A model generated the notes under the pieces. It had not been told where the DNA came from. It was given only the letters and a program-made list of their open reading frames with translations, and made no database searches. The translations under genes were made by a program, and so were the position numbers. Shown piece by piece: positions 1 through 64,000 of a stretch of 64,000 nucleotides of DNA (the stretch's first letter is position 1; every line of letters begins with the position of its first letter). Source of the stretch: Basidiobolus meristosporus CBS 931.73 (lineage: Eukaryota; Basidiobolomycota; Basidiobolomycetes; Basidiobolales; Basidiobolaceae); the NCBI GenBank assembly GCA_002104905.1, contig MCFE01000103.1, positions 107,534 to 171,533 on the forward strand, in the 5' to 3' direction.

Positions 1-298
1 ACAGCAGCAGTGCTGGGGATAATAATATAGAAGGCAAGGCATTCAGACAGGATGGGAAATGGATTGGGCCACCTGATCATGTGACTAAGTCATGTAACCT
101 GGTATTTCCATATATGGTACTGGACTACAAAAAATACAATGGGAAGCTTCCATGGAATGTTTTGTTGTGTAACAATGGTTTGGAATGGTCAGGAACTTTC
201 TGGATGGTGGTAGAAGGTTCCAGAAGGAATCTTTTAGAAATTGAGCTAGGAAACTGAAACTTGGCATGGGTGCTCATGGTTGTCATGTGATCATGACA
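1..298 (-). repeat. 3' LTR of the gypsy element (partial)
   Basis: It matches 6423-6721 over its whole length with scattered substitutions and small indels. The inner edge at 298 (..GACA) is followed directly by the polypurine tract and the pol stop codon. The outer part lies left of the window, so its target-site duplication cannot be checked. Confidence 0.9.
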
Positions 299-3200
299 CT
301 ATTCTCCTCTTCCAGGCAAAGCTCTGTTTCCCTTTGGGGCAGGATGTGCAGGATATTGCTGGTGGAACTGGGTAACTAGTTCTTGACAATTAGTGAGATA
401 GGTAGCTGGTTCCCATGTTTGGTCACTTGGACCATAACCAATCCAGTCTACTAAGTAGTACAGCTTTGACCGGATATACTTGGAGATTAGAATCTGTTTA
501 ACTTCAAATTCTTGATGTTGGTCAACCTGGATGGCTTGGGGCTTTGCTTCTTGCCGGTTTGTCAAGGTGTTCCTACAATACTGCTCCAGGAGGGACACAT
601 GGAAAGTATCATGGATTTTCATACTTGCTGGTAACTGTAGCTGATGTATTATAGGGCTAAGCTTCTTCTTGACCTTGAAGGGACCAAGTTTCTTGAAATC
701 CAATTTGTCACAAGGGCAGTTGGTGCTGATGTTTCTTCTGAGCAACCATACAGAATCTCCTTCATTAAGATCAGGGCTGGGATTGCATTTTAGATTGGCA
801 AATTTCTTGTAGCTTTCCTGAGCTAAGGAGAGCTCTTCCTTGAGGGTATTCTGGATGTCCTGGATTGCTTGGGCATGTTCAGCTGCATGTGGGCTCATTG
901 GGTTTGTTGGAATCTGGATATCAAACTGAGGGTGGAATCCATAGTTTGCATAGAATGGTGTAAAACCAGTTGCACTATGGCCTGAGTTGATGTAGGCAAA
1001 CTCAGCAACAGGGAGTAGATCTACCCAATTTTCTTGCTGGTAATTGATATAGGACTGGAGGTATTGCTCTGGAATCTGGTTGATTCTCTCAGTCTGGCCA
1101 TCAGATTGAGGATGGAAGGCAGTGGAGAGTTTGACTTGAACACCAAGGTATTGCATGAAGTGTTTCCAAGACTTGAACACAAACTGTGAGCCTCTATCTG
1201 ACACAACATCACTGGGGACACCATGAAGGTGGAAAATATTCTTGAGGACTAACACAGCGGTTTCTTTTGCATCAGTGTTCTTACAGCAAGGGACAAAGTG
1301 GGCCATCTTGGTCAGCCAGTCAGCCACTACAAGTATAGCATTGAAGCTGCAGGACTCAGGGAGATCTGTAATGAAGTCCATAGATGTAGATCTCCATTGG
1401 TGTTCTGGGATAGGCAAGGGCTCAAGAAGTCCATAGGGCTGGTGTCTGGCTGGTTTTGCACAGTTGCAAATATCACAAGTCAGAATGTACTCTTTGATAA
1501 GAGTTATCATTCTAGGCCACCAGAAATCTCTGTTGATAGCATTCAAGGTTTTGGCAGTACCAAAGTGGCCTGCAGCCATTGAATCATACCAAGACTTAAT
1601 GATGTCTAGCTGGGTGGCAAGGTCTGGGACATAGAGCTGCTGCTTGTGGTAGATGAGGTTGTTTACCAAATGCAGGTTCTGGATGCTTGGGAACTTGGGA
1701 GGGGGCCCAACTGGGGATTCCAGATATTTCTTGACAGTACTGGAAGTCATGTCAGAGGCTTGGGACTCTGATATCCTTACTAGGAATGAAGGGGTGGCAA
1801 GAATCTCAAAATGTTTCCTGCTCAGCAATGGGTGTTCCATTTGCCAACAGGCATCATCTCCCTCTTCCAGGGCATATTCCTTTTTTCTGGACAGGGCATC
1901 AGGCTTTCCTTGCTTTGCACCAGGTCTATAGGTGATAGTAAAGTCAAAGCTGGACAGGAAGACTGACCATCTGGCTTGTCTCTGGCTTAGTACTTTGGAC
2001 GTTGCAAAGTACTTGAGGTTCTTATGGTCACAGAAGATCTTGATTTTGTGTTTTGCACTGTCCAGGTAGTGTCTCCATTGCTCAAAGGCTACAATGATGG
2101 CAAGCAACTCCTTATCATAGATATCATAGTTGATCTCTGCAGGGGAAAACTTCTGATAGTAGAATGCAATGGGGTGCAACACATTGTCTTCATCACACTG
2201 GGAGAGTATGGCACCAAGGGCAAAATCAGAAGCATCAGTCTCCACTGTGAATTGCTTCTCAAGGTCAGGGTGGGCAAGCAGGGGGGCCTTCAGGAAAGAT
2301 TTCTTGAGTTGGTTGAATGAGGTGGATTGCTCCTCATTCCAGGCAAAAGGTGTGCTCTTCAGGGTAAGCTTTGTCAGAGCGGTTACTATCTTGGAGTAGT
2401 TGGCTATGAACCTGCGATAGAAGTTGGCAAATCCCAGGAAGGATTGTACTTCCTTAACTGAGCTTGGAGTTTTCCAGGATTGGACTGAGTCAACTTTCTT
2501 TGGGTCCATTCTTGTTCCCTCAGGGCTGATGAGGTAACCAAGATATTCCACTTCTCTCTGGTCAAACTCACACTTCTCTAGCTTGGCATAGAGACCAGCA
2601 GAGTCTAGTTTTCTCAATACTCTCTTGACATGTTCATCATGTTCATCTTGGCTCTTGAAGTGTATGAGAATATCATCAAGGTAGATTACCACAAACTGGT
2701 CAAGGTACTCACAGAATATGTCATTCATGAGGTGTTAAAACACAGTAGGGGCATTGGTGAGGGCAAATGGCATTACTTTGTACTTGAAGAGACCATATCT
2801 TGTGCAAAAGGCAGTTTTCCATTCATCACCAGGCTTGATTCTGACAAAATTGTAAGCCCCTCTCAAGTCAATCTTGGTGAAGACTTGGGCAGCAGATAGC
2901 TGATCCAACAGTGTGTTGATCAGGGGCAGGGGGTAGCAGTTCTTGACTGTGATCTTATTCAAAGCATGGTAGTCCACTCACATTCTGAGGGTGCCATCCT
3001 TCTTCTTGACAAAGAGGATTGGGGCCCCAGCAGGTAGTTTGGAATGCGGAATAAAACCCTTCTGGAGGTTTTCTTGAATATAACCATGGAGTTCTTTCAA
3101 CTCTGGCTGGGAGAGGTTATATATTGAGCCAAATGGAGGGACTTTTCCATCTTCAAGGTCAATAGGGCAGTCATAAGGCCAATGGTCAGGGAGGAGTTCT

Positions 3201-3714
3201 GCATTCTTCTTGTCAAACACATGGGCAAACTCTTGGTACTTGGCTGGTATATTTGCTGAGGGGGCTCCTTCAGCTGGCAAGGTATCTTGGGCTGTTGAAC
3301 TGTTGGCAACAGTCTTTTCATGGTTATCAGGGTCTGGAGATTTCATGGAGTTGATTTGGTGGGATCTGGTGAATGACAGGATCCTGGATTTCCAGTCAAT
3401 ACTTGGATTGTGGTGCTCTGCCATGAGCTTCCAAGCACAATAGAATAGTGTGGTGAGTTGATGATGTTGAAGGCAATTCTTTCTTGGTGAGCAGTACTGG
3501 ACAGCTGGAGTAAGCATGTTTTATGGGTAACGGCATCAGAGGAGAGTGATCTTCCATCAATAACATCTACTTGGACTGGGCTGGATTTCAAGGTAACAGG
3601 AATAGAGTGCTTCTGGACAAAGGCTTGGTCAATGAAACAGGATGAAGCACCGGAATCAATCAGGGCTAGGACTGGAACAGGACTGGAGTCAGGGATCTGG
3701 ATTTTGACAGGCAT
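299..3714 (-). pseudogene. pol: protease, reverse transcriptase, RNase H, integrase with chromodomain
   Basis: In order on the minus strand: aspartic protease (ALIDSGASSCF, about 3640); RT from about 3200 to 2500 with YLDD at about 2690; RNase H (VETDASDFALGAIL, about 2240); integrase with an HHCC finger (CDICNCAKP, about 1470) and a DDE core; and a chromodomain at about 330-480 (YYLVDWIGYG..TWEP) ending at a TAG that abuts the polypurine tract. Breaks: a frameshift at about 3425 between protease and RT, a TGA at about 2975-2977 in place of the codon before VDYHALNK, and a TAA at about 2732-2734 before the HLMN segment. From 2728 to 299 the frame is open. A known role of the chromodomain is steering integration to marked chromatin. 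Confidence 0.93.
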
Positions 3715-3794
3715 TCTCAGGGACTGGATAGATTTTGTGGCAAAGGAAGATTCTTAGATATGCTGGATTTTCATGGGTGGGTCCAGTGGCCAGC

Positions 3795-5804
3795 CTGTCA
3801 ATGCAACTGGACATTGGAGTTTCCCAACAGATCTGAATCAGGTTGATTACTTGAGGACTGCATCAGCTTGAAGCTGGACTTCTTTTTGGGCAGGACTTGG
3901 CAAAGTGACCTGGTTGGCCACAGTATAGACAGAGGTTGGCTTGTTGATGTCGGGACTTTTCACTCTCTGATAGTTTCTTGTATTTGGCACTATCAATCTG
4001 CATAGGATCTTCTGGAGTGACTTGGGGAGCTGAAGGGGCTGGGACTGCAACAGGAATGTGTCTTTGACGGTTCTTTTGCTTCTTCTAGAATAGTCTGTTA
4101 TCACACTAGTGTGGTGGTGTATAGGTCCAAGGGAGATATATGCCCAACACTTCTCAAGTGTTTTGTGTGTGGGGTGTTCACTGGGTGCAATAACCTCTGG
4201 CAAAAGCTTGCTAGGAATACTTGGGTTCTGTCTCTAATCTAATGTGAAGGGGAATAAAGCCACAAGCTTGTCAAGGGAAAACTATTGAGCTACAATCCCC
4301 AACTTAGTTGGCAGCTTAACATAAGTATGTGCTGGCTTCAGCGTCCTTTGAGATGACAATGTACTAGAGCTTCCAAAGTCAAAACAACTGTAAACTCCAC
4401 CAGCAGGGACTTGATAAGAATGCAGCTGTGGTCAATAGTTACAAAGACAGAAATGTATCTTTGCCTGTACAAGAACAAGCTTGGGAAAGAATCAAATATA
4501 ATAAAAGATACCTACTCTGAGTATTCCTCACAAGTAGTGCCTCCAAGGTCAGTTGGCTGTCAGTGCAGTTTCCTGGGAGCATCCTGTGGTCTGGGGTTGG
4601 AAGTTCAGGTAGCAGCAGGTAGCAGTGATCACACTAATCAACAAGTTGGTATATTGATAAAAGGGATGATGATTTATTGTCAAGGGATAGCCTCCCTTAT
4701 ACACTTTTCTTACTGGCTAAGTGATTACTAATCATGGTGTTCCAGAAGGTTCTGGATATCAGTGGAAATCTTAATGATATCAGAATGACCTAAGAATGTT
4801 CTAAGTAGGTACCAGAAGGTTCTAAGAGGCACAGCACATCCAACCAATCAGGAATCAGTATTTTGAAACCTGTGTAACATAGGGATACCATATATGGTAT
4901 GGAAATGGCAATGATGGTGACATGGGTTGATTATGTGTTACAGGTACTGGCGTGGGTACTTGCATAATATAGAAGCGCTTATAGCTAGTAATCTTACATA
5001 AAGTGAGAGGTAACTTATGCAATAAGGTAAGCAGGTGTGATAGTCAACCAGCTTATGGGATAGTACTGATCAGGTAAGACAAATGGGATAAAACTAAAAT
5101 TAGTGTAGTAGAGATATAGGGAAGTAGAAAATATGGGAATGAGCACATCTGTTGGTGGGTGTCACTGTCACCCCACTACACCAGATTGCTTGGTGCATAG
5201 CTTCAACCAATGTATCTGGATCTGGGAGTGTGAGTAGCAGATCACATACTTCATCATTGAGGCCATCATGGAATCGGCTAATCAAGGCTGCTTGACCCCA
5301 GGAGCTGAGGTCACTGGAGAGTTGCTGGAATTCTGAGGCATAGACTGATGCTGGTTTGTTCCCTTGTTTGAGGGTCTTGATCTTGTTGGCAGCAGTTCTG
5401 GCTTGGTCAAGGTTACCAAATGTTAGCTCCATTTCAGTGAGAAAGGCTTGGTAGTCTCTGAGTAGGGGAGAATTGGTCTCCACTAATGGGGACAACCACT
5501 TCAGAGCTGTACCAGTAAGCAGGTTGGAGATGAAGCCAACTTTGGCCTGGTCAGTGGGGTACTGGTAGGGCTGGAGTGCAAGATTGTTCTTCATCATGTT
5601 GATGAAGCCACAGAATTCATTCTGAGAGCCATTGAACTTGGTAGCAGGAGTACACTTGGGTTCTTGGTAGACTGGAACATGGCTAGTTTGCTGGACACTT
5701 TGGTTGTGGAACTGAGCAAGAGTGTTTCTGAGGTCTGCATGGTCTTGCTGCAGTTGGGTAAAGGCAGCCATGAGCTGGGCAAAGTTCAGCTCTAGGTTGG
5801 ACAT
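3795..5804 (-). pseudogene. gag (retrotransposon capsid/nucleocapsid), interrupted
   Basis: The ATG at 5804 opens a reading frame starting MSNLELNFAQLM. It holds a short coiled coil, the retrotransposon gag core (conserved WLSPLVE and YASEFQQL-type segments) and ends in AIWC at about 5182. The expected continuation DNRLF resumes at about 4101 after the inserted block. Downstream in that frame there is a TAG stop, then a perfect CCHC zinc knuckle (C-X2-C-X4-H-X4-C) at 3890-3931. The frame stops near 3795. Gag would package the element RNA in cytoplasmic particles. Broken by insertion and by the stop just after it. Confidence 0.85.
4106..5178. mobile_element. 1.07-kb insertion splitting gag, with leader-like and LTR-like content
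   Basis: The gag codon TGT is split here. The flanks repeat the bases ACAC (4102-4105 and 5178-5181), as for a 3-4 bp target duplication. The ends form a short imperfect inverted repeat (TAGTGTGGTG against TAGTGGGGTG). Inside, 4209-4540 resembles the 5' leader of the host element (about 5830-6150), and 4620-4960 resembles LTR sequence with TTTATT and TATA-like parts. No coding capacity is evident. It could be a non-autonomous relative carrying leader plus LTR sequence, or a composite fragment. Confidence 0.55.
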
Positions 5805-6197
5805 GGTAGGAGAGGAAGGCGGATGAACTTGCAAGGAATACTGGAATATACTAAACTAGATTGTGGGTTTGTAAAGCCACTAGTATGTCAAGAATACAAC
5901 TATAGAGCCACAATCCCCAACTTAAATAAGTTAGCATCACTTCAGAAGGTACTGGTTTTGACATCCTTTGATAGAGTATTGTACTAAAGCTTCCAATACT
6001 GTAACAACTGTAAACTCCACCAGCAGGGTAATAAAGTGAATGCAGCTTTGACCAATAGTTTTACAAAGATAAAGTATCTTTGCCTTTATAGGACAAGACT
6101 AGGGAAAGATGATGGGTGATACTTATGGTGAGTATTCCTTTTACAAGTTTTCTTCAAACTTTGGGCAGAAGGCATGGATCCACAGGTAAGTCAGGAG

Positions 6198-6208
6198 AGT
6201 CTGATAAA
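6198..6208 (-). other. Self-primer binding site (Tf1-like)
   Basis: Two bases inside the 5' LTR, the minus strand reads TTTATCAGACT. This 11-nt stretch is the exact reverse complement of AGTCTGATAAA at 6326-6316 in the LTR, the inferred 5' end of the RNA. No TGG-type match to a tRNA 3' end is seen here. Known for the family: Tf1 and related chromoviruses prime minus-strand DNA synthesis with the first 11 nt of their own mRNA. Confidence 0.6.
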
Positions 6209-6210
6209 AC

Positions 6211-6721
6211 TGTTATGAATAGACACAAGGCAGGAGAGTAGGGCTAGGCAAGGCAGGACCAGGAAAGGACTTAGGTGTGGATCAACAAGGCAAGGCTGTT
6301 TATTCAAGACCTGTGTTTATCAGACTGAGGAATACTTAAGGGGGGATAGAACTATATATACTTTTTGGGTATACTGATGCCAAGAGATATTAGCTAATAC
6401 TAATGGGGTTGTGGGGTGAGGCACAGCAGCAGTGCTGGGGATAATAATATAGAAGGCAAGGCACTGAGACAGGATAGGGAAATGGATTGGGTCACCTGAT
6501 CATGTGACTAAGTCAAGTGACCTGGTATTTCCATATATGGTACTGGACTATGAAAAATACAATGGGAATCTTCCATGGAATGTTCCATTGTGTAACAATG
6601 CTTTGGAATGGTCAGGAACTTTCTGGAAGGTGGTAGAAGGTTCCGGAAGGAATCTCTTAGAAATTGAGCTAGGAAGCTGAAACTTGGCATGTGTGTTCAT
6701 GGTTGTCATGTGATCATGACA
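6211..6721 (-). repeat. 5' LTR of the gypsy element
   Basis: This is a 511-bp LTR beginning TGTTATGAAT and ending ATCATGACA on the plus strand, with canonical TG..CA ends. The inner border at 6211 is inferred from the TG end, because the partner LTR is cut by the window edge before that point. It contains a promoter-like block on the minus strand (TATA at about 6352-6360). Confidence 0.85.
6316..6362 (-). promoter_or_regulatory. Putative LTR promoter: TATA box and transcript start
   Basis: On the minus strand a TATATATAG box lies at 6352-6360. About 27 nt downstream begins AGTCTGATAAA (6326 down to 6316), which is perfectly complementary to the primer-binding site next to the LTR. That spacing is what is expected between a TATA box and a start site, so the RNA would begin with the self-primer. 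The start site itself is inferred. Confidence 0.55.
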
Positions 6722-7700
6722 ATCAAAGTGCCATGCAATTCCTGCCAAAAGACCATTGAAATACCATCATGTTCTTAACTTTGCTTGGCAGTAAAACCAG
6801 CAAAGTGTGTTCACAATCCTTTCATAAGATCATGCAGAGGGTCAATAATTCCAAGTTGCTGGCATTGTGATGGCCTCACTGCAGGATCCTGATGGCTGAT
6901 CTGGATTGGATCCACCTGCAGGACCAAATCACTTGTTTCCATATGTCCTGGTCTTCAGCTGGCACTACAAGGTCTAGCACTTCATCTGCTAGTCCTTTCA
7001 ATAAATCTGTGCAATACTCTAGTGGGTTTTCTTGAGCACTGCTATTGAAGCAGTGCTGCAGCATCTTGGTGTTCATATAATTGCTCCAAAATTCCACCAT
7101 AGGTATTGTGATGGTCCTCTGATTTCTGATGTTGTTGCTTTGCCTGACAGTGGAATCTCCACTCTGTCTACAATGGAGGATATAGAAGCTATAGTAGACA
7201 AATTGCCTATCTCTGCAAACTCATCATCACATGTAAGAAAAAAGTAAAGCTTTTACCACCAACCAGCTGTGGTGAGAATATAGTGTAATCCACCAGCTCT
7301 CTTAGTCACATTCCTGATATTCAAAACTGTCACCACAGCCACTGGTTTGTCATGGGAGAGTCACTGAGCCACAATCCCTAGCTTGATGGGCATCTTAATG
7401 GAAGTGTATGCATGATTATTACAATTTGGGAATCCCATGTGCTAGGACCTTGAAAGTCAGAATAGATATGAACCACCAGCTGGTTCTCAATGAGAGTGCA
7501 GCTTGCTTCAATTTTGGCAAAGACAAAGAGGCATCTCCTGTCTGCACTGCAAGCGATACAGCAAAAGAAATCCATCCCCTAAGTAAAATGATTCCAGATG
7601 GTGGTAGGTTTTGCATTTACGCCTACAAATTCACATTTACTTGGTGTGTGAGCTTTGCTGTATCTTGCCCATGCTCTTGTTTTGGGGGACCAATATGTTG
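6722..7700 (-). mobile_element. Older gypsy remnant (gag fragment plus leader-like repeat)
   Basis: A minus-strand fragment at 6876-7100 reads like the back half of a gag core (NPLEYCTDLLKGLADEVLDL), aligning with the intact-looking gag segment of the neighbouring element. Positions about 7350-7560 are a diverged copy of the leader repeat also found at 4260-4540 and 5880-6150 (shared ACAATCCC, AACCACCAGC-like and GCAGCTT blocks). No LTR could be bounded. This is a remnant of a related element into or next to which the younger copy landed. Confidence 0.5.
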
Positions 7701-7929
7701 GTGAAAATATTTCGAGTAAATCCCACTCATGAGCACGCTCAATGCTGGTATTAGTATTTATTGACAATGGGTTCAAAATTGAAGTGGGGGAGGGGTGATT
7801 GAAGTGTACAGTGTGGGCGGGATTGTGCATGAGTAAGGTCTATAGATGCTCTGGTTCCATCTCCGCCTCCTCTTCCGAGTCTTCGGTGCTACTCGCATCT
7901 GTATTTTCTTGCAAGATATCTGTTGTTGG

Positions 7930-10900
7930 TCAGTAAAGTATCCTCAGAAAGTCGACCCGGAAAACCACCACTTTACCATGCCATTGATTCTCCCTGAAGG
8001 CACATAAGTACCCATCTGCTTGAGTCTTGTCCAGGTGGTTCAAACTGGAGATGCTGTCATCGTCACTTTCATCACTATACCCACTAGAGAAGCATACAGT
8101 TACCAGGGCGAACAGTCAACCGGTGATACGAAACCACTTACGGGTATGGTGAATAAGACGGCGACCGGTCATTGTTACTAGCCGACATCATCCCCGGACT
8201 AGAAGTATAGTTCGACCGCATCTCTGTGGCCAAGAGCTCTTCCTCATCGATCACAATCTCTGGGCCGGTGATGATGGATACTTCTAAAAGGAAAGATTCG
8301 GTTTAGCTCAGGGAAAGGTACCAAGAGAGTACTGGGTTTGGTTACTGGATGTCTCATAAGAGGCAAAGCCCATGTTGTTGCGACGTGCATCTCTTAATCG
8401 CTTTTTTTGGACGGCGATCCGTAGAAAGCCTTTGAGTGTGTCCAGACGAACTTTATCAACAATCTGATCCACTCGCTCCTTACGCTTGATATAGTCGGTG
8501 GGTCTAAATTGAGGCAAGGGTTGGTACAAAAGCGACAGGGTCTCAGTACGACTACCACCAACACCTACAGGAAACTCTTCACGGGGTCTGTCAACTTGTA
8601 GATGGACAAAAGCAGGAGCATCTTTGTGAAACTAATCTTCCGACCGTTCACGCCAAGATCCATGGCCTCCTAACAGGATATAGAGCTTGTAAGTAACCAT
8701 GGGAGCACACATCATATCCACGAGCCAACCTGATAAACCAAGTTATAGATCTGTTTCCTTTGACGAATCTCGGCGGGATTCAGATTCGTCAACCGGATAT
8801 TCAACGCAGTCAAGTCAGGAAGCCTCGTCTCCGGACGCCGATCAATCAACTCGATCACGTTTTTGCTAGAGCTGTTTCGTAGCACTTGCTGGTGCAGTAA
8901 GTCAGGCTTCTGCTGAATACAGCAATCGCGTAGCAGTGCCGTCACAGAGTACTCATCGGGGTATATCTTGACGTCGAATGGGGTGGACAATTTCTGACAG
9001 ATACAAACTGTTAATAAACCTACACTGGGCAGGAAGCAACCCGGTCTTACCGAAAGAAGCTTCACGATGTCCTTCTGATATATGTATCCATTCCCGTGAA
9101 TATCGACCTCGCTCCAAGCTTTCTTGAAGGTAGTCAATTGTCAAGGACAGTACAATGGGAGATCGTGGTACTCATAGAACCGGTAACTGAAAAAGGATAT
9201 TTTCTGATGTCATCTCTCTTCATTAACGAGTACGACGAGGCGATTTGGTAGCAATAGGAGAATCCGTCCATCACCACCACTACGAAGAGGTTGGCGAAGA
9301 TGTACATGGAGATGACGTTGAAAGAAATGAATAGGAAATATGCCCAGACAGGACTGCCACAGTCAGTCTCGAGGTAGAATCGAGCGGAGCCAACACACTC
9401 GGGTGTTTGGACGACGAAGTCATGCATGAAGCTGTTCCACCCTTCACCAGTGGACATCCCGGCCAGATTTAAGATGGAATTGGCAAAAGTCCGGAAATTG
9501 GCATGGGCACCTCCGTTCTCACCCATCTTGGTCAAGCTGAAGATTTCCATGAACGCTATGGCGTAGATCACGAACAGCAGGAACCAAACAGCCAAGAGGT
9601 TGACAATGGTCCTCAGGCTAACACTAGATGTTTGACAACACGATTCAGCAGGAATGCCAGACGATGTGACGAATATGTCATGAGGACTTACAACATGCTG
9701 CGCAGAAGTTGGTGCAAGCTGTCCACTTTTTGAACCACCTTGAACAACACAAGGGTGACAAATATCCTTAACGCAAGGCGAGAGCCATTCGGCGTGTTGA
9801 AGATGAACTTCTCAAACAGTTGGGAAACGGTGGAGATTGCCAGGCCGAAAGTGATCACAATATCAAACACATTCCAGGGATTCATGAGTACCTGGGTAAC
9901 CGATGCTCAGACAGTATACAGCCACAAAATCAGCGAAAAGGCCTACCAATTTGACGCCCAGGCCTAGACACTTCACTCCAATCTCAAATATGTATCCTAG
10001 AAAAACCAAACCAAAGAGGATATCTACCCCATGTTAGGTAACGTCGGCTGATACGGGCCGAACTGTCAAAGTACCTTTTGCCGTGTTCACTGCCTCAGGT
10101 TGTCCGTGATACTGGGTCACCAAAAGTAGTGCATCGAATATGGTGACGCCAACCACAAAGCGGAATAGGAACCCGTTTTTCTCGATGGCCTTCTTGTAGC
10201 ACCATTGGCGTATGGTGTCCCGTGGAGGGTACAGAGGGCGAATCGATGGCTTGATCTGTTTCAACTGATTCTTCATGTCAATCCATCTCCGTTGTTCAGC
10301 GGTGAGAAACGCAGTTCCGTTACGGGTGTTGAAATTCTCGATGATTACCGCAACGAACAGGGTTAGCACAAACACAGCGCCTACGATGTTGTAAAGCATG
10401 AAAAATATGGCATTGTACCACGAATACCGATCCTCAGGCTGTATGTTGTATCCCTTGACTTTCATGGTGGTCAGCATGACATCCACCCAGCCTTCGTTGG
10501 AGACGATTTCAAACAGCACCAACAACGAGGATCGGAAGCTGTCGAAATTGAAGCCGTCGGGATTGGACCAAACGCGCGGCTTCCACATTTTGATGGTGGC
10601 ATCGAAGTACAGCCCTTTGCAGTCTCCACGAGTTAGGATATTTGGCGCAGTATCATTACAGCTGTACATAAGGCCAGCAAAGAGATTCAGGCCGTAGATA
10701 GAGAAAGGCAGGATGAAACAAAGGGAAAGCAGGACAGCGTCGATAATACGTGGAAGTCCTGAGTACAACGTGCCATAGAACACCTCTCGTACGGCCGAGA
10801 AATAACTAGCAATTCTTAATGCTCTGAACCCTTTGGCCGCCCTTAATGTTCTTGGAATTCCGGTTGGTTCCTTAGGATTGATCGCCAAGGTGATGTACAG

Positions 10901-13900
10901 GGTAATTAAGACTGAAAAATCCACTCGATTCCAAACGCTTTTCCAATAAGCGTCCGGCGTAAACAAGAATCCATCAGCAATGACACGGATCAAGAACTCC
11001 AGGGTGAATATGATCGTTATGATGATGTCCACGATAAAGAACATATCAATATCTCGATGATGAATTGGGATGATTTCTAGCCGGCCAAATTTCCTAAGCA
11101 ATCGCTCGCGCTGTGCAAACGGAGTATTCAGCGCAGCAAACACAACGCTGACTATCACGCATATCAGGATGAACCCGTTGAAAAGGTGACTCCATGTGAA
11201 ATGGCTGAATGAAAAGGTCTCAATCGAAGGATCTGAATTACCCACAAGCACTTTGCAAAATCTTCGTATCGGATTGTTCCTCTTGAATATAAAAAGGGAT
11301 GTATCATACGTAGGGTGTGCCGTCATGAAGTCATTAAGAATTGCTTCGCGTTGGTTATAGTGCTCATTTGAGGTGTTTCCCTCGTAGGTAGTCCTGTCTA
11401 GATTGGAGTCTTCTCTTTCGGTCCCGAACGTGTTGCTGGTGTTATTTCTAGTTTCTGCGTGTTTCTTTTTTCCATGGAAAAATCTTCGCAGGCGAGCAGT
11501 AAATCCCTGTGGGCTCGTTCTCCTTGCTTGATTGTTATCCACCTAGATGAGGAAAGAATTAGCGACGTCCGCTCTAGCCAACCCAATAGCTAACGTACTT
11601 TCGTATTCGATTCTTGTAGAAATTCACGCGCAGCACGCTTTTGGACTGGTAGCACGAGGTTTGAAGGAATGCTGTCTACCTCCAGCGCCTTTGGACTTGG
11701 CTTTAAGTAATAGTATGGATTCCATTTACTGAGTTGACATGGCTCGTATAAGTCACAGTTGTCATGGTAAAAGCAGATTCACGAAAATGATACCTGATGA
11801 CATTTTGACTCTCTTGCTGCCTCGTTTCGATCCGCTTGACAGTCTCCTCGAGTTGCATTTTACGCTTTTGCTCCTCGTCCATTTCAAAATTCTCCACTAT
11901 CACGGCGACGAACATGTTGAGCAATATAACTAAGCATGGATTAGGTTTCTGGAGAATAATACCACGCCCAGACATAAATACTCACAATTGGAAAAGCAGA
12001 AAAACAGAAGAATAAACACGGAAGAAAAGACCGCCATGTTGTATTGCCGCTGGATACCAGGCAGGCTGAACAGCGTGTCAGTCCAGTTGTCTCCCGAGAA
12101 AATCTAGTACACTCGAAGTGTCATTTGGGAGAAGTCGAGAAATCTTTGTAAATCAAATGCGTACCTGGAAGAGAGCCAGGAAACTGGCAGCAAAGTTGTC
12201 AAAATTCATATACATGTTATCGCTAGATTGTATTTGGCCACCAAATAGCTGCATCGCCTAGTAGAAAAGTTGGATGTGATTAGCGACTAGTCGATTATTG
12301 TAGAATGGAAGAACCTCTTACCACCGTGGCGCTAACCCCGATGCATATGACGATGAAAAGAAACAAATTCATCATGCCAACAACATTACCCACTGTACGA
12401 GCCTGGACAGGAAAAGGTAAGTCATACTTGCAGGATCCATCGAGTCTCAGGGAAGACACCTACAATCAATTTTCGAATCCGTGGTACCACCATCACAATA
12501 CGATAAAACCTCGCTATTTGAAACACCGTGAAGTAGCGATAGAGCATTCCTGAGAAGGCGGTGGGGATTGGGGGTATCTGGATTATGCAGGTGATCACTG
12601 CCAGGAACAGATCCAACCTATTCCTTTTGGAGGAGCAAAATTTACTATGGCGGTCAGGTCGCCGTGTGGCGAAATACCGCAGTACGATTTCGATGGCGAA
12701 CAACCCGGTGAATACACGTTCGGCTATTAAGAAATCCCCCTGAACTAAAGATCGTTTAGATTGAATTCTGGGAGTGTTGGAGAAGAGAAGCTTACTCATG
12801 GTGGGATCCACGGTTGATTTAGGTTCTTCATCGTCAGGGTCGTATGAGCGGATGCACATGATCACCAGGTCGGCAGCCACCAGGAGCACCCAAAAATAAC
12901 GGGTGATTTCGAAATGCCTCTCCAGGAAATTCGGCTCCAAGACTGTTTTCTGCCCTTGTGGAACCTCCTCTTCGGTATTATCGTTTAGGACGATGGCAGT
13001 TCTATTGGTTCGGGCCGTTATTATGTGTGTTGATGTGCATATAACATATACTACTCAAGAGCATACTTGGTGGATATAAAGGCACTGTGGTTAGTGTCTT
13101 CGCGAATCTTGGCAAACATCTCAGTGATGACGGCGACAAAAAGATTGAGCAGCCAAAAATTGAAGATCACCACGCCTATGATGTAGTACAGGGCGGAGGG
13201 CAATGAGTATTCAGCATCCATAGTCTGAAACATCAAATCAAGCCATCCTTGGGCTGTAATCCTTGGTTAGCTCTGCACCTCATCGAGGGAGGGATTTCAC
13301 TTACCAGCGGTAATGCCAAATAGTATTGGCACGGATTGGAAGATGTTGTCGAAGCCGAGTGTCCCCTGAAAAGGGCTTCCTACGTTCTAGGGCATCGCAG
13401 CGATGAGTGCTTACATTGGATTTGGTCGATGTACAGAAGGCCATACTATACCATGCATTTGTAATTACTGGGGCATGCATACCCCTTGGTGAAACTATCA
13501 TAGTATCCGCAATATCTCTCCGGAATGGTGAAATAATCCTCGATGTTGTCCGGGTTTTCAGGTACGTCTATGCTGGTGTTAGAGGATTAGGGTCAACGAT
13601 AAGGGTTGAAGACATACTTTCAGCAACGCAACGCCGGTCAAATGAGCCCTCGAATGAGATAACCCCTATGATGCTAGCAATAGAATGGGTCAAGAGCTCT
13701 TATGTGCATGAGGAATTACAGGAAGATACCCAAACAGCAGGAAGAAGCAGAACAAGAACAGAGTCACATTTACCAGGACCGGGGCACTCTTCTTGAGAGA
13801 CCTCAGGATAGTCTAGAACATCCCGTGGTTAGTGGAACGTTCTTTTACCCGGCTAACTATGCTTACCCAGGATCCCGATGTCAAGGAGATCAGCCGGAAG

Positions 13901-14678
13901 GGACGCAGAGCACTCAATGCGACGAACACGGTAAAGCGACCGTGTCCAGTAAAGAGCAATACCAGGTTGATCCAGTATGAAACAACAACAACGAAATCAA
14001 TCCGCTGGAAGCTGTGACGTAAGTATGCCTTATCGGGAAAAAGCGAGTCCAGCTCCGAGTGAACATCCACCACAAGAAACTGAGACTTGGTCGTGAGGTT
14101 GGCTCTTGGATTCCTGGGCTGAAGCCCAATGGGGTTGAAGACGAATCCCGAGATGATTATTCGAGCAATCATTTCCAAGCTATCCAGAGGTCAGCATGGG
14201 TCAGAGGCAAGATGGCGCATATCGGAGAGTACATACGTATAGAAGATAAAGATCACTAACAAAGGGTATTCGGCCCAATTGGCTCCAAAACTGTAGTCCC
14301 GCACTCCAGCATCCCAAAATTGTATGCACAATAGAAGCCAATTGTGAAGGATGAGCAGCGTAATAAACAGTCCCATCCATCTAGAGAATTTGGTCACTAC
14401 GTGGTATATGTAAGTCGCTTCAGCAGAGATTACCTCTTGTTGAAGAGTTTTGCTAGAAATATTCGGAACCGATTGTTGGGACTGAATATGTAGAGGGAAC
14501 GACCGCCAAGCCGGTGTGCTTCAGGGTAGTATTCGCTTGACTCTTGGCTAGATTCCTCGTGGGCATTGTCGAATCGAGTGGTGGTCAGTCGGATGATACG
14601 CACTGATGCTCTTTGAATTGCGCTCCCCACCCTCGAATGGCGGAATGTTGGCCTGTTGTCTGCGCCTTGTGTGTCCAT
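7930..14678 (-). CDS. CCH1: CCH1-like four-domain voltage-gated calcium channel alpha subunit
   Basis: A multi-exon gene (many introns of about 50-70 nt) encoding roughly 1,800 residues. Start taken at the ATG at 14678 (MDTQGADNRPT); stop TGA at 7930-7932. Four six-helix repeats are visible: I (14400-13050), II (12940-11700), III (largest exon, 10034-11542) and IV (9967-9134). Pore loops read ITAAQGWLDLMF, FSGDNWTDTLF, IVSNEGWVDVM and STGEGWNSFMHDF. The S4 helices of I and IV carry few Arg/Lys. After IV come an EF-hand-like and IQ-like cytoplasmic tail (9137-8300) and a Ser/Asp-rich end. Family: plasma-membrane high-affinity Ca2+ influx with Mid1, used in stress and pheromone responses. The order of domains and the GEGW of repeat IV make the assignment firm; exact exon borders are not all resolved. 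Confidence 0.9.
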
Positions 14679-16427
14679 GGGACTAAGTTGATACACTATG
14701 TCTACGATTTGGACGGTTTAAGCAGATCGACGACTGACAAGTCGGATGCCTACAGAATGAACGCAAAATGGCTGAGTGCTCGATAGGGCGAATTTGGTGG
14801 AGAGCTGGCATGGATTACCCAATATTTCTACACCAGTTCGTATCGCTTGTGTATGGAAGAGAGGAGCAGAGTCTCGCCAAGGATGTAGGGAATCAAAAAA
14901 CAAAACCGATCAAGCGGGCTTGCAGTTTATTTAAGTAATGCTGAGTCGGGAAGGCTGGTTTAGTGATCAATACAAACACTGTTAGCCAATCTTCGACATA
15001 TTTGAGGAGAAATAGCCTTCAGGATCAGCAGTGATGATTGCATAAGGTCAAACAAAGATAATGGCTGCATATTGATCACTTTACCAGCATTCATCCACCC
15101 ATCCATCCACCCATCCATATTGGCCTTTACCAACATTCATCCGCACATCCATAGGGTTTCAAGCGCATCCTTTTTAGGGCTTTTTGACACTGGCTGGATA
15201 TATCTATTATCTTGAGTCGGTGTAGGCCCTGTCTCGGCGTTAGTGAAATGGGTGGAATGGCTGAGGAGTTCCAGTCATCACGCTTATGTGTGAATTGTGT
15301 CGGAGAAATGCCGTGGACCATCATTGTTTGTGGGCCTTGGCTTGCGCTTACATCTGATCGTCCAGCAATATTTCCTTCATATTGGACCTGGATTGTACTC
15401 ATGCAGGATATGTTTCTGCAATGTTATCTTCAACAGCCAGGGATATCTGATGACGATGCAGGCAACAGGCTAACTAGCAAGTTTCGAGATGATGAGTTGT
15501 GGATTGTGGTTGTGGGTGTTGGTACAGTAGATGGTGTACTCGGTTGCCAACATGAAGTCTCTCCGGTTGAACGCTGCAGTAAAGAAATCCAGCCCACAGG
15601 TTCATGTAAGCATTGGCTGAGTTACCCTCGAATAAGGATATATTGTTGCATTCGCTGAGTTAGCCCCCTATCCCATTTGGGCCTGCATCCAACGCTTAGA
15701 ATCACTGGTTTCGGAAAATAAGATGATTCAGGCAGGTGAGCATTTATCATCCCTTTGTTCTCAGCCTATCAACTTTGCTTTGGAGATGTGTCAAATATAA
15801 GACTTCTTGGTGTCATATTGGCTAGGATTTGAGCACTCTATGGTGATTGGGACTCAGCTTTTGGTCAATTGGTAACCACTCCCTTCACTAAGCATTATCC
15901 TTGAGAGTTGAGATTCTTGGAAAGATATCCTTGGACGTGGGGAGATTTGCAATTGGCTAATTGTTACTTTTATTTTGCCAACACTTTGACCATACCTTTC
16001 CATGGCTTCTAAGCCCCCAATTCCACTTGAAGGGAAGTATTTTGACATGTTTCGGATCAAGTACGAAGCAAAAATAGCCGAATGACTTGTCGTATTACTA
16101 ATGGCCTTGACAAAAGCACCTTCATCTTGCAGGAAACTTGCGAAAACAGACAACGCGCTGCAGGCACTGGATGGATGCTAGAAAGCATGGTCGAGGTGCA
16201 TTCATTGCAAATTAAGTAGGAGAATGAGCGAGCAGATGTTGCTGCGAAATGAAACATAAATTGACTGGGTGCATCACTGGTATTTAGCAAAGTAATGTCT
16301 TTATTGGAACTGTATCTGTATCATGATTGGTATCTAAGTGGAATGCTAGCCTGCTTGAAATATGTAGAGCCATGTTAGATGTCGAATAATTGCTATATGT
16401 GTTGTCACGTCTGGAGCGGGTGGATCT
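14679..16427. other. Intergenic, no supported gene
   Basis: This stretch holds the upstream region of the channel gene and the 3' flank of the acidic-protein gene. A short CATC/CACC-type simple repeat lies at about 15090-15120. Open frames at 15212-15658 (+) and 15854-16290 (-) show no recognisable domain and no splice-linked continuation, so I do not call them. Confidence 0.5.
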
Positions 16428-17123
16428 TCAAAGACCAACTTTGCCGAGGAGGTTCTTCAGGCAAATCTTAGCGTTGGCCTTGACCCCCGCAACATTGGCA
16501 TCGGCACGGATGTCGTCACACTCATCGTGATGCTCTTGAATGTAGTCACCGTTGTAGTCTCCGCTGTAGTCTCCATCATAGTCCGCATCGTAGTCCCCTT
16601 CGCCATAGTCTTCTTCGTAATCGCCCTCATAGTCGCCCTCATAGTCATCCTCATAGTCACCAGAGTAGTCGGTGCTGTCATAGCCATTACCATGATCCTC
16701 GCCCTCACCCTCGCCCTCATAACTGTCCTCATGATCACCTTCATAGTTGCTCCCGTAGCTGTTGCTTCCTTCATAGGATGTGTCATAGGAGGCATTGTTG
16801 TTTTCGTAGTCACCGCCTTCGCCACCACCCTCACCACCATTGTAGTCTTCATGGCCAACATCATAGCTATTGTTGTTTTCGTAGTCGCCACCTTCGCCTC
16901 CACCCTCACCACCATTGTAGTCTTCATGGCCAACATCATAGCTATTGTTGTGATCCTGGCCTACATTGCCATAGCTGCCTCCGGAACCGTTGTAGTCGGA
17001 GGTATCGTAGGATGATTTGCTTGAGCCTTGAATCCCAGTGGTGTACTCTCTTGGGATGGCTAATCCATCAGTGAGGTTGACGATGGCGAGGGCGGTGATG
17101 GTGAGTAGTCCAAGGTACTTCAT
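16428..17123 (-). CDS. Secreted Asp/Glu/Gly/Tyr-rich repeat protein, copy A
   Basis: A 231-aa intronless frame. The N terminus MKYLGLLTITALAIVNLTDG is a signal peptide. The mature part is very acidic and low in complexity: two 25-residue repeats (core SYDVGHEDYNGGEG), then Ser/Tyr/Gly-rich and GDYEGDY-type repeats. A distinct 35-residue tail with two cysteines (ECDDIRADANVAG..KICLKNLLG) ends the protein. No hydrophobic anchor follows the signal, so it is probably secreted or wall-associated. I do not recognise the family; clustered acidic residues could bind cations such as Ca2+, and the conserved tail may be the functional or anchoring part (inference). A TATA-like run lies at about 17199-17210 upstream. 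It pairs with copy B, divergently transcribed. Confidence 0.8.
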   Translation of the reverse strand: MKYLGLLTITALAIVNLTDGLAIPREYTTGIQGSSKSSYDTSDYNGSGGSYGNVGQDHNNSYDVGHEDYNGGEGGGEGGDYENNNSYDVGHEDYNGGEGGGEGGDYENNNASYDTSYEGSNSYGSNYEGDHEDSYEGEGEGEDHGNGYDSTDYSGDYEDDYEGDYEGDYEEDYGEGDYDADYDGDYSGDYNGDYIQEHHDECDDIRADANVAGVKANAKICLKNLLGKVGL

Positions 17124-17687
17124 GGTATATTTACGATTCCGTTAACTGGATAATTACTCGAAGAGAGTGGCTGATAAACAACGGAGAACATCACCGCTTT
17201 ATTTATATATTATTCACAAGACTCTGACTTGGATGTATCCTCACGTGTACATCAAGCACCTTTTTGCATAGATTGAAAGTTGCATAGCATCTAGCACCAG
17301 TCGATCTGTTCAGCTGTAATGTAGATCTAGTAATGGAGTCTGTTATTCGTGATATAGCTCAGTAGAGAGTAGCACATGCAAATGTGAACGCACGTTTATA
17401 AGGGGCAAATACAGTTGAGCTCAAGTCGGGTAACGGAGTCCCTTGACACCAACTAATATCTGAGATTGGCGAGTGGGATTAAACGGATTTGTCTTGAACC
17501 TATTTCTCAACTTTGGCCTGCAGATCTCCAAGGGCGAACTTCGAGGTGCATCCCATCCAGATTGACCAAATAAATCTGCCATTTAATTATTGATCTACAT
17601 TAATGGGAATTCACCTCAACCGTGCCTATATATAGTGGATGAAACGAATGTCATCCACATACTCAAGCTTTTGACAGTTTAACTCAA
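17124..17687. promoter_or_regulatory. Divergent promoter region between the two acidic-protein genes
   Basis: This 564-bp spacer carries one TATA-like element per side: TATATAAATA-type sequence on the minus strand near 17199-17210, and CTATATATAG at about 17627-17637 on the plus strand, some 50 nt before the copy B start. The two halves are not inverted copies of each other, although the genes they drive are. Confidence 0.5.
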
Positions 17688-18464
17688 ATGAAGTACATTG
17701 GATTACTCACCGCCCTCGCCATCGTCAACCTCACTGATGGATTAGCCATCCCAAGAGAGTACACCACTGGAATTCAAGGCTCAAGCAAATCATCCTACGA
17801 TACCTCCGACTACAACGGTTCCGGAGGCAGCTATGGCAATGTAGGCCAGGATCACAACAATAGCTATGATGTTGGCAATGAAGACTACAATGGTGGTGAG
17901 GGTGGAGGCGAAGGTGTCGACTACGAAAACAACAATAGCTATGATGTTGGCCATGAAGATTACAATGGTGGTGAGGGTGGAGGCGAAGGCGGCGACTACG
18001 AAAACAACACTAGCTATGATGTTGGCCATGAAGACTACAATGGTGGTGAGGGTGGTGGCGAAGGCGGTGACTACGAAAACAACAATGCCTCCTATGACGC
18101 ATCCTATGAAGGAAGCAACAGCTACGGGAGCAACTATGAAGGTGATCATGAGGACAGTTATGAGGGCGAGGGTGAGGGCGAGGATCATGGTAATGGCTAT
18201 GACAGCACTGACTACTCTGGTGACTATGAGGATGACTATGAGGGCGACTATGAGGGCGACTATGAGGGCGATTACGAAGAAGACTATGGCGAAGGGGACT
18301 ACGATGCGGACTATGACGGAGACTACAGCGGAGACTACAACGGTGACTACATTCAAGAGCATCACGATGAGTGTGACGACATCCGTGCCGATGCCAATGT
18401 TGCGGGGGTCAAGGCCAACGCTAAGATTTGCCTGAAGAACCTCCTCGGCAAAGTTGGTCTTTAA
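17688..18464 (+). CDS. Secreted Asp/Glu/Gly/Tyr-rich repeat protein, copy B
   Basis: A 258-aa intronless frame, nearly identical to copy A. Differences: two residues fewer in the signal peptide (IT missing), three instead of two 25-residue SYDVGHEDYNGGEG repeats, one more GDYE unit, and a few substitutions. The net +27 residues are accounted for by +25 +4 -2. The C-terminal tail with its two cysteines is the same. DNA identity starts at the ATG and ends at the stop (TAA here, TGA in copy A); flanks are unrelated. An AATAAA signal lies at 18574-18579. The function is unknown; predicted to be secreted and strongly negative. Confidence 0.82.
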   Translation: MKYIGLLTALAIVNLTDGLAIPREYTTGIQGSSKSSYDTSDYNGSGGSYGNVGQDHNNSYDVGNEDYNGGEGGGEGVDYENNNSYDVGHEDYNGGEGGGEGGDYENNTSYDVGHEDYNGGEGGGEGGDYENNNASYDASYEGSNSYGSNYEGDHEDSYEGEGEGEDHGNGYDSTDYSGDYEDDYEGDYEGDYEGDYEEDYGEGDYDADYDGDYSGDYNGDYIQEHHDECDDIRADANVAGVKANAKICLKNLLGKVGL

Positions 18465-18704
18465 TCGGATAATTCAGGCAGTCAGCTCACATAATAATAA
18501 TAATAATACCAATGCTTGATTGGCTTTGCATCATTCGGACGGAACAATCATCCATAATACGTGCACTTGAAAAAATAAATGTCGGACGCTTCGAATTAGG
18601 GTTGAGGAATTTATTAAGAAGATGAACGCACGATTCCTCTACACAGTGGGTTCGATCTCGCTATATTTATAAAAAATCACCCAAATCACTCCCGGGAATA
18701 CGGC

Positions 18705-20738
18705 TTAGAATGGTCGGGCCAGAAGGTGGGGAAGTGGTTCAGTCTTGTAGAATTCGATCATCTTGACCGATTTTTGGGCAATGGCGGCTGAAGTGATGCC
18801 AAATCTTTCGTAGAGTTGTCCAGCAGGTGCTGAAGCTCCGAATGTGGTCATACCAATCGAGGCATGAGCATATTTTCCCCAACCAAATGTGGTCATAGCC
18901 TCAACACTGAGGACTGGAACATTACGAGGGAACACAGACTCCTTGTAGGCCAACTCTTGTTGGTCGAAGAGCTCCATAGAGGGCATGGACACAATGCGAG
19001 CCTTGACACCGGAAGCCGCCAACTCCTTAGCGGCCTCAACACAAATGGAAACCTCCGAGCCGGTAGCCACAAGTACGATTTCGGGCTCAGGAACATCGCT
19101 CAAAACGTAAGCGCCCTTGAGAGTATTCTCAATGGAGGAACCCTCGAGGTGTGGGAGGTTCTGTCTGGAGAGGGCAAGGACACTTGGGCGATGCTTGTTC
19201 TGGATGGCTGCCAAATAGGCACCAGAAACTTCATTACCATCTGCTGGTCTGAATACCAAGGTGTTGGGAGTTGCTCTGAGAGAAGCCAAGGTTTCAATGG
19301 GTTGATGTGTAGGTCCATCCTCACCCAGACCAATGGAGTCATGAGTCATGACGTAGATCACACGTAGATGAGAGAGTGCGGAGAGACGAGAAGCACCCAA
19401 GGCGTAGGAGATGAAGTTCAAGAAGGTAGAGCAGAACGGAATGAATCCACCGTAAGCAGCAATACCGTTACAGATGGCAGCCATACCATGTTCGCGAACA
19501 CCGAAACGAATGTAACGACCTGCGTAACTTCCTAGTCCAGTGCTCTCATGTTGGAAGTCCACGGCAGTCTTCCATCTGGTAAGGTTCGAGTGGGTAAGAT
19601 CTGCTGAGCCACCAACAAGTTCAGGTACAGCCTCCGCGATCTTGTTCAACGCGATTTCCGAGAGCTTTCTTGTGGCAACGGCGGGATCGGCAGGGGTGTA
19701 TCTTGGGAGAGCATCCTCCCATCCGGCAGGAAGCTCGTTCAAGACACGACGCTTAAGCTCTTGAGCAAGTTCTGGGTATTGCGCAGAATACTTCTCGAAC
19801 AACACATTCCATTCATCTTCGCATTGGCTTCCTCGCTTTTGAACGCTGCTGTAGAAGTCCTTCACCTCTTGAGGAACAAAGAAGCTCTGGGCAGGATCGA
19901 AACCGAACTTGGACTTGAGTTGGGCCAAGTCATCGTTGCTCAAAGGAGCCCCGTGAACCTTTTCACTTCCTTGGAGGAGGGAACCGCAACCGATCACGGT
20001 GCGAATCTTGATCAAAGTGGGCTTGTCGGTGACCTTCTTTGCCTCGGCGATGGCCTTCTCGATGGCTTCAAAGCCGTAGTCACCATCCTCCACACTAAGA
20101 GTGTGCCATCCGTACGCCTCGAAACGCTGGCATACATCCTCGGTGAAGGCAACCTCGGTGCTTCCGTCGATTTGAATCTTGTTGTCGTCATAAAGGGCGA
20201 TCAGTTTTCCCAACTTAAGATGGCCAGCTAGGGAAGCGGCTTCAGCAGAAACTCCCTCTTGCAGACAACCATCACCAAGAATGGTGTAGGTGTAGTTGTC
20301 AACAATGGGGAATCCTTCTCTGTTGAAAGTGGCAGCAAAGTTGGCTTCGGCCATGGCGAGACCAACTGCGTTAGCAATACCCTGTCCCAAAGGACCGGTG
20401 GTAACTTCGATACCCTCGGTCATGAAGTTTTCAGGATGGCCAGGGCAGATGGAATCCATCTGTCTGAAAGACTTGAGGTCATCCATAGTGACATTGTATC
20501 CAAGAAGGTGAAGCAGGACATATTGCAGAGCGCAGCCGTGTCCGTTGGAGAGAACAAAGCGATCACGGGTGAGCCAGTTGGGGTTCTTTGGGTTGAACTT
20601 CATGAACTTGGTAAAGAGCACGTGGGCCATAGCTGCACAGCCCATGGGAGCACCGGGATGTCCCGAGTTGGCTTTTTTGACAGTGTCAGCAGCAAGTACA
20701 CGAATGGTGTTTGCGGAGAGAATATCAATGTCCTGCAT
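18705..20738 (-). CDS. TKL1: Transketolase
   Basis: 677 aa, intronless, full length for the family. It transfers two-carbon ketol units between sugar phosphates in the non-oxidative pentose phosphate pathway, using thiamine diphosphate and Mg2+. Visible: substrate-binding SGHPG (residues 25-29) and NGHG (65-68), the thiamine diphosphate motif beginning LGDGCLQEG (GDG at 155-157) with a downstream Asn, and the pyrimidine-domain segment with FGVREHGMAAICNG. It is cytosolic, with no targeting peptide. A TATATAAGAC box on the minus strand at 20781-20790 lies about 45 nt before the ATG, and an AATAAA signal is at 18610-18615. Codon use looks optimised, as for a highly expressed gene. Confidence 0.98.
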   Translation of the reverse strand: MQDIDILSANTIRVLAADTVKKANSGHPGAPMGCAAMAHVLFTKFMKFNPKNPNWLTRDRFVLSNGHGCALQYVLLHLLGYNVTMDDLKSFRQMDSICPGHPENFMTEGIEVTTGPLGQGIANAVGLAMAEANFAATFNREGFPIVDNYTYTILGDGCLQEGVSAEAASLAGHLKLGKLIALYDDNKIQIDGSTEVAFTEDVCQRFEAYGWHTLSVEDGDYGFEAIEKAIAEAKKVTDKPTLIKIRTVIGCGSLLQGSEKVHGAPLSNDDLAQLKSKFGFDPAQSFFVPQEVKDFYSSVQKRGSQCEDEWNVLFEKYSAQYPELAQELKRRVLNELPAGWEDALPRYTPADPAVATRKLSEIALNKIAEAVPELVGGSADLTHSNLTRWKTAVDFQHESTGLGSYAGRYIRFGVREHGMAAICNGIAAYGGFIPFCSTFLNFISYALGASRLSALSHLRVIYVMTHDSIGLGEDGPTHQPIETLASLRATPNTLVFRPADGNEVSGAYLAAIQNKHRPSVLALSRQNLPHLEGSSIENTLKGAYVLSDVPEPEIVLVATGSEVSICVEAAKELAASGVKARIVSMPSMELFDQQELAYKESVFPRNVPVLSVEAMTTFGWGKYAHASIGMTTFGASAPAGQLYERFGITSAAIAQKSVKMIEFYKTEPLPHLLARPF

Positions 20739-21735
20739 AGCTCAAGATCGAATTGTGGAGATTACCTGGGACCAGCCGGGGTCTTATATAGCCGATCAGC
20801 AAGCGAACCACATTTTCCGCGCTCTTCGGTCCATTTCACGCCACCATATCATAGATTCTATGCGGTTTCCATTCTTGTGCGCCTATCTGATTTATCTTAT
20901 ATTTGCATACCCACAATAAGCTCGGCCGAGATTCAACTTGCCAACAAATGCCGACCTATTCTGGAGACATTATTCTAACGGATTTGACGATTGGCCCCTC
21001 TAATATCCTTAAGAGGGTATCGCTCAATTTCACCTAATTCCATTAACCTCAGGACAGCCAATGAACGCCGACCCTCACTACTTGGAACCTGGCAAAGCTC
21101 TTCATACGTATGTGGCGAGGTGTCATTCTAGATCATCGAATTCTGCTTTAGTTTGCTTCCTCGATACGAAACACATTCCACAACGTGGAGCGACGCTCCT
21201 GAATTTGGCTCGAGCGACCATGTGTACCACTCCGTATTCCCTCCACCCATTCCAAAGACGACCTTTTCATGTCATGGATGTGATAGGCTTTATCGATGGA
21301 AGCAGTGAAACACCCAGAACCAAAAATAAAGGGATCAATTGTAATTCATGGTTTATCTGGATTTCTACAGTAATTAAATGAAAAGCAGATGGGAAGAAAA
21401 ATGCAAGATAATCGAGGTCCAAAGAGAAGCATCGTTGGTCTATATGGACATGTGCACGACCGTGAAAAATGCCTGGTCCGTGGAAGAAGTAGAATAGGCG
21501 AGTGCGAGGGAGGGGGAGGGGGAGGAGGACTGGAAATCAGCCTCGTAAAGATACAGGAACAAAAAACCGAGGTAACAATACAAAGATACGTGGTAATAGG
21601 TTATGCAAGAAAAATTAATGTGGCCGATAAGTAAGCTGGCAGACTCGATAATAGAAATAAAGTAGAGGGTCTTAATAACTTGAATAGGGCGATGCGAAGT
21701 ATAGGTAATTGTCAGGTAAGTCAAGCACGGGCGCG
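20739..21735. other. Intergenic between transketolase and G-gamma
   Basis: This 997-bp stretch holds the transketolase promoter and the 3' flank of the G-gamma gene. Short open frames on both strands lack recognisable domains. A purine-rich run (GGGAGGGGGAGGGGG-like) lies at about 21509-21528. Confidence 0.5.
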
Positions 21736-22017
21736 CTACATAACGGAGCATACACAGTTGTTACTCGTACTCGGAGCATATGGGTCGTCTCTTTTCTCCG
21801 TAGGACCCCAGACTGAGGGCAGCATAGGATCCCGAGTGCATTTGGTGAACTTCACCAGGCTGAACAGTGGCGAGTTAGCATCCAAGTAGTAACATTCCAG
21901 GTAGAAGGCTACTTACGACATACTGGCTTCACTAACAGTAGCCCGTGGTACGTTGAGCTGCTCGCGAAGACGTGTGTTGTTTTCAAGAATCTTCTTCAGT
22001 TTGATTTCCGTCATCAT
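21736..22017 (-). CDS. STE18: Heterotrimeric G-protein gamma subunit
   Basis: Two exons, 22017-21917 and 21859-21736, joined across a 57-nt GTAAGT..CAG intron with a GCTAAC branch-like site, give 74 aa. The N-terminal half is a coiled coil (MMTEIKLKKILENNTRLREQ) that in this family pairs with the G-beta N terminus. Then come a conserved SEASMSLVKF segment, a PSVWGP..DDPYAP motif typical of fungal gammas, and a C-terminal CSVM CaaX box with a second cysteine two residues before it. Expected role: prenylated (and perhaps palmitoylated) membrane anchor of the G-beta/gamma dimer in pheromone or nutrient signalling. The ATG at 22017 is followed directly by a second ATG; either could start. Confidence 0.9.
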
Positions 22018-22719
22018 ATCGAGGCGGGAGAAAATAGCCACAAGGGTTCAATAAACGTTTAATTTCAAGATATTTACTAAGCAACTAGAGGGTCAGACAT
22101 GCAGTTTCCTAGCTAGAGGTTGAAGAGCAGAGAGGAAAAAGAGAAAATGGAGATTGGAACGGCTGAAAAGCCCCACGATTAAATAATTGATTGAGATACA
22201 CTTTGGAGACAGCATAAACCTCTTCGTCGTACAAATAGACTCTATTTTAACCTCGAAATTTTCATTGCTTAGATCAATCAATATGGAGGGCTCAATAAGG
22301 TGGATGATTGGGCATGATATATTTGTACTCGAACAAAGCGAGAGCCATTTGCTCCAACGAGCTCTGGACTAAATTGGCGTAACAACCTACAATTAACCTG
22401 TAGTTAACCAAAATTGATTACTTTAACACAATCATCGCAGCATAATATAATCAGAATCCGTATCTGTAGTAATAACATAGACCCTGTTCTTGCCGTGATG
22501 CCGATATCCACCTATTTGGTCAAATAGTCATTCTACACTTGGTCCAATTTGGTCAGGAGAGGTTGTGCCGTGCATACATCAATGAATTGTTCCCAAAAAT
22601 AGCTATATAGGGTCAAGTTTGCAAAACCTAGATTCAATCATATTTAGTTGTTGATTTGTGAGACACCAATCCTTGGTCTATTCTACTTAAAGAAAGCTCT
22701 CTCAGGCTCACTCCTCAAT
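22018..22719. promoter_or_regulatory. Divergent intergenic region G-gamma / GUP1
   Basis: 702 bp, AT-rich, shared upstream region of two divergent genes. No separate gene or RNA is seen. Confidence 0.45.
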
Positions 22720-24949
22720 ATGACCTTGAGAGAAAATATTCATTACACACAGTTGAATGTACAGGAAGCCACCAGCAAGAAGCCTGACCAACTCCCTCCA
22801 TCTCCGTCAAGATGGCGGACTAAAGAGTTCTACTGCTATTACCTATTGTATCTAATAGTTATTCCATATATACTGAAGGTCGCATACAATATCAGTTCTG
22901 GTGCGTACTCTTTCTTTACTTAGCGGTTGTCTTCGTGAGCTCACCCTTCATCTCAGAATCGCATCCCAACTATTACCTCTATGCTGGCAACTTGTCCGAA
23001 GGCTGGCTGTTTGGAAGACGCGTGGTAAGCATCTTTGCTGCGCAGCTCCTTCTCAAAGGCTCACCCCATAACTTCCCAACTTCCAGGATAACAGCGATGG
23101 ACAGTTCGCTTCGTTTAGAAACAACTACCAATTAATAGCTGGATGCATGGGCTTCTACCTACTTTGCAGTAAAGGAATTAGATACTTGAATCGAACCCTA
23201 GTCGCTTCCACGCAAAGCCTGTTCTTGAAAGTTTCCTTCTCCCTGGTTTTTTCGGTTGTTTTTATTGGATTTGTCTATGGTGCCAACATAATCAAAATTA
23301 TGCTCCTGGTGACTGTGAATTACTTCATTGCCAAGAGTTGTGGCAGAAACCGCGTGAGTCCATTTCTTACTTGGCTGTTCAACATAGTCGTGTTGTTTGC
23401 CAACGAAAGATACCATGGTTACAAATTTGCTATGCTTAGTGAAAGCTTGGCATTCCTGGTAAGTATCGCTCTCCTGCACAACATTCGATGAAGCGCTCAC
23501 ATAGTCACTTCTATAGGATCAATACAGCGGAGTGTTCAGGTGGTACATCCTCTTTAATATCACCACCTTGCGGATGATATCGTTCAATATGGATTACTAC
23601 TGGAGCTTTACCAACCGCAAACGGGTGTCCGAATCAGCCGAGGTATGTAGCAACCAAACCCACTCTGAGATAAACATTGATTAACATGTCTTTGTTAATA
23701 GGATGGCGCTGAGCATTCATATACAGACGAGAGAGATCGCATTGAAACCTCCCACTTGCCTAACGACTATAATTATTTATACTACCTGACCTACATTTTT
23801 TACACACCGCTTTATTTGGCTGGGCCAATTATTACGTTTAATAACTTCCTCTCTCAAGTAAGTGATACTAAGCGCCCAGCTGCAGTTAAGAGCATCAGTT
23901 AACGTGATTTCCGGTATAGCTACGCGTTCCTTGTAAGACGATCACCCTCAAGTCTACGCTTATGTACGGGCTCCGCGTACTTGGTGCGGTTATCTTAATG
24001 GAGGTTATGCTGCATTGCTTTTACGTGGTAGCAATTAGTAGGGCCAAAGCATGGGCCGGATATACACCGTTAGAGATGAGCATGGTTGGATACCTCAACC
24101 TGAAACTGATTTGGCTTAAAGTAAGTTGGGATATCCACTGCAAATGTAATCCCACTTGGTATTCATCCCACGACAACCAACCTCATAGCTTCTGATTATA
24201 TGGCGTTTCTTTCGCTTCTGGGCTATGGCCGATGGGATCGAGGTTACTGAGAATATGCTGCGTTGCATGAGCAACAATTATTCGGCCCTTGGGTTCTGGA
24301 GAAGTTGGCATAGAAGTTACAACAGATGGCTAATCAGGTTTGTTTATCTTAGTGGTTAAACTAGTCAGATCCAGGTAAGCTAAATCGTCTCGTAGGTATG
24401 TATACGTGCCATTAGGTGGATCCAAGTATCAGGCGTACAACATGTGGTTCGTCTTTACTTTCGTGGCTTTATGGCACGATATATCCATGAAGCTGCTGGC
24501 TTGGGCGTGGTTGATCTGCTTGTTTATCCTCCCTGAGCTCATATGCACCGCATCGTTTGCAAAACCAAAGGTAGGATCGTTATCATCCATGATGCTGCGT
24601 AGTAATGGGCTAAGCCTCTTTTGGATCGATTCAGTATCAGTCAAAGCCCTGGTACCGTCACGTAGCTGGAGTTGGTGGAGTGGCCAATATCATAATGATG
24701 ATGATCGCGAATTTGGTCGGGTTCGCAGTTGGACTGGACGGGGTCCAGGAAATGTTGGCTGGAGTATTCAATGTTGATGGTAAGATAGATCTTGCATTGG
24801 GATGACTGTTTCAACTCAACCAACACATGTGATTTATAGGAATCTTTTTCCTGTTCATGACTTTCCTATCATTGTACGCGACCGTGCAGCTTATGTTCGA
24901 GGTTAGAGAACATGAACGCCGCAAACATGGAAAATACTTGAGCTATTGA
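22720..24949 (+). CDS. GUP1: GUP1-type membrane-bound O-acyltransferase (MBOAT)
   Basis: Multi-exon gene; start at the ATG at 22720, stop TGA at 24947-24949. The first intron is 22901-22956; further introns follow GRRV (about 23025), SLAFL, the SESAE segment and others. The joined protein has about ten membrane spans and GUP1 landmarks: PPSPSRW near the N terminus, [22 protein letters not shown], the loop [16 protein letters not shown] followed by VYVPLGG, and the MBOAT catalytic histidine in FVALWHDI. Yeast Gup1 is an ER enzyme that remodels GPI anchors by adding a long acyl chain to the lyso-GPI lipid, affecting wall and raft organisation. The C terminus ends in basic [12 protein letters not shown]. 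Confidence 0.92.
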
Positions 24950-25356
24950 CAACCATTGGCACCCCCTTTACTTAATTGATATCACCCCATTCGACCAGCC
25001 TTAATACATCCACCCACCAAAGTTGTAATGTTCCCCCGGTTAATAATACAGTGTAGTCGCAAGCTGACTGATCTGGGGAGATCGATAAAGCCCCAATAAT
25101 CATCATGTAGACTCAGCTGAGAAATGGGGCTGCTGCCGGTAGTTCGATCCCAGTGATCAGGCCAAATATAGAATTTCGTGGTATCTCGACTGTTCTTACC
25201 AAATATGACTCACAACATATCTATGCTCACTCGTGATATGTACAGTTCCCTTCCCCTGCCAACTTGGGTGTAGATAATGCATCCCAATCATATAACCCTA
25301 AGCTATATATTTCTCCCTGGATCGAAATTTCTCCAGTTCATCCTTCATCGCCCAGT
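24950..25356. other. Intergenic GUP1 / LYS12
   Basis: 407 bp holding the GUP1 3' flank and the LYS12 promoter. A TTCGATCCC-like stretch at about 25143 was examined as a tRNA B box, but no A box or cloverleaf could be found. Confidence 0.4.
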
Positions 25357-26779
<1,423 letters not shown>

Positions 26780-27021
26780 ATTTAGCATTACATAGATTTC
26801 ATCATACAAGTCGTTCTCCAGCAATAAAGCAATTCAGTATTAAAGCAAATCACTAGTGTTTAATTGTTCATGACGCTGATTCTGACTACCAACAAAGGTT
26901 TGAGAATTGATATGTGTGCGCATTCTGAATACATTAGCTTCGGTAAAAGGTCTCCATTCTGGTAGCTTCGAGTAGAAATGATGCGCAAGGGATTGTCAAC
27001 TCCGACATCTGTGAATATGGA

Positions 27022-27790
27022 TTACCCTCGTAGTAAATCGTAGTGAATATCCGATTCACTGCTTCTGGAGAGCCACAATGCAGCAGAACTATCATATAGA
27101 GTAAAACGTAAGCGCTGGTGGCGAGAGCAAGGTCGTATGCGCACCTGTGGTTACCTTAGCAATATGGCCACGTTCTGCACAACCGGTGCGATGCCAAGGT
27201 AAAAGTAGGAAGAATCGACACCCGCTGCGATGTATTTGATACACAGGATTGACTGAAAAATAAAAAAAGTTCACTAAACACAAGTCTACAGAGTGGCCAA
27301 CCAACCAATACATACGATTGAACCAGCTATGCCGCCACCCATCGCGGTCATCCCTACGAAGAGCAGTGCTCTTGCTTTCTTAGCAACCCCAGAACCACCA
27401 AAGGTCATGGAATCGTCATCCAAAAGACTTGGATCGATCGAGCTTACACTTCAATAGGTGAGCTTTCGCATGCACATACGAAATGAAGAGCGTAGAAACT
27501 CTTACATGATCATACCCAAGGTGGCTATAATGCCCGAAACGTAATCTTCAATACCTATGAATACTGGGAGCTCTTTGTAGGTTGTGGACAAAATTATGCC
27601 ATCGATGAACATCCACCACCCTACGGCAAACTAGAAAGGGGTCAATGTCGGCTCGAAGAGAATCCCAGCCACAGTGTGTACCGACCAAAAACCCAGCGAC
27701 GTACGCACCGATCTCTTTCTTCATCCCGAGCGCTGGAAACTTGGGGATGGCGCAAAGAAAGGGGCCTCTTGAATCTGACCAAGAATTCAT
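27022..27790 (-). CDS. VPS68: VPS68 / TMEM50 family membrane protein
   Basis: Start at the ATG at 27790 (MNSWSDSRGPFLCAIPKFP); stop TAA at 27022-27024. Exon 1 is 27686-27790, intron 27631-27685, exon 2 27506-27630, and exon 3 begins at 27448; later exons end in LLSSAALWLSRSSESD. The joined protein has four membrane spans with family landmarks: GMKKEIGAYVAGFLFAVGWW, WMFIDGIIL, EDYVSGIIATLGMIIVSSID and SILCIKYI. Yeast Vps68 is a vacuolar/endosomal membrane protein that acts with ESCRT-III and Vps55. The phases of all joins were checked and agree. An upstream in-frame ATG is not available, supporting this start. Confidence 0.88.
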
Positions 27791-28106
27791 GTGTGTTGAC
27801 AATGGAGTTACACAGCAAGTGATTACTTGCCTGAACCACGCGGGACATTTTCATGGTAGTTGATTCAACCGAGATATACGTCATGTTATCGAGGGATCCT
27901 GTGGATTCGTTACGAGATCACGTCTGGAAGACAAACCAAAATTCACAGTGAATACTCTAAGAAAGTAATTTATTACAGAGGTTTTGGTTGAATGATCGTA
28001 AAATAAATGTCCATTACTAATGTCCATAATGAAAAAAGTCCATAAATTAGATCTGTTTAGATCTTTAACTTAAAAAAATGTCCTTGGGTGATGTGAATCA
28101 CGCTAT
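27791..28106. other. Intergenic VPS68 / SAM synthetase
   Basis: 316 bp containing the VPS68 promoter and the SAM synthetase 3' untranslated region. No other feature seen. Confidence 0.4.
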
Positions 28107-29335
28107 TTAGAAGTTAAGCTTCTTGGGTTGTTCCCAGGCGAACTCCTCACGACCGAAGTGACCGTAGCAAGCGGTCTTGGAGTAGACGGGCTTGAAGAGG
28201 TTGAGCTCCTTGACAATGACACCTGGACGGAGGTCCCAGTTGTTCTTGATGATTTCGAGAAGCTCGGCGTTGGTCTTGGTGCTGGTACCGTAGGTATCGA
28301 CGAAGATGGAGAGGGGCTCAGCAACACCAATGGCATAGGAAAGTTGGACCAAACAACGCTTGGCCAAACCGGCGGCAACCAAGGACTTGGCGATCCAACG
28401 AGCGGTGTAGGCAGCGGAACGATCGACCTTGGACCAGTCCTTTCCGGAGAAGGCACCACCACCGTGAGCACCCCAACCACCATAGGTATCGACGATGATC
28501 TTACGGCCGGTAAGACCAGCATCACCTTGAGGTCCACCAATGATGAACTTGCCAGAAGGTTGCAAGTGGTAAATAGTCTTGTCATCAAGAAGGTTGGCAG
28601 GGATGACGGCATCAATAACCTTCTCCTTCAATTCACGACGAATGGTCTCGTTGTCGACCTCAGGGGCATGTTGAGTGGAGATAACAACGGTGTCAACTCT
28701 AAGAGGAACCATAGCACCGTTGTCGTTCTTGTACTCAACGGTAACTTGGGTCTTGGAATCAGGGCGCAACCAGCCGAGAGTACCATCACGACGGAGCTCA
28801 CTCATCTTGTAGTTAAGCTTGTGAGAAAGGGTAACGGTAAGGGGCATAAGCTCAGGGGTCTCGTCGGAAGCATAACCGAACATGATACCCTGGTCACCAG
28901 CACCGGTGTCCTCGATGGCTTGACTGACTTGGACCAAACCTTGAGCAATATCAGGAGATTGTTGCTCAATGGCAACAAGGACGTTGCAGGTCTTGTAATC
29001 GAAGCCCTTCTCGGAATCATCATAACCAATCTTGCGGATGGTCTCACGAATGACCTTTTGGTAGTCGATTTGAGCCTTGGTGGTGATCTCACCGAAGACC
29101 ATGATCAAACCAGTCTTGGCAGCAGTCTCGCAAGCAACCTTGGAGAGAGGATCTTGGGCGAGGCAAGCATCGAGGATGGCATCGGAGACTTGATCGCAAA
29201 TCTTGTCTGTTCGATAGATGAAACAGTCAGCAAAATCGCCTCAAACGTAGAAACTCATGCAGGAACCAAATACATACCAGGGTGACCCTCACCGACGGAT
29301 TCAGAGGTGAAAAGGAAAGTTTCAGCAACGGTCAT
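28107..29335 (-). CDS. SAM2: S-adenosylmethionine synthetase
   Basis: Two exons, 29278-29335 and 28107-29206, separated by a 71-nt intron inside the EGHPDK motif; 385 aa. It makes S-adenosylmethionine from ATP and methionine in the cytosol. Visible: [20 protein letters not shown] at the N terminus (ATP/metal binding), ATP-binding [12 protein letters not shown], the P-loop-like [21 protein letters not shown], and [19 protein letters not shown]. Strong codon bias leaves a 385-codon open frame on the opposite strand. The symbol is by analogy with yeast, which has two copies; only one is visible here. Confidence 0.97.
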
Positions 29336-32300
29336 TATTTTAGAATTGACAAGAGTAGAAAAGTCAGATACCTCCGACGAATGGCCGGGTGGCTCTTTTA
29401 AAGAGTAACGAAATTTTTTTCGCCTGAAAAAAAAAATTAGCGAAGGTGGAATGAATGCGATCGTTTGGAGAGAGCCTTGATTTGGAATCGGATATTTTGA
29501 CATAAGGCAGGCGAAATCTATGCTAATTTCACATTGGGAAAATCGAATGCTGACCATCTGTATAACACCGAGGTAGCCAATAGAAATCAAACAACATCAC
29601 GATAGCCCTGCCTTACTTCAAAATCAGATCCACAGCGCTAAACTGCCAATCTCAACTGCAACACTATAGAAACGATCGACACTGCTCCCCTAATCATCAC
29701 CAACCACGTTCTACCTCCCCTTCACCATATACTCACGTTACTGGTGTCCATTAGTAATGAATTCATACTTTGGCGAGCATGTTGCGGCCTCTACTTGCAC
29801 TGCTGCTATGGACTTTGGTCAGCTCTGGATGAAGGAGGTTGCATGGGGAGGATAGTGATATTGCGCAATTTCCCAATATATTCCAGGAGATATGGTGTGA
29901 TTTTGTGGTTGTTTAGCCAAACATAGCCAATACCAAAATAAAATCGACAGCCTATTACAAAATGTGCCCACTAGTACAGCAATAGTATCTTCCACCGATA
30001 TCCACTTTTGGGGCCGGATGCCGAATTGGTCAAATCTCCCACCATGTGCGGAATTCGTAATCAGATTTCGAGTAAAATACGAAGTTAGCTGAGTAGCTTA
30101 TGCTGAATAGATTCGGGATGAATCGTTGATTGCTTCGGGTTTGGTTTACAAATAATCATGTTCGTTTGACCGATCTTACTATGGTTAGGTTGGGGAGGAG
30201 GGGTTCTTTGCATCGTCCACCAACGGCTCCTCTTGAGCCATGATTTGCTATGGCCAGACTGGTTCGCACCGTCTCACCTTTCAAGAATTTTGGAATAAAT
30301 ACTCACGTGTGGTTTAGATTCCTGATCAAACCAACAGCTTCCAACTACAACTTAAGTTGATTAAAACCGAGAGTAAATGAACCATTATCCCAAAAGGTGA
30401 TTAAACCCAGTCGTAATGAACTTCCATCCACCCCACAAGTTGGTTAAATTCAAGCAGATTTTTCCATCCACCCCATAAGCTGATTAAATTCAGTCAGTTT
30501 CTTTCCATCCAGCAGTACTCGGGTCAAAAGATAGCTTGATGGCCGTTATCCATTAACTGGAGAGCAGCATTACTCCATATGGAATGGACGTTTGCTCGAC
30601 AAATAAATCACCAGCAACCCTATCTCCTACTCATTCAACAATTGGAGTTTCTAGAAATCCTAGATGCAGTATGATGAAAGGGAAGCCAATTGCGGATATG
30701 CATCCGTGAGCAAGTGAGCTCAGAGAGCGAGATACCTCACAGCCAGTGATTTTTGGGCATCAGGACAAAGGGGCATGCTGCAGAGTCGATCAACTGGGGG
30801 AGCTAAATTTAACCTGAGGGTTGAGTGGTCACACTCACCTACAAAGGCGGGAACGTTCCTCTCGATTGTCGATTTATTTGGGACGCGACTTACGCAAACT
30901 CTTAATCGAAGGGGTGCATGCTCCTTAAAATACGAGGGCCACATGCCCAACCCTCCTTATAGTAGAGAATACTAATGTACTTCTATCTGAGTCAAGTGGT
31001 TCCTTATCGCCATACTCACTCATCGGTGGAGTCGCACAATGGTAGGGATATCTAGAGCGAATTACACGAAGCGTTCATCCACTGAGACTCGGGACGGTCA
31101 CATATGCAGTGTACAGGTTGGGCTGGCTTTGGTTGGAGGATAGATGGCTAGGTTTTTCACCAAGGTTGGTAGTTTTGTTACCACCAGCTATTGACTCAAC
31201 CAAACTGGACCTGTAACACAAGGATTCTGCATGGAGGTAGTGTCGAGGTGGGGTAGTGGTAGTAATCAATTTTAAGACCATAAATGATCAATGAAAGCGA
31301 ACAAGGGAACACAATGTGGCCTGGATCTGGTTCTCCTCCGGAAAGTAGGTTGCACCATTTAAATTTGTTTACTCGAGGGAAGACACAAACCGGAATTTTG
31401 GTGATTCTAGTACGGAATATCTGACCGCTGCCTTCAAATAATGCCATTCTCCAAAGGTTGAGGTGAACCTGTTTCGTTGTCTCTGAATTAGTTTTGCCAC
31501 CATCCAGTCTCTTGGCGCTCGTCGTTGTTCGAAGAGCGTTGCGCCGGTTGGGGCACCGTCGACTATCACTGCTCGCGACGGTTTTGTCTTGTCAAAGGGG
31601 CCGTTTGAGTAACTTCTCTCTGTCCTGCGATTCAATCCTTCAATACGGATATTTTCCTATCGAATCCAAACCATTTCCGACTGCTCAACATTATGGAACA
31701 TCCACAGCCAATGACAGTACGTGATTGGCGAGAACGATATATCTAATCTTCACGTAGCCCATAACCATCGTTGAGGATAGACTGATGAATCGATTCTTTG
31801 CTCTCATTGAGCATAAATTGGTGAATCAATAGCAATCCACACTTGAACCAATTTATCATCCGCCAATATTGCATCCAGTCTGGTCACAATGCCCTCGTAA
31901 ACAACAACAACGGTTCGAGATCCATAAAATGTCATCTCCCGCTCATGGAACTAGTTTGGTGTTCAAAATGCTCTCGTTGTGCCAATTAGGAAATTCATCA
32001 TTAGTACATGCCCAAAGGCGGGCGAATGGTCAAAAAGTGGTTAGGTTTTGGTCGATATATTTGGTGAATGAATTAAGAAAACCAATGAGACAATTTCGAG
32101 AGTATATTATTTATATTGGCTTCGCAAGATGTATGGATCCCAGGGTCAATTACCCTGGTTTCGGTAGATTACCGCTGTTTGGATGGGAAGTTGCACAAAT
32201 GGGGATTTTTCCTGGTCGCGGTAAAGCTCTATACACGGAGGGTTTGCGGTAGTGAGTTGGCAGAGAGTGACATCGTTGTCATCAATTACTACCTTGCCAG

Positions 32301-32619
32301 AGAGAGCGTGGTTCCTAGATTAAGAAACATTCTGGCTTGCCATTGGTTGGGATCCGGATGTGGGATGCTGATTTGCTCGGATCTAAACATACAGATATTG
32401 GTATGGTTCCAAGATCCTGAGGGTGTCTATATATAAGGATCGCAACGGATTCTTTCTTCATCCAAGACAAATTGTCGACTCATTCCTTTTTTGTTAATCT
32501 CTCAGTTCAGTGACTTCCCTACTCTCGTGTAAATTCACTCTTACCTCGAATCCTCTTAGTGTATCTCGTGTTCTCCATATCACCTGCGGCTTCCTGCAAG
32601 CTTCACCCACACAAACAAA
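29336..32619. other. Long gene-poor region upstream of the homeobox gene
   Basis: 3.3 kb with no open frame carrying recognisable domains. It contains a small imperfect tandem repeat (about 30345-30510) and pyrimidine-rich promoter sequence just before 32620. Open frames at 31369-31635 (-), 31869-32436 (+) and others look random. A long 5' regulatory region for the homeobox gene is possible. Confidence 0.45.
30345..30510. repeat. Imperfect 40-bp tandem repeat, about four units
   Basis: Units starting TTCCATCCACCCCA recur at 30422 and 30462 with a second shared block GTT/GATTAAATTCA. Two more diverged units precede them (GTTGATTAAAACC.., GGTGATTAAACCC..). A further unit start is seen at about 30503. 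Confidence 0.6.
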
Positions 32620-34545
32620 ATGTCTTCCGAATTAGCCAACTTTAATGGGGAGCCACCTACCAAGAAGCGTTGCTCAGTTAATGAGCATGTATACGTTGAG
32701 GACAGTGACTTCGCGCAATACATTGACACCTCTAGTTTTGATTTCACTGGAGAATCTGAATCCACAGAGGGTGTATCACAGTCTATCAAAGATAGCGCTG
32801 AGCTTGCTTCTGACAAAGCCCAGGATCAACCAGGATCAGTGAACCAATCTGATGCCCCGTTGAAGTCCGAACCATCCAAGGCGGCCCAAGAAACTGCCTC
32901 AGAGGATCACTCGGATGCCGAGCATGACGCCAACGATAAAAAAGATACCGCCTCATCTAAAAAACGGACCAGAGCTACTGCGGAGCAACTCTCCATCTTG
33001 GAAGAGACCTTCCTAACCAACACGTCCCCCAACAGCAAGGTGCGCGAGGCTCTTGCTGAGCGGGTGAAGATGTCCGAACGCTCCATTCAAATCTGGTTTC
33101 AGAATCGCAGAGCCAAGGTCAAGCTGATGCAAAAGCGCTCCCACATGCTCCAGGAAGAGGCGTTCAAGCAACAGTATTTGAGCACATGCATGGCTGGGTA
33201 CAACCCCAACCTCTATCCCTTTCGAATGGGAATGGCGCCGTATCCAAATGGCCGCGTTCCTCTGCCACGATCGAGTTCTGAATTCGTCCCCCCAAACGTC
33301 CCAAGACCTGCTGTGCCACTCCCAAATCAACATTACGCTGTCAACGTTCCCGGGTACTATGCACCCGCGTATCCTGGTCAGATGCCCGTAGGGTATTCAC
33401 CACAACCGTTCATGGTTGGTCAGGATCCCTCCGGGGTCCCCATCCGTGAGAGACCAACTATGATGGTCCGTAGCATGTCTGCGCCTACCACTCCAAATGC
33501 AGCCTCGACCGATGGCTCCTATACATTCTCATGTGACACCTTAGGAGTGGGATCATGGAGACGCATGTCCATCACGTCTACCGATCTTCTCTGCTTCTTC
33601 AACACAGTCGAACGGAAGATGACCTGGCAAATCATGGACAACAACGCCCGCTTCAAACTAGAATTCCCATTCTCCGCGGTCGTGGGCCTGGAGTACAAAA
33701 CACTGGATGCGGTGTTCAGTCAGCTGGCCATAGACATCAACCAAACCCCCTCATTTTTCATGGAGGTCAAATCAGGGAACGGCCATGTGTGGACTCCCTG
33801 TCGTGATTTCACCGAAGGGAAGCAGGCGTCTCGTTTCTTTAGACACGTAATCAAGGGGCACTCACAGCCACTGAAAAGCCAACTTGTAATGTTGATGCAA
33901 GCAGATCCCAACCTGCAGAGGGTCACCCAGATCGATGCCCCCACCACCCCTGGAACTGCGTTGTCCTCACAAACCATTCCTGAAAGGCCGCCCTCATTCC
34001 CAGTGGTTAGCAATGACCCCCAGACATCAAACATGGACTTTGCCGCACGTCGAGCAATTTCTGTTCCTATGCTAAATATAGTAGGTGCAGGTGAAAGACC
34101 CAGAGCTTCGTCCATGGTTTCTGAGATTAGTCAGTTCGTACATTCGGAGATGACACCAGAGCTACAGGAGCAGATAATTGCTTCCCTCAGCCAAGGTAGT
34201 ACTATCGCTATCGGATCCAACATGGCCACTCCACCATTGGCTGAGCATGATTTGCATCAACCATCCGCATCCAACTCCCCAATCGAAAACGGCACCCCAG
34301 CTCCCAACGAGCTCGTACTGACCTCCCCGTTGAGTCTTTACCAAAACACCTTGGAGCAAGGGCAGTACGCGAGCAACGGCTCGAGCTCCATGGACCCTAT
34401 GTTTGGTAACTTGGGTTCGCAAATGGCATCGAATGATGGGCTTCTCAACTATGACAATGAGATTTACGACCAAATACTGGTTGGGGGCGGATACCAATCC
34501 GACCTCCTCAATCAAGAATTCGTCACATCCAACGGGCAATTCTAA
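32620..34545 (+). CDS. Homeobox transcription factor with a conserved fungal C-terminal domain
   Basis: 641 aa, intronless. An acidic Ser-rich N terminus is followed by a homeodomain at about residues 113-172 (RATAEQLSILEETF .. IQIWFQNRRAKVK), with the invariant WF.N.R of helix 3. A Pro/Tyr-rich linker follows, then at about residues 297-420 a folded-looking segment (LGVGSWRRMSITSTDLLCFF .. TWQIMDNNARFKLEFPFS .. WTPCRDFTEGKQASRFFRH). Such a segment occurs in fungal homeobox proteins such as S. pombe Phx1; that match is from memory of the family and moderate. The rest is low-complexity Ser/Pro/Asn. Nuclear DNA-binding regulator; targets cannot be read from the sequence. The start is the first ATG after a pyrimidine-rich leader. 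Confidence 0.9.
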   Translation: MSSELANFNGEPPTKKRCSVNEHVYVEDSDFAQYIDTSSFDFTGESESTEGVSQSIKDSAELASDKAQDQPGSVNQSDAPLKSEPSKAAQETASEDHSDAEHDANDKKDTASSKKRTRATAEQLSILEETFLTNTSPNSKVREALAERVKMSERSIQIWFQNRRAKVKLMQKRSHMLQEEAFKQQYLSTCMAGYNPNLYPFRMGMAPYPNGRVPLPRSSSEFVPPNVPRPAVPLPNQHYAVNVPGYYAPAYPGQMPVGYSPQPFMVGQDPSGVPIRERPTMMVRSMSAPTTPNAASTDGSYTFSCDTLGVGSWRRMSITSTDLLCFFNTVERKMTWQIMDNNARFKLEFPFSAVVGLEYKTLDAVFSQLAIDINQTPSFFMEVKSGNGHVWTPCRDFTEGKQASRFFRHVIKGHSQPLKSQLVMLMQADPNLQRVTQIDAPTTPGTALSSQTIPERPPSFPVVSNDPQTSNMDFAARRAISVPMLNIVGAGERPRASSMVSEISQFVHSEMTPELQEQIIASLSQGSTIAIGSNMATPPLAEHDLHQPSASNSPIENGTPAPNELVLTSPLSLYQNTLEQGQYASNGSSSMDPMFGNLGSQMASNDGLLNYDNEIYDQILVGGGYQSDLLNQEFVTSNGQF

Positions 34546-36092
34546 ATCACGACCATTTTCCACCATTCTCTGATCTCATCACCCGCCAATTAGATACACC
34601 AAGATTCCTATTTTTGTCCCTTTTCGTTGTAAAGTTTTGTTGAACATATTCCTTTTGGGTCTAAAAATCGCTGTATATTACTGAGAGCAATAAATCGCTA
34701 TTTTTATTACAAGTCTTTGTTTTGGCTGTAGGGTCTCATGACGCCGCCCTAGTAGTACCACATCCTGCGAGCCAATCGTGATGGTCACCCCTGTCTAACT
34801 TCCAATGAACCCCATTAGTTGAGCCCATCACCTCCAAAGATTGGTCCTGGAAACCACAAACCTCATTGAGCAATGCCCATTCATTCTTGGACAGCCTCTA
34901 TGAGGTAATTGTGGGATGAACAGGTCTCTCGATGCTTTATTCAACATGATGCACTTATCCCCACGATTGAGTGATGGAAATAGAAATGCAATATGTGCCC
35001 TTCTCTGGAATCCATTATAGCGACATCTCAAGGCCATCAAGCCAAGAAGACCATTGATTCGCCAAGCGCATGTGGTAAAACCTGTGATTATGGATTTCAT
35101 TTCTAGCCTTTGTGTTTCCTAACTTGTCTGGAGAAGGGTAACAGCCTGGGTACCGGGGAGTGGATCTTTCTTACCAGCCCGGGTATCTTCGGAGTTGGTT
35201 AGAGCAAGTGCTGTGGGCAAGTACTGCGATGATCGTATCTGGGCCTTGGTGTATAATCATTAAGGTTTCTGATAATCCCTTAAATGACTTTAAGCACGAA
35301 TCAAGATTGTGTGAAAGAATCTCGATGATATTCATGAAGTCGCCGAGTGGGTGGATATATTTGGATAAATAGGTTTTATCAGGATCGTCAAATCTTATTT
35401 CCACGGACATTGTCCCTCATTTCTTTTATGAACCTGATTGTTTGTATCCCCTAGGGTGCTGCCACAACGTCATTGTTGTAAATGATGTGAGACTTCGTGC
35501 TACATGCGATCAAACGGTGGTTAAGCATTGTTTAGGCCCTGTCAGGTGATGATTGGACTAGCTGGCGGCAAATCAGTCCTACCGAGATGGAGTCAGAGGG
35601 GGGCTGGAATCGGGTCGATACTTAGGGCCCGAAGGAACGATAATCTTGTCGGATTACTATACTTCTGCAGCCATTTCGACTGATGATCAAATAGGTTTAA
35701 TAGAGTTCGGATAGGAGGGGTCGTTTGGCTGATATCTCCATCTCCGTCATTTGGAATCTTCACTAATAGGCAACCCGAGGTTTTGCAATGTGGCCAGAGT
35801 GTTCTCGGTGGATTTGCGTTGCTCTATTTGTCTTTTTTGTCAACAATACGGAATCTTTATTTGTGGGCGGTCTATACTCTGAAGGACATAGGAAACACCT
35901 CAACATTGCTGATTATGACTAATTCGACAAGGTAGGCAGTTATGGCTGCCTACCAAGAAACCATCGCCCGTACCCCACGGACTTCGTGGCTTTGGGCAAA
36001 TGCTGATACAAATATGGGTTCAAGCTTTTATTAGGAAACCAAGGCTCCAAATATCATTTCATCAGCAACTCTATGGGTGGAAAGATGAATGC
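34546..36092. other. Intergenic homeobox / WDR6
   Basis: 1.5 kb between convergent genes. An AATAAA signal at about 34688-34695 serves the homeobox gene. A minus-strand frame from the ATG at 35410 (MSVEIRFDDPDKTYLSKYIH..) runs 79 codons and ends beside a GTAAGA donor-like site, but I found no acceptor giving a sensible continuation and no known domain. It is left as an unproven small gene. Confidence 0.4.
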
Positions 36093-39000
36093 TCATAATC
36101 CGTCGTTTTGATAAACTGCGCTTTGAAATGTTTGAATTCCAATTCCAGTGATACTCAGCTGGATCTTCTCGGGAGTCAGATACAGGAGATCCATTGCTGA
36201 AGGGTCTGCCACATCAACAAAGAGCGATTGGTGAAGCGTCAAGTCGTCCCGAATCTTCCAAACATTTAGTCGTTGGTCAGTAGAGGTGGTGATCACCGTG
36301 TTGGTATCAACAAGTTTGACAGCTAGAGTAACAGTGACGACGTAAGTGTTGGAATAGATAGCGGTCGCTTGTGGGGTTGATACAAACCTTGCAACGCTGA
36401 TGCATGGGCGGGTGGCAGCAGGATCTTGTGAACGTTGGCTATCGATATCGAGTCGCTTTCTAAAGTAAGGGCTGTGACGGCCAGTGCATTGTCGTCTCCG
36501 CCTGTAGCAACCAAGATCAAGTTCTCTTGCTGGAGTACATCCAAACAGTTCACTCCCGACATATGGGCCATGAAATTACAGATAGGTGTAAGTTTTTGAA
36601 TCTCTTTGCTTGCAAGAGTACTAGTGTATCTAAAGGTGTTTTCGGTTATTCCCTAGATCACGCGAAACAGTCCGGATTGGATGGTACGCACCTTTGAACT
36701 ACGTCAGTGATATTCCAGATGGCTATACGGCCATCCGTAGCCCCGCTGAATAAAAGCGCTTTCCCTGAAAAGAATCGTTAGTTATATTCAGCAGTGGTTG
36801 TTTGGCCCCGGATGATACCTTCATGAACACAGTGGGTGACTTGTAGAATGCAATGGTTGTGGAAACCACCGTCTGCGAGGAGAACAAACTCCCGTAGATT
36901 CTCGTTGTATACCCAAAGCTACAAGACAAAAGATGGGTCAGTGTGATGTCACTCGCTGGTCGCTATGGGTGGTAAAGTTCACAATACTCTAATGACGGCG
37001 TCAGAATAGACTACACCAATGAAATGAAGCCCGCTGGTTGGCTCAAGGGTAAAGGCCGTCATGTCCATAATACGGGTCTCTGCTATGTCGCTGTTTAGGA
37101 GATCATCAGCAACGGGTCAAATCACACTCTTGATAAATACTGAAATACCTGACTTTGGGGCAAACAGCCCATTCAAGACAACCCACAGAGGCCAATTCAG
37201 TTTCAGCTTCGAACACTCCGGTTTTTTCCACTTCGATCTTCCAGCACTTCAATTGCTCCCCACCTCCTCCAGTAAATAGACAGTGCTCAATGCCCTTACT
37301 CTCGCAAATACTCTTGATGACTGAGGTGTGTTTCTTTATGGTTTTGAGGTTCCGAATTCTGTCGATGTTCGAATTCGGCAAGTACTGGAAGATCTTCAAT
37401 AAGCAGTCTTCGCCACCAGTTACGAATACAATTGGATCGTTGATCGAGCTTCTATCTGCGTAATTCAAGTACTTGATGGCTCGTACATCTCTGCCGTGAT
37501 AGGATTCTTTAAGCTTTGGGTCTACAAACGGTCCTTGAGCATCTTTCTCCTCTGTTTCCATGTAATAGGAAAGGATTCTGTCTCGTCTTATAAAATTGAA
37601 CGTAGCGAGGCTCATTCCTACATCTTTGGTTCGAAAATGCCATCTTCTGTGCGCACCACCACAGGCAACCGATAGGACCTCGTAGCGTTTAGCCTCATTA
37701 TAAACGAAGAACCGCTTTCTATAGAAGCCTAGTAGTAACAAATCCCCAGAGGCAAAGGTAAGACCTTCAAGCCAGCCCTTGGTGATTTTCGCCCTGTAAG
37801 TTCTGTCCATAGTGATCTTACATGATGGGCTATAGGTGATGTCGAGTACATTCGATGCAGGTAGTTTGGCTGCTTCGTCATCATTATCGGCCTCGTCGTC
37901 GCTCCCCTCAGCTTCATCAGAGTTGCTTTCTTCCATGTGAGAATTGAATCCTTCGATCCGATATTGAGCGAAAGCACCATCACGACCAGTTGAATAAAGG
38001 GTAACCTTGGTGGCTCCTTTGTTGTCCCTGGCCTTTTGGATTGCAATGGCGGTCACTGATTGTTTGTCGTGTGCTTTGCGAATGACAATGGAGGGGCAGA
38101 TGATGGGAGGCTTGTCGGCAGCCTCGGTGGCATGATTAGAAACCTCATGATGATAGACCAACAAATGGCTTTCTCGCGTGCCGCACACAACAAGCCCAAT
38201 CTCCTCATCCACCGCTACAGACAACAGTAGCACTTTGGAAGGAAGGTCGAGTTGAGCCACAGACAGGAACGTAGGCTGGAAAACACAGTCAGATATCAAA
38301 CGCATAATGCAATCATTTGAACCAAACTTCCTACATTTTGAGAGTCTCTGATGTCGAAGCGCTGCCAGAATATCTCGTTGCCAACCCCGTGGGAGATCAC
38401 ATTGAACACATTGGGATCTGGGAAACACAGGAAAGTTAGGCTCAATTGCATAGTAAGTTTGCTCAGCGGCATCGTACCTGTCGAAGGCTTCACAAAGATC
38501 TCAAATACTTTCTCATGGTGGACCTGGGCTTTGAAGGGCTGGAAATGGACTCATCAGTTTTACATCGATATGTTGGTCATTGAATGTCAGTATACCTTGA
38601 AAGCCGATGTGGGGCTGAGCAGAATCAAATGCCCGGAGAGCGTTCCGCAAGCAACCACTCGACCGCATTCAGAAGCGCACATCATCGAGTAACTGAACAA
38701 ATCTTGATCGAAATACAGTGGACTCCAGAGATTTGCCTTGTGCTCATACTTCAAAACATGACTGGAGTGATTGTTGATGAGATTTGTGTAAGCGAAACCA
38801 CAGAGAACAGCCGAAAATATACCCGATGTGTGTGCTCAGGACCACTGTCGAATAGTCCACAGCAACAAAGTTACGGATATGCTCCTTGTTGCGACTCTCG
38901 GCCTAACAAAGTTTCAGGTGATTAAGTAGGATGATCCCTAATTCAAATAGGCCGAGTATTGACCACTTACGTTCTGAAGAAGCTGATCTTCGGTCAAGTA

Positions 39001-40625
39001 AGTGGCAGTGCTAGGAAGGGCCAACTCGTGCATTTGACTGAGGGACTCTGAGGGGATTTAACGAAGAGGTCGATAAACAAAGCTAGAGAATATTCAAGAT
39101 GATGCCAAAATATACCAATCTTGCTTTTTTCAACTGAGTCTAAAGACCATAGTCGAATGCCGGTGTCTCCACCTCCAGTAGCCGCTATCTTCTGGGAAGG
39201 ATTCACTGCTACGCTCCATACGTTCTTACCAGTGTGGCCATCCCAGCAGGCTAAGCAATTTATTTCCTCCTCAACATTGGCGTTATCGAAGGACCAGACC
39301 CGGCACGTAGAATCCTGAGACCCATTCGTTAGCGTTGCTATAAACGACTCATAGATGGATACGCGCTTACCTCAGAAACACTAATCAAATAGTGATCAAG
39401 TATCTGGCAATCCCAGATTCTGGCAAAATGCCCATAGATCACTTTGGCTTTCGTGCTGTAAAGGGTGTTTAGGACAAGTTAAAAACAAATCATCAACAGC
39501 GCAGCTTACTTTTCCTCACCGGTCTTCCAGACACGGATCGTGCGGTCGTCAGATACCGAGGTCAACAGCTTTCCATCTTCACTAAACCTAATGCCAAATA
39601 TCACCCCCTGCAAATGATAAGTCCATCGAGTAGCAAGTGCTCAGATACGGCCATCGTAGGTTTACCTCGTGACCGATGAATTTCTTGTAGACATAACCAT
39701 CGCCGGATATGTTCTTTTTCGTGGCAGACCACAGATGAACTTCGTTGAAAACGGTTCCCGAGGCTAGAATCAGGTCCTCTCGCTGAGTACCGAAGAACCT
39801 GGCCGAGTACCTGCACCAAGAGCCGTTCAGCAAAAAGAATGGTCGTCGAAGGATTACTGCACCAACTTACAGAATACACCGAACTTCACACTGGTTGTGA
39901 TACACCCGGGTAAATGTTTCGATGTCCCAGATTTCAATAAAATTGTGCGCGTATGCTATGGCCAGCTCGGTAGGCTCCACCTTGGAAATGCTGTCAGTAC
40001 CCTTTCCAGCAACCAACAGGAAGCAAACAGCAAACTTACGGATTCTTCATTGGGGTATAAAAGAGTCACGTCTAGAATCCAGTCGGTCAGATCTGAAAGA
40101 AGCTCCCCTAGTATAAACTGATGTTTCGGTACTTGAGTCTGGGCGCTTTGGCCAACGGAGAAAAGATTCAATACAGTATCGGTGGTGTCTGTCGTGCTGA
40201 AACGTGGAGCTTACCCCTCTTCCACCTCTAATTGCAAGAAACGTATGCTCTTTCCGCCATAAACAACGATTATTCTGGATTCCTTATTTCCTTTAATAAC
40301 TCGAGTTCCTTTGCAGACGTTAACAATACCATTCAAGTAACTTGGGCTCAAAGCATAAAACTGGCATTCACTCACCAAACACTATTCTATGAATTCTACT
40401 TGATTCCAGAGCTAGGACCGAGTCAATCACTGTACATGTTGGGACGTGATAAAGCTCCAAATGTGGACCGTTTCCGACCAAAAGTAATTCATCGTTATGG
40501 AAACGTAAACTAGCCACTGGGGAGGCTAGAAAACTCTTTTCAAGGCTCAAAGCTGTCTACAAACAACCGGACCGGAGTAAATACGCATACAACCAACTTT
40601 CCATCTTCAGCGTACTTACACTCAT
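36093..40625 (-). CDS. WDR6: WDR6 / Rtt10 (Trm734) family WD40 protein
   Basis: Many-exon gene of roughly 1,100 aa. The proposed first exon is only ATGAGT (40625-40620), followed by GTAAGT; the intron ends TTTGTAG at 40557 and the frame continues TALSLEKSFLASPVASLRF. No ATG is available in the second exon's frame. Landmarks: LLLVGNGPHLELYHV, then WD repeats (RVWKTGEE-, GGDTGIRLWSLD- and TGGEDCLLKIF-type) and a large exon (37106-38428) with the WDR6-type TGGGGEQLKCWKIEVE and an acidic loop. It ends STDQRLNVWKIRD. In yeast the homologue partners Trm7 in 2'-O-methylation of tRNA position 34. It shares a 290-bp divergent promoter with MVD1. Confidence 0.85.
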
Positions 40626-40915
40626 ATTCCACCTTTCACCTAAAACAACCCTATCGCAACCTGAATCTCGGTTATCTACATTCTGGTTGATTATTTGATA
40701 TAAAAAAAATTCCCAATGATTCTCGAGATATGAAATTTCCTTTTGTCGGGATTGTTACACGTTTATGATTATTTGTATGTAATATGTGGAAAATTCCAGT
40801 TATACCAATCAGAGGTCCAAATCGATCCACCTGCCTGGGGGAGCTAGATATATCAAATGGGCATACACAAACTGGCTTTTCACCTTCAGTGTCAAAAGTG
40901 CTATAGCCCAACATC
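40626..40915. promoter_or_regulatory. Shared divergent promoter WDR6 / MVD1
   Basis: 290 bp. A TAGATATATC element lies at about 40845-40855, some 65 nt before the MVD1 ATG. No separate transcript is seen. Confidence 0.45.
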
Positions 40916-42133
40916 ATGACCACCAAGGAAGTTACCTGCACCGCTCCTGTTAACATCGCCGTTATCAAATATTGGGGAAAGCGTGATAAGAAGCTCATCC
41001 TTCCCACCAACTCCTCCCTCTCGGCAACACTGTCCCAGGATCAACTTCACTCCAAAACCACCATCCGCACTGACCCATCTTTTGATAAAGATAGACTCTG
41101 GTTGAATGGTATCGAGGAAGACATCTCCAAGAACCCTCGTCTTGTGAACTGCTTTGCCGAAACCAGACGTTTGCGTCAGGAGGTTGAGAGCAAACTCCAA
41201 GCAGAAGGCAAGCCAGTTGAACTCTTGTCACACCAAAAGTTCCATGTTTGCTCCGAAAACAACTTCCCCACCGCCGCAGGCCTGGCTTCCTCCGCCTCCG
41301 GCTACGCTTGCCTGGTATACACTCTTGCACAACTATTTGAGCTCCCTATGTCTACTACTGAGCTCTCGAAAATTGCCCGCCTTGGTTCTGGCTCCGCTTG
41401 TCGCTCATTGTTCGGTGGCTTTGTTGCCTGGGAGATGGGAACTTCCCCAGATGGCTCTGATAGCCAGGCAGTCCAGGTCGCACCCCAAGGCCACTGGCCT
41501 GAAATCGAAGCGCTCATCTGTGTTGTGAGCGACGCCAAAAAGGGGGTTAGTTCTACATCTGGTATGCAGACCACCGTCGAAACTTCCCCACTTCTTCAAG
41601 AGCGCCTCCGCGTGGTTCCCGAGCGTATGAAGGCAATGTCCGAGGCCATTCTTAAACGTGACTTCCCAGCCTTTGCCGAGTTGACCATGAAGGACTCCAA
41701 CCAATTCCACTCTGTCTGCCTGGATACCTACCCACCCATTTTCTATCTGAATGATGTCTCCCGCGCCATCATTCGCATCATCACTGAATACAACTCCGGC
41801 CCCGAAGGCATCAAGGCTGCATACACCTTTGATGCTGGACCAAATGCGGTCATTTACGCCCCCAAGAAAAACATCGCCGAGATTGTGCAGCTTATCGCTC
41901 ACTATTTCCCAGCCTCTAATCCATCGGAGTACTTCAAAGATCCTTACAACGTACTTCAAGGTACTCTGGGTCAAGCTAAGCCAGCAGTTGAGGGTGTGTT
42001 GCCCATCTTCCCACCAGGCAGCGTCAAGCATATCTTGCACACCCCAGTAGGCGATGGACCCCGTATTCTCAAGGCCGAAGAGTCGCTCCTCGAAGCCTCC
42101 GGAATGCCCAAACGCATCAAAAGCTTGTTGTAG
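40916..42133 (+). CDS. MVD1: Diphosphomevalonate decarboxylase
   Basis: 405 aa, intronless. It converts mevalonate 5-diphosphate to isopentenyl diphosphate with ATP, the last step of the mevalonate route to sterols and prenyl groups. Visible: APVNIAVIKYWGKRD at residues 9-23, LPTNSSLSATLSQ, the GHMP-kinase ATP loop FPTAAGLASSASGYACL, SGSACRSLFGGFVAWEMG, and TFDAGPNAVIY near the C terminus, where the family's catalytic aspartate region lies. The start is the first ATG of the frame. It is cytosolic; the product also supplies the prenyl group needed by the G-gamma CaaX box. Convergent with RNR2, 177 bp apart, with AATAAA at 42221-42226. Confidence 0.97.
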   Translation: MTTKEVTCTAPVNIAVIKYWGKRDKKLILPTNSSLSATLSQDQLHSKTTIRTDPSFDKDRLWLNGIEEDISKNPRLVNCFAETRRLRQEVESKLQAEGKPVELLSHQKFHVCSENNFPTAAGLASSASGYACLVYTLAQLFELPMSTTELSKIARLGSGSACRSLFGGFVAWEMGTSPDGSDSQAVQVAPQGHWPEIEALICVVSDAKKGVSSTSGMQTTVETSPLLQERLRVVPERMKAMSEAILKRDFPAFAELTMKDSNQFHSVCLDTYPPIFYLNDVSRAIIRIITEYNSGPEGIKAAYTFDAGPNAVIYAPKKNIAEIVQLIAHYFPASNPSEYFKDPYNVLQGTLGQAKPAVEGVLPIFPPGSVKHILHTPVGDGPRILKAEESLLEASGMPKRIKSLL

Positions 42134-42310
42134 TCACTTTCGCAATGTTTGATACTATATTTTAATAATGTTCCAAAGCCTCCCTGATGCCAACCGCATT
42201 AATTATTTATGGATACCACAATAAAGCCATACCATCCAACTAGATTATGAGGAAGAATTGAATTTATTCTTAATTTCCAATTATTTACAGAAAAACTTCA
42301 CCAGATAAGC

Positions 42311-43414
42311 TTAGAAATCGGCATCAAGTGTAAACTCGCCATCCTCCTTGGAAGAAGTCATGACACCAGCCTTCTGGTAGTCAGATACGCGCTTCTCGAA
42401 GAAGTTGGTTTTGCCTTGGAGAGAAATAAGATCCATGAAGTCGAATGGATTCTCTACGTCGTATACCTTGGGACATCCCAAGGCAACCAACAATCTGTCG
42501 GCGACAAACTCAATGTACTGACCCATAAGCTTGGCGTTCATACCGATCAACGCAACAGGCAAGGCATCGGTCAAGAACTCCTGTTCGATTGCAACTGCCT
42601 CAGTAATAATGGCTGTCACCTTCTCGTGACTTGGCTTGTTGCGGATCATGGAGAACATGAGACAACCAAAGTCGGTATGGAGACCCTCGTCACGGGAGAT
42701 AAGTTCGTTGGAGAAAGTAAGTCCGGGCATCAGACCACGCTTCTTCATCCAGAAGATCGAGGCGAAGGAGCCCGAGAAGAAGATGCCCTCGACCGCTGCG
42801 AAAGCGACAATACGCGTGGCGAAAGTTGAGTCGCGGTCACAAATCCATCTCAAGGCCCAATCGGCCTTTTTCTTGATGCATGGGATGGTCTCGATAGCGT
42901 TGAACAGTCTCTCGCGTTCGTTGGGCTCCTTGATGTAAGTGTCGATCAACAGGGAGTACATTTCGGAGTGGATGTTCTCAATCATAATCTGGAAACCATA
43001 GAAGAAGCGAGCTTCGGGGATTTGAACCTCGTCGCCAAATCTTTGAACCAGGTTTTCGTTGACAATTCCGTCGGAAGCGGCGAAGAAGGCAAGGACGTGA
43101 GAAATGAAGTGACGCTCGCCGTCGTTGAGATTCTCCCAGTCATTCATATCCTTGGAAAGATCAACTTCCTCGGCAGTCCAGATAGAAGCCTCGGCTTTTT
43201 TGTACATTTGCCAGACATCGTGGTGGCGAATAGGGAAGAGAACGAAGCGTCTGGGGTTGGGCTTAAGTAAAGGTTCGTCTTCCTTCTCAGAGTATGGCTT
43301 AGTCTCACCCTTCACCAAAGAAGAGTCATTACTATCTGGTTGAGTGTTGGTGGCGGTCTGTTGTTGCTCCTCCACTTCAACTTTGTCTACAGCGTTTTTG
43401 ATAGAGTCAGACAT
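42311..43414 (-). CDS. RNR2: Ribonucleotide reductase small subunit (class Ia, R2)
   Basis: 367 aa, intronless. It houses the di-iron tyrosyl radical needed by the large subunit to reduce ribonucleoside diphosphates. Visible: an acidic, Gln/Ser-rich N-terminal extension, [17 protein letters not shown], the first iron ligand region ([13 protein letters not shown]), the helix [20 protein letters not shown] with Glu/His ligands and the radical Tyr region, [12 protein letters not shown] with further ligands, and the C-terminal FTLDADF used to dock on the large subunit. Complete canonical ligands suggest the active isoform rather than a Rnr4-type helper. The ATG at 43414 is the natural start. Confidence 0.97.
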
Positions 43415-44921
<1,507 letters not shown>

Positions 44922-45869
44922 ACACTATATATCTTCAACTATCGCTTATTTTCTGTATTATATATTTATATTAATGGCTACACTAAATAAACAAGTGTAC
45001 TCAACACACATCATCCCAATGGACGTAATGTTTCAGCTACGGAATGGCCGATGTCTGGCAATGCTGTGTGATGGAATATCCAATGACTGGCCTAACATTT
45101 CTGCACATTGATTGTTAATTCGATATTGTTGACTTGAACAATCTTCGATAACTCGATTAATCCAGGTAAGGCGATTCATATCGCCCCATTGGACAGTGGA
45201 TTTGAGCGAGAGTCGTGTTACAGTAATTAGCTTTTGAGCAGTACTTTGACTTGACAAGGGTGAAATCGCCAGTTTCACAAAGAAACCAGGGAGCAATCAA
45301 ACTTCCAAATATACGCACACAGTACAATCCTAATGCTGCCTTGGGAATCTCTACAGATTACACTTGAAGAGATAATCTATTGAGATCGGATTTAACTTGA
45401 TGTAGACTAAATTCTGATACCAACTTATATATGATTAGATTACATAATATCATAGGTAATATACTGATCCTATACAATCTCCTATTCTAATGGATTCCGT
45501 TATCCCAAACTAGTCAGTTCAGAAAGGATGTGGCTGGATTTCCTACCGCGATAGATTGGCTTGATTTTTTGAAATCACTGTGAGCGCGAGAGATACACAA
45601 TTATATTAAATCACCACTACACTTTATCCCCCCCCCCCAAAATTCCTTTGGCTATTTTTCTTCGACATCACTGGAATTTAACACCAGTCCACTCTTCTCT
45701 GTCCTCTAATATTCATCCTGTTCTATTCTGACATACAGCCCAGCTTGTCTTTCTCCACTTCGACTTTGTCTTAATATATTTTTGTCTTACACTTTTTTGT
45801 TCCTACCCCTGGCTGTTATATAACCACTTGTGCATACACACTCGACTGATTGTCTTACCCAGGCATAAG
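44922..45869. other. Intergenic H4 / bHLH
   Basis: 948 bp. It includes the H4 3' end, a C10 run at about 45629-45638 and a long pyrimidine-rich leader before the bHLH start. No gene is supported. Confidence 0.45.
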
Positions 45870-47109
45870 ATGAGCTCCTTCAATCAGACGTTTAACTTTG
45901 CTGGTTTTAATCAACAGCAGCAGCAGCAACAACAACAACAACAACAACAACAACAGCTGCAACAAGCACAATCTTTAAAACTTTCCCACCCTACCACATA
46001 TCACCTTCAGCAATCGCAAATGAAAATGCAGCCTGATACTAACCATGTACATTTCGGTTCACCCATGGACCCTGGTTTCCTTCAAATGCAGCAACAGTTT
46101 AGCGGGAGCATAAAAAAAGAGAGTTCCCCGGATTTTTACCCTTCGGAAGATACTCAAATGCATAATTCCTCTGTTGCCCCTATGGTCTCTCCCATCACTA
46201 TAGCACGCCAGCATACACCAGCCACATACGACAACGGTGATGATTTGCATGGTTCTTTCAACCCTTCCTCGTTCGCTACTTCCCCAGGCAATGGGTCAGT
46301 TTACTCCCCTGGTCCGGACGAATTTCTGTATGACGGCAACGACTTTTCTGCTGGACTTCCCCGGGGATCCATGCCCGCTTTCTCATCTATGGACATGAAA
46401 TCCAACTCGAAAATGAATCATGTGCGGTTCGGCAATCACGTTGGATCACTCAATAGCCAGCTTAATTCGAGCTCTGCTGATATGCACGGTGGCTTCCATA
46501 GTATGTCTGTTCCCACACATACTGCCGATTGGTTCCACAAAAACATGGACCAGGATTCGTTGACGGGCTCTCCACCTACTTCTCTTCAGGGGCAAAACGG
46601 TAACGTGTCCATGATGGCCACTTTATTGGAAAACGAGGAGCCAGAGAGTGCAGCCAAACAGTAAGCAGCTATATATCGGTATTGGCCCGTTTGAACCTAC
46701 ACTCACAAGTATACTTTTCTTAAAGGATCCAAATGCTGTACGAGAAGCGCAGGCGCAGACGTGAGAGTCACAACGCTGGTAAGCATCTCGGCCTAGTTTA
46801 GCCTCCTCATCTATCCCTAAACCGGCCCATTTCAATGTAGTGGAGCGTCGTCGCAGGGACAATATCAACGAGAAGATCCAGGAGCTCTCCACTCTGGTTC
46901 CTGATTGCTTTGGGGATGGTATCAACAAGCCAAACAAGGGAGTTATTCTCAAAAAGTCGGTAGACTATATCCATCACTTGCAACAAATCATTCAGCAGCA
47001 AGATAGCCGAAACCAGGAGCTCGAAGCCATGCTTTCAAAGCTACAAGTGGCCAAACAGGGCGACGAAGGTCACATCAATAACGACGGAGGTAGTTCGATG
47101 CAAGCCTAA
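45870..47109 (+). CDS. bHLH-zip transcription factor with poly-Gln tract
   Basis: Three exons (45870-46660, 46726-46778, 46841-47109) give 370 aa. A Gln run (about 16 residues, CAG/CAA mixed) lies near residues 16-32, then a Ser/Met-rich region. The basic segment RRRRRESHNAVERRRRDNIN has the His, Glu and Arg (HNAVERRRR) of factors that bind CACGTG E-boxes, followed by helix-loop-helix (KIQELSTLVPDCF .. NKGVILKKSVDYIHHLQQII) and a short leucine zipper. It resembles USF/MITF/Cbf1-type regulators; the exact orthologue is not clear. A start 14 codons earlier (45828) is also open. A (TA)n run follows the gene at 47549-47573. Confidence 0.93.
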
Positions 47110-47921
47110 CAGCTAATGATCCCAAGATCATATGTAGAATAGCACACTCTCTTTTCATCACTGTCACTTGTGCATTACAATTCGCGTAATCATCGCTGAA
47201 GCGGTTTCCAAGTGCACATAGGTGTTAAACGTTAGGGTTCACCTTTATTGACGATACCTCTGCATCTCATGTCTTCCTTTTAAACGTTAGTTTCATCATT
47301 GATTTCAATTTTGAAGATCATGTAGTTTTTGATCTTAATGTTGTGCCTTCTCATGAAGATCGTCCTTTACATTTTAGGTTGGTATCATGATCAGTCGTTG
47401 AAGATTGGTCATCATCCAGGCTTTGAGTACTCAAGTTCCGTGTTTTTGTGAACGATATTTCCTCCAACCCACCCTGTCCCTACGCATTTGCAAGCCCTTA
47501 GATTCCAATCCCCGCCCCGCATATGCAACCGCTTTCTCAAATCTTTACATATATATATATATATATATATATACACCCGAGTTTCTTTGCTTTTGCCAAT
47601 AATTCTATTTTGATTGTGTTTTATCTACGTATGAACCAATGTTATATTTGGTACGCTCAACCACGGACACTGCTCAGCCAGGGGAGATTGCCGGATTTCT
47701 GACAGTAATGAATTCAATAAATCCCGAATAAATATCCCATGTCCCCGCATGTGGCCCGAAAAATTCATCTCGTCTGGTGAAAAAAGAAAAAAATTGTGAA
47801 GTGCTGTGATGTATTGCACGAAATTAAGCTGAATTGATTTATACATTCAAATAGGATCTATCCGAAGTGGTGCCCCTCTCAACTTGGCTCAGTCAGCTCA
47901 GAACTATCCACTTTCACTAGT
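47110..47921. other. Intergenic bHLH / TRM4 with (TA)n microsatellite
   Basis: 812 bp; contains about 12 TA units at 47549-47573 and no supported gene. Confidence 0.45.
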
Positions 47922-51016
<3,095 letters not shown>

Positions 51017-51229
51017 ATGCAACTACCTAAAATCCCCTACTCCATAGAATCCAATCGATTGCTGTTACTAAAGTGTTTATTCCTTTGACTACCTCCTCAA
51101 ATCCAGCGCCCTTCTTTAAAGCGCGATGAATGATATAAAGTCGGTTCACCAATGTAGTTGATGGGATGGAGAATGCCAATGGGTTTATTAAATTAGCAAC
51201 AAGAAAAATGCAAACTGGCATTTAACAAA

Positions 51230-52168
51230 CTAATAGTCACACTCCGCTTGGTCGACACCACCACGGCATACGGTTCCAGGTGCACAGCGTTGTGTGTACT
51301 CGTATCCATTGGTGCATACTGTGAATTCCTGTGACTGTCCGGGATTTACGCATTTGGTTTTGTAACCCGAGCAGCGACCTGGCTTGTTGTTGCCGGGCTT
51401 CGAAGGTGTCCCTGGGTTAGTGGGAGGAGGATTGGGGGTAGTTGGAGGCTTGGTAGTGGCTGAGGGCTTAGTAGGCTTCTCAGTAGTAGAGGGTTTGGAA
51501 GGTTTGGTAGGTGTGGAAGGTTCTGGTGCGACCACATCGCCACCGTTGCCAGTTACCTTCACGGTAGGCCTCTTGGGGAACAAATCCTTACCACTGTATC
51601 CACCGTTCGTAAACTCGGGAATTGTCACGTATCCGGGAAGATTGGCAACCAACAACTTAGGGCCAGTGATAGAACCGGAGGGACTACCTTGGATCTCAAC
51701 GTCGGCGCAGTTCATGTAATATTCACGATTACCAGTTTTGTTGATCCAAGCCCAAGCGAAAGTGGCCCTGCCACTGGGTGCTCCGGCTGGGATCTGAATA
51801 CTGTAATCTTTGGATGCAATTAAGCAATCATCAAAAACGTCCTTAAGGACGACAAAGGTTTTATCATCGTACGATAAGGCAAATTGACAATGGCCTCCAT
51901 TGTGAGGGGCACCGCCGCCAATCTTGACTGGGAGGGTACCTCCGGCCTTGACGGTTTGGACAACTCCGCCTTTGCCATATCCACGGCAAGGATAAGGCCA
52001 ACGACCAGATTCCAGGGGAGAACTCATATCGTAGTCGGGAGAACCCTTGTAGGTAGGGTTGTACTGCGACTGGCGAGGAGGAGGCTGGATCAGTTCCATA
52101 TGACCGAGGGCGAAAGGAGCAAGCGCCAACAAAGCGAAGACAGGAAGAGAGAGTTTGGAGAAAACCAT
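51230..52168 (-). CDS. Secreted AA11-like lytic polysaccharide monooxygenase with CBM19-like module
   Basis: 312 aa, intronless. A 22-residue signal peptide ends ALG, so the mature protein would start with His (HMELIQPPPRQ), as copper-dependent LPMOs require. A second histidine lies in APHNGGHCQFALSYDD; PSGRATFAWAWINKTGNREYYMNCADVEI matches the AA11-type core and supplies the axial Tyr/Phe region. A Pro/Thr/Lys-rich linker (about residues 215-265) leads to a six-Cys C-terminal module (GRCSGYKTKCVNPGQ .. CTNGYEYTQRCAPGTVC) like the chitin-binding CBM19. Inferred role: oxidative cleavage of chitin, in nutrition or wall remodelling. The family label (AA11) is from motif memory. Confidence 0.85.
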   Translation of the reverse strand: MVFSKLSLPVFALLALAPFALGHMELIQPPPRQSQYNPTYKGSPDYDMSSPLESGRWPYPCRGYGKGGVVQTVKAGGTLPVKIGGGAPHNGGHCQFALSYDDKTFVVLKDVFDDCLIASKDYSIQIPAGAPSGRATFAWAWINKTGNREYYMNCADVEIQGSPSGSITGPKLLVANLPGYVTIPEFTNGGYSGKDLFPKRPTVKVTGNGGDVVAPEPSTPTKPSKPSTTEKPTKPSATTKPPTTPNPPPTNPGTPSKPGNNKPGRCSGYKTKCVNPGQSQEFTVCTNGYEYTQRCAPGTVCRGGVDQAECDY

Positions 52169-55100
52169 ATTGTCAGTTAAAAGTTTAGCCAGCTAGCCTG
52201 CTAGAAAAGTCGGTGGGATCTATTCCGGTAGATCAAAGTTCGTGCTGTCAAGGTGAGCGAGCCAAGGCAGTTTTATAAGCTGGCTATTGTCACGAAATCT
52301 TTAACTATCCTTAACAATTACTGTTACTGAAGATAAAATCACAAAGAGTGTATTTGGGTTAGAATCAAACTTTTGTCATACAGCAATAAGCGCTCGGTGT
52401 ATCAAAAGATATGGTGATACATTGCTTTCCCAAATCTAGCACTACTGGCCAGCTCTAGCCTGTTATGAGACCCATGCTGGTCCCAGTACTTCATATTTTA
52501 GTTTATAAACCGGTCGATATTATTTGTTACTGAAACAACTGTATATGAGAGGTGCCAATGCTAGCGCCGCTAACCGGTTTAAAGCTTATTAATTAAAGCC
52601 TACCTGAACAATTGAACCCTGAAGCCTGCCTGAACAATTGAACCCCGAAGCCTACCCTGAACTTGCTTCTCTATATACTTCAGCAATTAATGGGCATTGC
52701 AACTACCCGTTTCTAGAGGTTGAACTGCTATTATTTCCGACAAGGGGATTCAAGTATATCATTCGATACTTTCCCTTTATTTTGGTTCATGCGACCATGA
52801 TCGTACCAAGGGTTCAGTGACTAGATGCTACTCAAGCCTGTATTGGTGCCAGGTGACCGAATACCAATACGGTACGACACCATTGGTGTAGCTACTCGGT
52901 TTCCCAGTCCTCTTGGATATGTGAAACGCTGACCAATGTTCCCTTTCTTTGGGTTGTTGAGCAATTCGATGCATATGACTAGCAGTAACATGACACAACA
53001 GATAGTTGGATGATATTCTTGCCAATTCAATATACAGAAGTACAAGTAGCCCTGGATTATTTTATGAGTTGTTTTCTGCCACTAGTATTATCAGTCTCCA
53101 AGGTTGTGGATTATCTGCCATTCAAGTATTTGTTAGAGCAATGTTTAGTTAACCACCTTGTGTCGCAATCTGATAGTTAGCTTGCCCACATTACTTGTAA
53201 TCAATTTAACCCGTACTATGCTCTCGGAATTAGAAGTTGTCACATAGTACGTGTTCTCTATTTGTGCTTGATATACGAATGATTGCATATGAGTTACTCT
53301 AACTCTTTACAGCATTTTGAAGTATTCAGCAAAATATCGTGGTTTTACTCTGTTAATCTAGTATAAATATATAGAGGATATTTTGCGAACATATCGAATT
53401 TGCTGAAATACCAAGAATATAGATGTGCTTAAAAGCCCCTACACTTACACATAGACTCCCATGACCTTCTCCAAATTTCCATCATTTCCTGCATATTTGT
53501 GAAATTTAGTCAAATGACTATCAAGATGGACTATAAGTGTCACAAAGAAATATGTAGAAAGTGCAGAGGCCATTGGACAACCTTGGGGTGATTTTGTTTT
53601 CTCTACGTTTCTACATTTGACTTTCCAAGTTACATGGCGATTTGTGAATGTCAGGTGTGGAACTTTTCTGACCAGCTTGCAGCTCTTGGTAAGTCTGAGG
53701 ACTTTCATAATAAGACTTGATACATACAAAACTGGATTCAGTTGTAAGTTTTTTGGATATATTGAAAGTGTTTGGGAGGAGATGGTGGACTACATGGTTT
53801 CATTTAGATTACTTATTGACTATAGAAGATATCTGTACTCTCCTGCATGTAAAGTATGGTTAGTATTGTGATGCTGCAAGTGATTAGGAGAACAAATAGA
53901 TTATTAGGTTTCCGCTTAGTGGCTGGTTAAATGCAGAAGTAGCGTTGATATATTTCAAGTTTTGGCAAAAATGAACATACAAAATCGGCCCAAGGAGGTC
54001 TCAAAAGCTTGTGTGCAAAGCTTGGGGTCTTTGGAGCAATTATGAGAAATACCACTCTCTAGGCACTATAATATTTATATGACCAAAGTCTCTATCAAGC
54101 TCATTGATGAAGTGTGAATCATTTTTTCAGAGCCGATTTTGAATGATAATAGCTAATTCTACTAGATAGTAAAGTCCTAGTATTTATCAATACTTTCAAG
54201 GATACTCAAATGATCTTGAGCTTTGTATCCATCTTATGTAGCTACTTTTCAAATCCTAATTTCCAGCTTTACAAGGTCCCCTCAAAAGCATGATTATTTT
54301 ATCTGAGGTGCATAGGTTTACATGTGAATGTAAAGATTTTTCTTGTTTTCTAAGTTATGTCCAATACCAACATAAGCATCAAACACCAATATTTTGGAGA
54401 AAAGAATTAGAGTAATCACTGAAAAAAAGAGAGTATTTGGATGAGGGGTCTACAAAACTCTATGAACATGTTTATTTTTCCAACCAAGTTGAGTCTAAAG
54501 CCTCATGAGCAATCTAGATACAAAGCTGTATATTTCTATCTAAACTCTGATATGTAAATATAGAGTCTATCTATGCAACTTAAAGTTCCAGTTGATTTCC
54601 ATTATATCAGTTCAGCTATGTCACCAATTATAATAAATGAATATTTATTTGCAGGGCCAAGCTGCATCAAGTAGCACAATCTCACTAGTTTACACTGAGT
54701 ACCATGCAAGTTTCATTTCAGTTTGAAATCTAAATCATATCCACACTACCACGATACAGCAGCAAAATTCAAGTCTTGCCACTTTGAATAAAGGACCGAG
54801 GATTTATCAGTGGTAAATGCTATTAGCCTATAAAATCCAAAGTCATCAAATTTGGCATAGTATAGAGGACGGAATGCCATTGAAAGAAAAAGGTAGCGAT
54901 AGCAACAAAATAAGAGCCAAAAGTAAGTTTTCAGTGTCTTGTTATAACATTGACTACAAGCGGTTTAGTGATATGTAAATATCACATTTCTATTGCAGCA
55001 AAATTCAATACAGATGAGAAAGAAATTTTCAAAATCAGTGCACATTTGGATGGCATACATAGATCCCGCTCAATAGCCATACATATTTGCATGTTGTAAA

Positions 55101-55598
55101 GATTGAATAAACTTTGGAACCATCCATCAAGATATGACAAATATGTATGCAATAAACCCTGGTGTATTTTGGATCTTCCGATACATTTAAGCCTCTTCAT
55201 ACCATGTGGATTAAACGACATGTCAGGAAAGGACCGTGTTGAGAATTGTTATTATCTTCCGGCCTCCAGCTCCCTGACCAATCTGGGTGATGAGGCTTAA
55301 AGTGCGCTTCTTAGAATATATGCTTAAAATGAGCTTATTTGACACTGAAGATCCAGGCACCTGAATGGAACATCAGCTGAATTCTTAGGTTGTCGATAAT
55401 CCCAGGGATGATTTACCAAATATACATGGTCTAGCCCAAATTAATATCCGTTGGAAATCTTTCCCTATTTTGGAGGGAGGTTGTGGAGATGCGTGAAAAA
55501 AAGTCAGTTGTGTACCGCCATAACCAGCACTTTCTTTCCTATAAATAATGCCTGCAGAGTGGGATACGATCAGATTTCAATTAGTATTCTCAACGAAG
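52169..55598. other. Gene-poor AT-rich region with retroelement relics
   Basis: 3.4 kb between the LPMO and the UNC-93-like gene. A short direct repeat of GAAGCCT(G/A)CCTGAAC lies at about 52594-52665. Two diverged copia LTR copies are listed separately. Open frames at 53445-53729 and 54982-55221 (both minus) have no recognisable domain and sit in decayed sequence. Confidence 0.5.
53740..54200 (+). repeat. Two diverged copia-type LTR relics in tandem
   Basis: Both resemble the LTR at 58276-58624. The first starts at GTTGTAAGTTTTTTGG (about 53741) and keeps the blocks GAAAGTG, GGGAGGA, GGACTACATGG and ATTACTTATTGA. The second (about 53862 on) keeps AAGTGATTAGGAGAACAAAT, AAAAGCTTGTGTGCAAAGC and TTGGGGTCTTTGGA. 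The right edge is unclear. They are probably old solo LTRs, one inserted beside or within the other. Confidence 0.5.
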
Positions 55599-56993
55599 AT
55601 GGTCAATTTCAAGTACGACCTGTCCGCTTTGCGGATCGGTAACATTCGCTACAATAGTCCCATGACACAGGTTCTATTCATCGGTTTCGTATGCTTCTGT
55701 TGTCCTGGCATGTTCAACTGTATTAACGGCATGGGTGCCGGCGGTGAAGAGAACGGAACCACGGCCAAGAACGGCAACGTTGCTCTCTACACCACTTTCG
55801 CTATTTTTGGTGTCTTTGGTGGTGCTTTCTACAATCTCCTTGGTGTCCGACTCTGTGTTCTGCTTGGTGGTGGTTGCTATGCTCTCTATACTGGTTCCAT
55901 GCTTTACTTGAAGGAGCATTCGGTCGGCACGTGGAATTCGGTTGGCAGTCAGGTCTTTGTCATTGTTGCCTCTGCCATCCTTGGTATTGGTGCTGGTATT
56001 CTCTGGACTGCAGAAGGTGTGATCATGATGTCGTATCCCCCTGAAGATGAGAAGGGTAGATGTGTTGCTTATTTCTGGATCATCTTCAACTTGGGTGGGG
56101 TCATGGGTGCCTTCATTCCTTTCGGTCTTAACTTCCACAACTCCGGCAGCGGAGTAAACAGTGCTACCTACATTGCCTTCCTTAGTATCATGTGCATTGG
56201 TGCTCTCTTTGGACTTCTGCTCCTCCCTCCTGAGAAGGTTATCCGTAACGACGGTTCCCGTGTTCAGGTTGAAAAGTTCCAGAACGTTTGGACTGAGGCC
56301 AAGCAGATTCTGCTTCTGTTCAAGGACAAGAACATGCTACTTTTGACTCCAATTTCTCTTGCATCCAACTGGTTCTACTCTTACCAATTCGGCGATATCA
56401 ACGGTGTCTTGTTCAACCTTCGTACCCGTTCCTTCAACAATGCCTTCTACTGGGCCTTCCAAATGCTTGGTGCCTTCTTGTTGGGAATGTTCCTTGATTC
56501 CAAGAGCTTCAGCCGTCGCACCAGAGCTTTGTACGGACTGTACGGCGTGTTTGCTGTGATTATGATCGTTTGGGGAGGCGGTCTTGCCTTACAGTTGCAG
56601 TACACTCGTGAAGACATTGCTCGCCATAGGCCTGACATTGACTTCATCAAAAATGCTGGATCTTTCTGGCCCAAATGGGTTCTTTATTCATGCTATGGAC
56701 TGCTGGATGCCGCCACCCAATCCTATGCTTACTGGATCATGGGTACCATGACCAATGATTCCACTACTCTTGCCCGCTATGGTGGCTACTACAAGGGTAT
56801 TCAATCTGCTGGTGGTGCTATCTCCTGGAGAATTGATGCCATTGGCACTTCTTATCTTGTCGAGTTCATCATTTGCTGGGCTCTTCTGATTCTTTGCTTC
56901 CCTTTCACTTGGGTCATTGCTAAAAACGTTAAAGAAACCTGCAACGACGACGATATGGAGAAGCAAGATGATATGAAGCTTCCTGCCCAATAG
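55599..56993 (+). CDS. UNC-93-like major facilitator family membrane protein
   Basis: 464 aa, intronless, start chosen at MVNFKYDLSALRIGNIRYNS (55599); an in-frame ATG 17 codons earlier exists but adds no conserved sequence. About eleven to twelve membrane spans. Family marks: SPMTQVLFIGFVCFCCPGMFNCINGMGAGG at the first span, YTTFAIFGVFGGAFYNLLG, GAGILWTAEGVIMMSYPPEDEKGR in the loop between spans, and QFGDINGVLFNLRTRSFNNAFYW. The fungal DUF895/UNC-93-like proteins are putative transporters of unknown substrate. The tail is short and acidic. It is the last ordinary gene before the subtelomeric elements, about 1.1 kb away from them. Confidence 0.92.
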   Translation: MVNFKYDLSALRIGNIRYNSPMTQVLFIGFVCFCCPGMFNCINGMGAGGEENGTTAKNGNVALYTTFAIFGVFGGAFYNLLGVRLCVLLGGGCYALYTGSMLYLKEHSVGTWNSVGSQVFVIVASAILGIGAGILWTAEGVIMMSYPPEDEKGRCVAYFWIIFNLGGVMGAFIPFGLNFHNSGSGVNSATYIAFLSIMCIGALFGLLLLPPEKVIRNDGSRVQVEKFQNVWTEAKQILLLFKDKNMLLLTPISLASNWFYSYQFGDINGVLFNLRTRSFNNAFYWAFQMLGAFLLGMFLDSKSFSRRTRALYGLYGVFAVIMIVWGGGLALQLQYTREDIARHRPDIDFIKNAGSFWPKWVLYSCYGLLDAATQSYAYWIMGTMTNDSTTLARYGGYYKGIQSAGGAISWRIDAIGTSYLVEFIICWALLILCFPFTWVIAKNVKETCNDDDMEKQDDMKLPAQ

Positions 56994-58117
56994 ATGGAGT
57001 TTGTATTATGCTTAATGACAAACAGATATATATGTATGTAAAGTGAATATCAATAATATATATGAATAAATCCTATTGTACCCTACTTCTACTATGGTGA
57101 ACGCATTGGAAGAATCTATCTATTTGTGAAGATCGTTGGAAAAAGCAAACAATTAGCTAAAATGGTAGATCGTTGGAAGTGCATCATTCATTGGCCAATT
57201 AACTCGCATTGCATTGAAAAAGGCAAGTAAAGATTCCTAAATCATTGGCCAAGAAATTCGCAAATGGTAGAGCCAAACAAGCTTTTAGTCCAGATCTCGT
57301 ATCAGACTTCTAATAGGTAGTGTCGACATGTGGCTCAAACAAAACCCAGTAATCATTGGCTCCTTACTTTTTCAGTGGTGGTGCTGCCTAGATCAAGCAG
57401 GCAGGTGTTGAACCTAGCTGGGCTTGATTTCGATCCTTCCTTTGGAGGTTGTCACCTGAGTGAGAGTCCTAAACTGTAACTTTCAAAGTTTGACGCATAA
57501 CGCCACTTGCGAGTCGCAGTTTAGAAATGCTTCCAACATTGGAAAGTCGATTTTCTATCGGAGTATCCAGAAATGTTGAATTATTGGCATATCAGAATTG
57601 GGTTTATTGTATACATTTGCCGTTAGCTGGTTAGCCGCTTGCGTTCAAACATACTGTGGAAATTACTTTGGTCTGTTCTCCTGTTTGAGTCGAATATTGT
57701 TTTTCCGCTACGCATAGGTTGCTGGAATTTCGAGGATCGTATAAATGGTAAGCAATATACTTGCACCTCTGGGGTTGGTCATTCTGCAAATAGCCATCGC
57801 GCAAGTAGTTTGATTCTAGTATATTTCTGAAGTAGTTTGATTCTAGTATATTTCTGAGCTGGGTAAGTATAACCGGGTCAATATCCAGATACGGCAGTTT
57901 CCTTGCTGGTATAAACCCAATGGGTCATGATTGTTACCTTGATTTATAGAGGTGGCGATAACGTTACAGTGGGATCAAAAGATTAAGATTTTGTTTTATG
58001 TGCTGTGATTAGCTGCCAGTTGTTTGCTTATGTTCTATAGTTGAGTACAGATTACAAAATTCAAAAACAACTATTATCCTCACAATCTTTGTGGACATGT
58101 CATACATCAAAGAGAGT
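56994..58117. other. Intergenic before the subtelomeric retroelements
   Basis: 1.1 kb without supported genes. A perfect 27-bp tandem duplication (AGTAGTTTGATTCTAGTATA..) lies at 57804-57857. Confidence 0.5.
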
Positions 58118-58275
58118 AGGGTCAGGGGGGGAGGGAAAGTCACCATTACAGTGAAATCTTTATTTTTCAAAATAATTACAAAAATCACTAAGCTAAAAAA
58201 TAATGATGCCAGCTAAGAGTTTTTAAATCTGTGAAGTAATTAATCAAGCTTGAACTTAGCTTCTTATGTAAGATT
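58118..58275 (-). mobile_element. Relic 3' end of the telomeric non-LTR family (element 0)
   Basis: At 58117-58136 a TAGGGTCAGGGGGGG-like run precedes AGGGAAAGTCACC, and 58140-58154 can form the same hairpin stem as elements 1-3 (TCACC against AGTGA, one U-G pair in RNA). Downstream come GTGAAATCTTTATTT and GATGCCAGC, both shared with the other 3' ends. No coding sequence remains. The copia LTR starts at 58276 inside or at the end of this relic. Confidence 0.6.
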
Positions 58276-58624
58276 TGTTGTAAGAGTCTTGGAGATACTG
58301 GAAGTGATTTGGAGGACAAGTAGATTATGTAGCTTTCACTTAATGATTTATTGAATGTAAAGTAATATTTATACTTTTACATGGTCTTGGCATTACAAAC
58401 ATCGTAGAATATGTTAGGGAAGGTCCCAAGAGCATGTGTGCAAAGTGTGGGGCAGTTTGGACAGCTTTGAGAATTTTCATGCTCTGGGTACCTGGTATTT
58501 TGGTGCAAATATTCTAAGTAAATGCCGACAAGGAATTTGGTCAGTATTCTCTAGGATTTGAGAGTAATGATCTAGGTGACTAAGTTAGGTGAATATTTAG
58601 GTGGAATTACAAACTTTTACAACA
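58276..58624 (-). repeat. 3' LTR of the copia element
   Basis: 349 bp, plus-strand ends TGTTGTAAGAG and TTTTACAACA, forming the TG..CA inverted ends. Next to it on the pol side the minus strand reads GAGTGGGAG, a polypurine tract. The partner LTR is lost. Confidence 0.8.
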
Positions 58625-58635
58625 CTCCCACTCAG

Positions 58636-60218
58636 CTAAATGTTCATACTGACTAGTCCTAATTTTGACCTAAGATATTCAAACTTGTCTCTAGCTAATG
58701 GTTTGGTAAATATGTTTGCAATCATTTCATCTGTTGGACAGTAAACTAAGCTAACTAAGTTATTCTCTATAGCTTCACATATGAAATGATGTCTAATGTC
58801 TATGTGTTTAGTTTTAGCATGAAAAGTTGTATTTCTACCTAATTGTATACATCCTTGATTATCTTGAAATAAGTGATAGGCTTTTTTTGACATAGGCCTA
58901 TATCTGTGAAGAAGCTTTCTTAACCACATTGCTTCTTTTGTAGCTTCACAGGCTGCCATATACTCTGCCTCTGTGGTGGAAAGTGCTACGGTTGGTTGCT
59001 TTCTTGAATTCCATGAAATTGCTCCTTTACAGTAAAGAAAGGTGTATCCTGTGGTGGATCTTCTGTCTTCCAAATTTTGTCCCCAATCAGCATCAGAGTA
59101 TCCCACAAGATCCTGTTCTGAATCCTTATAAGTGTATCTTAAGCAGATATCAGCATTTCCTTTTAGGTATCTAAAAATCCGCTTAACTGCTGCAATATGA
59201 TCAGATCCATGATTCTGATTATGTTGGCTAACAACTCCCACTGAATATGAGATATCTGGACATGTTCCAAGCATGATATATATCAGACTGCCGACCATAG
59301 ATTGATAAGGAAAGTCAGGGCTTTCAGATGGCACCAAGCTCTCTTGATTTGGTTGAGTTTTGACCAAGTTAAGGTTTGTCTCCATTGGGGTAGCTGCTGG
59401 TTTACAGTCTTCCATTTTGTACTTCTTTGGTATATCTTGAATATACTTGGATTGGCTTAGGGTAATAGTCTGGGTGCTTCTGTCTATGGAGAACCTAATC
59501 CCTAAGTAGTAACTAAGTTCTCCTAGATCGGACATCTTGAACTCCTTAGATAGGCTGGATTTAGTCTCTTCCAATGTTTCTAGGTTATTGGCAGCTATAA
59601 TAAGATCATCCACATATAGAGCTAATAGAACTGGATTTGCTCTATCTGGCTTAACGTATATACTATAGTCAGCATTACTTCTTTTGAAACTCAAAGATTC
59701 CAAATAAGAATCTATCTTGCAATTCCAGGCTCTTGGTGATTGTTTGAGACCATATAGTGACTTTTTAAGCTTGCAGACCAAATGGGGGTTATCTTGGTCA
59801 ACAAACCCATCAGGCAGGTCCATATACACATCCTCATCAAGTTCTCCATTCAAAAATGCAGTTTTTACATCCATTTGATGAATGAAAAACTTATATTTGG
59901 CTGCAATAGACAATATTAATCTGATGGAATTAAACTTGGCTACCGGTGCAAAGGTCTCAGTATAGTCAGGTCCTTTTGTTTGAGAGTATCCTTTGGCTAC
60001 AAGTCTTGCTTTGTATCTTTCAATTGTACCATCAGCCTTGTATTTTGTCTTGAAGACCCATCTGCACCCAATTGATTTTGGTTGATTGGTAATTTGACCA
60101 AGTCCCAAGTTTGATTTTCCATCAGGGCCTGATATTCCTCAATCATTGCAGATCTCCAAAACTTTGTCTGAGGGCTATTTAGGGCCTCTTTTACAGTCTG
60201 GGGTTCATCAATATGGAC
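58636..60218 (-). pseudogene. Copia pol fragment: reverse transcriptase and RNase H
   Basis: From about 60215 down: KEALNSPQTKFWRSAMIEEY, a frameshift near 60080 inside KLP..KSIGCRWVFKTKY, then an open 490-codon frame to 58636. That frame has RT motifs RLVAKGYSQ, MDVKTAFLNGELDEDVYM, LKQSPRAWN and the catalytic YVDDLI, then RNase H (VGYSDADWGQNLEDRRSTTGY, STTEAEYMA, KHIDIRHHFI). The N-terminal side is cut off by the telomeric block at 60219, so the protein cannot be made complete. Confidence 0.92.
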
Positions 60219-60255
60219 TGGGTTAGGGTTAGGGTTAGGGTCTAGGGTTAGGGGA
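60219..60255 (+). repeat. Interstitial telomeric repeats at the copia break
   Basis: About 35 bp: three TTAGGG units, a TCTAGGG variant, then TTAGGGG. It joins the broken copia pol on the left and the 3' end of a non-LTR element on the right. Confidence 0.9.
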
Positions 60256-60262
60256 GGGAAAG

Positions 60263-60278
60263 TCACCAAAGTAGGTGA
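60263..60278 (-). other. Conserved 3' hairpin, element 1
   Basis: RNA-sense stem UCACC/GGUGA with a six-nt loop. The stem is shared with elements 0, 2 and 3; the loop differs. Confidence 0.6.
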
Positions 60279-60376
60279 AATCTTTGTTTGATTTCAGACA
60301 AGTCTAACTACAAATAAAGAAGCCAGCTGGGAATAGAAGATTCCCAAAGTAAACACTAAGTTGAATATGAATAAAT

Positions 60377-61105
60377 CTAAGCTAAAGTTAAGGCAGTATC
60401 CCAGAGTACACTGGAGTTCAGGTTCATGGGGGAGTGAAGTAGATAAGCTTGAGAGATATAATAATCTTTGAGGAAGTGGGTAACAGCAGGTGAAGGGGAG
60501 TTTTTGATAAGTGAAGTGAATCTTGAGAGCAGAGATTCCTCTAATGAGAAGGTCTTGTAAACTGGAGAATCAGGAAACTCTTTAAAGGCATGGTCAGTAG
60601 GTTCCCAGTAGAACTGGTCAGAGACATTTTGAGAGAACTCTTTAGCATTACTTTTGTCAAGTACTACCTCCAGAGTGTGATTGTTGATAAATCTCATGTT
60701 AACAATCTTGGATAAGTTGTAACCTTGTTGCTTGAGATACATCCTATGCTCAGATATAGGAATGAACTCAACATTGGCAAAGTAGCAGACAGCCCAGTCA
60801 GTAGCAGGAGGCAGATCAGAAGTAGAAGGAAACTTTCTTTTAGTCTTGGGAGGAGCAGCAGGATGTCTTGAGGAAGTAGGAACAGACTTTTTGACAGCTT
60901 CAGAGTAGGAAGAGTGAGCAGGAGCAGATAATTCTTGGGGAGTCTTGTTGGCAGGAAGAGTTGGCACAGGGACAATTGATTCTTGCAGATCAGAGAAGGC
61001 AGAAAACAGCTTTTGAACTTGCTTCTTGAGTAGAGCATTTTCAGCTTCAACAAGTGCAAGCCTTTCCTCCAGGAAAGAAATCTGAAGGGAATGGAGTGAA
61101 GGCAT
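60377..61105 (-). CDS. ORF1 (gag-like) protein of a non-LTR retrotransposon
   Basis: 242 aa from the ATG at 61105 (MPSLHSLQISFLEERLALVE); the frame is open further upstream but that part belongs to the next element. An N-terminal leucine-rich coiled coil (residues 5-40) is followed by a Ser/Pro/Lys-rich linker and a domain (DWAVCYFANVEFIPISEHRM .. NNHTLEVVLDK) resembling the RNA-binding region of ORF1 proteins in fungal Tad/I-type elements. No CCHC knuckle is seen. Probable role: RNA binding and particle formation. The frame is intact. Confidence 0.6.
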   Translation of the reverse strand: MPSLHSLQISFLEERLALVEAENALLKKQVQKLFSAFSDLQESIVPVPTLPANKTPQELSAPAHSSYSEAVKKSVPTSSRHPAAPPKTKRKFPSTSDLPPATDWAVCYFANVEFIPISEHRMYLKQQGYNLSKIVNMRFINNHTLEVVLDKSNAKEFSQNVSDQFYWEPTDHAFKEFPDSPVYKTFSLEESLLSRFTSLIKNSPSPAVTHFLKDYYISQAYLLHSPMNLNSSVLWDTALTLA

Positions 61106-61178
61106 AAGAAATAAGAAGAAGAGGGTAGGATGGGGTGGGTGGGTGGGAAAATTAGCAGGGAGAAGAGAAGGGGGGGGG

Positions 61179-63163
61179 AGACAGTCACCAACAGGTGAAA
61201 TCTTTATTTCAGTTGAAACAAAGAAGCCAGCACTACTGTTGTAGCTTTGATACAAGAGTGTGTAGCTGAGGGGAATTTGTAGGTAAGTTAATAAGAAGTG
61301 ATGATAGTTCTTCAGTGCTCAAGACACTGTTGAGTGGGAAGGGGGGTAGCAAGAGAGGTAAGAATGACTTGTGAACAACATTAATGAGGGGAATGTGATA
61401 AGGATTGATATTCATCATAAAGGGAGTGTGCTGCTGCAGATATTGCTGCCAAAGGTCTGTCAAGTACTTCAGGTAGGCCAGCTTGGGTTTTTCTGACTGC
61501 AGAATAAATTCAGCAAACTTCTTGACTTCAGGATCTCCAAGTATAGTTCTCCAGCAGGAGCCAGGTGTTGTGTGGTGTATTCTCTTCCAGGCCTTAATCA
61601 GTGGGTTGTTGCAGTTGTGAAGTCTGAGGAATAATCTGGTTCTAAGGTAGAGAAGTCTGATCTTATAGGGCATAAACCCAAAAGCACCAAGAATAGCATG
61701 TCTGTAGGGGCATTCAGGCAAATGAGGCACCAAGGAGGTAATGCACCATACTGCAAACTTGTCAAGCTTAGTGCAGTCTCTAGATGTAAGAGAGAGAAGT
61801 GGTAAGCCAAATTCCAGGACAGGGAAGACAAACTGCTTGAGTAGAAGAAGGCAGCTGGGAGCTGAAGTTGTAGGAGGAGTAACAGCCAGTAGCTTGTGGA
61901 GTGCCTGTCTTGCCAGGATAATTCTCTTCTTCAGGTGTGCTCCAGAGTCTAGTCCAGTAGGAAGGAAAGGAAAGCCAAGATATGTAGCAGAAACCTGAGC
62001 AGGTAGAGTGGAGTTCTCCAAGTTGATGGGAGAGCCCAAAGGTACTGTCTTTGCAATGGAAAGCTGGAGATTATTCTTCTGCAGATACTGGTGGATGGTC
62101 TGGGAGTCTTGTTGCACATTGGAGGAGGATATTCTGATGTCATCAGCAAAGAGAGTAACCAGGCAGTCAGCTGAGAGTCTTGGGAAATCATTCAGGAAGA
62201 TGGCAAACAGTATAGGACCAAGCACAGAGCCTTGAACCACTCCATTAGGAACTGAGAACACAGCTGATTGCTCACTTGGGTGCAGAATTCTTGCTTGTGG
62301 ATCCAGAAACAGCGACCTGACAAGGAGGGTGAGAGAGGTACTGGAGAAGCATTGCAACTTGGACCAAAGCACATTTCTGTCAACAGAATCAAAGGCCTTA
62401 GTAATATCAAACAGAACAGAGGGATACTTGCACTGGAGAGAGTGATCTTAGCTAAGTATGACTGCATATTCCAAGGAGAGGCCAGGAACAAAGCCAAACT
62501 GTGCAGGATGAAACTTGAGGGAGTCAGAGTAGAGCTCCTGAGCAAGCAGAAGCTCAAACACCTTTCCGCAGGTGGGCAGCAGAGATATTGGCCTATAGGA
62601 GCTAGGATCCAGGTGCTTTCCTTTACCCTTGTACAGTGGCAGAACATTTGCAAAGGACCATTCCTCAGGAGTAGAAAGCTGGGCTGAGCATTGCTGAAAC
62701 AGTGGAAGCAGAAGTGCAGACATGGCGTTGGTACTAGTCTTCAGAAGCTCATAAGAGATTGTGTCCACACCTGGAGCAGTAGAGTTGGGAAGCCTCTTGA
62801 GCACATTATGGATTCTCCTTTGATCAAGTGCAAGTGGGATGGGCAGAGTGTTGAAGTCAGGATGAAAGCCAGGAGTTGAGTACTGCTTTGTAGAGAAGAA
62901 GATGTTAGCCAGCTGTTCTGTTGAAGGTAACTTCCTGGAAGAGGGCCTCATTGCCCTGTAGAGTCTTGATACTGTTCTTGTTATAGAGTTGGAAGATTGC
63001 AGAGGCAAGGAACTCATAATATGATCCCAGAGCTGAGTATGCAGAGTGTGGTGAATTGCCTTGGAGTGGTGTATTGCTGTCAGGAGGAGTTTCTCTGTTT
63101 TTGGGTTAGGGAAACTCAGGTAGCTTTGTTGCAGGGCTGAAACAATGGATTCCCATTTTCTTG
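61179..63163 (-). mobile_element. Telomeric non-LTR element 2 (RT-encoding, 5' truncated)
   Basis: The 3' end is at about 61179 next to G9; the family hairpin is at 61185-61198. The coding frame runs to 63163, where it is cut and joined to AGGGTTAGGGGGG. Everything upstream of the RT, including any endonuclease, is missing. Confidence 0.85.
61233..63163 (-). pseudogene. Non-LTR reverse transcriptase (ORF2), 5' truncated, one internal stop
   Basis: A single frame from 63163 to the stop at 61233, about 640 codons, interrupted only by a TAA at 62448-62450. RT motifs: LDQRRIHNVLKRLPNSTAPG, the FANVLPLYKGKGK..SYRPISLLPTCGKVFE block, QFGFVPGLSLEYAV, ITKAFDSVD, GVVQGSVLGPILFAIFLND and the catalytic LFADDIRI. 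After the thumb there is a Leu/Pro-rich tail ending HTLVSKLQQ. No restriction-like endonuclease or CCHC motif is seen after the RT, unlike MoTeR/CRE/R2 elements; an apurinic-type endonuclease would lie in the missing part. The one stop suggests a young copy. Confidence 0.85.
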
Positions 63164-63176
63164 AGGGTTAGGGGGG
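63164..63176 (+). repeat. Short telomeric block between elements 2 and 3
   Basis: AGGGTTAGGGGGG joins the cut 5' end of element 2 to the 3' end of element 3. Confidence 0.8.
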
Positions 63177-63765
63177 AGACAGTCACCAACAGGTGAAATC
63201 TTTATTTCAGTTGAAACAAAGAAGCCAGCGCTACTGTTGTAGCTTTGATACAAGAGTGTGTAGCTGAGGGGAATTTGTAGGTAAGTTAATAAGAAGTGAT
63301 GATAGTTCTTCAGTGCTCAAGACACTGTTCAGTGGGAAGGGGGGTAGCAAGAGAGGTAAGAATGACTTGTGAACAACATTAATGAGGGGAATGTGATAAG
63401 GATTGATATTCATCATAAAGGGAGTGTGCTGCTGCAGATATTGCTGCCAAAGGTCTGTCAAGTACTTCAGGTAGGCCAGCTTGGGTTTTTCTGACTGCAG
63501 AATATAGTGAGCAAACTTCTTGACTTCAGGATCTCCAAGTATAGTTCTCCAGCAGGAGCCAGGTGTTGTGTGGTGTGTTCTCTTCCAGGCCTTAATCAGT
63601 GGGTTGTTGCAGTGGTGAAGTCTGAGATATAATCTGGTTCTAAGGTAGAGAAGTCTGATCTTATAGGGCATAAACCCAAAAGCACCAAGAATAGCATGTC
63701 TGTAGGGGCATTCAGGCAAATGAGGCACCAAGGAGGTAATGCACCATACTGCAAACTTGTCAAGC
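63177..63765 (-). mobile_element. Telomeric non-LTR element 3 (short, 5' truncated)
   Basis: Near-identical direct copy of 61179-61768 (a dozen or so substitutions in about 590 bp), including the hairpin (63183-63196) and the last 166 codons of ORF2 (63231-63731). Its 5' side ends inside ORF2 at CAAGCTTAG, where the terminal telomere array begins; TTAG is shared by both sides. Confidence 0.92.
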
Positions 63766-64000
63766 TTAGGGTTAGGGTAGGGTTAGGGTTAGGGTTAGGG
63801 TTAGGGTTAGGGTTAGGGTTAGGGTTAGGGTTAGGGTTAGGGTTAGGGTTAGGGTTAGGGTTAGGGTTAGGGTTAGGGTTAGGGTTAGGGTTAGGGTTAG
63901 GGTTAGGGTTAGGGTTAGGGTTAGGGTTAGGGTTAGGGTTAGGGTTAGGGTTAGGGTTAGGGTTAGGGTTAGGGTTAGGGTTAGGGTTAGGGTTAGGGTT
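63766..64000 (+). repeat. Telomere, (TTAGGG)n
   Basis: About 39 units to the window edge, homogeneous except for one TAGGG unit near 63778. Orientation fits a right-hand chromosome end. Confidence 0.98.

Follow-up and report, generated by a model that had tools for sequence, protein, structure and literature searches.

A telomere-attached, head-to-tail retrotransposon array in Basidiobolus meristosporus, probably built by reverse transcription onto chromosome 3' ends

The telomeric elements HeT-A, TART and TAHRE of Drosophila are split into Gag-only and RT-bearing members; the HeT-A/TART group is marked by a Jockey-clade RT and by attachment to chromosome ends in a host not known to have telomerase. 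Penelope-like telomeric elements (Athena, Coprina) have a PLE-type RT and are not known to carry an endonuclease at telomeres, and UnaL2 and its SINE are a LINE/SINE pair with a common 3' stem-loop tail. HeT-A, TART and TAHRE are described as forming head-to-tail arrays with their 3' ends centromere-ward (PMC10088271). For SART and TRAS of the silkworm, the cited text gives two ORFs, an endonuclease plus RT in ORF2, a telomeric target (TTAGG repeats, which are cut) and a need for the 3' UTR, and states that at telomeres only full-length copies have been reported (PMC4700185). The same source summarizes the endonuclease-independent L1 events of Morrish 2007 in mutant mammalian cells, which took place at uncapped but not shortened telomeres (PMC4700185). 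MoTeR1/MoTeR2 of Magnaporthe and FoTeR of Fusarium are telomeric and head-to-tail, with truncated copies and an RT-less partner sharing their termini; they belong to the CRE clade, carry a C-terminal restriction-like endonuclease and, in the case of MoTeR, are associated with telomeric tracts that vary from half a unit to over 20 units in length (PMC7367193; PMC12857005). Fungal telomere-specific LINEs as presented there (MoTeR, FoTeR, Cnl1) are of this restriction-endonuclease CRE lineage (PMC7367193; PMC12857005).

The window, by which we mean the whole 64,000-nucleotide stretch of B. meristosporus CBS 931.73 DNA that was analyzed, ends in four units whose tails (GTCACC..GTGAAATCTTT at 58139, 60262, 61184 and 63182, read on the + strand) all have the same orientation, as the initial annotation had supposed in counting at least three, probably four, elements. 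Its claim of telomeric or G-rich sequence at each junction likewise holds, at 58117, 60219–60254, 61170–61178, 63164 and 63766–64000. Unit 1 includes the junction TAGGGTCAGGGGGGG (58117) and a tail of about 140 bp from a telomeric element of family E with hairpin loop ATTACA (58117–58275, − strand); only two tails of this family were seen (in the window and in contig C69), and their bodies differ. Units 1 and 2 are separated by an interstitial telomeric tract (60219–60254, + strand; sequence and TRF), the longest inter-element tract of the window, in which about five TTAGGG-like repeats are interrupted once. Unit 2 (60255–61170, − strand) is an ORF1-only element of family C that begins at the boundary of a 5' monomer of about 104 bp known from other copies, and contains an intact ORF1-like frame of 242 amino acids plus stop (60377–61105, or 60380–61105 without the stop; − strand); the protein is related to LINE ORF1s and 49% identical to a partial Basidiobolus ranarum protein. 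A run of nine Gs without TTAGGG (61170–61178, + strand) leads to unit 3 (61179–63163, − strand), a 5'-truncated LINE copy of family A that retains only the RT and the 3' part, as judged from RVT_1, its ORFs and longer copies, and whose RT frame is divided by an in-frame stop (62448–63167 versus 61233–62447). Beyond the junction AGGGTTAGGGGGG (63164–63176, + strand), unit 4 (63177–63765, − strand) is a second 5'-truncated family A copy with the C-terminal part of ORF2 and the 3' tail, and a terminal TTAGGG array of 235 bp (63766–64000, + strand; TRF) reaches the contig end. The array was annotated before as consisting throughout of non-LTR elements with cut 5' ends. It is indeed head-to-tail and telomere-specific, with 3' ends centromere-ward, and the truncated non-LTR description fits units 3 and 4, but unit 2 is intact and the body of unit 1 is of another kind.

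That body (58276–60218, − strand; LTR edge from alignment) is a Ty1/copia pol fragment (Pfam RVT_2, E 1.8e-78; RVT_2/RNase H frame 58636–60138), truncated on the 5' side, where it meets TTAGGG. With 40 of 4565 candidates scored, 53 other matches to the query were listed across the genome, none of which included query positions 1–127; among those listed, 39 reached the query end from position 128–138. The shared tail was absent from all five copia matches read out of the 39 starting at the LTR edge. Since the listed genome-wide matches end at the LTR edge, the idea that copia is a telomeric passenger family, prompted by the shared tail on its body, was discarded; a plain insertion of an LTR element in a telomeric unit, followed by truncation, suffices. 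The distal side of the insertion is gone. A parallel is the LTR element MAGGY, described as inserting into MoTeR arrays (PMC7367193).

The tail links this locus to the rest of the genome. Its pattern occurs 1,617 times (1480 + 137) in the 89-Mb assembly and never as a reversed control, and is thus commoner than chance; relatives sought in viral contigs were not found, and 82 pattern matches there were taken as chance. When the 3' motif was sought genome-wide, nearly all tails at the places examined lay at contig ends and pointed outward. All 22 listed family A tails in contigs of known length of at least 100 kb lay no more than 18.2 kb from the end predicted by their orientation, one contig (C291) had outward-pointing tails at both ends, and a single tail (C473) was 20.8 kb away from its predicted end. 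Scattered internal copies, which had been named as evidence against a telomeric array, are known at three places, at 165 kb of 246 kb (C402), 98 kb of 218 kb (C558) and 57 kb of 70 kb (C726); each of the four tails read at these places borders on TTAGGG/CCTAA, resembling a former chromosome end. Two LINE lineages, a pair of ORF1-only families and one SINE-like family of 0.5 kb all bear one and the same C-ended tail. This sharing of one tail by several families is not mentioned in the initial annotation. As RNA, the tail (63168–63240, − strand; fold z −3.51) consists of hairpin 1, hairpin 2 (CACC-loop-GGUG) and the C run. Fold z scores were −3.51 for A, −3.52 for B, −5.24 for a C copy in contig C2 and −3.02 for F, with hairpin 2 missing from the best fold of the latter; weak values were obtained for D (−1.65), E (−0.26) and the window's own C copy (−1.49). 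Compensatory change is limited to one pair, pair 10 of hairpin 1, where A has C-G, both B and C have G-C, and D and F have A-U.

Longer copies elsewhere define the two LINE lineages, A and B, whose ORF2 proteins are 48% identical and which share the layout of ORF1, an in-frame UGA-CUA stop and an ORF2 with a putative APE-type endonuclease and an RT. The RT is of the non-LTR type (RVT_1, E 9.6e-25; PDB match to LINE-1 ORF2p, E 6.4e-13), LTRs are lacking and 5' truncation varies among copies, and the family of units 3 and 4 is on these grounds a non-LTR retrotransposon (LINE). In an RT tree of 48 rows, built without named clade references, the elements cluster in a clade of their own (support 100), next to a group with two Rhizopus proteins; ORF2 relatives also exist in other sequence sources, and we could find the putative lineage only in Basidiobolus and other public sequences. 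The ORF1-only families C and F are 46% identical at the amino acid level, with saturated synonymous sites (pS 0.81, pN 0.35). In the SINE-like family D, three units of which stand in tandem in C2, a string matching the B box (GGTTCAAATCC) and one resembling the A box were recognized by eye against the box consensus; as to a tRNA origin, ARAGORN predicted 0 genes and cmscan with Rfam gave no tRNA match up to E 5. Three weak ceN28 snoRNA matches in this family were dismissed as far below the gathering score.

The endonuclease complement sets the two LINE lineages apart from the described fungal elements. No Pfam domain follows RVT_1 in A or B, and neither CCHC nor RHD/N motifs of the kind given in PMC12857005 were present in the one A and one B protein searched, in support of the earlier suggestion that the RT lacks the C-terminal endonuclease of MoTeR and may form a separate lineage. 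By these Pfam and motif searches, the Basidiobolus elements would fall outside the CRE clade (MoTeR, FoTeR, Cnl1). Penelope-like membership is likewise not indicated, as RVT_1 with LINE relatives occurs together with an APE-like domain. In the longer copies a candidate APE-type domain is located N-terminally. Of 13 loci inspected in A and B, 11 have its N, GD-x-N, C-V-D-W and S-D-H motifs, the exceptions being L190 (only the N motif) and L193 (no S-D-H match). Asp takes the place of the metal-binding Glu at every one of the 13 A and B loci that span the position, and also in P0015 and P0016. The Pfam score is below cut-off in A, there is no hit in B, and P0018, a relative of B, lies just above it (27.5 vs 27.4). 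The endonuclease codons are nevertheless constrained (pN 0.44 vs pS 0.80). Such retention under constraint may mean that cleavage matters, and to that extent may count against priming at chromosome ends.

We consider it likely that these are telomere-specific non-LTR retrotransposons that are added to chromosome 3' ends by RT and subsequently capped by telomerase. An RNA would be transcribed from the 5' tandem monomers and end in the two hairpins and the C-rich run (...GGUGAC-UGUC-UCCCC), with the first frame yielding ORF1p and readthrough of the in-frame UGA-CUA presumably yielding ORF2p, which comprises endonuclease and RT. On a chromosome that is eroded or has just been healed, the G-rich 3' end, bearing about one TTAGGG unit, would pair with the C run, and RT would copy the element RNA onto it. 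As the first cDNA strand would become the TTAGGG strand, the element would lie with its 3' end toward the centromere and its 5' end, which is often truncated, toward the tip. Telomerase would then cap the tip, and repeated loss and re-attachment would build the array; for the ORF1-only and short SINE-like families, mobilization in trans by the RTs of lineages A and B is probable. A TERT RNA-binding domain is encoded in the genome (two matches over cut-off, one with an internal stop). The initial annotation had likewise proposed that the RNA 3' end is copied from the chromosome 3' end as primer; joins of mostly one or two units favor this, and the priming as such is what we infer. A more far-reaching reading appears possible but somewhat doubtful, namely an RNA-borne extension of telomeres beside telomerase by at least five families (two with RT, two ORF1-only, one SINE-like), whose C-ended tail would pair with TTAGGG 3' overhangs, chromosome ends thereby priming RT directly, and whose endonuclease (Glu to Asp) would no longer be needed for cutting.

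The junctions bear on the comparison with target-primed insertion of the SART/TRAS or MoTeR kind, in which ORF2p would nick the G strand near the telomere base and insert there. Among the first 100 family A tails listed, 85 have TTAGGG within 9 nt before the tail (lists compared by eye), yet of all 635 tails of A, the main family, only about 115 (~18%) are preceded by at least two perfect units and 13 (2%) by at least three, and 40 of 43 sampled tails have at most two units when small interruptions are allowed. Terminal tracts, in contrast, measure 102–235 bp in nine contigs, and random nicking in such a tract of 17–39 units should leave many proximal units. Short junction tracts versus long terminal ones favor attachment to nearly bare chromosome 3' ends and would argue against cuts within long arrays in the style of SART/TRAS; also, 7 of the 43 sampled joins have no perfect TTAGGG unit. 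Insertion by an endonuclease predicts the same orientation as end-priming and would explain why the APE-type domain, its motifs and its codons have been kept, but is at odds with the substituted metal ligand and the poor Pfam scores, and we regard it as unlikely. By analogy, that mammalian L1 entered uncapped rather than shortened telomeres may speak against end-priming on eroded ends.

Ancient arrays that today propagate chiefly through recombination or break-induced copying from one chromosome end to another, with retrotransposition being rare, would account for the gypsy|TTAGGG|A junction common to contigs C2 and C484, for the tandem D units and for the 99–100% identity over 501 bp of the 40 family A matches scored. 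Junctions common to two contigs do indicate that recombination also spreads arrays. As the main process it is improbable, since 41 distinct flanks with varied G-run lengths precede the 43 sampled tracts, and since several 5' ends differ by integral numbers of monomers (C: 0, 1 and 4; A: 1, 2 and 3), as expected of transcripts starting at monomer boundaries, while others are cut within a monomer. That contig ends were stitched out of repeats during assembly is very improbable: many array contigs are only 10–20 kb long and contig orientation is oddly biased (telomeric 24-mers 7428 forward vs 81 reverse), but long contigs, the largest of 345 kb, extend into the array, tail and junction type are alike across dozens of contigs, the ORF1-only protein has its B. 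ranarum relative and ORF2 its relatives from other sources.

The proposed attachment to chromosome 3' ends by RT calls for comparison with several known systems. With HeT-A/TART/TAHRE the Basidiobolus elements share the head-to-tail orientation and the split into Gag-only and RT-bearing members, but Basidiobolus has a TERT gene, TTAGGG caps at the ends read and telomerase repeats, and its tail is made of hairpins and a C run instead of poly(A); the array resembles that system in its working without being a member of it. Two ORFs, endonuclease plus RT in ORF2 and telomeric location recall SART/TRAS, from which common truncated copies and tracts of mostly one or two units differ. Likeness to MoTeR/FoTeR, as those are described in the cited texts, extends to fungal host, telomeric head-to-tail arrays, truncated copies, an RT-less partner and an LTR element in the arrays; the APE-type domain, two ORFs, two RT lineages and ORF1-only plus SINE-like partners are different. 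A short non-autonomous element bearing a LINE's 3' tail is reminiscent of UnaL2 and its SINE, except that the Basidiobolus members checked sit at chromosome ends. RT priming at an uncapped end, as proposed here, was a feature of L1 in the study of Morrish, as summarized in PMC4700185, but there in mammalian mutant cells; the Basidiobolus copies are native, number in the hundreds and stand on short telomeric stubs. On its predicted domain content, the Basidiobolus lineage is a variant of telomere-attached retrotransposons that is not CRE-type. If this holds true, an APE-type lineage in an early-diverging fungus would have independently repeated the division of labor known from Drosophila HeT-A/TART, and would have done so alongside a telomerase gene and TTAGGG caps. 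The system would offer hundreds of natural junctions for testing how an RT chooses between DNA cutting and a bare chromosome end. Its shared RNA tail would be amenable to testing in vitro.

The window's array (58118–64000) is one among many in the genome. When the whole assembly (89.0 Mb, 1311 contigs) was searched for the common 3' tail of the elements with the pattern GTCACCN{2,14}GTGAAATCTTT, 1480 forward and 137 reverse matches (1617) were obtained, and none with the reversed pattern used as control. The first 100 listed places are held by 26 contigs, none of which carries both strands together; on the stricter list for family A, a LINE lineage, the 160.8-kb contig C291 carries tails near both ends, a reverse one at 2.1 kb from the left and a forward one at 4.2 kb from the right, each facing outward. 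The initial annotation had suggested recording the orientation of the 3' motif at other contig ends, and here its view was borne out: of the 100 listed family-A tails, all 22 that are in contigs of known length and at least 100 kb (11 contigs) lie within 18.2 kb of the contig end predicted by their orientation. Likewise, 38 of 40 listed matches to a 501-bp LINE 5' probe are forward, and the 27 of these in contigs of known length lie 0–8.0 kb from the right end; of the two reverse matches, one lies 9.8 kb into the 13.8-kb contig C217 and the other 56.5 kb into the 69.6-kb contig C726, counted from the left. Exceptions noted besides C726 are tails in C402 (at 165 kb in 246 kb), C558 (reverse, 98 kb in 218 kb) and C473 (20.8 kb from its end). 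Scattered internal copies, named beforehand as the finding that would speak against a telomeric array, thus do occur at C402, C558 and C726, yet the tails read there all adjoin TTAGGG or CCTAA, which would fit mis-joins or former chromosome ends that have become internal; the C402 tail lies beside an apparent host-gene 3' end, those of C558 and C726 inside arrays. Across the assembly, TTAGGG 24-mers number 7428 forward versus 81 reverse, and telomere-bearing contigs are almost all written telomere-rightmost, an orientation bias without explanation; tract lengths give a rough estimate of 200–260 telomeric ends. A gypsy RNase H/integrase fragment also occurs within arrays (L040:4370–5820 and L184 on contig C484), and has the same TTAGGG|A junction in two contigs, which points to copying from one chromosome end to another.

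The junctions between a tail and its proximal neighbour were surveyed for 43 distinct tails from the stretches read, one double match having been removed. Perfect TTAGGG units precede the tail once in 34 cases, twice in one, three times in one and not at all in seven, all seven of which carry a G run of at least 5; G runs span 3 to 10 over the sample, and 41 of the 43 junctions have distinct flanks. Since the perfect-unit rule shortens interrupted tracts (the window tract at 60219, of about five units, scores as one), small interruptions were also allowed, giving at most two units in 40 of 43 junctions and three to five in the other 3. Exact family-A tails number 635 genome-wide, with TTAGGG within 9 nt for 85 of the 100 first listed (two lists compared by eye). 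Two perfect units plus a family-A tail matched 116 times (one place doubled among 100 listed) and three units 13 times, with patterns whose shorter tail may over-count but which do not detect tracts with interruptions or with a longer run of G. The terminal TTAGGG tracts of nine contigs measure 102–235 bp.

Random entry into long TTAGGG arrays predicts mostly long proximal tracts, whereas the observed ones are short. Because of these short tracts, and because a TERT RNA-binding domain is present, we favour a model in which elements would attach to nearly bare chromosome ends and telomerase would cap them afterwards. The domain, at C880, is represented by two matches above cut-off, one with an internal stop, which are probably exons. 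It may also be that the single TTAGGG of a junction is encoded by the element RNA itself. In MoTeR arrays, tract length varies between half a unit and over 20 units (PMC7367193).

The window is the final 64 kb (positions 107534–171533) of the 171.5-kb contig C36 of a strain sequenced by PacBio, according to a paper on Basidiobolus genomes (PMC7466969). All telomeric and tail coordinates of the initial annotation are present in its sequence; the assignment of the units to non-LTR elements holds for an ORF1-only family-C element and two truncated family-A elements, but fails for most of unit 1, a family-E tail with a copia insertion. This copia belongs to an interspersed family with genome-wide matches and, because its LTR edge is exact, appears to have integrated into the tail. 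Three matches to the window RT bear the name of the same strain, CBS 931.73 of the early-diverging fungus B. meristosporus; their identities are 98% with 60% of the query covered, 93% with 72% covered and 63% over its whole length. Elsewhere in the window are a gypsy pol with chromodomain (299–2734, minus strand) and near it, by eye, a likely gag (5100–5855, minus strand); two copies of a 75-bp repeat family, inverted relative to each other (16794–16951 and 17854–18086), the right one inside a Gly/Tyr/Asp-rich open frame (17643–18464); two opposite-strand open frames (one of 397 aa, the other of 377 aa) overlapping on one stretch (28092–29285), the minus-strand one resembling S-adenosylmethionine synthetase by eye; and a lytic polysaccharide mono-oxygenase-like protein scoring under the Pfam cut-off (51230–52192, minus strand).

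Families A to F were named by the loop of the second tail hairpin. Family A (AACA, plus strand) is a LINE of about 4.8 kb, a length pieced together from 5'-reaching copies (C388, C463, C442) and, in C2, from where the tail lies with respect to the 501-bp probe, with ORF1, which has a coiled coil, ORF2, frameshifted in the C442 copy, and 5' monomers of about 103 bp; the three copies contain 3, 1 and 2 monomers, respectively, with a common last base followed by TTAGGG. Family B (AAGTT), a second LINE lineage of the same layout, shares 48% identity with A over 890 ORF2 positions and 60% in the RT part; its closest other protein is the public P0018 (65%). Family C (AAAGTAG and variants) is ORF1-only, with 242 aa in 7 of 11 frames from ten loci, including the window copy L188, and with 0 to several 5' monomers of about 104 bp; copies end at a monomer boundary after 0 (window, L190), 1 (L189) or 4 monomers (L195), or are cut inside a monomer (L191, L193). 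Family F, seen in one copy, is a second ORF1-only family (266 aa). Family D (AAGTGG) measures about 0.53 kb from tail to next tail, with no long frame seen and a 5' start agreeing within a few bases in all 5 copies read; it carries a B-box-like string, and ARAGORN and cmscan return no tRNA. Of the tentative family E (ATTACA/ATTGCA), two tails were seen, with bodies unlike each other.

As sense RNA, the 3' end comprises hairpin 1 (UCUUU......AAAGA), hairpin 2 (CACC-loop-GGUG) and a C run. Fold z values were −3.51 (window 63168–63240) and −2.78 (61176–61240) for A, −3.52 for B, −5.24 (C2 copy) and −1.49 (window copy) for C, −3.02 for F, whose best fold has hairpin 1 and lacks hairpin 2, −1.65 for D and −0.26 for E (hairpin 2 only). 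Pair 10 of hairpin 1 is C-G in A, G-C in B and C, and A-U in D and F, as judged from 24 unique tails, with A, excluded there by a loop-length limit, taken from the folds. This is the one clear case of compensation, rather than one of many, because the majority of hairpin pairs are invariant across tails; two hairpin-1 pairs are disrupted in D.

In A and B, ORF1 and ORF2 are separated by one in-frame UGA followed by CUA, which is present in all nine A loci and the one B locus displayed, while the codons downstream vary. UGA CU(A) is described in PMC4207609 as a known readthrough core of fungi and animals, and the first ORF2 methionine (residue 142 in A, 59 in B) lies downstream of the first endonuclease motifs. 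We infer that ORF2p would be a readthrough product; it may instead arise by termination and re-initiation. Families A, B, C and F have the C-terminal domain of ORF1 in common. The C and F proteins share 46% identity over 242 positions (pS 0.81, pN 0.35); with synonymous sites saturated and the protein held, the ORF1-only families have thus been maintained as genes. The protein search returned a single relative of the window ORF1, a partial protein of B. ranarum (49% identity over 67%). Two public CBS 931.73 'hypothetical proteins', P0001 (K493DRAFT_353650; ORF2 C-terminus three times in tandem) and P0004 (K493DRAFT_353622), look like mis-annotated host genes because they contain pieces of telomeric LINE ORF2.

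The N-terminal part of ORF2 can be aligned to APE-type LINE endonucleases. Asp replaces Glu in the E-T motif of every one of the 13 loci of A and B that include the site, and in the public proteins P0015 and P0016 (P0017 and P0018 begin too late to cover it); the N, GD-x-N, C-V-D-W and S-D-H motifs form a full set in 11 of the 13, L190 having N only and L193 no S-D-H match. The Pfam endonuclease domain is under cut-off in A, undetected in B and barely above cut-off in P0018, and the codons are under constraint between A and B (pS 0.80, pN 0.44). The earlier statement that the RT lacks a MoTeR-type C-terminal restriction-like endonuclease agrees with our results: no Pfam domain follows the RT in A or B, and CCHC and RHD/N motifs were not found in one A and one B protein. 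In a tree of 48 ORF2 proteins built by a quick method, A, B, P0003 and P0015–P0018 form a cluster (support 100) whose branch is long, at length 2, and whose neighbour is a group containing two Rhizopus proteins; A and B occupy separate sub-branches, each with relatives of its own.

No earlier report of the Basidiobolus telomeric elements was found in the open-access library searched, most subscription papers lying outside it; the query specific to Basidiobolus gave a single paper, on 6mA in Mucorales, the results listed from wider searches (25 of 59 and 15 of 37) were MoTeR and FoTeR papers and reviews, and 'telomer' and 'transpos' are absent from the text of the Basidiobolus genome paper (PMC7466969). 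By the features tested, the elements belong neither to the CRE clade nor to the HeT-A/TART group, although they appear to work in the same manner as the latter.
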